This document shows positions 1 through 36,764 of a stretch of 36,764 nucleotides of DNA, one piece after another. Location of the stretch: contig CADEED010000029.1 of the NCBI GenBank assembly GCA_902826225.1, positions 1 to 36,764 on the forward strand, given 5' to 3'. Every line of letters begins with the position of its first letter. Positions within the stretch are counted from its first letter, which is position 1. The translations under genes were made by a program, and so were the position numbers. Origin of the DNA: an uncultured Pseudomonadota bacterium (GTDB taxonomy: Bacteria; Pseudomonadota; Gammaproteobacteria; Steroidobacterales; Steroidobacteraceae). Below the pieces are notes generated by a model. That model did no database searches. It was not told where the DNA came from and was given only the letters and a program-made list of their open reading frames with translations.

Positions 1-162
1 CGCTGAAAGCATCTAAGCGGGAAGCCCCCCCCAAGATTAGATCTCCCTGGGAACTTGATTCCCCTGAAGGGCCGTCGAAGACTACGACGTTGATAGGCTG
101 GGTGTGTACAGGCAGTAATGCCTTCAGCTAACCAGTACTAATTGCCCGTGAGACTTGACCAT
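1..162 (+). rRNA. rrl: 23S ribosomal RNA, 3' end (partial)
   Basis: The first 160 or so bases match the conserved 3' terminus of bacterial 23S rRNA: a segment near the start reads GCTGAAAGCATCTAAGCGGG, followed by the GGCTGGGTGTG block and the terminal GCTAACCAGTACTAAT and CCGTGAGACTTGACC segments. The gene begins before the window. The 3' end is set by comparison with the E. coli end (GCTTAACCTT) and is uncertain by a few bases. It is followed by a spacer and 5S rRNA, the usual rrn order. Confidence 0.95.
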
Positions 163-360
163 ATAACTTCAAGCAGTTTGGCTGTTGCTGGCCACGCGTT
201 TCGGCGCGCTGCTGCGAAGTGATGTCGATTGGAGCATTCACATGGTGAATGCGGCATGTCCGAGCACTGTGTTCACGTGCGACTGGGCGTCAATTCAAAA
301 AACCTTCCGGATTGGGCGTGGCGTGTCGGTAGTTAGGCCGCACGGGACGCTAAACAGAAT
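163..360 (+). other. 23S-5S internal transcribed spacer
   Basis: About 200 bases separate the 23S and 5S genes. I see no tRNA cloverleaf in it. A short open frame (185-376) crosses into the 5S gene and is not considered real. The segment presumably carries the rRNA processing stems, but I cannot fold it reliably by eye. Confidence 0.7.
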
Positions 361-478
361 TCCCTGGCGGCTATAGCGAGCGGGAACCACCCGATCCCAT
401 TTCGAACTCGGAAGTGAAAACGCTCCGCGCCGATGATAGTGTGGCAGCTGCCATGCGAGAGTAGGTCACTGCCAGGGT
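361..478 (+). rRNA. rrf: 5S ribosomal RNA
   Basis: The sequence opens with CCCTGGCGGCTATAGCG and closes with CACTGCCAGGG, which pair as the terminal helix I of 5S rRNA. Internal landmarks are conserved: CGATCCCATTTCGAACTCGG, GAAGTGAAA, GCGCCGATGATAGTGTGG and CATGCGAGAGTAGG. Length is about 118 nt, typical for bacterial 5S. It is the last gene of the rrn operon and is followed by a strong terminator. Confidence 0.96.
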
Positions 479-490
479 CCTAACGCCAAG

Positions 491-522
491 AGCCCCCGTC
501 ACGAAAGTGGCGGGGGCTTTTT
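491..522 (+). terminator. Rho-independent terminator of the rrn operon
   Basis: AGCCCCCGTCAC, a GAAA tetraloop, then GTGGCGGGGGCT form a 12-bp stem (one T-G wobble), followed directly by a TTTTT run. It lies 12 bases after the 5S gene. The next gene begins only 36 bases later. Confidence 0.93.
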
Positions 523-558
523 CATTCCCGGTGCGGGTGCGAAGATCGGCCCGCGGAC

Positions 559-1581
559 ATGAATCGAGTCACCCGACCCATACCCGAGCTGACGGGTTGC
601 AGTCCTGAACGGCTGCCGCTCGCGGACCTGCTTGCCGGCAAGCAGCCCCGCGTGCTCCGGGGTCTCGTGTCCGAATGGGGCATCACGCGCGCCGGTCTGC
701 GTTCCGATGCGGACGCCATCGATTACCTGCGTTCGTTCTACAACGGCCGGGTGATCAGCGCGTCCTTCGGCGGCCCCGAGATCGCCGGCCGGCTCTTCTA
801 CAACGAGGACTTCACCCAGCTCAATTTCGCGAGCCGGCGGACCCGGCTCGACGAAGTGCTGGAGCAGATCCAGCGGCACCTTGCGGACGAACGTCCGCCG
901 ACGATGTACGTCGGATCCACCGTCATCGACTCATGCCTGCCCGGATTCCGCCAGGACAACGACCTGGGGCTCGCGGGGCACGGCATCGATCCGCCGCCCG
1001 CGATCTGGATCGGCAACCGCACGATCGCCTCGTGTCACTACGACGCGCCGAACAATATCGCGTGCTGCGTGGTCGGCCGCCGGCGTTTCACGCTGTTTCC
1101 GCCCGACCAGATCTTCAATCTCTATCCGGGCCCGCTCGATCCGACGCCCGGCGGGCAGGCCATCAGCCTGGTCGATTTCGCGAACCCGGATCTCGAAAGG
1201 TTTCCGGCTTTCCGCACGGCACTCGAGGCTGGCATGACGGCCGAGGTCGGACCGGGCGACGCCGTCTTCATCCCGAGCATGTGGTGGCACCACGTGCAGG
1301 GGCTGTCGGCCTTCAACACGCTCGTGAACTACTGGTGGAGCACGTCTCCCGCCTACCTCCCCACGCCGATGCACGCGCTCTATCACGCGATCTGGGCAGT
1401 TCGCGACCGGCCGGAAAGCGAAAAGCGTGCCTGGCGCGACGTCTTCGAGTACTACGTTTTCGGCGACGGTGCCCGCGCGGGTGCACACCTGCCCGCCCAG
1501 GCACGCGGCCTCCTCGGGCCGATCGACGAGAATCAAGCGCGACAGATCCGCGCCATGCTCATCAACAAGCTGAATCGCTGA
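559..1581 (+). CDS. Cupin-like (JmjC/Cupin_8-type) putative Fe(II)/2-oxoglutarate oxygenase
   Basis: This 340-residue cytoplasmic protein looks like the cupin-like/JmjC fold. A candidate metal triad is visible: His160-x-Asp162 (ASCHYDAPNN) and His244 or His245 in PSMWWHHV. The GRRRFTLFPP segment (173-182) and the GDAVFIPSMWWHHV segment match the family's usual strand motifs. Members are typically hydroxylases using Fe(II) and 2-oxoglutarate; the substrate here is unknown. It is the first gene of a same-strand set: the halogenase-like gene starts 18 bases later. The ATG used has no clear ribosome-binding site and lies 36 bases after the rrn terminator, so the true start could be further in. 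No signal peptide. Similar proteins commonly sit beside tryptophan-halogenase-like genes and TonB receptors, which is the arrangement here. Fold is fairly sure, function is not. Confidence 0.82.
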   Translation: MNRVTRPIPELTGCSPERLPLADLLAGKQPRVLRGLVSEWGITRAGLRSDADAIDYLRSFYNGRVISASFGGPEIAGRLFYNEDFTQLNFASRRTRLDEVLEQIQRHLADERPPTMYVGSTVIDSCLPGFRQDNDLGLAGHGIDPPPAIWIGNRTIASCHYDAPNNIACCVVGRRRFTLFPPDQIFNLYPGPLDPTPGGQAISLVDFANPDLERFPAFRTALEAGMTAEVGPGDAVFIPSMWWHHVQGLSAFNTLVNYWWSTSPAYLPTPMHALYHAIWAVRDRPESEKRAWRDVFEYYVFGDGARAGAHLPAQARGLLGPIDENQARQIRAMLINKLNR

Positions 1582-1599
1582 ACCTCCGAGGGTCGATCC

Positions 1600-3099
1600 T
1601 TGCAGACTAGTGAAGTGAAGAAAGTGGTGATCGCGGGCGGCGGCACGGCCGGGTGGCTCGCCGCGGCCGCGCTCTCGCACCAGCTCGGCCGGATCGTGCA
1701 GATCACGCTGATCGAGTCTGAGGAGATCGGGACGATCGGCGTCGGCGAGGCGACGATCCCGCCGATCCGCGTGTTCCACAAGCTGCTGCAGGTCGACGAG
1801 CAGGAGTTCATGCGCGCGACCGCGGCCACCTTCAAGCTCGGCATCTCGTTCGAGAACTGGGCGCGCGACGGCGACCGCTACATCCACTCGTTCGGCCGCA
1901 ATGGAAAGCCGACCTGGATGTGCGAGTTCCACAATTTCTGGCTGCGCAGCCGCGAACTCGGCGTCGAGTCCGAACTCGGAGACTACTGTTTCGAGCTGCA
2001 GGCGGCGAAGGCGAACAAGTTCGCGTTCCCGAAAGAGGGCGAGATCAACTATGCGTATCACTTCGACGCCGGCCAGTATGCGAAATTCCTGCGCCGCTTC
2101 TCGGAGACGCACGGCATCCGCCGCATCGAGGGAAAGATCAGGGAAGTCAGGCAGCATGGCGAGACCGGCAACATCGAAGCGCTCGTGCTCCACTCCGGCG
2201 AGGTCGTCGCCGGCGACTTCTTCATCGACTGCACCGGCTTTCGCGGGCTCCTCATCGAGCAGACACTGAAGACGGGCTACGAGGACTGGTCGCAGTGGTT
2301 GCCCTGTGACAGCGCAGCCGCCGTGCAGACCGAACTCACCGGCCCGGCCGCCCCGTACACGCGCGCGGTGGCCCACGACAGCGGCTGGCGCTGGTGCATT
2401 CCCCTCCAGCACCGCGTCGGCAACGGCCTGGTCTACAGCAGCCGCTTCCTCTCCGACGATGCCGCGAAGGCCGCGCTCGTCGGCGCCATCGACGGCAAGA
2501 CGATCACCGAGCCGCGGGTGCTGAAGTTCCAGACCGGCCGCCGCCGCCAGGTATGGAACAAGAACTGTCTCGCGCTGGGTCTCGCCAGCGGGTTCATCGA
2601 ACCGCTCGAGTCGACGAGCATCCATCTCATGATGGTCGGTGTCACCCGGCTCCTGCACCTGTTTCCCTTCGGCGGCGTGAATCAGTCGCTTGTCGACCAG
2701 TACAACGAGGGCGCACGCGCGGAGATGGAAAAGACGAGAGATTTCGTCGTGCTCCACTACCACGCGACTCAGCGCGACGACTCGCCGTTCTGGCGGCACT
2801 GCCGGGACATGCCCATTCCCGATTCTCTCGCCCATCGCATCGAGCTGTTCCGGGAGAACGCATACGCCTTCCAGGGCGACGGCGAGATGTTCCGGGTCGA
2901 TTCGTGGGCGCAGGTGATGCTCGGCCAGCGCATCGCGCCCCGTTCCTATCATCACGGCGCCCGCATCCTGCCCGAGCAGGACTTGCGCAAATTCCTCGCG
3001 GATTTCCGCGCGTCGATAGCGCAAACCGTCGAGCGGATGCCCGTTCACCAGGACTTCGTGAATCAATACTGCCTGGCGAGCAACAGCGTCTGGAACTGA
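1600..3099 (+). CDS. Flavin-dependent tryptophan-halogenase-like protein
   Basis: 499 residues, close to the 500-550 usual for flavin-dependent tryptophan halogenases. Visible hallmarks: the FAD-binding GGGTAGW motif (13-19), Lys79 in ATFKLGISFENW (the position of the catalytic lysine in PrnA/RebH), the GWRWCIP form of the WxWxIP motif (262-268) that separates halogenases from monooxygenases, and FIEPLESTS (332-340). The active-site residues therefore appear intact. The enzyme would need reduced FAD from a partner reductase; none is encoded nearby. The start is taken as TTG at 1600 because GAGGG lies about 7 bases upstream; a GTG at 1615 has no such site. The next gene begins 4 bases after the stop, indicating an operon. 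Whether the substrate is free tryptophan is doubtful, since homologues in TonB-receptor loci are numerous and uncharacterised. Confidence 0.88.
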   Translation: MQTSEVKKVVIAGGGTAGWLAAAALSHQLGRIVQITLIESEEIGTIGVGEATIPPIRVFHKLLQVDEQEFMRATAATFKLGISFENWARDGDRYIHSFGRNGKPTWMCEFHNFWLRSRELGVESELGDYCFELQAAKANKFAFPKEGEINYAYHFDAGQYAKFLRRFSETHGIRRIEGKIREVRQHGETGNIEALVLHSGEVVAGDFFIDCTGFRGLLIEQTLKTGYEDWSQWLPCDSAAAVQTELTGPAAPYTRAVAHDSGWRWCIPLQHRVGNGLVYSSRFLSDDAAKAALVGAIDGKTITEPRVLKFQTGRRRQVWNKNCLALGLASGFIEPLESTSIHLMMVGVTRLLHLFPFGGVNQSLVDQYNEGARAEMEKTRDFVVLHYHATQRDDSPFWRHCRDMPIPDSLAHRIELFRENAYAFQGDGEMFRVDSWAQVMLGQRIAPRSYHHGARILPEQDLRKFLADFRASIAQTVERMPVHQDFVNQYCLASNSVWN

Positions 3100-3103
3100 A
3101 TCG

Positions 3104-3784
3104 ATGAAGCCCCATCCGGATCTGCGCATCCAGAAGCTCACGATCGGCCACGAGCAGGCGCCGCTCGCCGTCATCGACAATGTCGCGGCGAACGCGGACG
3201 AACTGGTCGAGATGGCGGCCGGAAAGATGTTCGGCAGCGTCGCGAGTCACTACCCCGGGGTGCGCGCGAAGGCGCCGCTCACATACCACCAGTTAGTGCT
3301 TGCCACGCTGCGCGACCTGTTCGTCGGCTATTTCGGGCTCGCGCCGTCGGTGCGCGTCACGAGCTGCCACTTCTCGGTGATGACGACGCGGCCGGAAGAC
3401 CTCGCGCCTCTGCAGACGATCCCGCACATCGATTCGCACGATAGCCGCGAGCTCGCGTTCGTACACTATCTCTTCCGGCGCGATTGTGGCGGCACGGCTT
3501 TCTACCGGCATCGCAGTACAGGATTCGAGTTCATCGACCAGGCGCGCAGGGTCCAATACTTCGCGAAGGTGGAGGAGGAACGCGAAGGCCCCCACCGCTC
3601 GCCGCAGTCCTACATCAACGGGGACACGGCGCTCTACGAGCAAATAGGCCGCCAGGACGGCGTTTTCAACCGCATGCTCGTGTACCGTCGCAATTCACTG
3701 CATTCCGGCTGCATCGGCCCCGAGTTCGTGTTCGACGCGGATCCGCGCCGCGGACGCCTCTCGCTCAACGGATTCCTCGCCTGA
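3104..3784 (+). CDS. DUF6445-like protein, possible 2-oxoglutarate/Fe(II) oxygenase fold
   Basis: 226 residues, no signal peptide or membrane segment. I recall this family as DUF6445, repeatedly found next to tryptophan-halogenase-like genes; the assignment is from memory of the sequence style and context. A pattern resembling the facial triad of prolyl-hydroxylase-like oxygenases is visible: His108-x-Asp110 (TIPHIDSHD), His200 (NSLHSGC) and an arginine at 216 or 218 (DPRRGRLSLNGFLA), with a FRRDCGGTAFYRH segment between them as in enzymes where a double-stranded beta-helix continues after HxD. This is inference, not an established function. The gene starts 4 bases after the halogenase stop, so translational coupling is likely. 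A 460-base gap with possible regulatory repeats follows before the TonB receptor. Confidence 0.7.
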   Translation: MKPHPDLRIQKLTIGHEQAPLAVIDNVAANADELVEMAAGKMFGSVASHYPGVRAKAPLTYHQLVLATLRDLFVGYFGLAPSVRVTSCHFSVMTTRPEDLAPLQTIPHIDSHDSRELAFVHYLFRRDCGGTAFYRHRSTGFEFIDQARRVQYFAKVEEEREGPHRSPQSYINGDTALYEQIGRQDGVFNRMLVYRRNSLHSGCIGPEFVFDADPRRGRLSLNGFLA

Positions 3785-4246
3785 CAACCGGCGACGGCCG
3801 GGACACGCCGCTCTGACGTTCCCGCGGAATCTGCTGCACAAGGTTGTTGTTTTTTTGGTCGCACCGCAGCGGCAGATCGTGAATGCCTGTCGTGGCATGT
3901 CCCGAGATGTCTCGTAAAGACATGATTCGCTTGGGGATAGCGAGATGTGGAGCGCGGGTCGGCAGGACGATCGAGACCCGATTTAACCGTGGACTTTCGT
4001 ACACAGGCTGCATATCCTCCGTTGCAGTCTTGAGGGGGACGCGCGATTGCGTAGGCATTGCTTCAGCCAGTCACGGGCCGGTTCTCGGTTCCGTTCGGAT
4101 CTGCGGTCTCGCAGGCCTTCCCCGTTATTTTCCAGTCGACTGACAAATCCTTGATCTGAAAATTTTCCGATCAGGGACGTGTTTGCTTTGTGAATGTTTG
4201 CGGTACCAACAACGACTAGATGTACGAGTGCGGAGGACATCTGATT
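3785..4246 (+). other. Long intergenic leader before the TonB receptor gene
   Basis: About 460 bases without a convincing gene. An open frame at 3883-4143 codes for 86 residues of no recognisable character and I do not call it. The segment has a T-rich run near 3848-3857, an inverted repeat at 3896-3924 (CATGTC/GACATG flanking CGAGATGTCTCG), a 22-bp palindrome at 4152-4173, and a good ribosome-binding site (GGAGGA, 4232-4237) before the receptor's ATG. It is visibly more AT-rich near 4141-4200 than the coding regions, as expected for a promoter and leader. Confidence 0.6.
4152..4173. promoter_or_regulatory. 22-bp near-perfect palindrome, candidate operator
   Basis: TGATCTGAAAATTTTCCGATCA reads the same on both strands at 20 of 22 positions, with a perfect GAAAATTTTC core. 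It lies 73 bases upstream of the receptor ATG. A dimeric regulator site is the simplest reading; an RNA hairpin is possible but would have no loop at the perfect core. The cognate regulator is not evident in the window. Confidence 0.5.
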
Positions 4247-7200
4247 ATGAAATTCAACCGAAAGACATTGCCTATTGCATCGAAGGCACTGTTCACCATC
4301 GTGGGTGGAGCAGTGCTGGTGAATCCCGTGTTCGCGCAGGAACAAGGGAGTGAAGAAATCGAGGAAGTGATCGTCACCGGTCTGCGCGGAAGCTTGAAGG
4401 CTTCGCTCGAGACCAAGCGTGACGCACTGGGCGTCGTCGATGCGATCAACGCCGAGGACATCGGTAAATTCCCGGACACCAACCTGTCGGAAGCGCTCCA
4501 GCGCATCACGGGTCTGTCCATCGACCGTCGCAACGGCGAAGGCGCCACGGTGACGGCGCGAGGCTTCGGTCCGCAGTTCAACATGGTGACGTTGAACGGC
4601 CGCCAGATGCCGACGGCCGACACCTTCGGCGACGGCGGCGCGGTCGGCGGCGGTGCCGCCGGCAACACGCGTTCGTTCAACTTCGCGAATCTCGCGGCCG
4701 AAGCGATCAGCGCGGTCGAGGTGTACAAGACCGGCCGTGCCGACATCGCCACCGGTGGTATCGGTGCGTCGATCAACGTACGTACCGCGCGTCCGCTCGA
4801 CAGCGACGGGCTCGTACTCAATCTCGGCGCCAAGATGGTGAACGACACCACGAATCGCGAAGGTGATGACATCACCCCCGAGATCTCGGGCATCTTCAGC
4901 TGGGCCACCGACAACAAGATGTTCGGCATCGGCTTGTCGGCCAGCTACCAGAAGCGCGACAGCGGTTCCTCATCGTCGACGGTCAACGACTGGCAGATCC
5001 GCCCGTGGAACTCGACGCTGAGCGCCATCCAGGGCCAGGTCCCGCTCTACGTCAACAACAACGACACGCCCTACGACACCGCTGACGATTTCATCGACGC
5101 GGAGATCATCAACGCGCCGGCGAACGGTCAGCTGTACGGCATCCCGAACGACATCCGTTATGCGTTCTCGGATTCCGAGCGTGAGCGCATCAACACGCAG
5201 TTCACGGTGCAGTACCAGCCGGTCGACGGCCTCACGTTCACGCACGACATCACGTTGGTCGAGCAGAATCTGAAGGAAGACCGTGGTGAGCAGACGATCT
5301 GGCTGCAGCGTAACGGCTTCGACTTGATCGAGTTCGACACCGGCAACGAAGTGGCGACGCCCGTTCGTCTCCACGAGTACACCGGCGCCGGCAAGGACTT
5401 CGGTTACGAGCAGCAGCACCGCGAACAGCGCAACACGCTCATGTCGATGGGCTTCAACGCCGACTGGAACGTCACCGAGCAGTTCAACCTGAACTTCGAC
5501 TTCCATCGTTCGCGCGCACGCAGCCTGCCCGATGACGGAGTCACGGGCGGCAGCCAGACGGCGTTCAGCCTCGCGGGCAAGGTGCCCAGCACCTGTCTCG
5601 AGTTCTACGGTGCGAACCCGATGGGTGGTGCCCCCGCGTGCCGCAACCAGTCGGGCTTCTGGACGCAGGAGTTCCAGTTCAACGGAGGCCTGCCGATCGC
5701 GGCCCGCACCTTGTACCCGGATCGCCTCACGGCGCTGGCGGGTGGTGCCGGCCAGGACGACTACACGTTTGACCAGTCGAGCCTGGGTTCGCAGATCCTG
5801 CGCATTTCCTATCAGGAGCAGCGCACGAACGTGAACCAGGCGCGCATCGACGGCGAGTTCGAGTTCGAGGGTGGCAGCACCTTCGGCTTCGGCGTCGAGA
5901 CCCGCGCCATGGAGACGCATCAGCGCTCCTCCGGCTCGAACCTGACGATGGGCGACTGGGGTGTCGGCGACACCGGCACCGTGCCGGACATGGTCGCGCT
6001 GCTCACGCCGTTCAGCCTCACGGGTGCATTCGACGACTTCAACCCGGTCGGTGCGCCGACGGGTGGCTGGAAGGGGAATGCCAACGTGCTCGGCCAGTGG
6101 GCGCTGGATCACGGCTACGTGAACTGGACGGAGGCTTCCGCTCCGGACGGTCAGCTGCGTTACAACCCGGGATTCAACACCGACAGCGTGATCGAGGAAG
6201 ACACCCAGGCGGTCTACGCGCAGTTCGCGTGGAAGTTCGAGGTCGGCACTATGCCGGCGAATCTCGTGGTCGGCGCGCGTTACGAGGAGACGACGGTCAA
6301 GGCGACAAACAGCCTGCTGGTCCCGACGGCGCTGCTCTGGCAGGACGACAACGACTTCCAGGTCGTACGTCCCACCACGGCGACGCTGGTGGAAGGCGAC
6401 GGCGACTACAACAACCTGCTGCCGAACCTCGACTTCGACATCGGCATCACGGACTCGCTCAAGGCGCGCTTCTCGTACAGCAAGACGATTGCCCGCGCGG
6501 GCTACGGCACGCTGGCCGCGGGCCAGAATCCCGGCACGCCGGGTGGTTCGACGATCAACGGCTTCACGCCGGGTGGCAACCAGAACAACCCGGGCATCCT
6601 GCCGCTCGAGTCCGATAACTTCGATCTGTCCTTCGAGTACTACTTCTCGGATACGGGTTACGTGTCCGTGGGTGCGTTCCAGAAGAACGTCGAAAACTTC
6701 ATCGGCAACTCGGTGGTTCCGCTCGAGCTGTATGGCATCCGCAACCAGACGGGTGGCCCGCGCGCCCAGACGGCGCTGGCCTATCTGCAGGCCAACGGCT
6801 TCGGCACGAACGACTCGGCGCTGTTCACCGCCACCGCGATGCTGGCCAACCCCGGCACCTTCGTGGATGCGATGGGCACGTCGTGGACCGGCGGCCTGGC
6901 GAACTACAACGGCTCGGAGGCGCAGCACATCGCCTTCGCGACGCGGTACGACCTGCTGCCGACGGCCGAGGATCCTCTCTACACGTTCAACATCAACACG
7001 CCGACGAACAACCAGGAAGCCAAGATCCATGGTTACGAGTTCGGCGGTCAGTACTTCTTCGGAGACTCTGGCTTCGGCGTACTGGCGAACTACACGATCG
7101 TGAAGGGTGACATCGGCTACGACGTGGCGAGCGATCCGAACCAGAACCAGTTCGCGCTGACGGGTCTGTCCGACTCCGCGAACGCGGTGCTGATGTTCGA

Positions 7201-7477
7201 GAAGTTCGGCATCTCGGCGCGTCTCGCCTACAACTGGCGCGACGAGTTCCTGTCGAACATCAACCAGGGTGGCTTCAGGAACCCGATCTTCGTCGAAGCG
7301 TACGACCAGATCGACCTGTCGGTCGGCTATGACATCAGCGACAACCTCGCGGTGTCGTTCGAGGCCATCAACCTGACGGGCGAGGACATCCGCTGGCACG
7401 GCCGTTCGGCCCTGCAGATGTGGCGTCTGGAAGACCAGGGTGCGCGTTACGCCCTCGGTGCCCGTTACAAGTTCTGA
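4247..7477 (+). CDS. TonB-dependent receptor (outer membrane, oligosaccharide type)
   Basis: 1076 residues. An N-terminal signal peptide (basic MKFNRK, hydrophobic stretch, cleavage likely after PVFA) is followed by a TonB-box-like segment EEVIVTGLRGS, a plug domain with EDIGKFPDTNLSEAL and VTARGFGPQFNMVTLNGRQ, then a long series of alternating beta strands ending in ALGARYKF with a terminal aromatic residue, as in 22-strand barrels. The N-terminal style resembles the large carbohydrate-type receptors of Xanthomonas and Caulobacter. It would import an unidentified ligand into the periplasm using TonB energy. The start ATG at 4247 is chosen for the signal peptide and the GGAGGA site 9 bases before it; an upstream in-frame ATG at 4220 is less likely. 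A hairpin and the SapC gene follow. Ligand unknown; the neighbours do not include a glycoside hydrolase. Confidence 0.93.
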   Translation: MKFNRKTLPIASKALFTIVGGAVLVNPVFAQEQGSEEIEEVIVTGLRGSLKASLETKRDALGVVDAINAEDIGKFPDTNLSEALQRITGLSIDRRNGEGATVTARGFGPQFNMVTLNGRQMPTADTFGDGGAVGGGAAGNTRSFNFANLAAEAISAVEVYKTGRADIATGGIGASINVRTARPLDSDGLVLNLGAKMVNDTTNREGDDITPEISGIFSWATDNKMFGIGLSASYQKRDSGSSSSTVNDWQIRPWNSTLSAIQGQVPLYVNNNDTPYDTADDFIDAEIINAPANGQLYGIPNDIRYAFSDSERERINTQFTVQYQPVDGLTFTHDITLVEQNLKEDRGEQTIWLQRNGFDLIEFDTGNEVATPVRLHEYTGAGKDFGYEQQHREQRNTLMSMGFNADWNVTEQFNLNFDFHRSRARSLPDDGVTGGSQTAFSLAGKVPSTCLEFYGANPMGGAPACRNQSGFWTQEFQFNGGLPIAARTLYPDRLTALAGGAGQDDYTFDQSSLGSQILRISYQEQRTNVNQARIDGEFEFEGGSTFGFGVETRAMETHQRSSGSNLTMGDWGVGDTGTVPDMVALLTPFSLTGAFDDFNPVGAPTGGWKGNANVLGQWALDHGYVNWTEASAPDGQLRYNPGFNTDSVIEEDTQAVYAQFAWKFEVGTMPANLVVGARYEETTVKATNSLLVPTALLWQDDNDFQVVRPTTATLVEGDGDYNNLLPNLDFDIGITDSLKARFSYSKTIARAGYGTLAAGQNPGTPGGSTINGFTPGGNQNNPGILPLESDNFDLSFEYYFSDTGYVSVGAFQKNVENFIGNSVVPLELYGIRNQTGGPRAQTALAYLQANGFGTNDSALFTATAMLANPGTFVDAMGTSWTGGLANYNGSEAQHIAFATRYDLLPTAEDPLYTFNINTPTNNQEAKIHGYEFGGQYFFGDSGFGVLANYTIVKGDIGYDVASDPNQNQFALTGLSDSANAVLMFEKFGISARLAYNWRDEFLSNINQGGFRNPIFVEAYDQIDLSVGYDISDNLAVSFEAINLTGEDIRWHGRSALQMWRLEDQGARYALGARYKF

Positions 7478-7518
7478 GAATCCAAGTTCAAAGAACGCGT
7501 AAAGGGTGATGAAATGGG

Positions 7519-7550
7519 AAGGCCGCTACGCGAGTAGCGGCCTTTCCTTT
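7519..7550 (+). terminator. Terminator or attenuating hairpin between receptor and SapC genes
   Basis: AAGGCCGCTAC, GCGA loop, GTAGCGGCCTT form a perfect 11-bp stem with a GNRA tetraloop, followed by TCCTTTT, an imperfect T tract. It lies 41 bases after the receptor stop and ends just before the SapC ribosome-binding site (GAGAGG). It may give partial termination, making SapC less abundant than the receptor. Confidence 0.75.
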
Positions 7551-7562
7551 TGAGAGGTCGCG

Positions 7563-8297
7563 ATGCCCAGACACGAGATGGTCAACAACGTCACGCACAA
7601 GAACCTGCGCGTGATCACCCGCCACGGCCCGGAGTTCGGCGACAACGTCGGAACGGTCATGATCGTGCCGACCGAATTCGGCGACATCCAGCGCGAGTAC
7701 CCGATCTTCTTCCGCCAGGATACACAGGGCGAATTCATGTCCGTCGCGCTGCTTGGCTTCGCGAAGGACGAAAACCTCTTCCTCGAGGGAGATCGCTGGG
7801 ATGCGAACTACGTCCCCGCGATGCTCGCGCGCGGACCGTTCCTCATCGGCTTCCAGCAGCGCGAGGAAGGTGGCGACGTGCGGCGGGAACCCGTCATCCA
7901 CATCGACATGGAGAGCCCGCGCGTCAGTCAGACCGAGGGTGAGCCGGCGTTTCTCGATCTCGGAGGCAACAGCCCGTACCTCAACCGCATCGCGGGCATC
8001 CTGAACGGGATCAACCAGGGGATCGACGTGAGCAAGGCGATGTTCGCCGCGTTCACCGCGGCAGGTCTCATCGAGCCGCTTAAGGTCGAGGTCAAGTTCG
8101 CCGAGGAGCAGTACGACCTCGTCGGGTTGCAGACGATCAATCGCGAGAAGCTCGCCAACCTCGACGCACAGACTTTGCACTCACTGCATCGTTCGGGATT
8201 CCTGCAAGGCGCATTCCTCGTGGTGAACTCGCTGCAGAACGTGCAGCGGCTCGTGGATCGCAAGCAGCGGCGGAAGGCCCGCCAGTCTGCCGCATAG
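7563..8297 (+). CDS. SapC family protein
   Basis: 244 residues, no signal peptide. The sequence has the SapC (PF07277) character: an N-terminal NVTHKNLRV segment, then YPIFFRQDTQGEF, ALLGFAKDENLF, and a RGPFLIGF block, with FAEEQYDLVGLQTINREKL near the C-terminus. SapC was named for an S-layer-associated gene in Campylobacter, but its biochemical role is not known; in proteobacteria it recurs beside TonB receptors and halogenase-like genes, as here. The ATG at 7563 follows GAGAGG by about 6 bases; an internal ATG at 7578 would shorten it by 5 residues. It ends 9 bases from a convergent gene. Confidence 0.85.
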   Translation: MPRHEMVNNVTHKNLRVITRHGPEFGDNVGTVMIVPTEFGDIQREYPIFFRQDTQGEFMSVALLGFAKDENLFLEGDRWDANYVPAMLARGPFLIGFQQREEGGDVRREPVIHIDMESPRVSQTEGEPAFLDLGGNSPYLNRIAGILNGINQGIDVSKAMFAAFTAAGLIEPLKVEVKFAEEQYDLVGLQTINREKLANLDAQTLHSLHRSGFLQGAFLVVNSLQNVQRLVDRKQRRKARQSAA

Positions 8298-8306
8298 CCT
8301 CGAGGA

Positions 8307-8711
8307 TCAGACCGACAGCGCGTCGTACACGACGACCTTCTGCCAGAGGTGCGAGCAGTCCGCGACGAATTTCTGGTGCACCGGGTGATCCTGGTAGATC
8401 TTCTGCCCGGCGACATCGTCGAAGAAGAGGATTTCGGACGCGCTGTAGCTGTTGTCCACGACGTCCCGTTTCTCCGTGCTCGCCGGTACGCCGAAGTGCG
8501 CGCCGCGCACCGACTCGATCCGGGTGAGCGTCTTCAGGCCCTCGAGCAGGCGCGCAAGATCTTCTTTCGATTCCGGATTCTTGAGCCAGAAGAACACGTG
8601 GTGGACGAGTTTGGGATAGGTCACGGACGATGCTCCGGCGGGTTCGGGGATCAGGATGCTGGCGCCAGCGGCGACGGCCCCGGCGATTAACGTTCTGCGA
8701 GTCGTGCTCAT
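8307..8711 (-). CDS. Dabb-domain protein with Tat-like signal peptide
   Basis: 134 residues. The N-terminus [17 protein letters not shown] has a twin arginine followed by a hydrophobic stretch, then PAGA, suggesting Tat-type export. The rest (from about residue 31) fits the small stress-responsive alpha/beta-barrel (Dabb) domain: [13 protein letters not shown] at its start, then [30 protein letters not shown] and [18 protein letters not shown]. Cytoplasmic Dabb proteins are small dimeric barrels with varied roles; no reaction can be assigned. Its ATG overlaps the stop of the uxuB-like gene (ATGA), so it is the last gene of the long minus-strand operon. A role connected to periplasmic sugar acid handling is conceivable but only inferred. 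Confidence 0.82.
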
Positions 8712-10171
8712 GCCGACAACTCCGCGGTGAGGGCCGATTTCGGCGCGGCTAGGTTTTCGTAGGAAGCTTCGAGGGCGCGGCGGAAGCGCTCGTCACCGAG
8801 CAGGTCGGGCGGCAGCACGGCCTCGCAGGCCGCGAACCGCTCGATGTCCGCGCGGGCCTCGCCCGTGCAGGCCTTGCCGATGTCCGCGAGGCGCGCGGCA
8901 TCTGGATCGACGATCGCAACGCCGGCTTTCGCCTGCCGGACGACGAAACGCATCCAGGCCGCCAGCGGGACCACCAGACGATGCACCGGCCGCCCGGCGC
9001 GCAGCGCCTCGCCGATCGTGACGACGATGCGAACGGGCAGTTTTTTCGAGCCGTCCCACGCGATCTGCGAGAGCAGGTGCCGGATCCCCGGGTTCCGGAA
9101 TCGCGCGAGTACGGCGGAAATGTACTGCTCCGCGTCGAAGCCCGGCGTCGATCCCAGGCTCGGTCCCAGATCCCGCTTCATCAGGCGCTCGACGAAACTC
9201 GCGAGCTGTTCGTCACGCATCGCATCCGCGACCGTCTCGTGTCCGCGCAGCAGGCCGACGTACGTGAGCGTCGAGTGCGGCCCATTGACGAGGCGGAGCT
9301 TCGCTCGGTCGTACACGCCGACATCCTTCGCGAGCGTGACGCCGACGGATGGCCAGTCCGCCTCGCGCATCGCCGGCAGGTCCTCGATGACCCATTGCGT
9401 GAACGGCTCGCGCTGGATCGGCCACCGGTCGTCGAGGCCCGTGAGCTCGCGCGTGCGTTCTCGAAGCCGGTCGTCGGTGGCCGGCGTGATGCTGTCGACC
9501 ATCGTCCTCGGGCTTGCGACCTCGGCCTCGATCCACTGCGCGAGCGCGGCATCGGTCGCGCGCGCGAAAGTCACCAGGGCGCGTTTGAGTACCGCGCCGT
9601 TGTCCGGCAGGTTGTCGCAGCTCAGCACCGAGTACGGCGGAATTCCCTGCGCGCGACGGCGTTTCAGGCCTTCGACGAGCCAGCCGATGGTGCTGCGCGG
9701 CGCATCGGGATTCGCGAGGTCGTGGGCGATGTCCGCATTGGAGGCATCGAGTTCGTTGCGGGCGTCGAGGCAATAACCCTTCTCCGTGACGGTCATGGAG
9801 ACGAGGCGCGTGTCGCGCGCTGCGAGCCGCGCGAACGCCCGCGCGGCGTCGGTGGGACCCACGAGCAGTTCGCGGATCGCGCCGATCACGCGCGCGCGCG
9901 GTGCTGCACCGAGTTCGACGAGCGTGTAGAGACCCTGCTGCGGATCGATCGCATCGCGCAGCGTCGTGCTCTTCAACGACAGCGCGGAGATCGCCCAGCG
10001 CTTGTCGGCGTGCAGCAGCGTATCCGCGTAGTACGCCTGGTGCGCGCGATGGAACGCCCCCGGGCCGATGTGCACGATGCCGAACTTCGTCGCGCCACGA
10101 TCGTAAGTGGGCAGGATCGCGCCCGAGCGGGCGGAATGCAGGCTCGCCTCGGTGAGGCGCGGCAGGATCAT
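8708..10171 (-). CDS. uxuB: D-mannonate oxidoreductase (fructuronate reductase)
   Basis: 487 residues, matching the mannitol dehydrogenase family of long-chain dehydrogenases. Visible motifs: the NAD-binding [15 protein letters not shown] (31-45), TEKGYCLD (129-136), SCDNLPDNG (184-192) and the family catalytic motif K-x4-N-x-x-H as [10 protein letters not shown] (Lys291, Asn296, His299). The enzyme interconverts D-fructuronate and D-mannonate with NAD(H). Mannitol or tagaturonate reductase activity is possible for this family, but the window also has uronate isomerase, mannonate dehydratase, KDG kinase and KDPG aldolase, which makes fructuronate the likely substrate. It sits 15 bases downstream of xylD in the xylose operon, away from the other uronate genes, so a single promoter would supply both routes. 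The Dabb gene overlaps its end by 4 bases. Confidence 0.9.
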
Positions 10172-10186
10172 CTCGATTCCTTGTCG

Positions 10187-11974
10187 CTAGTGATTGTGGC
10201 GCGGAGTCTTGGCAGCCACACCGCGGTATTTGACCGCCATCTCCATGACGGCGCCAGTGTCGAGCTGGCCGACCGTGTTGCGATAGAGCTCCTGCCAAGG
10301 GGTCGCGCTTTCCGGCACCGCCGGCGGACCTGCCTGGCGACGACGCGCGATCTCCTCGTCGGACACCAGCATGTCGCAGGTTCCCCTGGCGAGATCGATG
10401 CGTATGCGGTCCCCGGTGCGCAGCCACGCGAGCCCGCCACCCGCGGCACTCTCCGGTGAGCAGTTGAGGATGGACGGACTGTCGGACGTGCCCGACTGGC
10501 GGCCGTCACCGAGCGTCGGCAGGCTCGTCACCCCCCGTTTGATCAGTGCGTCCGGCGGCTGCATGTTCACGACCTCGGCGGAGCCGGGCCAGCCGAGCGG
10601 ACCCGAACTGCGCATCACGAGGATCGTGTTCTCGTCGATGTTCAGGGCAGGATCGTTGATGCGCGCGTGGTAGTCGGTGGAGCCGTCGAACACGGCCGCA
10701 TTGCATTCGAACACGTCGCCGTTGGCGAGATAGCGCTGGCGGAATTCTGGGGAAATCACGCTCGTCTTCATGATTCCGAAGTCGAACAGGTTGCCCCTCA
10801 GCACGAGGAAGCCGGCTTTCTCCTGCAAGGGATTTTCGAACGACGTGATGACGTCGGCATCCACGGAATGCCGGCCCGCGACGTTCTCGGCCAGCGAGCG
10901 GCCAGTCACTGTCAGCGCCTCGCCGTCGACCTTGCCCGCGCGAATGAGCTCGGTGAGCACCGCCGGGACGCCGCCCGCGCGATGGAAGCGTTCGCCCAGG
11001 TATTTGCCGGCGGGCTGCAGGTTCACGATGAGCGGCAGGTCGCGGCCATATTTCATCCAGTCGTCGGGCGTGATCTCGATGCCCGCGTGGCGCGCCATCG
11101 CCACCAGGTGGGGCTGGGCGTTCGTCGAGCCGCCAATGGCCGCAATGGCCGCGATTGCGTTGAGGAACGATTGCCGCGTGAGGATCTTCGACGGCCGCAG
11201 ATCCTCGAAGGCCATCTCGACGATGCGCCGGCCGGTCTCGTAGGAGATCTGGCCGCGTTCGCGGTACGGCGCGGGGATGGCCGCGCAGCCCGGCAGCGAG
11301 AGGCCGAGCACCTCGGCGACCGCGTTCATCGTCGACGCGGTGCCCATCGTGTTGCAGTGCCCGAGCGACGGCGCGGATGCCGCCGCAGCCGCGAGGAACT
11401 GCTTCTCGTTGATCTGGCCGGCGGCGAGCTTGCGGCGTGAGCGCCAGATGACCGTGCCCGAGCCCACGAGATCGCCCTCGTGCCAGCCGTCGAGCATCGG
11501 TCCGCCCGACAGCACGATCGCGGGGATGTCGACGGTCGACGCGGCCATGATCTGCGCCGGTGTCGTCTTGTCGCAGCCGGTCGTCAGAACCACGGCGTCG
11601 AGCGGATAGCCGTGCAGGATCTCGACCAGACCCAGGTACGCGAGATTGCGGTCGAGCGCCGCGGTCGGACGTCGGCAGTTCTCGAAGATCGGGTGCAACG
11701 GGAATTCCATCGGCACGCCGCCCGCGTCGCGAATGCCTTCGCGCACACGTTTCACCGTGTCGAGGTGAATGCGGTTGCAGGGCGTGAGATCGCCGCCGGT
11801 CTGCGCGATGCCGATGATGGGCTTGCCCGACAGCAGCTCGTCGGCCGTCAGGCCGTAGTTCATGAAGCGCTCGAGGTAGAGCGCCACCATGTCGAGGTGC
11901 CGCGGATCGTCGAACCAGTCGCGCGAGCGGAAGCGGCGTCGGGGTTGGATCTGCGTGGTCGAGTCAGAGGCCAT
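10187..11974 (-). CDS. xylD: D-xylonate dehydratase (IlvD/Edd family)
   Basis: 595 residues, the length of the pentonate dehydratases of the IlvD/Edd family. Three cysteines that normally bind the [2Fe-2S] cluster are present: Cys66 (LTPCNRIH), Cys134 (TTGCDKTTPA) and Cys207 (LGHCNTMGTAST). IGGSTNAQPHL and the C-terminal DGRQSGTSDSPSILN follow. The opening segment (RSRDWFDDP, ALYLERFMNYGL) closely resembles the Caulobacter xylonate dehydratase as I recall it. The enzyme converts D-xylonate to 2-keto-3-deoxy-D-xylonate, the third step of the Weimberg pathway. L-arabonate is the main alternative substrate, but the adjacent xylB/xylX-type genes favour xylonate. It overlaps the end of xylC by 11 bases. 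Confidence 0.91.
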   Translation of the reverse strand: MASDSTTQIQPRRRFRSRDWFDDPRHLDMVALYLERFMNYGLTADELLSGKPIIGIAQTGGDLTPCNRIHLDTVKRVREGIRDAGGVPMEFPLHPIFENCRRPTAALDRNLAYLGLVEILHGYPLDAVVLTTGCDKTTPAQIMAASTVDIPAIVLSGGPMLDGWHEGDLVGSGTVIWRSRRKLAAGQINEKQFLAAAAASAPSLGHCNTMGTASTMNAVAEVLGLSLPGCAAIPAPYRERGQISYETGRRIVEMAFEDLRPSKILTRQSFLNAIAAIAAIGGSTNAQPHLVAMARHAGIEITPDDWMKYGRDLPLIVNLQPAGKYLGERFHRAGGVPAVLTELIRAGKVDGEALTVTGRSLAENVAGRHSVDADVITSFENPLQEKAGFLVLRGNLFDFGIMKTSVISPEFRQRYLANGDVFECNAAVFDGSTDYHARINDPALNIDENTILVMRSSGPLGWPGSAEVVNMQPPDALIKRGVTSLPTLGDGRQSGTSDSPSILNCSPESAAGGGLAWLRTGDRIRIDLARGTCDMLVSDEEIARRRQAGPPAVPESATPWQELYRNTVGQLDTGAVMEMAVKYRGVAAKTPRHNH

Positions 11975-12836
11975 GGGTCACGATTCCCTGCGAGAGTCCG
12001 GGGACGTCGATGCGCGTGCGGAACAGGCCGCCGGCGAGCGGCTGCGCCTTGCGCTCTTCCGCGTCGAGCGCGACGTGCGCGGTGGTGATGTAAAGCGTCT
12101 TGAGGTCGGCCCCGCCGAACGCGGCCTTGGTGACGGCCGAGCAGGGCAGGCGGATCTGCTCGAGTAGTTTGCCTTCGGGGGAGTAGCGCTGCAGCCCCCA
12201 ACCGCCGAAGACGCCGGTCCACACGCAGCCCTCGGCGTCGATGACGGGCCCGTCGGGGTATCCCGCGCCGGGCTCGAAGCGGACGAAGACGCGCTTGTTG
12301 GAAAGGGAGCCGGTGCGCGCGCGGTCGAAGGCGTAAATGATGCCCGCCAGCGTATCCGTGTGATACAGCACGCGCCCGTCGGGACTTTCGGCCGGTCCGT
12401 TCGTGACGACGTAACCGGGATCGCGACGGATGCAGCCTGCGGCGCCCAGCTGGTAGAGGGCACCGCTCGGTTCTTCCTCGTTGTCGTCCATCGAGCCGAA
12501 CCAGAGAAAGCCTTCTGAATCGACGAAGCCGTCGTTGAGCCGGTTGTTCGGCGCATGCGGCTCGACGACGTGCAGCAGCGTGAAGTTGCCGGTTTCCGGA
12601 TTGAAGCGGTGCAGACCGGTCTTCAGGCCGGCGAGCCACCCGCCATCGCGCGTGGGCGCGATGAATCCGACGCGGGACGGGGCGCTCCAGGTACGGCGGT
12701 CACCGGTTTCAGGATCGAAGCGGTGAATCGCGGGGGCCTTGATGTCGACGAACCAGAGTGCGTTCTAGGCGGCGGACCATACCGGCCCTTCCCCGAGGAT
12801 CGCGCCGACCGGCCACACGCATTCGACGTCCGACAT
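11964..12836 (-). pseudogene. xylC: Xylonolactonase (SMP-30/gluconolactonase family) with in-frame TAG at codon 24
   Basis: The frame from ATG 12836 (directly after the xylB stop, TAA|ATG) to 11964 would encode 290 residues, the size of Caulobacter XylC. It opens with a normal N-terminus including GEGPVWSAA, then hits TAG at 12765-12767, and continues in the same frame with NALWFVDIKAPAIHRF and the rest of an intact SMP-30 protein. Metal-ligand candidates are Glu16, Asn146 (VTNGP) and Asp195 (PDGP). Only Glu16 lies before the stop. A restart at an internal ATG (12491) would give 175 residues, lacking the first blades and Glu16. The codon is at a variable position where Gln or Glu would fit, each a single-base change from TAG. 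Xylonolactone opens spontaneously, so loss would slow rather than abolish the pathway. Real nonsense mutation, suppression or a sequence error cannot be told apart here. Confidence 0.85.
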
Positions 12837-13589
12837 TTATCGATATCCCGCATCCACCCAGTAGTTGTGCGACGTGCACATGCGCGCATCGTCGGAGGCG
12901 AGGAACAATACCATCGCGGTCACGTGCTCCGGGTCGACTCTCGATTTGAGGCACTGCTGGGCGAGGATCTTGGCTTCTTCCTCGGGCGTGTGCCACAGCT
13001 TCATCTGCCGCGGGGTGCGGATCGCGCCGGGCACCACGCAGTTGACGCGGATACCCGCCTCGCCGAGATCGCGCGCGAGCGCGCGCGTCATCCCCTCGAT
13101 GCCGGCTTTCGCCGTTTCGTACACCGGCATGCCGGGCAGCGACAGGTGCCAGGACACCGAGCCCATGTTGACGATGCAGCCGCCGCCGGCCTTCTTCATC
13201 CCGGGGGCGACCGCCTGCGCCGCGAAGAACAGGTGCTTGAGATTCACGCCGATGCGCTGCTCCCAGTACTCGGGCGTCACGTCTTCGAACTTGTGCCGGT
13301 CGTCGTTCGCCGCGTTGTTCACGAGCACCGCCACCGGGCCCACCTTTGCCTCGACCTCCGCCAGCGCCGCGCGCAGCGCCTTCGTGTCCGTGATGTCGCA
13401 CTGGATGAACTGCGTGCCGTTGCCGAGCCGCGCGACCAGGGCCTGCGACTCCTTCGTGGCCACGTCGAGGAAGAACACGCGTGCCTTCTGGCGCGTGAAC
13501 CCCTCGACGATCGCCTCGCCGATGCCGGAGCCGCCGCCGGTGATCACGACGGTCTTGCCCGCGAGCGAGGGGTAGGCAGCGTGCGACAT
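12837..13589 (-). CDS. xylB: D-xylose dehydrogenase, NAD-dependent SDR
   Basis: 250 residues, classical short-chain dehydrogenase. Visible: the TGGGSGIG cofactor motif (17-24), Asp42 after FFL (favours NAD over NADP), NNAANDDRHK (91-100), and the catalytic Ser144, Tyr157 and Lys161 (MGSVSWH, YETAK). The C-terminus ends in YWVDAGYR. The overall text (VTPEYWEQRIGVNLKH, VAPGMKK, CVVPGAIRTPRQ) is very like Caulobacter XylB. It oxidises D-xylose to D-xylono-lactone, the first Weimberg step. It lies between the aldehyde dehydrogenase and xylC, and its TAA stop abuts the xylC ATG. Related SDRs act on L-fucose or L-arabinose, but the surrounding xylXABCD order makes xylose the likely substrate. Confidence 0.92.
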   Translation of the reverse strand: MSHAAYPSLAGKTVVITGGGSGIGEAIVEGFTRQKARVFFLDVATKESQALVARLGNGTQFIQCDITDTKALRAALAEVEAKVGPVAVLVNNAANDDRHKFEDVTPEYWEQRIGVNLKHLFFAAQAVAPGMKKAGGGCIVNMGSVSWHLSLPGMPVYETAKAGIEGMTRALARDLGEAGIRVNCVVPGAIRTPRQMKLWHTPEEEAKILAQQCLKSRVDPEHVTAMVLFLASDDARMCTSHNYWVDAGYR

Positions 13590-13604
13590 ATCGTCCTTCG
13601 GGCT

Positions 13605-15047
13605 TCAGGCCCAGGTGTAACTGGTCTTGACTTGGGTGTAGAACTCGACTGCCGCGAAACCCTGCTCGCGCGGGCCGAAGCTCGACTTGCGCGTGCCGCC
13701 GAACGGCACGTGGTAATCGACGCCGGCGGTCGGCAGGTTCGTCATCGTCATGCCCGCGCGCACGTTGCGCACGAAGTGGCGCGCGAACTTGAGGGAGCTC
13801 GTCATGATGCCGGCCGAGAGGCCGAATTCTCCGGCGTTGGCCGCGGCCAGGGCTTCGTCGTAATCCTTCACGCGGACGGTCGAAGCGACGGGGCCGAACA
13901 CCTCTTCGCAGTTGATGCGCTGGTCGATCCGGGTGTCGACGATAAGTGCGGGCGAAATGTAGTAGCCGGGAGCCGCGAGCTGCAACGCTTCACCGCCCAC
14001 CACCTTTCGGCCGCCAGCCTTCACGGCGATGTCGACGTACGACAGCGACGTGGCGAGCTGCGCGTCGCTCGCGAGCGGCCCCATCTGCGTGTCGGCCGCG
14101 AGCGCATCGCCGACCTTGAGCGCCTTCACGCGCGCGGCGAGTTTTTCGACGAAGAGGTCGTGGATGTTCTGCGTCACGATGATGCGACTCGACGCCGTGC
14201 AGCGCTGACCAGTCGCGAAGAATGCGCCGTCGAGCGCGCATTGCACCGCGCGATCCAGGTCGCAGTCGTCGAGCACCACGAGCGGATTCTTGCCGCCCAT
14301 CTCGAGCTGCACGCGCGCGTTGTGGGACATCGCCGCCTTCGCGACGCCCGCGCCGGTGCCCTGGCCGCCGGTGAACGACACGCCGACCACGTCGGGATGC
14401 TCGACGAGCGCGCCGCCCATCGACCCGCCGCCCAGGATCAGGTTGAACACGCCCTTCGGCATGCCCGCCTCGTGGATGATCTCGGCGAGCGCGTGGGCGG
14501 TCGCGGGCGTCAGCGATGCCGGCTTCATGACGACCGTGTTGCCGAACGCCAGGGCCGGCGCGGCCTTCCATGCCGGGATCGCGATCGGAAAGTTCCATGG
14601 CGTTATCAAACCGAAGACGCCGATGGGCTCGCGGTAGGTCTCCACCGCGACACCGGGGCGCGTCGAATCGACCGTCACGCCGTGCCGGCGCAACGCTTCG
14701 CCCGCCATGAACTTGAAGATGCGCGCCGCGCGCATGACTTCGCCCTTGCCCTCGGGGAGGGTCTTGCCCTCCTCGCGCGAGAGGAGGCGGCCGAGATCGT
14801 CGGCGCGCGCCATGATGAGCGAGCCCACCTTGTCGAGGACGTCCGAGCGGACTTCGGGGCTCGCGTTCGCCCACGCGGGAAATGCGGCTTTCGCCGCGGA
14901 GACGGCCGCGGCGACCGTGTTCTTGTCGCCTCCCGGCACCTTCGCGACGATGTCGCGCGTGTCGGACGGGTTGAGGCTTTCGGACGCGGGCGAGCCCGCG
15001 ACGAATTGCCCATCGATGTAATGGGTGAGTTGTTTCGTGTCTGTCAC
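13605..15047 (-). CDS. xylA: 2-oxoglutarate semialdehyde dehydrogenase
   Basis: 480 residues with a GTG start. Upstream in-frame residues belong to the xylX region, so the start is placed just after the xylX stop (15059), with GGA in the spacer; the protein then opens MTDTKQLTHYIDGQ as in this family. Aldehyde dehydrogenase hallmarks: ITPWNFPIAIPAWK (148-161), SFTGGQGTG (224-232), catalytic Glu249 (QLEMGGKNP) and nucleophile Cys283 (GQRCTASSR). It oxidises 2-oxoglutarate semialdehyde to 2-oxoglutarate, the last Weimberg step. The symbol follows Caulobacter xylXABCD and is not the xylose isomerase called xylA in E. coli. xylB follows after 15 bases. Substrate assignment rests on operon context. 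Confidence 0.9.
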   Translation of the reverse strand: MTDTKQLTHYIDGQFVAGSPASESLNPSDTRDIVAKVPGGDKNTVAAAVSAAKAAFPAWANASPEVRSDVLDKVGSLIMARADDLGRLLSREEGKTLPEGKGEVMRAARIFKFMAGEALRRHGVTVDSTRPGVAVETYREPIGVFGLITPWNFPIAIPAWKAAPALAFGNTVVMKPASLTPATAHALAEIIHEAGMPKGVFNLILGGGSMGGALVEHPDVVGVSFTGGQGTGAGVAKAAMSHNARVQLEMGGKNPLVVLDDCDLDRAVQCALDGAFFATGQRCTASSRIIVTQNIHDLFVEKLAARVKALKVGDALAADTQMGPLASDAQLATSLSYVDIAVKAGGRKVVGGEALQLAAPGYYISPALIVDTRIDQRINCEEVFGPVASTVRVKDYDEALAAANAGEFGLSAGIMTSSLKFARHFVRNVRAGMTMTNLPTAGVDYHVPFGGTRKSSFGPREQGFAAVEFYTQVKTSYTWA

Positions 15048-15058
15048 GTGGATTCCGT

Positions 15059-16198
15059 TCAAGAGTTCAGCAGGCCGCGACGCGCGAGATTGCGCATCAG
15101 GTCGGCGATTCCGAAACCCCACGTGGGGGCCTGGTCGCAGGTCGTTACTTTATTCTCCAGCACTCCCAATTTCTCGGCTGAAACACGCACGACGTCGCCA
15201 TTGCGGTGCGTGAAGCCCTGTCCCGGTGTCCCCCGATCGACGATCGGCGCGAACATCGTCCCCAGGAACAGCGCAAAACCGTCCGGATAGGCGTGGTGCT
15301 TGCCGATGGTCTGTCCGACGAGTTCCACCGGGTCGCGGCTGATCTGTGACATCGAGCTCTGGCCCTCGAGCCGGAAACCCTCCGGGCCGTCGATCTCCAG
15401 CCGGACGACCGCCGAACGCACGTCGTCGAGCGTGAATCGTCCGTCGAACATGCGGATGAACGGGCCGATGGCGCAGGACGCGTTGTTGTCCTTGGCCTTG
15501 CCTAACAAGAGCGCGCTGCGTCCCTCGATGTCGCGCAGGTTGACGTCGTTGCCGAGGGACGCGCCGAGGATCCGCCCGGCGCTATCTACCGCGAGCACGA
15601 TCTCGGGTTCTGGGTTGTTCCAGGCGGAGTCGGCGCGGACGCCGATCCAGTCGCCCCAGCCGACGGTCGACAGCGTCGGCGCCTTGGTGAAGATCTCCGC
15701 GTCGGGGCCGATCGCGACTTCGAGGTACTGCGACCACAGGCCGTCGGATATGAGCGCCGCCTTGAGTTTCCGCGCGGCGTCCGAACCCGGCTTCACGGAA
15801 CGGATGTCGGCGCCGATGCGGTCGCGGAGATTGTCGCGCAGGCCCTGCGCCTTGCTCGCGTCGCCGCGGCAACGTTCCTCGATGACGCGCTCCATCGCCG
15901 AAATGGCGAACGTGACGCCGCTGGCCTTGATGCACTGCAGGTCGAAAGGCGAGAGCAGGCGCGTCTCGCGCGCCGCCGGGTACGATCGCTCGAACGCGAA
16001 GGCCTCGAGCGGGCCGAGATCCGCGCCGGCCGGCACGTCGACGTTCCAGCCGTTGAGGAGCTGCGACACCGTCGCCGCATGGCGCGACACGTCGCGCACG
16101 CGTCCGCCGCTGACGACGACCGGCGTCGGCCCGTCTTTCGTCAGCATTCGCCCGACGAGAATCGCGTCGCGCCAGTCCGATGGAAGGTGTTCGATCAT
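15059..16198 (-). CDS. xylX: 2-keto-3-deoxy-D-xylonate dehydratase (FAH family)
   Basis: 379 residues of the fumarylacetoacetate-hydrolase-like fold. Typical segments: LQCIKASGVTFAISAMERV (about residues 105-125), GDAEIFTKAPTL-like GPDAEIFTKAP, SAWNNPEPEIVLAV, GNDVNLRDIEGRSALLL, KAKDNNASCAIGPF and YPDGFALFLGTMFAP. The paired Glu/Asp residues in NNPEPEIVL and the later Lys and Asp residues fit the usual Mg2+ site. It dehydrates 2-keto-3-deoxyxylonate to 2-oxoglutarate semialdehyde. The start at MIEHLPSDW is chosen by likeness to Caulobacter XylX and the GGGGCG before it; an upstream ATG at 16249 would overlap the transporter gene. 29 bases separate it from the transporter stop. Confidence 0.9.
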   Translation of the reverse strand: MIEHLPSDWRDAILVGRMLTKDGPTPVVVSGGRVRDVSRHAATVSQLLNGWNVDVPAGADLGPLEAFAFERSYPAARETRLLSPFDLQCIKASGVTFAISAMERVIEERCRGDASKAQGLRDNLRDRIGADIRSVKPGSDAARKLKAALISDGLWSQYLEVAIGPDAEIFTKAPTLSTVGWGDWIGVRADSAWNNPEPEIVLAVDSAGRILGASLGNDVNLRDIEGRSALLLGKAKDNNASCAIGPFIRMFDGRFTLDDVRSAVVRLEIDGPEGFRLEGQSSMSQISRDPVELVGQTIGKHHAYPDGFALFLGTMFAPIVDRGTPGQGFTHRNGDVVRVSAEKLGVLENKVTTCDQAPTWGFGIADLMRNLARRGLLNS

Positions 16199-16227
16199 GA
16201 GTACGCCCCGCGTCGGCTGACTCCAGG

Positions 16228-17754
16228 TCAGGCCGGCGACTTCTTCCATAGTTTCTGCATGTTCTCGAGCGACATGCCCTTGCTCTCCGGGACGAACTTC
16301 CAGACGAACAGGGCCGACAGCACGCTGAACCCGCCGTACAGCCAGTAGGCGAAACCGTGGTTGAACGCGGCATTCAGCGCCGTGTTGCCGTCCATGATGT
16401 TGAAGGTCACCGTCACCACCCAGTTCATGAACCATTGCGCGGCCACCGCGATCGCCATGGCCTGGTTGCGGATGGAATTCGGGAAGATCTCGGCCAGCAT
16501 CACCCAGACGACCGGTCCCCACGACAGCGAGAACCCGGCGATGTAGATGCAAACCACGACGACGGCCGGCGTGCCGACCGACGTGCCGTAGATATTGAAC
16601 AGGAATCCCAGCGCCGTCATCGAGATCGCCATGATGATCGAGCCCAGGATCAGGAGGGGCTTGCGGCCCCAGCGGTCGACCGTCACCGTCGCCACGAGCG
16701 TGAAGACGACCAGGACGATGCCGATGATCACCGTCTGCGCGAAGGCCGCGTTTCCGACGAAGCCCATGTTGGTGAACATCTGCGTCCCGTAATACAGGAC
16801 GGCGTTGATGCCGACGAGCTGCTGGAAGACCGACAGCAGGATGCCCACCACGATGACGAGGCCGCCATAGGAGAAGAGATGGCCGGCCGTTTCCTTGAGC
16901 GACGCATCGATCTCGGCGAGCACGATCTTCGCCTCGGACTCGTTCGCGAGTTTCTTGAGGACTTCGTTGGCCTTCTCCGGCTTGCCCTTGAGCATGAGGC
17001 CGCGAGGTGTCTCCGGCACGAAGAACAGCAGCACCACGAACAGACCCGCGGGGATCGCGCACGACGCCAGCATGTAGCGCCAGCCGATGTCGTGCAGCCA
17101 GTTCACGTCGCCGCCGAAACTCGCGATGCCGGCGTTGACGAAGTACACGAGCGAGATGCCGGACACGATCGCGATCTGCTGGTACGTCACGAGCGCCCCG
17201 CGGCGCGACGGCGGCGCGATCTCGGCGATGTACATGGGCGCGAGCATCGAGGCGAGCCCGATTCCCATGCCACCGAAGAGGCGATGACCGATGAAGTTCG
17301 TGATGATGTCACCGAACCTCAGATAGGGCGCGTCTTCGAAGAACAGGTTGAGGAACCAGAGCAGCGCGTTGATGAGCGGCGTCAGCACCGAGCCCAGGTG
17401 GCCGAGCGTCGACTCCGGCCACGCGGAGCCCAGCGACGATACGAAGAACAACGCGCCGGCGACGATGAGCCCGCCGCGCCGTCCGAGAAGATGCGCGACG
17501 ACACCGCCGATCGCGCCGCCGATGAGGCAGCCCCACAGCGCGCCGCCGATCGTGAATCCTTCGAGGCTGAGCCGCGCCCCCTCGGCCAGGTTCATCGGTG
17601 CGACGAAGTTCTGCTTGATCGAATCGGTTGCTCCAGAGATGACGGCCGTGTCGTAACCGAAGAGCAGACCGCCCAGCGCGGCGATGATCGTGAGAGTGAC
17701 GAGAAGGCCGGTGTGTTGCGAGCTGGCGGCGCCGGAAACGGGAGTCTGAGACAC
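16228..17754 (-). CDS. xylE: D-xylose:H+ symporter, sugar porter family (MFS)
   Basis: 508 residues, 12 predicted membrane segments. Sugar-porter signatures: FGYDTAVISG (32-41), GRRGGL (91-96), PETPRGL (247-253), DRWGRKPLLI and the C-terminal FVPESKG. The QQLVGINAVLYYG motif (311-323) carries Gln311, Gln312 and Asn317, equivalent to the substrate-contacting QQ...N set of E. coli XylE. It would move xylose across the inner membrane with protons. The start is GTG at 17754, with AGGGGA about 6 bases before it; no ATG fits better. It is the first gene of the eight-gene minus-strand operon; a candidate promoter and operator lie 80-108 bases upstream. Another monosaccharide substrate cannot be excluded from sequence alone. 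Confidence 0.9.
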   Translation of the reverse strand: MSQTPVSGAASSQHTGLLVTLTIIAALGGLLFGYDTAVISGATDSIKQNFVAPMNLAEGARLSLEGFTIGGALWGCLIGGAIGGVVAHLLGRRGGLIVAGALFFVSSLGSAWPESTLGHLGSVLTPLINALLWFLNLFFEDAPYLRFGDIITNFIGHRLFGGMGIGLASMLAPMYIAEIAPPSRRGALVTYQQIAIVSGISLVYFVNAGIASFGGDVNWLHDIGWRYMLASCAIPAGLFVVLLFFVPETPRGLMLKGKPEKANEVLKKLANESEAKIVLAEIDASLKETAGHLFSYGGLVIVVGILLSVFQQLVGINAVLYYGTQMFTNMGFVGNAAFAQTVIIGIVLVVFTLVATVTVDRWGRKPLLILGSIIMAISMTALGFLFNIYGTSVGTPAVVVVCIYIAGFSLSWGPVVWVMLAEIFPNSIRNQAMAIAVAAQWFMNWVVTVTFNIMDGNTALNAAFNHGFAYWLYGGFSVLSALFVWKFVPESKGMSLENMQKLWKKSPA

Positions 17755-17833
17755 GCGCTATCCCCTTGACTTGATTATGTTTTTATACGCCGCTGGCGTG
17801 CGCGTCTCGCGCCCCCCTTACAGCGGTCGGCGA

Positions 17834-17862
17834 AGCGTAGTGATAGCGGTATCAGATAGCAA
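17834..17862 (-). promoter_or_regulatory. Candidate xyl operon promoter with operator in the spacer
   Basis: On the minus strand TTGCTA (17857-17862) and TACGCT (17834-17839) are separated by exactly 17 bases. The spacer contains TGATACCGCTATCA (17841-17854), a palindrome with perfect 5-bp arms that resembles LacI-family operators. The -10 match is weak (three of six). It would direct transcription of the transporter gene (start 17754). The same geometry is found at 19027-19055, which strengthens the call. Confidence 0.5.
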
Positions 17863-17887
17863 GCCGGAGAAATCCGGCGCGCGAGAG

Positions 17888-18997
17888 TCAGGACTTGCGT
17901 GGTGGCGCGACCGAATCGCGCTTGACCAATTCGTAGGGCACGAGGTGGTCGACCGCCTGGTGAGAGTGCCGGTCCTTCGCACGGCGGATCTTGTGCAGCA
18001 GCAGGTTGATCGCCGCTTCGGCCATCGCGGCGATCGGCTGCCGGACGGTGGTGAGCTCGGGCCACACCGTCGTCGCGATCGGCGTGTCGTCGAAACCGAC
18101 CACGGAGAGGTCACCGGGGACATCGAGCTGGCGCCGGTGCGCGACCGAGATTGCGGCCGCGGCCATGTCGTCGTTGCTCGCGAAGATGGCGGTCGGCACG
18201 CGCTTGCGAGCGAGCAGCTTCTCGGTGGCCTCGAGTCCCGACTTGTAGGTGAAGAAACCCTGGATCACGAGCGCCGGGTCGACTTCGAGATCGGCCTCGG
18301 CCATCGCGGCCTCGAATCCTTCGAGGCGCTGCTGGCTCGCGGTCTGTGTCGGTTGTCCCTTGATGAACGCGATGCGCGTGTGACCCGCGGCGATGAGGTG
18401 CTGGGTCATCTCCCGCGCCGCGTTGAAATCGTCGATGCGCACGCACGACACGTCCTCGCGCGCCTGGCCGGTCGCCAGCGCGACGGCCGGCACGCCTTCC
18501 GCGGCGAACGCGGCGGCGATGGCCCGCGACTCGCACAGCGGCGGCGGCAGGATCACGCCTGCGATGCCTTCCGAGAGCTTCTGCGCCGCGGCCTTCTCCG
18601 CCGCCGGCTTGAGATTGTCCCAGCGATCGAGCACTAGCTGAGCCGCGGTGCGATGCGAGCCGTCGAGCGCGCCCACGAGCATCTCCGATAGATAGGAGGC
18701 GCTGGGGTTCGAGTAGATCAGCGCGATGCGCGTGTCGCGCGCGCCGGCGAGCAGCCGTGCCGCGGGATTCGGGCGGTAGTTGAGCGCACGTACGGCCTGC
18801 ATGACGATTTCGCGGGTCGTATCGCGCACGTTGCTCTCGCCGTTGATCACGCGCGAGACCGTCATCGGCGATACGTTTGCGTGCCGGGCGACTTCGTGGA
18901 TCGTGACGGCGCTGCCGCGACGGCGGCCGCTCTTCTCACCCAACCGCGGGACGTCGCCGCCGCGTTCACCTGATTCGCTCAATCGATCTCCCGGCAA
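17888..18997 (-). CDS. xylR: LacI-family transcriptional repressor of xylose and glucuronoxylan genes
   Basis: 369 residues. The LacI helix-turn-helix is clear: AVTIHEVARHANVSPMTVSR followed by VINGESNVRD and the hinge NYRPNPAARLLA, then a periplasmic-binding-protein-like effector domain (IALIYSNPSASYL, ILPPPLCESRA, RIAFIKGQPTQTASQQRL, AIFASNDDMAAAAI, DLSVVGFDDTPIA). The start is TTG at 18997, with GAGG 8 bases before it and an in-frame stop just upstream; later TTG codons (18982, 18943) are alternatives. It is on the minus strand between two candidate operators that match each other, one for the xyl operon and one before the GH67 gene. The symbol is used by analogy with Caulobacter XylR, a LacI-type repressor, and not the AraC-type XylR of E. 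coli. The inducer is unknown, probably xylose or an aldouronic acid. Confidence 0.87.
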   Translation of the reverse strand: MPGDRLSESGERGGDVPRLGEKSGRRRGSAVTIHEVARHANVSPMTVSRVINGESNVRDTTREIVMQAVRALNYRPNPAARLLAGARDTRIALIYSNPSASYLSEMLVGALDGSHRTAAQLVLDRWDNLKPAAEKAAAQKLSEGIAGVILPPPLCESRAIAAAFAAEGVPAVALATGQAREDVSCVRIDDFNAAREMTQHLIAAGHTRIAFIKGQPTQTASQQRLEGFEAAMAEADLEVDPALVIQGFFTYKSGLEATEKLLARKRVPTAIFASNDDMAAAAISVAHRRQLDVPGDLSVVGFDDTPIATTVWPELTTVRQPIAAMAEAAINLLLHKIRRAKDRHSHQAVDHLVPYELVKRDSVAPPRKS

Positions 18998-19026
18998 CGC
19001 CGCGGCCTCATATCAGGCGCTGGCGC

Positions 19027-19055
19027 ATGACTCGCGTTAGCGATAACAATAGATT
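19027..19055 (+). promoter_or_regulatory. Candidate GH67 gene promoter with LacI-type operator
   Basis: ATGACT (19027-19032) and TAGATT (19050-19055) are separated by 17 bases. The spacer holds CGTTAGCGATAACA (19035-19048), a GTTA/TAAC palindrome around GCGA. Aligned with the site at 17841-17854 the two share G(A/T)TAGCGNTA(A/T)CA in the plus-strand orientation. Both operators begin two bases after the -35 hexamer and end one base before the -10. The site also lies 38 bases before the LacI-type gene start on the other strand, so autoregulation is possible. Confidence 0.55.
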
Positions 19056-19079
19056 CAACGCGAATCCAAGTCCATCGCC

Positions 19080-21224
19080 ATGAATCGAATAGTCACCTGT
19101 TTCGCCGCGTTCCTCCTCGCCGGCTCGGCCAGCGCCGAAGATGGATATGACTTATGGCTGCGCTATCGCGCCGTCGAGGCGGCGACTTATCCGGAACTCC
19201 GGGCGCGCGTGCGCCAGCTCGTGGTGCCGGCATGGACGCCGACGCTGGGCGCGGCCGCGGACGAGCTGCAGAAAGGACTCTCCGGATTGGCCGGGATCGA
19301 CGTTCCGGTCGGCGACGCGGTGGCGACCTCGGGCGCGATCATCTTCGGAACTCCGCGCAGTTCCCCGCTCATCGCCGGCGCCGCATTGGGTCTCGAGCGC
19401 GCGGGACCCGAGGGCTACGTGATCCGCAGCGTCTCGATCGCCGGCCGGTCAGTCACGATCATCGCGGCGAACTCGGAGACCGGCGTGCTGTACGGCGCCT
19501 TTCACTTCCTGCGGCTGGTCCAGACTCGCGCATCCCTCGATTCGCTGGACATCGTTTCGCACCCACGCACGCAGATCCGCGTTCTCAACCATTGGGACAA
19601 CCTCGATCGCCACGTCGAGCGCGGATATGCGGGCCAGTCCATCTGGGACTGGCACAAGCTGCCGGGCTGGGTCGATACGCGCTACACGGATTACGCACGC
19701 GCGTGCGCTTCGGTCGGCATCAACGGGACCGTGCTCACGAACGTGAACGCGAATGCAACCAGTCTCACGCCGGCGTACCTCGAGAAGGCGGCGGCGATTG
19801 CGCAGGTTCTGCGCCCGTACGGCGTGCGCGTCTACCTCACGGCGCGATTCAGTGCGCCGATCGAACTCGGCGGGCTCGCGACCGCCGATCCGCTCGATCC
19901 CGCCGTGCGCGCGTGGTGGAAGGCGAAGGTCGACGAGATCTATCGACACATCCCGGACTTCGGCGGCTTCCTCGTCAAGGCGAACTCCGAAGGGCAGCCG
20001 GGCCCGCAGGATTACCGGCGCAATCATGCGGACGGCGCCAACATGCTGGCGGAGGCGCTGAAGCCGCATCGCGGCGTGGTGATGTGGCGCGCGTTCGTCT
20101 ACTCGAACGAGACGCCGACCGATCGTGCCAAACAGGCGTACGACGAGTTCGTGCCGCTCGACGGAAGATTCGCCGACAACGTGATCGTGCAGGTGAAGAA
20201 CGGGGCGATCGACTTCCAGCCGCGCGAACCCTTTCATCCGCTCTTCGGCGCCATGCCGAAGACGCCGCTGATGATGGAAGTGCAGATCACCAAGGAGTAT
20301 CTCGGCTTCGCGACGCATCTCGCGTACCTGGGAACGATGTGGCGGGAGACGCTGTCCGCCGACACGCTGGTGAAGGGCAAGGGCTCGACCGTGGCACGGG
20401 TCATCGATGGCGAACTGCACGGATACCGCATGACCGGCATGGCCGGTGTCGCGAACATCGGCACCGATCGCAACTGGAGCGGCTCGCATTTCGACCAGGC
20501 GAACTGGTTCGCGTTCGGGCGGTTGGCCTGGAATCCCGAGGAATCGGCGCAGGCGATCGCGGAGGACTGGACCCGCATGACCTTCGCGAACGATCCCGCA
20601 TTCGTCTCGCCCGTCGTCGCGATGATGATGGGTTCGCGCGAAGCGGTGGTGAATTACATGATGCCCCTGGGGCTCGCGCATCTTTTCGACACCGGTCATC
20701 ACTACGGACCCGGACCCTGGGTGAACGATCTCGACCGGGCGGACTGGAACCCGACTTACTACCACCGCGCGGACGCGCGAGGCGTCGGCTTCGATCGCGG
20801 GCCAAAGGGCAGCGCCGCGACGGCGCAGTACGCCCCCGCGGCCGGCAGGATCTTCGCGGATCGCGACAAGGTGCCCGAGCAATTCCTGCTGTGGTTCCAC
20901 CACCTCCCTTGGGACTACAAGACGCGCTCGGGGCGTCCGTTGTGGGACGAGCTCGTGTGGCGCTACTCACACGGAGTCGACGTCGTGCGGCAGATGCGCG
21001 CGCAGTGGCAGGCGCTGGCGCCGTTCGTCGATGCGGAGCGATTCGCGCAAACAGCCGCCTTCCTCGCGATCCAGGAGCAGGAAGCGCGGTGGTGGCGCGA
21101 TGCCTGCATCGCATATTTCCAGAGCGTGAACGGCCTGCCGTTGCCGGCCGGATTCGCGCCGCCGGCGAATTCGCTCGACTACTACAAGGCGCTCAGGTTT
21201 CCCTACGCTCCCGGGCGTGGCTGA
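19080..21224 (+). CDS. aguA: Periplasmic alpha-glucuronidase, GH67
   Basis: 714 residues, the family's usual length of roughly 700. The first 20 residues (MNRIVTCFAAFLLAGSASAE) look like a signal peptide, placing the enzyme in the periplasm. Family landmarks: IRVLNHWDNLDRHVERGYAG (166-185), FLVKANSEGQPGP (297-309) with a likely acid residue Glu304, AIDFQPREPFHPLFG (376-390) with Asp378, and MMEVQITKEYLGF (398-410) with catalytic-carboxylate candidates. GH67 removes 4-O-methyl-glucuronate from the non-reducing end of xylo-oligosaccharides. The CE15-type gene follows 16 bases later. A candidate LacI-operated promoter is just upstream. Cellular location and activity are confident; the precise catalytic acid positions are by analogy with Cellvibrio and Geobacillus enzymes. 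Confidence 0.93.
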   Translation: MNRIVTCFAAFLLAGSASAEDGYDLWLRYRAVEAATYPELRARVRQLVVPAWTPTLGAAADELQKGLSGLAGIDVPVGDAVATSGAIIFGTPRSSPLIAGAALGLERAGPEGYVIRSVSIAGRSVTIIAANSETGVLYGAFHFLRLVQTRASLDSLDIVSHPRTQIRVLNHWDNLDRHVERGYAGQSIWDWHKLPGWVDTRYTDYARACASVGINGTVLTNVNANATSLTPAYLEKAAAIAQVLRPYGVRVYLTARFSAPIELGGLATADPLDPAVRAWWKAKVDEIYRHIPDFGGFLVKANSEGQPGPQDYRRNHADGANMLAEALKPHRGVVMWRAFVYSNETPTDRAKQAYDEFVPLDGRFADNVIVQVKNGAIDFQPREPFHPLFGAMPKTPLMMEVQITKEYLGFATHLAYLGTMWRETLSADTLVKGKGSTVARVIDGELHGYRMTGMAGVANIGTDRNWSGSHFDQANWFAFGRLAWNPEESAQAIAEDWTRMTFANDPAFVSPVVAMMMGSREAVVNYMMPLGLAHLFDTGHHYGPGPWVNDLDRADWNPTYYHRADARGVGFDRGPKGSAATAQYAPAAGRIFADRDKVPEQFLLWFHHLPWDYKTRSGRPLWDELVWRYSHGVDVVRQMRAQWQALAPFVDAERFAQTAAFLAIQEQEARWWRDACIAYFQSVNGLPLPAGFAPPANSLDYYKALRFPYAPGRG

Positions 21225-21239
21225 TTCGACGAGGAGGGG

Positions 21240-22583
21240 ATGGTGAGGACCGCGTCATGGCTTGCGGCCGGCATGGGCATGGCCTGGCTCGCCGCCGCGC
21301 CGCCGCCGGCGGCGGCGGACGAGCCGCCGGTCGAGCTGACGGCCGAGCAAGACCACCAGCGGATGATGAAGCAGCTCGGCATCACCGAGATCCGGCCGGG
21401 AGCGAACGGACGCGATCCGGCGGCGCCCAATGCCGCGAACTACGACGAGTCGAAGGGCAATCCGTATCCTGACCTGCCGCCCGTGCTGACCCTGGCGAAT
21501 GGAAAGCCCGTGAAGGACGCGCGCACCTGGTGGAAGAAGCGCCGCCCCGAACTCGTCGAGCTGTTCGATCGCGAGGTCTATGGACGAATACCCGCGGATG
21601 TGCCCGGCGTCGCCTGGGAAGTGACCGAGAGCCGCGAGGAGATCGTGGGCGGAAAGCCCGTCCTGTTCCGCAAGCTCGTCGGTCGCGTCGACAACGCGGC
21701 CTATCCACTCATCCAGGTGAACATCGAGGTCGAGCTCACCACGCCGCGCGCCGCACGTGGCGTTCCCGTCGTCGTCGAATTCTTCCCGTTCGAATTCCGC
21801 GGCCGCTTTCCGCCGCCGCCGCCGCCGACGTGGCAGGAACAGGTGGCCGCGCGGGGCTGGGCGTACGCGATCCTGTCGACGAGCACGATCCAGGCGGACA
21901 ACGGCGCCGGGCTCACGAGGGGAATCATCGGCCTCGTGAACAAGGGGCGGCCGCGCGAACCCGACGATTGGGGCGCGCTACGCGCATGGGCCTGGGGCGC
22001 GTCGCGACTGCTCGACTTTCTCGAGACGACGCCGGAAGTCGATGCGCAGCGCGCGGTCATCGAGGGAGTTTCCCGGTTCGGCAAGGCCTCGCTCGTCACC
22101 ATGGCGTATGAGCCACGATTCGCGATCGGATTCGTCGGTTCGTCGGGGATGGGTGGCGCGGCGCTGCACCGGCGGCGCATCGGCGAGCTGCTCGAGAACG
22201 TCGCGGGCAGCGGCGAGTATCACTGGATGGCGGGCAACTACATCAAGTACGCAGGTCCGCTCACGCCGAGAGACCTCCCCGTCGATTCGCACGAACTCAT
22301 CGCGCTCGCCGCGCCGCGCCCGTTGTTCATCGGAGCCGGGAATCCGGCGCAGGGCGACGCCTGGGTCGATCCGCGCGGGATGTTCATGGCGACGGTCGCC
22401 GCCGCGCCGGTGTGGGAGTTGTTAGGAAAGAAAGGCCTCGATACGGCGGAGTTCCCGCCGATCGAGACCTCGCTGACGACCGGCGAGCTTGCGTACCGGC
22501 AGCATGCGGGCGGGCATACGTCGGGGCCCAACTGGCCGACGTTCCTGGAGTTTGCCGCGCGATACTTCGAGAGCCGCCAGTAG
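21240..22583 (+). CDS. Glucuronoyl methylesterase (CE15-type), secreted
   Basis: 447 residues with an N-terminal signal peptide (MVRTASWLAAGMGMAWLAAA followed by PPPAAADE). The alpha/beta-hydrolase core carries the nucleophile motif GVSRFGKASLV (276-286), Ser278, in the bacterial variant of the GCSRxGK pattern. The C-terminal His426 lies in AGGHTSGPNWPTF. SGEYHWMAGNYIKYA (324-338), DLPVDSHELIALAAPRPLFI (345-364) and FFPFEFRGRFPPPPPPTW (181-198) also fit CE15. The enzyme would cleave the ester between 4-O-methyl-glucuronate and lignin alcohols, releasing the acid GH67 acts on. The six-proline run may slow translation without EF-P. The start ATG is close to GAGGAGG, so GTG at 21243 is an alternative. 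Other CE15-like esterase substrates are possible. Confidence 0.88.
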   Translation: MVRTASWLAAGMGMAWLAAAPPPAAADEPPVELTAEQDHQRMMKQLGITEIRPGANGRDPAAPNAANYDESKGNPYPDLPPVLTLANGKPVKDARTWWKKRRPELVELFDREVYGRIPADVPGVAWEVTESREEIVGGKPVLFRKLVGRVDNAAYPLIQVNIEVELTTPRAARGVPVVVEFFPFEFRGRFPPPPPPTWQEQVAARGWAYAILSTSTIQADNGAGLTRGIIGLVNKGRPREPDDWGALRAWAWGASRLLDFLETTPEVDAQRAVIEGVSRFGKASLVTMAYEPRFAIGFVGSSGMGGAALHRRRIGELLENVAGSGEYHWMAGNYIKYAGPLTPRDLPVDSHELIALAAPRPLFIGAGNPAQGDAWVDPRGMFMATVAAAPVWELLGKKGLDTAEFPPIETSLTTGELAYRQHAGGHTSGPNWPTFLEFAARYFESRQ

Positions 22584-22592
22584 ATAGGAAAT

Positions 22593-22631
22593 GGGGACAT
22601 TCCTCGTTTCCTGGCAGAAGGAAATGTCCCC
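22593..22631. repeat. Inverted repeat GGGGACATTCC/GGAAATGTCCCC
   Basis: The arms 22593-22603 and 22620-22631 pair with a one-base bulge around a 16-base loop. It lies between the convergent CE15 and mannonate dehydratase genes and overlaps the last base of the latter's stop codon. It could be a two-way terminator, or a REP-like element of the sort mobilised by RAYT transposases in proteobacteria; no copy elsewhere in the window was noticed. Confidence 0.55.
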
Positions 22632-23893
22632 TACCAGTCCCACATGGTGCCGTCTTCGAGGCGGGCCACGGGGAGCTGCTTCGGGCTGTAGGGGTACTTC
22701 GCGGCGAGCTTCTCGTCGATCGTCACTCCGTGGCCGGGCGATTCGCCGCAGAACAGGCGCCCGTCCTTGAACGAATAGTCGTGCGGGAACACTTCGTCGG
22801 TCTCCGGCGCGTGCCGCATGTATTCCTGGATGCCGAAATTGGGGACCCACGCGTCGAAATGGAGCGCGGCGCCCATGCACGCCGGCGAGAGATCCGTCGC
22901 ACCGTGAAACCCGGTGCGCACGCCGTGCAGGGCCGCGAAGTCGGCGAGGCGGCGCACGTGCGTGATTCCGCCGCCGTGGACGATGGTGGTGCGGATGTAG
23001 TCGATGAGCTGATTCTCGATGAGATGTTTGCAGTCCCAGATCGAGTTGAACACTTCGCCGACCGCGAGCGGAGTCACGGTGTGCTTTCGAATCAGCTCGA
23101 ACGACCGCTGGTTTTCCGCGGGCGTGGAATCCTCCATCCAGAACAGGTGGAACGGTTCGAGACTCTTGCCGAGTCGCGCCGCCTCGATCGGTGTCAGCCG
23201 GTGGTGCACGTCGTGCAGCAGTTCGATTTCGTCGCCGTGATCATTGCGCAGGCGCTCGAAGAGCTTCGGCACGAACTCGAGATACTTCGACGTCGACCAC
23301 ACGGTCTCGAGCGGCAGCTCGCTCTCGGCGGGCTCGTACGCGTTCTTGAGATTGCTGATGCCGTAGGCCTTCTTGATGCCAGGCACCCCGCTCTGCGCGC
23401 GAATGGCCTTGTATCCGAGCGCGACGTACTTGCCGACTTCGGCGGAGCATTCGTCGATGTCCTTGCCGTTCGCGTGTCCGTAGACGAGCGCGCCTTCGCG
23501 CGAACGGCCACCGAGCAACTGGTACAGCGGCTGTTTCGTCATCTTGCCGAGGATGTCCCACAGCGCCACGTCGACCGCCGCGATCGCCGTCATCGTCACG
23601 GGACCGCGCCGCCAGTACGCGCCGCGATAGAAGAACTGCCAGGTATCCTCGATTCGCCCCGCGTCGCGCCCGATCAGATTCGGCACGACGTGGTCCTTGA
23701 GATACGACGCGACGGCGAGCTCCCGGCCGTTCAGCGTCGCGTCGCCGATACCGGTAACACCCGAGCGCGTAACAATTTTCAGCGTGACGAAGTTTCGCGC
23801 GGGGCAGGTGACGATGACTTCAGCGGCGACGATCTCGCGGTCGCGGTGCGTACCCACACTCGTATGAATCGCCGCTTCGGTAGTCACGCCCAT
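22631..23893 (-). CDS. manD: D-mannonate dehydratase, enolase superfamily
   Basis: 420 residues. The metal ligands and catalytic residues of enolase-superfamily ManD can be placed with a constant offset of 18 from the characterised Novosphingobium enzyme: His140 (YGHANG), Arg165 (YKAIRAQSG), Tyr177 (KKAYGIS), Asp228 (LLHDVHH), Glu254 (WMEDSTP) and Glu280 (VGEVFNS). The enzyme dehydrates D-mannonate to 2-keto-3-deoxygluconate; some family members also use gluconate weakly. This is the RspA/ManD fold, not the UxuA type. It is transcribed away from uxaC across a gap of 84 bases, suggesting a shared regulatory region. Confidence 0.94.
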
Positions 23894-23977
23894 TGCTCCG
23901 TCAGGAATTAAGAATTAGTGTCGCCCGCCGCGACGGAAAAATCCGCTCAAGGTCAGACGGGCCCGAATACTACCAAT

Positions 23978-25384
23978 ATGGACAAACTCAATCCCGATCG
24001 GCTTTTTCCCGCCGATCCGAATACCCGGGCCATTGCGCGCAATCTGTACGAGCTCGTCAAGGATCTGCCGATCATCAGCCCGCACGGACACACGGACCCG
24101 AAGTGGTTCGCGGACAATGTCCCGTTCGCCGATCCGGCCAGCCTCCTGCTCACGCCCGACCACTACGTTTTCCGGATGCTCTACAGCCAGGGGATCCGGC
24201 TCGAGGACTTCGGCGTCGCTCGGGTGGATGGCGGCAACACCGAGCGCGACGCCCGCAAGATCTGGCGCATCTTCGCGAACCACTACTACCTGTTTCGCGG
24301 CACGCCCTCGCGCATGTGGTTCGACTGGGTCCTGTCGAGCATCTTCGATGCGCCGATCCCGCTGACGCCCGAGAACGCGGATGCGACCTACGACCGCATC
24401 GCCGAGCGCCTGCAGAAGCCGGAATTCCGGCCACGCGCGCTCTTCGAGCGCTTCAACATCGAGGCGCTCGCGACGACCGAATCGCCGCTCGACGATCTCC
24501 TGCATCACGTGACGATCCGGAAGAGCGGCTGGCAGGGTCGCGTCGTCACCGCGTACCGGCCGGACAATGTGGTCGATCCGGATGCGATCGGCTTTCTCGA
24601 CAACCTGAAGCGCTTCAGCGAGCTCACGGGCGAGGACGCGTTGTCGTGGCGCGGGTACATCGCCGCGCATCGCAAGCGCCGCGCGTTTTTCGCGGTCATG
24701 GGCGCCACGTCCACGGACCACGGTCACCCGTCGGCGCGCACGGCGGATCTCTCGCCGGCCGACGCGGAGGCGCTGTTCACGCGCATCGTCGCGGGCAAGT
24801 CGAACGCGGGCGACGCGGACCTGTTCCGCGGCCAGATGCTCACCGAGATGGCGCGCATGAGTCTCGACGACAAGCTCGTGCTGCAGATCCATCCGGGTTC
24901 GTGGCGAAACCACAATGCGCCGCTGTTCGACCGTTTCGGCGCGAACGTCGGCGCGGACATCCCGACGCGCACCGACTACGTGGGCGCGCTGCGTCCGCTG
25001 CTCAATCGCTTCGGCAACGATCCCGCGCTCTCGATCATCGTGTTCACGCTGGACGAGTCCTCGTACGCGCGCGAGCTCGCGCCGCTCGCGGGCCACTATC
25101 CGGCGCTCAAGCTCGGACCGGCGTGGTGGTTCCACGACAGCCCGGAAGGAATGATGCGCTTCCGCGAACAGACGACGGAGACTGCGGGCTTCTACAACAC
25201 CGTGGGCTTCAACGACGACACGCGCGCGTTCCTCTCGATTCCGTCGCGCCACGACATGGCGCGCCGCGTCGACTGTTCGTACCTCGCGCGCCTCGTCGCC
25301 GAATACCGGCTGCCGGAAGACGAGGCCGCGATCCTCGCGCCGCAGCTTGCGTACGAATTCCCGAAGAAAGCCTACAAACTTTGA
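23978..25384 (+). CDS. uxaC: Glucuronate (uronate) isomerase
   Basis: 468 residues, matching UxaC (about 470). The amidohydrolase-like metal motif His36-x-His38 (ISPHGHTDP) is present, along with DHYVFRMLYSQG and RIFANHYYLFRGTPSRMWFD in the family's usual positions and a C-terminal GFNDDTRAFLSIPSRHDMARR. It interconverts D-glucuronate and D-fructuronate, the first cytosolic step after aldobiouronate cleavage. The start at ATG 23978 (MDKLNPDRLFPAD) fits the family N-terminus; an upstream GTG at 23918 would add 20 unrelated residues. No clear ribosome-binding site precedes ATG 23978. The hexuronate transporter follows after 24 bases. Confidence 0.93.
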   Translation: MDKLNPDRLFPADPNTRAIARNLYELVKDLPIISPHGHTDPKWFADNVPFADPASLLLTPDHYVFRMLYSQGIRLEDFGVARVDGGNTERDARKIWRIFANHYYLFRGTPSRMWFDWVLSSIFDAPIPLTPENADATYDRIAERLQKPEFRPRALFERFNIEALATTESPLDDLLHHVTIRKSGWQGRVVTAYRPDNVVDPDAIGFLDNLKRFSELTGEDALSWRGYIAAHRKRRAFFAVMGATSTDHGHPSARTADLSPADAEALFTRIVAGKSNAGDADLFRGQMLTEMARMSLDDKLVLQIHPGSWRNHNAPLFDRFGANVGADIPTRTDYVGALRPLLNRFGNDPALSIIVFTLDESSYARELAPLAGHYPALKLGPAWWFHDSPEGMMRFREQTTETAGFYNTVGFNDDTRAFLSIPSRHDMARRVDCSYLARLVAEYRLPEDEAAILAPQLAYEFPKKAYKL

Positions 25385-25408
25385 GCGTCGACACGAGGGG
25401 GCCTCCAG

Positions 25409-26935
25409 ATGAAATCTCCGGATCGAGCGGATGACACCGGTGGCAAGACGGCGGCGGGGCCCATCGGCAACTACCGTTGGGTGATCTGCGCACTGCTGTT
25501 CTTCTGCACCACGATCAACTACGTCGACCGCAACTCGCTGTCTGTGCTCAAGACCACGCTGCAGGGTGCCCTCGGCTGGGACGATGTCGACTACGGCACG
25601 ATCACCACGGCGTTCACGTTCGCGTACGCGATGTTTCCGTCGGTGATCGGCGTCGTCATCGACAAGGTGGGCGTGAAGAAAGCGCTGGCGTGGGCGCTCA
25701 TCGTCTGGTCGATCGCTGCAGCCGCGCACGGCCTGGTCGCAACGGTGATCGGCTTCGTCATCGTGCGGTTCATCCTGGGCTTCGCCGAGGCGGCCAACTT
25801 CCCCGCATCGATCAAGGCCGTCGCGATGTGGTTTCCGCAAAAGGAACGGGCGCTTGCGACCGGCATCTTCAACTCCGGCACGAGCATCGGCGTGATGGTG
25901 TCGTTCCTCGTGGTGTGGATCGCGGGACACTGGGGCTGGCAGATGTCGTTCGTGTTCATCGGCGTCATCGGCCTGATATGGCTGTATTTCTGGCAGAAGT
26001 ACTTCAGTGCACCCGAGGACCAGCCGCGCGTCCGCCCGGAAGAGGTGGCCTATATCCGCTCTGACCAGCCGGCGCCGCAGCAGTCGCTCAAGCTGCCGTG
26101 GACGACGCTCATTCGCTACCGCGAGATCTGGCCATTTCTCATCGGCAAGCTCATCACCGACCCGGTGTGGTGGTTCTATCTATTCTGGCTGCCGTCTTAT
26201 CTCGAGCGCGAGCGCGGGCAGAACCCGCTCAACGCGGGCCTCTGGGTCGCGGTGATCTACACGGGCTCTACCGTCGGCTCGGTACTCGGCGGCTGGATCT
26301 CGAGCACGCTCATCAAGCGCGGCTGGCCCGTCGGCAAGGCGCGCATGACGGCGATGGGCCTCGCGGCCATCTTCATGCCGGGCTCGATCTTCGCGTACTA
26401 CGCAGACAGTTTCGCCGCCTGCGTCGCGTTCATCACGTTGGCCACCGCCTGTCACCAGGCCTGGTCGGCCAACCTGTTCACGAACGCGACGGACACTTTC
26501 CCGCAAAAGGTGTCCGGCTCGGTCGTGGGTCTCGGTGCCACGGCCGGCGGCATCGGTGGCATGTTCATGACCTTGCTCGCCGGCCTGGTCGTCCAATGGA
26601 CTGGGGAGCAGCAGATCGTGTTCGTGTGGGCCGGCGCGATGCACCTGATCGCGCTCGCGTTGTTCTGGATCTGGTTCAAGGGCCGCATCGTCCAGATCGA
26701 CATCGACCGGCCGCTCGACGTCTCGCGCGCGCACGGCGGTCTCGCGATCGCGGGCGGCATCGTCGCGCTCGCGGGCATCGCGCTCGGCCTGCTCGTGGCG
26801 ATGAACTGGGACTATCTCAAGGTCGCGGTGAAGATCACGGGCGCGGTGCAGAGCAGCGTCGTGGCAGGCGCGGTGCTGGCCATCGGCCTCGCGTTGTTCT
26901 ACGCGAGCCGCGCGCGGAAGAACGTGGCCGCCTGA
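25409..26935 (+). CDS. exuT: Hexuronate transporter, MFS anion:cation symporter family
   Basis: 508 residues. ExuT-type signatures: INYVDRNSLSVL (36-47), GFAEAANFPASIKAVAMWFP (124-143), GIFNSGTSIG (152-161) and DPVWWFYLFWLPSYL (251-265). It would carry glucuronate (or galacturonate) into the cytosol. It is about 75 residues longer than typical ExuT (near 430); the extra C-terminus (433-508) has two hydrophobic stretches (445-464 and 480-499), which may be additional helices. It directly follows uxaC, so both are likely one transcript. The gene ends 13 bases from the GntR gene on the other strand. Confidence 0.9.
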   Translation: MKSPDRADDTGGKTAAGPIGNYRWVICALLFFCTTINYVDRNSLSVLKTTLQGALGWDDVDYGTITTAFTFAYAMFPSVIGVVIDKVGVKKALAWALIVWSIAAAAHGLVATVIGFVIVRFILGFAEAANFPASIKAVAMWFPQKERALATGIFNSGTSIGVMVSFLVVWIAGHWGWQMSFVFIGVIGLIWLYFWQKYFSAPEDQPRVRPEEVAYIRSDQPAPQQSLKLPWTTLIRYREIWPFLIGKLITDPVWWFYLFWLPSYLERERGQNPLNAGLWVAVIYTGSTVGSVLGGWISSTLIKRGWPVGKARMTAMGLAAIFMPGSIFAYYADSFAACVAFITLATACHQAWSANLFTNATDTFPQKVSGSVVGLGATAGGIGGMFMTLLAGLVVQWTGEQQIVFVWAGAMHLIALALFWIWFKGRIVQIDIDRPLDVSRAHGGLAIAGGIVALAGIALGLLVAMNWDYLKVAVKITGAVQSSVVAGAVLAIGLALFYASRARKNVAA

Positions 26936-26948
26936 CGCGGCCGCGTGC

Positions 26949-27794
26949 TCACTCGCCCTGCGCCTCGCGCAGGCGTTGGGCCGCCCGCGCGCCCCGGGCC
27001 GAGTAGCGGCGCCGCTTTTCCGCGGCCGCCGCCCGAGCGCGTTTGAGCTCGGCGACTTCGGTCGCCTCCAGGAATCCTTCGATGACGCGCGACAGATGCT
27101 TGTGCATGGCGGCGCGGGCCGCATCCGGATCACGTCGCTTGAGCGCACGCACGATCTGCGTGTGCTCGTCGATCGGAGGCTTGAGTCCGCGCGCCCGTCC
27201 CTTGTCGTCGAGGCGGTGAGACTGCGGCGACCGCGTGCGCGCATCCCACAACATCTGTACCGCCGCGATGATCGCGCTGTTCTGCGTGCAGGCTGCGATG
27301 AGTTCGTGGAAGCGGCGATCCGCATCCTCGCTCATGATGATCTCGTTCTGGCGGTTGTCGGTGCGCATCTCCTCGATGAGCGCGAAGAGCTGTTCGATCT
27401 GCTGGGTTTCGATGCGTAGCGCCGCCAGTGCGCATGCTTCGCCTTCGATCGCGCGGCGCGCCTCGAGTAGTTCGAACGGGCCGATGTCCATGACGCCGGC
27501 CTGTCCCGCGGGCGGCTTGCGATTGACGACATACACTCCTGAACCGAGGCGAACATCGACGAGCTCGTCGAGCTCGAGCGCGATGATCGCTTCGCGCACG
27601 GTGGGCCGCGAAACCGCGAACGTTTGCGCGAGTTCGCGTTCCGAGGGCAGACGCTGGCCTATTTCGTACTCGCCATCGGCGATCGCCTTCGCGAGCTTGC
27701 GGGCGATTTGTTCGTAGAGGCGGCGCGGTTCGACCATGCCGGGAGTATCCGTTGGTGCTGGCGCGTCAACAAGTGAGGTGGGCAACGCCCGCAT
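26949..27794 (-). CDS. GntR/FCD-family regulator of hexuronate genes
   Basis: 281 residues. A winged helix-turn-helix of the GntR class is visible at about residues 24-90 (RRLYEQIARKL, GQRLPSERELAQTFAVSRPT, VREAIIALELDELVDVRLGS), followed by an FCD effector domain of the FadR type (RRFHELIAACTQNSAIIAA, DEHTQIVRALKRRDPDAARA). The start at 27794 is preceded by AGGGAG with a 9-base spacer; an ATG at 27737 (MVEPRRLYEQ) would remove 19 residues and lacks such a site. It is divergent from the second TonB receptor and next to exuT, so it likely responds to a hexuronate or KDG-type metabolite, as UxuR/ExuR do. A perfect inverted repeat lies in the divergent region. Confidence 0.88.
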   Translation of the reverse strand: MRALPTSLVDAPAPTDTPGMVEPRRLYEQIARKLAKAIADGEYEIGQRLPSERELAQTFAVSRPTVREAIIALELDELVDVRLGSGVYVVNRKPPAGQAGVMDIGPFELLEARRAIEGEACALAALRIETQQIEQLFALIEEMRTDNRQNEIIMSEDADRRFHELIAACTQNSAIIAAVQMLWDARTRSPQSHRLDDKGRARGLKPPIDEHTQIVRALKRRDPDAARAAMHKHLSRVIEGFLEATEVAELKRARAAAAEKRRRYSARGARAAQRLREAQGE

Positions 27795-27827
27795 GCTGGG
27801 CCGCTCCCTGCCTGGCCACTCGGGAAG

Positions 27828-27864
27828 ACTGGTCAGGGGGGTTGTTGCATTTGGCCTGACCAGT
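27828..27864. promoter_or_regulatory. 10-bp perfect inverted repeat in the GntR/receptor divergent region
   Basis: ACTGGTCAGG (27828-27837) and CCTGACCAGT (27855-27864) are exact inverse complements, 17 bases apart. The TGGTC/GACCA halves are of the type bound by GntR/FCD regulators. The pair lies 96 bases before the receptor ATG and 34 bases from the GntR start. A weaker GGTCAGAC occurs before uxaC at 23951-23958. A hairpin in a transcript is an alternative. Confidence 0.55.
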
Positions 27865-27960
27865 TTGTTACCGTCACCGTGAGGCGCGGTGGGGGCGGTG
27901 CCGACTTTGCCGTCTTGGTCCCCGCGTCTACGCGTTTATCCATGTGTGTGGGGGGCTGCG

Positions 27961-30873
27961 ATGGGCAATAAACAATTCAAATTGACGATGCTGGGCTGCG
28001 CCAGTGCCGCGGGCCTTTTCTCACAGATGGCTTCGGCACAGGTAAGCGCGCCTGCGGCAAATCAGGAACAGCAGGAGGATGTCGGTGAGATCCTGGTCAC
28101 CGGCTTTCGCGCCTCTCTCGAGAGCGCCACGAACGCCAAGCGCGAGTCCACCAACTTCACGGACTCGGTCTTCGCCGAAGACATCGGCAAGTTCGCCGAC
28201 CTCAACATCGCGGAAGCCCTGAACCGCATTCCCGGCATACAGCTCAATCGCGAAGTCAACGGCGACGGCCTGTCCATCGCAATCCGCGGCTTGGGCACCA
28301 ACTTCACGAAAGTCGTGTTGAATGGCGCGCAGATCGCCGTCGCGTCCAGCGGCGCTGCGGATACCGGCAACCAGAATCGCGAAGTCGATCTCGACCTGTT
28401 TCCGACCGAGCTGTTCACGCGTCTCGACGTCAGCAAGACGCCGATGGCGAGCATGATCGAGGGCGGCGTGTCCGGGATCGTGAACATGCGGAGCGCGCGT
28501 CCGTTCGACAACCCGGGCACTCATTTCACTTTCCAGGCGCAGGGCAACTACGGCGAGATCTCCGGCGAGATCAGCCCGCGCGTCGCGCTGACCGGCAGTT
28601 GGTCCAACGATTCGTTCGGAGTTCTTGTCGGCGCGGCTTACGTCGACAACAAGTTCGGCACGCAGGGTTTCGAGAGCGTGGGCTGGACCAACGCGGGCCT
28701 GACGGCTGCGCAATGCAGTGGCGGCACGGCGGCGGCCTGCGACTTGCGGGGCGGCAACAATTTCTCGATCCCTGCCGCTGTTCCGGTCGGTGCCGGCAAC
28801 GGCCTGGTGGAGGGCAGCACGCTCGACGCGGCGGCCCTGCTCGCGTTGAATCCCGGACTGACGACCACTCAGATCAGCGAAGCGCTGATCCCTCGCCTCG
28901 CGCGTCCGGTCGATTTTTCCGGCACGCGCGAACGCGAGTCCTATTTGGTTTCCCTCGAGTACCGGCCCACTGACAATCTCCGGTTCTACGGCGACACGCT
29001 TTATTCGAAGGGCCATCGCCAGTTCGATCGCGTCGACATGAACTGGGTCGTGCGCAACGGCAACACGATGATCCCGCGGAACCTCCAGGTCGACGAAAAC
29101 AACGTCGTCACGAGCGGCGAGTTCGTGAACTCCCAGTTCTTCCTCGAACATCGACCGTACGATGAAACGCTCGACTTCTGGAGCTTCAATCCCGGCATGC
29201 ACGTGGACTTCAGGGAGAACGTGCAGCTCGACGTCACGTTGAATCAAACTCGAGGTTGGTACTACCGCGAGGCTCCCACGATTCTCGTGAGCACTTTGCC
29301 CAACAGCGGCGTTCTGGTGAACTACTCGAACGAAGGCGGCGATTACCCCACCGTCGACACGGCGTTCGGTCTCAATGATCCCAATGCGGCGTGGACATGG
29401 AGCGGCGGTCGGCTGAACATCCAGAACGAAAAGCGGGTCACGCACACGCGCGGTGCGCACGTCGACCTGCTCTTCGGACAGGACGACGCGAATATCAAGG
29501 TCGGCGTCGCGTACGATGAGATCTCGCGCGGAATATCGGGTCGTGACAACAGCGGCGCCTGGGAAGACCTGGTGTGCCGGGGCTTCGATCCGATGGGCGT
29601 TCGCCGCACGGCGTGCGATGGAAATCAGGCACTGTCTTCGACGCCGCTTGCAGTTCCGCAGAGCGCGCTCGCAGGGTACCTGCAGGCAGGTCCGGCAGGA
29701 TTCATCGTCGTCGATGCCAGGCGTTTCATGGCCGACACCAATTATCGCGCGTTGGCGGACGCCGCGCCGGAAGGCAACGGAACGGCGACGGGCACCAGCA
29801 CCGGCGGCGTGAGCGAGCGCACGAACGGTTCGTACCTCGAGTTCAACGGCAAGACCCAGATGCTCGATCGGGACGTCCGCCTCAACCTCGGTGTCCGCTA
29901 CGTCAAGACCGACCAGTCGATCAGCGGCCCGGTGACGATCGGAGGCGTGCGGCAGGAGCAGACATTGGAGTCGGACTACGACGCCTTCCTGCCGTCCTTC
30001 AATGCCGCGATCAATCTTTCGGAGGAACTCGTCTTCCGTCTCGCGGCCTCGCGCACGATGACGCGCGCCAACCCTAGCCAGATGCTCCCGAACACCACGT
30101 TCAACGACGTGTCGGCACAGATCGCGAGCCAGGGTAATCCGCGCCTGTCCCCGTTTCTCTCCACGAACATCGACATAGGCGGTGAGTACTACACCGGCGA
30201 CGAGGGCTATATCGGCGCGACTCTTTTCGCGAAGCAGCTCACGGGCTTCACGGTGGCGGGCTCCAATACCATTCCGTTCCTCCAGCTCGGTATTCCGTTC
30301 GACACGCTGAGTGACGCGCAGCAGCAGGCCATCAACAACCGGGGTGGTCCGAACGCCGCGCTGGTCACCGTGAATCAACAGGTGAATGCGCAGGCAACGC
30401 TCAAGATCCAGGGCTATGAGCTCAATCTGGTGCAACCGCTGAGCTTCGTGACGGAAGGTCTGGGTTTCTCGGCCAACTACACGAAAGTGTCGCAGAGCGT
30501 GACTGGCACGGGAATCAACCCGCAGGCGACCGGCATTGCGCCGACCACGTACAACGCGACCGTGTACTTCGAGCGCGCGGCTTTCATGGCACGTGCGTCG
30601 TACACGCATAGCGATGCTCTGACGCTCACCGCGGCGAATACCGGCGGTCAGAACGGGATTCCATTGGCCCAGCTGTTCGGTGACGAGTTCAACCAGCTCG
30701 ACTTGTCGGCGAGCTACGAGTTCGCCGAATTGCCGACGTCGCCGCAACTCACGCTCAATGTGGTCAATGCGCTCGGCGAACATCGTCGTTCCACGTTTAG
30801 TTTCGACAACGCGACCAACAGTCTCTACGACGGCGGCTATTCGGTGCTGTTGGGCATTCGAATGAAATTCTGA
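27961..30873 (+). CDS. TonB-dependent receptor (second, uronate/xylan-associated)
   Basis: 970 residues. Signal peptide MGNKQFKLTMLGCASAAGLF with cleavage likely after MASA, then TonB-box-like EILVTGFRASL, plug motifs EDIGKFADLNIAEALNRIPG and IRGLGTNFTKVVLNGAQI, then a beta-barrel ending in LLGIRMKF. The start is placed at ATG 27961 because it gives a normal signal peptide and has GGGGGG 4-9 bases before it; an ATG at 27889 adds 24 residues with no signal character. It likely imports acidic xylo-oligosaccharides or aldouronic acids to the periplasmic GH67 and CE15 enzymes. The divergent GntR gene and the hexuronate catabolic genes around it support this. It differs substantially from the receptor at 4247-7477, so the two are not recent duplicates. 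Confidence 0.92.
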   Translation: MGNKQFKLTMLGCASAAGLFSQMASAQVSAPAANQEQQEDVGEILVTGFRASLESATNAKRESTNFTDSVFAEDIGKFADLNIAEALNRIPGIQLNREVNGDGLSIAIRGLGTNFTKVVLNGAQIAVASSGAADTGNQNREVDLDLFPTELFTRLDVSKTPMASMIEGGVSGIVNMRSARPFDNPGTHFTFQAQGNYGEISGEISPRVALTGSWSNDSFGVLVGAAYVDNKFGTQGFESVGWTNAGLTAAQCSGGTAAACDLRGGNNFSIPAAVPVGAGNGLVEGSTLDAAALLALNPGLTTTQISEALIPRLARPVDFSGTRERESYLVSLEYRPTDNLRFYGDTLYSKGHRQFDRVDMNWVVRNGNTMIPRNLQVDENNVVTSGEFVNSQFFLEHRPYDETLDFWSFNPGMHVDFRENVQLDVTLNQTRGWYYREAPTILVSTLPNSGVLVNYSNEGGDYPTVDTAFGLNDPNAAWTWSGGRLNIQNEKRVTHTRGAHVDLLFGQDDANIKVGVAYDEISRGISGRDNSGAWEDLVCRGFDPMGVRRTACDGNQALSSTPLAVPQSALAGYLQAGPAGFIVVDARRFMADTNYRALADAAPEGNGTATGTSTGGVSERTNGSYLEFNGKTQMLDRDVRLNLGVRYVKTDQSISGPVTIGGVRQEQTLESDYDAFLPSFNAAINLSEELVFRLAASRTMTRANPSQMLPNTTFNDVSAQIASQGNPRLSPFLSTNIDIGGEYYTGDEGYIGATLFAKQLTGFTVAGSNTIPFLQLGIPFDTLSDAQQQAINNRGGPNAALVTVNQQVNAQATLKIQGYELNLVQPLSFVTEGLGFSANYTKVSQSVTGTGINPQATGIAPTTYNATVYFERAAFMARASYTHSDALTLTAANTGGQNGIPLAQLFGDEFNQLDLSASYEFAELPTSPQLTLNVVNALGEHRRSTFSFDNATNSLYDGGYSVLLGIRMKF

Positions 30874-30984
30874 TCATCGGCACCGCGTCAGTCGCCAGTC
30901 GAAGACGGCTGACCTCGTAGCTGGAGATCACGGCATCCAGCTGGCCGGCGCCAAAGGCGAAGTCCCGGGCGGGGGCGCATCGGG

Positions 30985-31005
30985 CCCGCGTCTTTTCAAC
31001 GCGGG
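30985..31005. terminator. Small hairpin between the convergent receptor and esterase genes
   Basis: CCCGCGT (30985-30991) and ACGCGGG (30999-31005) are perfect inverse complements around CTTTTCA. The hairpin overlaps the esterase stop codon and lies 112 bases after the receptor stop. There is no adjacent T tract, so terminator function is weakly supported. Confidence 0.3.
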
Positions 31006-31919
31006 TGCGACAGCATCCAGGAATAGACGTCCTCGCCGCCGTACACGCGCATCCACGTGAAGTGGCCGAGATCTTCCTCGTTCGTGAAACGCACCGACGT
31101 GTGTCCGAGCTCCTCGAGCCGCGCGAGCACCGGGTAGAAGTAGGGGATCGGCACGACGCCGTCGCGCCCTCCGCCGAACACCCACAGCGGTAGTTTGGCC
31201 GCGGCGATCGGCGCGGCGTGATCCGGATGGCCGTAGCCCACGACGGGCACGACGGCGGCGAATTTGCGGGGATGGCTGGCGGCCAGGTACCACGCGCCGA
31301 ATCCGCCATAGCTCAGGCCCGTGAGGTACACGCGCTTCGCGTCCCCGCGGAAGTCGCGCACCGTCGCATCCACCATGGCGATGAGCTCGTCCGCGATGAG
31401 GTTCCACCCGTCGACCGGGCCTTCGGGGCCGTCGGGTAACTTCGCGATGGGAGACTTGCCGCGCATCGGCTCGTCCAGCCGGATCAGACGTTCGTCGGCG
31501 CGCGCGTCGGGCACGGCCTTGCGCCGCGGAATCTGCGCGGGCGTGCGGTCCTTGATGTAGTCCACCTCGCCCTGTCCGAACATCGGCAGCTGCGGCGAGA
31601 TGATGACGAAGGGCAGATCGCGCTTCTGGCACCACGCCTCGTAGAGCGGTCCGTGGGCGAGCACGTAGTCGAGCTCGGCCTTGCCGTCGCCGCGCTCGCC
31701 GTTGCCGTGCAGGAACAACATCACGGGCCACGACTTTCGATCCGTGAAGTTCGGCGGAAGATAGACGAAGTAGTCGCGCTCCGCGCCGGTGCGCGCGCTC
31801 CGGTAGGAAACACGGCGCAGCTCGGGTTCGCCCGTCGATGGCTTCGTCGCTGCGGATGCGGATGCGCCGAGGCCGCCGGCGCCGGCGATCAGCGGGAATA
31901 GCTCACGGCGTGTCGTCAT
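30996..31919 (-). CDS. Secreted alpha/beta-hydrolase esterase (CE1/PHB-depolymerase-like), copy 1
   Basis: 307 residues. The N-terminus MTTRRELFPLIAGAGGLGAS has a twin arginine then a hydrophobic run, suggesting Tat-type export. The fold is alpha/beta hydrolase: FLHGNGERGDGK (69-80), nucleophile Ser203 in GLSYGGFGAW, likely acid Asp253 (GGGRDGVVP) and His286 (DLGHFTW). The family is close to feruloyl/acetyl-xylan esterases and PHB depolymerase-like proteins, so a xylan deacylation role in the periplasm is likely but not proven. Its ATG overlaps the stop of copy 2 (ATGA), so the two are co-translated. Confidence 0.83.
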   Translation of the reverse strand: MTTRRELFPLIAGAGGLGASASAATKPSTGEPELRRVSYRSARTGAERDYFVYLPPNFTDRKSWPVMLFLHGNGERGDGKAELDYVLAHGPLYEAWCQKRDLPFVIISPQLPMFGQGEVDYIKDRTPAQIPRRKAVPDARADERLIRLDEPMRGKSPIAKLPDGPEGPVDGWNLIADELIAMVDATVRDFRGDAKRVYLTGLSYGGFGAWYLAASHPRKFAAVVPVVGYGHPDHAAPIAAAKLPLWVFGGGRDGVVPIPYFYPVLARLEELGHTSVRFTNEEDLGHFTWMRVYGGEDVYSWMLSHPR

Positions 31920-32860
31920 GAATCCGCCCTCGGGTTCGCGAGAAACCAGTCGTAGAGATCCTGGCCGCGATAGACGCGCACCCATGTGAAGTGACCGAGA
32001 TCCTCGTGGATCGTGAATCGTACTTCCGGATGGCCGGTGGCCTCGAGCCGGTTGAGCAGCGCGAAGAAATGCTTCAGCGGGACGGCCGGGTCGCGCCCGC
32101 CCGCGAACTGCCACAGCGGGAGTCTCGCCTTCGCGATGGGTTCCGCGTGATCTGGATGACCGTAGCCGGCTACGGGCGCGATCGCTGCGAAGCGATCCGG
32201 GTGCTTCGCGGCCATCGACCACACGCCGAAGCCGCCGCGGCTCAATCCGGTGAGGTACACGCGACGATCGTCGCCGCCGAATTCCTTGACCGCGTGGTCG
32301 ACCATCGCGAGCAGTTCCAGCTCGAGCGACTGCCAGCCTTCGGTGTCGGCGTCGGCACCTCCCGTCGGAGGCTCCGCCACGACGCCGCCCATGTCGTCGG
32401 AAGTCCTCGCGATGGATTCCGCCGGGCGTGCCGGCGCCCCACCGGGCTGGCGCTGGGGAATCACCGAGCGGTCGCGCGCCTGAGCGGGAGCGGGAGCATT
32501 ACCCGCCTGGCTGAACGGCGGGAGCTGCGGCGCGATGACGATGAATGGCAGGTCGCGCTTCTGGATCCAGGCTTCGTACAACGGGCCGTGACAGAGCACG
32601 AAATCCAGCTCGGACTTCGCGTCGCCGCGCTCGCCGTCACCATGCAGGAACAGGATCACTGGCCAGCGCTTCGACTGCCGGTGGCCGCGAGGCAGATAGA
32701 CGAAGTAGTCGCGCTCCGCGCCGGTGAGCTTCGATGCGTATGGCACGCGGCGCAGGTCCGGCGCCGAAAGTCTCGTGCCGGCCGCGGCACCCGGTGCGGC
32801 CAATGCGGCCAGCCCGGCTCCGCCAGCGAGCAATTGGAAAGTTTCCCGGCGGGTGGTCAT
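31916..32860 (-). CDS. Secreted alpha/beta-hydrolase esterase (CE1/PHB-depolymerase-like), copy 2
   Basis: 314 residues, clearly a paralogue of the adjacent gene. MTTRRETFQLLAGGAGLAAL is Tat-like. FLHGDGERGDAK (71-82), Ser207 in GLSRGGFGVW, Asp257 (AGGRDPAVP) and His290 (DLGHFTW) give the catalytic triad. Between about residues 118 and 175 it has a Pro/Ala/Gly-rich stretch that differs from the same region of copy 1, consistent with a variable lid or linker. GGAGAG lies about 5 bases before its ATG. It follows kdgK by 17 bases. Substrate preference probably differs from copy 1; feruloyl or acetyl esters on xylan are candidates. Confidence 0.83.
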   Translation of the reverse strand: MTTRRETFQLLAGGAGLAALAAPGAAAGTRLSAPDLRRVPYASKLTGAERDYFVYLPRGHRQSKRWPVILFLHGDGERGDAKSELDFVLCHGPLYEAWIQKRDLPFIVIAPQLPPFSQAGNAPAPAQARDRSVIPQRQPGGAPARPAESIARTSDDMGGVVAEPPTGGADADTEGWQSLELELLAMVDHAVKEFGGDDRRVYLTGLSRGGFGVWSMAAKHPDRFAAIAPVAGYGHPDHAEPIAKARLPLWQFAGGRDPAVPLKHFFALLNRLEATGHPEVRFTIHEDLGHFTWVRVYRGQDLYDWFLANPRADS

Positions 32861-32877
32861 CGGCTCTCCAGTGGCTT

Positions 32878-33984
32878 TCAGCGAATGACGCGTGCGCCCT
32901 TGCCCTTCATGACGGCCTCGACTTCCTTGACGTTCACCATCGAGGTGTCACCGGGCGTAGTCATGGCGAGCGCGCCATGCGCGGCGCCGTATTCGACGGC
33001 CGCCTGCGGTCCCTTGCCCTCCATGAATCCGTACGCGAGTCCGGATGCGAATCCGTCGCCGCCGCCCACGCGGTCGTAGATCTCGAGGTCCTCGCGCATC
33101 ATCGACTGGTAGAAATCGCCGCCCGCATAAAGGATCGCGGACCAGTCGTTGAACGTCGCCGTCTTCGCATTGCGCAGCGTGGTCGCCGCCACCTTGAAGT
33201 TGGGGAACTGCTTCACCGCGGTCTGGATCATCTTCTTGAAGTTCGCCGGGTCGATCGCCGAGATGTGCTCGTCGAGCCCTTCGACCTCGAACCCGAGACA
33301 GGCGGTGAAGTCTTCCTCGTTGCCGATCATCACGTCGACGTATTTCGCGATGTTGCGATTGATCTTCTGCGCGCCTTCCTTGCCGCCCTGGCTTTTCCAC
33401 AGCGAGGCGCGGTAGTTGAGGTCGTACGACACGATCGTGCCGTACTTGCGCGCGACCTCGACAGCTTCGATGACTGCTTCGGAAGTGTTCGGCGCGAGCG
33501 CGGCGAAGATGCCGCCCGTGTGGAACCAGCGCACGCCTTCCTCGCCAAACAGCTTTTCCCAGTTCACCTCGCCGGGCTTGATCTGCGACGCGGCGGAATG
33601 GCCGCGATCCGAGCAGCCGAGCGCGGCGCGGATGCCGAAGCCTTTTTCAGTGAAGTTGAGGCCGACGCGCGTGTTGCGGCCCAAGCCGTCGAATTCGCGC
33701 CAGATGATGTTCGACGTGTCGACGCCGCCCTGCATCATGAGATCTTCGACGAGCCAGCCCAGGTCGTTGGACGGCAGCGCCGTCACGGCCGTGGAACGTT
33801 TTCCCCAGCATTTGCGCATGGCGCGCGCGACGTTGTACTCGCCGCCGCCCTCCCACACCTGGAAGCTGCGCGCATTGCGCACGCGGCCGAAGCCGGGGTC
33901 GAAGCGCAGCATGATCTCGCCGAACGAGGCGCAGTCCCAACGGGTCTCGGCGGCGGTCTTTATCTCGAGGACGTTGTCGGTCAT
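32878..33984 (-). CDS. kdgK: 2-keto-3-deoxygluconate kinase (PfkB family)
   Basis: 368 residues, a ribokinase/PfkB-like sugar kinase. Visible: the substrate-side EGGGEYNVARAM (45-56), YDLNYRASLW (187-196) and the anion-hole/catalytic-base motif VGGGDGFASGLAYG (306-319) with Asp310. It phosphorylates 2-keto-3-deoxygluconate to KDPG with ATP. The KDPG aldolase gene lies 24 bases upstream and the two secreted esterases follow, so this is an operon. Length exceeds the usual 310-340; the difference is an insertion between about residues 95 and 150. Assignment rests on fold plus partner gene. Confidence 0.9.
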   Translation of the reverse strand: MTDNVLEIKTAAETRWDCASFGEIMLRFDPGFGRVRNARSFQVWEGGGEYNVARAMRKCWGKRSTAVTALPSNDLGWLVEDLMMQGGVDTSNIIWREFDGLGRNTRVGLNFTEKGFGIRAALGCSDRGHSAASQIKPGEVNWEKLFGEEGVRWFHTGGIFAALAPNTSEAVIEAVEVARKYGTIVSYDLNYRASLWKSQGGKEGAQKINRNIAKYVDVMIGNEEDFTACLGFEVEGLDEHISAIDPANFKKMIQTAVKQFPNFKVAATTLRNAKTATFNDWSAILYAGGDFYQSMMREDLEIYDRVGGGDGFASGLAYGFMEGKGPQAAVEYGAAHGALAMTTPGDTSMVNVKEVEAVMKGKGARVIR

Positions 33985-34008
33985 GTCTCTGTCTGCTTGG
34001 CTCTGGTC

Positions 34009-34683
34009 TCAATTCTTCTGGCGGATCGTCCTGATGAGCTTCACGGTGTCTCGCACGCGCGCCTCGATGCCCGCATAGTCGGCATTGGCGAGCAATTCTT
34101 TCGTGATGAGGTTGCTGCCGATGCCGCAGGCCACGATGCCCGCGCCATACCATTTCCTGAGCGACTCCTCGGTGGGTTCGACGCCGCCGGTCGGCATGAT
34201 CTTCGTCCACGGCATCGGTCCGAGCACGTTCTTCACGAACTCGGGACCGCCGACGGAACTGCCCGGAAATACCTTGACGATCTCGCAGCCGAGCTCCTGT
34301 GCATACGAGATCTCGCTCGCCGAGCCGCAGCCGGGTGAGTAGGGGATGCAACGGCGGTTGCAGACCTTAGCCACGTCGGCATTGAGAATCGGGCCGACAA
34401 TGAACTTGGCGCCGTTGGCGATGTAGATGCCCGCGGTCGGCGCATCGACGATGGAGCCGACGCCCATGATCACGCTCGGGTCCGCCTTGTCGAAGTGCCG
34501 CGTGACCTCGTAGAACACGTGCGCTGCAAAATCGCCGCGGTTGGTGAATTCGATGCATTTCGCGCCGCCGTTCGCGCAGGCCTGGATGACCTTCTTACAG
34601 ACCTCGACATCGGAGTGATAGAAAACCGGGATTACCCCCTGGTCGATCATCCCGGCGAGTACGCTCATCCTGTCCTTGTTCAT
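34009..34683 (-). CDS. eda: 2-dehydro-3-deoxy-phosphogluconate (KDPG) aldolase
   Basis: 224 residues, class I aldolase of the Eda type. Catalytic residues match E. coli Eda: Glu45 (KCIEFTNRG), Schiff-base Lys137 (EIVKVFPGS) and Thr165 (IMPTGGVEP). It splits KDPG to pyruvate and glyceraldehyde 3-phosphate, closing the hexuronate route. The start ATG at 34683 is preceded by GGAGA at about 8 bases. It is the first gene of a four-gene operon (eda, kdgK, two esterases). KDPGal aldolase is possible but KDPG is favoured by the adjacent kdgK. Its promoter must lie in the 525-base region before the GGDEF gene. Confidence 0.92.
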   Translation of the reverse strand: MNKDRMSVLAGMIDQGVIPVFYHSDVEVCKKVIQACANGGAKCIEFTNRGDFAAHVFYEVTRHFDKADPSVIMGVGSIVDAPTAGIYIANGAKFIVGPILNADVAKVCNRRCIPYSPGCGSASEISYAQELGCEIVKVFPGSSVGGPEFVKNVLGPMPWTKIMPTGGVEPTEESLRKWYGAGIVACGIGSNLITKELLANADYAGIEARVRDTVKLIRTIRQKN

Positions 34684-35208
34684 CAATGGTCTCCGGCGGT
34701 TTCGATAGGCGCGCGTGGCGCGACCGAGGGCTGCGACATTGTCCCGATCGCACTCATGGCCCGCAATGGAACGCGCCCGGTGATCCACCGTTTGCCCGGG
34801 ATGCTGACCGTCGCTCTTCCGCCGCATTTCGCGCATCTCGCGCCGGCGGAAACCGGTGTCATTCTGACGCGGGACAGGGCGGACAAACAAGCGGTCTTTG
34901 CGTTTCCCCCCGCCGCGGAATGGAGTCTGCCCTGCAGCGTGGCGCATGCCGAATCGACCACGGCGCGCGGCGAAATCGACGGGGCTCCTCGCCCGCCCGG
35001 AGCCGGCCGGGAGGCTCTCCGACGCGTCCGCCGCGCATTGCAAGAGGGTCTTCGCGGGACCCGCTCTCAGGGCCGCGAGGGCTGCCCGCGGGCCGGCATT
35101 TTTTCGTCCGCCTTTTGCGGAGAATCGTGAGCAGTTCGACGCCTTGTCATGGTGCGGACCGGCACACTGCAGAGTGGCCGACAACGAACGCGTGACGCAG
35201 TTCACGTT
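34684..35208. other. Divergent intergenic region with no convincing gene
   Basis: About 525 bases between the eda operon and the GGDEF gene. Several open frames run through it on both strands (for example 34686-35195 plus, 34683-34961 minus), but none resembles a known family and they overlap each other. The minus frame has a CAKCGG stretch only. Near 35081-35104 a GC-rich stretch (GGCCGCG and CGCGGGCC with a bulge) is followed by a run of six T, a possible plus-strand terminator; TCCGC/GCGGA at 35107-35121 is a further small hairpin. It must contain both promoters. Confidence 0.5.
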
Positions 35209-36764
35209 ATGAACCGCAAGACAGCCCCGGAAGCCAGAACCAGAAGCCGGCAATCGCCGCTGCCCGTGATCGGCGCAGTGGTTGCCGTCATCCTGCTCGC
35301 CTTCTACGGCTGGTCGCAGCGCGGCTGGCTCGCCAACGTGACGGAAATCGAATCGCGCGACGTCGACATGCAGAGCCACCAGCTCGAGCGGGGCTTCGAA
35401 GCGGAACAACAGGATCTCTACACGGCGCTGGGCGACTACTCGATCTGGAACGAGACCGCCGAATTCGTGCGCGGCAATCGTCCGGACTATTTCCCGGGAT
35501 CCGTCGACGCCGCCTCGCTGGTGAGAATCGACGTCGACACGTTCCTCGTGCTCGACCGGAACCTCGAGACTCGCGCGTCGTACGCCATCGATGCGGGCGC
35601 GAATCAGGAGTACGAGATTCCGCCCGACCCCGAACTTCTGGCGGCGATCAAGCAGGGCGCCACGTCCGGCCAGCTCGGCGCCGCATCCGACAGCCTGCGC
35701 GGCATCGTGCAGCGCGCGCGCGGCCCGGGGCTCTTCGTCGTGCGTCCCATCTTCGACGGCTCGGGGACTGGGCCGCCGCTCGGCTGGGTCGCCGTCGCGC
35801 GCGCCTTCACGCCCGCGGTCATCGATCGCATGGGCCGTTTCTCGCCGTGGCCGGTCACCGGCTACCCGGTCGCGAATCTCGACCGCTCGGGCCTGCCGGA
35901 GGACGTGCGCGAGTGGGTGAAGCGTTCGCCGTTGATGGCTAACAAGCTCGCGCGCGTGACCGGACGCAGCCACGTGAACGGCTACCTGCTGCTGCGCGAC
36001 CAGGTGGGAACACCGGTGTGGGTCGTGCAGATCGAGATTCCGCGCAGCGCGTTCGCGCAGGCCACGCGCACGACGCTTTACCAGACCATCTTTCTCGGGA
36101 CGCTCGTCGCCGGTTTCACGATCGTCGCGCTGCTGCTCGTCGCGCGCTCACGCCGGCTCAATGCCGATCGGTTGTCGCTCGAATCGCGCTACCGCGCGAT
36201 CATCGAGCAGGCGCAGGACGGCCTGCTGGTCGCCGATGCGCGCACCGGCGAAATCGTCGACGCGAACCCGGCCGTGCAACAGCAGCTCGGATTCACCCTG
36301 GACGAACTGCGCGGCCGCTCGGTGCTTTCCGTGCTGCGCGGCCCGAACGACTCGCAGGACCCAGTCATCGCGACGCTGGCTCGCGTCGAGCCCTCGCGCG
36401 GCATCGAGCTGGTGCAGTGGCTCAAGGATGGCCGGCAGATGGACGTCGAGGTGAGCTGCGTGCCCATCGAGTCACGCGACCGCCGGCTCGTGTCCTACCT
36501 GATGCGCGACCTGTCGGAGCGCAAGAAGGCGCAGACGCAGCTGCTCGCGAACCAGCAGCGCCTCGACAAGCTCGCGAACCACGACATCCTCACCGGCCTG
36601 CCGAACCGGCTGTTCCTGCAGGCGCATCTGCCCGAGGCGATCGCGAAGAGCCAGGAGAACGGCCACATGCTGGCCGTGCTGTTCCTCGACCTCGACCGCT
36701 TCAAGCACGTCAACGATTCGCGCGGCCACGAGGTCGGCGACAAACTGCTGCAGGAGATCGCGAA
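35209..36764 (+). CDS. CHASE4-PAS-GGDEF diguanylate cyclase (truncated by window end)
   Basis: 518 residues are visible before the window ends. Order: an N-terminal membrane segment (about 18-35), a CHASE4-like periplasmic sensor (about 45-200, including LYTALGDYSIWNETAEFV), a second membrane segment (about 292-312), a PAS domain (about 325-440, with AIIEQAQDGLLVADARTGEI), and the start of a GGDEF domain (NHDILTGLPNRLFLQAHL at about 457-473, then FLDLDRFKHVNDSRGHEVGD). The GG(D/E)EF catalytic loop itself lies beyond the window, as would any EAL domain. It would make (or break) c-di-GMP in response to a periplasmic signal. The ATG at 35209 has no strong ribosome-binding site. It is unrelated to sugar catabolism by sequence. 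Confidence 0.88.
   Translation, partial: MNRKTAPEARTRSRQSPLPVIGAVVAVILLAFYGWSQRGWLANVTEIESRDVDMQSHQLERGFEAEQQDLYTALGDYSIWNETAEFVRGNRPDYFPGSVDAASLVRIDVDTFLVLDRNLETRASYAIDAGANQEYEIPPDPELLAAIKQGATSGQLGAASDSLRGIVQRARGPGLFVVRPIFDGSGTGPPLGWVAVARAFTPAVIDRMGRFSPWPVTGYPVANLDRSGLPEDVREWVKRSPLMANKLARVTGRSHVNGYLLLRDQVGTPVWVVQIEIPRSAFAQATRTTLYQTIFLGTLVAGFTIVALLLVARSRRLNADRLSLESRYRAIIEQAQDGLLVADARTGEIVDANPAVQQQLGFTLDELRGRSVLSVLRGPNDSQDPVIATLARVEPSRGIELVQWLKDGRQMDVEVSCVPIESRDRRLVSYLMRDLSERKKAQTQLLANQQRLDKLANHDILTGLPNRLFLQAHLPEAIAKSQENGHMLAVLFLDLDRFKHVNDSRGHEVGDKLLQEIA

Follow-up and report, generated by a model that had tools for sequence, protein, structure and literature searches.

We found that five genes, encoding a Cupin_8 protein, a flavoprotein of the tryptophan-halogenase family, a DUF6445 protein, a TonB-dependent receptor and a SapC-family protein, form a real genomic unit. 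That they occur together beyond chance is well supported, and the unit is predicted to belong to xylan use as a xylan-regulated receptor operon. The example analysed here lies in a 36,764-nucleotide stretch of DNA from an uncultured bacterium of the Steroidobacteraceae (the window), where all five genes occupy the plus strand between positions 559 and 8297. Our leading reading, held tentatively and at somewhat less than an even chance, is that the three enzymes hydroxylate and halogenate protein side chains, most likely those of the TonB receptor encoded beside them, prior to its export.

The open reading frames span 559–1581 (Cupin_8), 1600–3099 (halogenase family), 3104–3784 (DUF6445), 4220–7477 (receptor) and 7563–8297 (SapC). 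A preliminary description of this DNA had placed them correctly, including the 18-base and 4-base gaps between the first three, and its five family labels agree with Pfam matches for all. Catalytic motifs are intact in the Cupin_8, halogenase-family and DUF6445 proteins of the window. The upstream boundary is the 3′ end of a 23S rRNA gene (1–162, plus strand; Rfam RF02541, E = 3.8e-40), followed by a 5S rRNA gene (363–477, plus strand; RF00001, E = 1.9e-18) and an inverted repeat (hairpin) at 488–521. Because positions 1–162 and 363–477 encode 23S and 5S rRNA, the Cupin_8 gene starts 81 bases past the 5S gene. The gene order, Cupin_8–halogenase–DUF6445–receptor–SapC, is permuted relative to the usual one and sits behind rRNA genes. 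As the Cupin_8–halogenase–DUF6445 block lies behind the 5S gene and the hairpin, and a simple scan gave no promoter-like site for it, joint expression of this block and the receptor appears doubtful in this genome.

Six-frame profile searches of 80 DUF6445-anchored loci recovered all five genes in 73, on one strand and in the order receptor–SapC–Cupin_8–halogenase–DUF6445. Median intergenic gaps were 5 bases (SapC–Cupin_8), 39.5 bases (Cupin_8–halogenase) and 7 bases (halogenase–DUF6445). The earlier suggestion that the five genes belong together withstood a test against chance-level co-occurrence. Recurrence in Caulobacterales, also claimed earlier, was not seen: no member of that group is named in the titles of the 80 locus records, and the control genome of Caulobacter vibrioides contains SapC, Cupin_8 and halogenase matches and lacks DUF6445. 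Comparison of 727 small open reading frames (18–110 aa) from three stretches (upstream of the receptor, from the receptor to SapC, and downstream of DUF6445) gave none conserved across genera. Since the largest shared set, upstream of the receptor, comprised only 9 loci (8 Rheinheimera records and the gammaproteobacterial locus L051), no general peptide precursor was found in these three stretches, and such a precursor was rejected as an alternative substrate. Recurring neighbours fell into 44 clusters, many of them wrong-frame ORFs of high-GC genomes; the six families whose representatives were named by Pfam included neither an aromatic-catabolism family nor a biosynthetic scaffold enzyme. 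An MFS_2 gene lies near 10 of the 73 five-gene loci, and none of the five genes encodes an inner-membrane transporter. Searches of an open-access library turned up no paper that presents this operon in its title or the opening of its abstract.

The link to plant polymers anticipated in the preliminary description is supported by the neighbouring genes and by a xyl-box-like operator. Beyond SapC, the minus strand encodes a mannitol dehydrogenase family protein (8708–10171; PF01232/PF08125), a candidate for the uronate pathway, an ILVD/EDD dehydratase (10187–11974; PF00920), a candidate sugar-acid dehydratase, a XylE-like sugar porter (16228–17754; PF00083; NF007484, E = 2.2e-176, at 587 bits below the cut-off of 608) and a LacI-family regulator (17888–18997), a XylR candidate. 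On the plus strand lie genes for a GH67 alpha-glucuronidase (19080–21224; PF07488, E = 5.8e-154), a CE15-like glucuronyl esterase (21240–22583; PF22244, E = 1.1e-28) and the glucuronate isomerase UxaC (23918–25384; PF02614, E = 2.1e-71). A xyl-box-like palindrome with one mismatch to TGNTANCGNTANCA occupies 4195–4208, 38 bases upstream of position 4247, where the receptor gene likely begins; a perfect copy (17841–17854) lies upstream of the XylE-like gene, and another with one mismatch (19035–19048) between the LacI-family gene and GH67. Of the 73 five-gene loci, 61 are close to a hemicellulase-type gene or carry a xyl-box-like operator upstream of the receptor. GH67, GH43, GH3 or SASA occurs in the fetched stretch of 35 of the 73, GH3 and SASA not being xylan-specific. 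Upstream of the receptor, 35 of 74 loci carry a perfect xyl-box-like site, 39 a site with at most one mismatch and the other 35 none, and the tested Rheinheimera, Gilvimarinus and Paraglaciecola loci lack it. We infer that the motif serves as the XylR operator in these species and that the receptor ligand is a xylo-oligosaccharide.

The Cupin_8 protein (340 aa; PF13621, E = 4.7e-69) is a predicted JmjC/FIH-like Fe(II)/2OG oxygenase. The HxD...H iron site (H160, D162, H244) is present; H244 is kept in all 75 rows, and H160 and D162 in 74, the remaining row having a gap there. Its best PDB sequence matches are to FIH (E = 1.4e-22), with JMJD5 and other JmjC proteins that have the HxD...H motif in common with it; by sequence it is nearest to protein hydroxylases. 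The match to FIH lies mostly within residues 149–265, and in this alignment, judged by eye, R175 sits opposite the residue that we take, in role and position, to be the 2OG-binding lysine of FIH. The DUF6445 protein (226 aa; PF DUF6445 profile, E = 2.7e-74) is also predicted to be an Fe(II)/2OG oxygenase, with H108 and D110 kept in all 81 rows, H200 in 80 and R218 in 79. Its predicted model and fold matches place it in this superfamily, with a double-stranded beta-helix, HxD...H and a 2OG arginine, and bear out its earlier description as an oxidative enzyme. No PDB sequence match was found at E up to 1. Among the 50 VIA matches listed, 39 are protein hydroxylases (OGFOD1, lysyl hydroxylases, Tpa1, P4H, PHD2), many of these being entries of the same proteins, whereas 9, at similar Z, are small-molecule enzymes (PasI, PolD, SnoN, HygX, ColD, OkaE). 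Small-molecule enzymes lead in Foldseek: apart from a collagen prolyl hydroxylase (7zsc) and a DNA-repair enzyme (3h8o), the 50 matches listed there are to enzymes that act on small molecules or are uncharacterised. The model is nearest to protein hydroxylases by VIA and to small-molecule enzymes by Foldseek.

The halogenase-family flavoprotein (499 aa, TTG start; PF04820, E = 6.3e-196) contains GxGxxG and, as noted before, Lys79, GWRWCIP (from residue 262) and FIEPLESTS (from residue 332). K79, W263, W265, I267, E334 and E337 are kept in 75 of 75 rows, the proline of WxWxIP in just 50. We assume catalytic roles for Lys79, WxWxI(P) and the glutamate of EPLES, and likewise for the motif residues of the Cupin_8 and DUF6445 proteins. 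The nearest PDB sequences are Xcc4156 (6y1w, E = 2.1e-178), 9luq and BrvH (6frl); BrvH and Xcc4156 are among the best structure-bearing relatives and match over nearly the full length. According to the accessible text of PMC7336383, their native substrates are unknown, free tryptophan is not accepted and a peptide substrate has been proposed. The source genome has 12 strong halogenase matches. The earlier remark that no partner flavin reductase is visible can be extended, for family PF01613, to the whole draft assembly (93.94% complete). Across nine genomes, a same-strand receptor lies within 5.5 kb of 50 of 68 halogenase ORFs (~2 to 7 expected) and of none of the other 18. The receptor-linked sets contain SapC, Cupin_8, DUF6445 and one to three halogenases in varied combinations. 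Elsewhere in the source genome, one cluster (C65) has a different 2OG oxygenase (PF13640) that comes after the receptor end and three halogenases; a search of other loci at E 1e-3 gave no relative of this oxygenase.

The receptor is of the TIGR01782 (TonB-Xanth-Caul) type, scoring 686 bits where the cut-off is 310 (TonB barrel, E = 1e-21; plug, E = 2.7e-17). Its start is likely 4247 rather than 4220: on visual reading, both a GGAGG box and the signal peptide, which was recognised from hydropathy and inspection, fit 4247. A second TIGR01782 receptor, identified by profile (27889–30873, plus strand), has no halogenase beside it in the window. Receptors accompanied by SapC, Cupin_8 or DUF6445 cluster on the tree (6 changes versus a shuffled mean of 17.2), and enzyme sets follow receptor type. 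Before the tree was built, we dropped from the 38 linked receptors the one that was shorter than 700 aa, as well as those of L010 (CarboxypepD_reg type) and of L011 and L174, the last two judged by eye to be of another type. A first comparison of 74 operon receptors with 12 others gave 42 operon-specific positions. After tree control, no residue among 941 features separates linked from unlinked receptors (35 versus 42). W361 (numbered from 4220) is present in 75 of 76 operon receptors, with one gap, and in 27 of 35 linked versus 10 of 42 unlinked ones; it is the best tryptophan, yet ranks 25th of the 941 features after pairing on the tree, in a poorly aligned column, and was rejected as evidence for a target residue.

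SapC (244 aa; PF07277, E = 1.3e-65, 221.5 bits against a cut-off of 28.9) has no signal-like stretch, and H12, E38, W79 and D115 are invariant in 74 of 74 operon copies. Its predicted model (pLDDT 96.7) has no fold match in the PDB; the family name goes with a putative S-layer role. SapC is not a constant partner, because it is missing from many halogenase–receptor sets around the 68 halogenase ORFs and is abundant in other contexts: 26 of 30 other SapC loci of the class have no halogenase, Cupin_8, DUF6445 or TonB receptor within ~1.5 kb.

The preliminary description had left open whether the target is an imported ligand or a protein or peptide residue; indirect evidence leans towards protein. 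We favour a protein target because the Cupin_8 matches and most of the listed VIA matches of DUF6445 are protein hydroxylases, and because the flavoprotein is related to Xcc4156 and BrvH, with their proposed peptide substrate. The receptor is the usual partner, given its presence near most halogenase ORFs and the clustering of enzyme-linked receptors on the tree. The substrate is probably a protein; the least certain step is the choice of the receptor over SapC or some other protein. Nearly all rows of the three enzymes lack a signal-like stretch, and the enzymes are presumably cytoplasmic. The receptor, SapC, Cupin_8, halogenase and DUF6445 would be made together from a xylan-regulated operon, and the enzymes would act on side chains of the unexported receptor. 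SapC may serve as an escort, either keeping hold of the receptor while it is unfolded or recruiting the enzymes to it, and the benefit could be tuned ligand binding or receptor stability while xylan is the food. Against the receptor as target stand the lack of a distinguishing residue, a receptor 68% identical to that of the window (L225) with no enzymes within ~3.3 kb, the presence of DUF6445 alone in 5 of the 80 loci and the missing PF01613 reductase in the draft. In its fullest form, the proposal is that bacteria edit their outer-membrane nutrient receptors oxidatively: on sensing of xylan, a peptidyl-tryptophan brominase and two protein hydroxylases, escorted by SapC and grouped in modular sets that differ by receptor clade, would mark the receptor while it is still in the cytoplasm; this we regard as possible, well short of an even chance.

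A ligand target would account no less well for enzyme sets that track receptor type, which may in turn reflect ligand type. The enzymes could act on the imported ligand or its companions, such as xylan-bound hydroxycinnamates or other aromatics, or on an aromatic toxin taken in through the receptor, and halogenation and hydroxylation would then detoxify the compound or ready it for breakdown. The glucuronoxylan locus with its CE15-like esterase is consistent with this, as are the small-molecule 2OG oxygenases that head the Foldseek matches of DUF6445 and occur among its VIA matches, and related Xcc halogenases brominate indole derivatives (accessible text of PMC7336383). However, the enzymes look cytoplasmic, the five genes include no transporter to carry a ligand across the inner membrane (MFS_2 being near only 10 of 73), no aromatic-catabolism family is among the six named neighbours, and Cupin_8 is nearest to protein hydroxylases. 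Sugars, moreover, are poor halogenase substrates as a matter of general chemistry. We consider ligand tailoring possible but less probable than protein modification, most likely of the receptor.

Modification of another protein (SapC, a secreted xylanase or a TonB-system protein), with the receptor merely co-regulated, would suit the protein-type oxygenases and the invariant residues of a SapC found in 73 of 80 loci; the inconstancy of SapC as a partner makes this unlikely. Flavin halogenases mostly serve secondary metabolism, and the 12 strong matches in the genome would accord with a set that makes a small halogenated compound, a signal or an antibiotic, which the receptor exports or senses. 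Yet no scaffold enzyme is among the six named neighbour families, no small ORF is conserved across genera and halogenase copies are receptor-linked in nine genomes, leaving this reading improbable. Slightly less probable still is that the flavoprotein carries out no halogenation in the cell and is a monooxygenase with a kept fold, which acts by hydroxylating a tryptophan residue or does no more than consume oxygen. QhpG, a flavin monooxygenase, acts on a tryptophan of an exported peptide, and a weak match to it, together with the missing PF01613 reductase, points this way; the match, however, is far under the cut-off (29 versus 240 bits), and K79, W263, W265, I267, E334 and E337 are kept without exception.

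If the receptor is the target, the unit would be, to our knowledge, the first oxidative and halogenating modification system for outer-membrane transporters. The conserved operon couples a BrvH/Xcc4156-type halogenase with a single type of receptor, a pair of oxygenases and an operator-like site that would respond to sugar. It thereby narrows the candidate substrates to a few and points to a growth condition, making the open question of the halogenase substrate testable by mass spectrometry on one purified receptor. In the accessible text, PMC7336383, on BrvH and Xcc4156, mentions neither TonB nor a gene cluster, and TonB has no occurrence in PMC8269204, whereas the window enzyme is part of a five-gene receptor operon. 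As in the xylan and xylose CUT loci described in the accessible text of PMC1790865 (XCC2828 of Xanthomonas campestris, reportedly induced by xylose and xylan; CC0999 of Caulobacter, reportedly induced by xylose), the window has a TonB receptor in a xylan locus, a xyl-box-like operator and a LacI-family regulator. Halogenase and SapC have no occurrences in the main text of that article, whereas the window has both.

The five open reading frames that the preliminary description placed at 559–8297 were borne out, in existence and position, by an ORF check and Pfam profile matches. All on the forward strand, they encode a Cupin_8 protein (559–1581), FIH-like in sequence comparison with the PDB; a full-length flavoprotein of the tryptophan-halogenase family (1600–3099), nearest in the PDB to Xcc4156, then to 9luq and BrvH; a protein matching the DUF6445 family profile (3104–3784); a TonB receptor of type TIGR01782 (TonB-Xanth-Caul; 4220–7477); and a clear SapC family member (7563–8297). 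The SapC structure model (m451a22935816) is confidently predicted and had no match in a PDB structure search; columns invariant across 44 SapC proteins include H12, E38, W79, P85 and S223. The Cupin_8–halogenase–DUF6445 block, beginning at 559, lies directly 3′ of an rRNA stretch (1–521) comprising the 3′ end of a 23S rRNA at the contig start (1–162), a 5S rRNA (363–477) and, 3′ of the latter, a hairpin (488–521). Owing to this position, the block may be transcribed from the rRNA operon, or may be silent; a simple consensus scan of 340–4300, in itself weak evidence, found no promoter-like site.

Scanned with a DUF6445 alignment, public genomes yielded 295 confirmed relatives, and the best 80 were retained together with flanks of at most 10 kb on either side. 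Among these 80 loci, which represent the closest relatives and no random sample, 73 contained all five genes in the order receptor–SapC–Cupin_8–halogenase–DUF6445. The exact one-strand pattern occurred in 62, DUF6445 stood by itself in 5 and the remaining 13 were extended or broken forms. Counted singly, the receptor was present in 75, the halogenase and Cupin_8 in 74 each and SapC in 73, with median gaps, following the gene order, of 165, 5, 39.5 and 7 bases. The window order, Cupin_8–halogenase–DUF6445–receptor–SapC, could have arisen from a tandem copy whose outer parts were then lost. The stretches L024, L029, L030, L064 and L069, all Steroidobacter or Peristeroidobacter records, carry DUF6445 without any of the four partners.

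In a background sample of 274 genomes drawn evenly from the same class, SapC occurred in 40 and DUF6445 in 6. PF04820 matches (E ≤ 1e-3) were present in 100 and strong halogenases (E < 1e-100) in 12, with at most five candidates scored per genome. SapC was found in 7 of the 12 strong-halogenase genomes versus 33 of the 262 others (Fisher p = 4e-4), and DUF6445 in 4 versus 2 (p = 3e-5). Together with the conserved loci, these counts tell against the refuting condition set in the preliminary description, namely co-occurrence of the five families at no more than chance level. As a family, SapC extends far beyond the operon: no other member lay within ~1.5 kb in 26 of the 30 SapC loci fetched.

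Halogenase ORFs were mapped in the window's own genome and in eight others, which were picked for having DUF6445 or the whole operon and together gave 57 halogenase matches. A same-strand receptor lay within 5.5 kb of 50 of the 68 ORFs; about 2 to 7 would be expected by chance, assuming 160 to 600 receptors (160 being the TIGR01782 total). Several of the other 18 lie at contig ends or adjoin an opposite-strand receptor. The sets around receptors vary, with one to three halogenases and with or without SapC, Cupin_8 and DUF6445. SapC or Cupin_8 was near only 2 of 40 same-type receptor loci chosen away from halogenases (flanks of ~3 to 4 kb). On a 77-receptor tree, the presence of SapC, Cupin_8 or DUF6445 required 6 changes, whereas shuffling gave 17.2 on average and none of 500 shuffles was as low; linked versus unlinked status required 12, against an average of 25.6 after shuffling. 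These few changes, and the rarity of SapC and Cupin_8 away from halogenases, argue that the enzyme set and receptor type travel together.

A PF04820 search of the own genome, a 4.0-Mb draft, returned 16 rows, 12 of them strong halogenase matches; several matches adjoin TonB receptors, and for one copy (L016:5117–6646) the alignment shows no catalytic lysine. The preliminary description saw no partner flavin reductase in the window, and this extends to the draft (93.94% complete), where PF01613 was not found, versus 13 of 14 control genomes with it. In a second set in this genome (L009:5837–13332), Cupin_8 and DUF6445 share a strand and are divergently oriented to LacI, a TonB receptor and a halogenase; SapC is absent. 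At L013:7820–13484, a receptor end is followed by three tandem halogenases and a PF13640 2OG oxygenase, of which no relative was found in the other fetched loci searched. A receptor, SapC and Cupin_8 occur in a stretch without a halogenase at L222:3144–7969, from the genome of the Rheinheimera record L043.

The window also encodes GH67, a CE15-like glucuronyl esterase, UxaC, a XylE-like porter, an SMP-30 lactonase, an SDR, an aldehyde dehydrogenase, LacI and GntR regulators and a PfkB kinase. The published xyl-box is contained in the palindrome TGNTANCGNTANCA (PMC7748154, PMC10380989), which at ≤1 mismatch has four window matches against 0.19 expected: upstream of the receptor, upstream of the XylE-like gene, between LacI and GH67, and, at 23746, within a coding gene. 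Within 400 bases upstream of the receptor, it was perfect in 35 of 74 loci and had ≤1 mismatch in 39, versus 1.5% and 2.7% of random windows of the same loci (n = 14,800); the loci are mutually related, so that binomial significance is overstated. At least one of GH3 (28), SASA esterase (22), GH43 (10) and GH67 (8) occurred in the fetched stretch of 35 of the 73 five-gene loci, GH3 and SASA not being xylan-specific. A hemicellulase-type gene, a xyl-box-like site or both were present in 61 of the 73, and neither in 12. Of the 40 genomes from which the first 40 loci came, 30 have GH67, the other 10 being Rheinheimera or gammaproteobacterial records; in 6 of these 30, GH67 shared the fetched stretch with DUF6445 (0.14 expected). 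At L019:6218–8477, a Cupin_8 gene immediately adjoins a GH10 xylanase, and no halogenase was found in the stretch.

These data are best accounted for by a predicted xylan-regulated receptor operon with enzymes that would modify a protein in the cytoplasm. Protein modification is favoured because the sequence of Cupin_8 is like that of protein hydroxylases, one aligner finds a similar resemblance for DUF6445, and the flavoprotein resembles halogenases with an open site; such halogenases are described as sparing free tryptophan, and a peptide substrate was earlier proposed (PMC7336383). It is also favoured because a comparison of small ORFs upstream of the receptor, between it and SapC, and downstream of DUF6445 found no precursor peptide gene shared across genera, and the receptor is the partner kept in most variants of the enzyme set. 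We put forward the TonB receptor as the target only tentatively; between linked and unlinked receptors, no residue marking the linked ones stands out. Action on an imported ligand would explain the receptor-tree pattern equally well, and the enzymes may have small-molecule activity; we consider this ligand reading less likely than modification of the receptor.

The literature searched contained no description of the five-gene operon, nor of any DUF6445 function; the kind of receptor locus and the enzyme families are already known. Among receptors of such known loci, XCC2828 is reported to be induced by xylose and xylan and to have a conserved palindrome upstream, and its Caulobacter counterpart CC0999 to be induced by xylose (PMC1790865).
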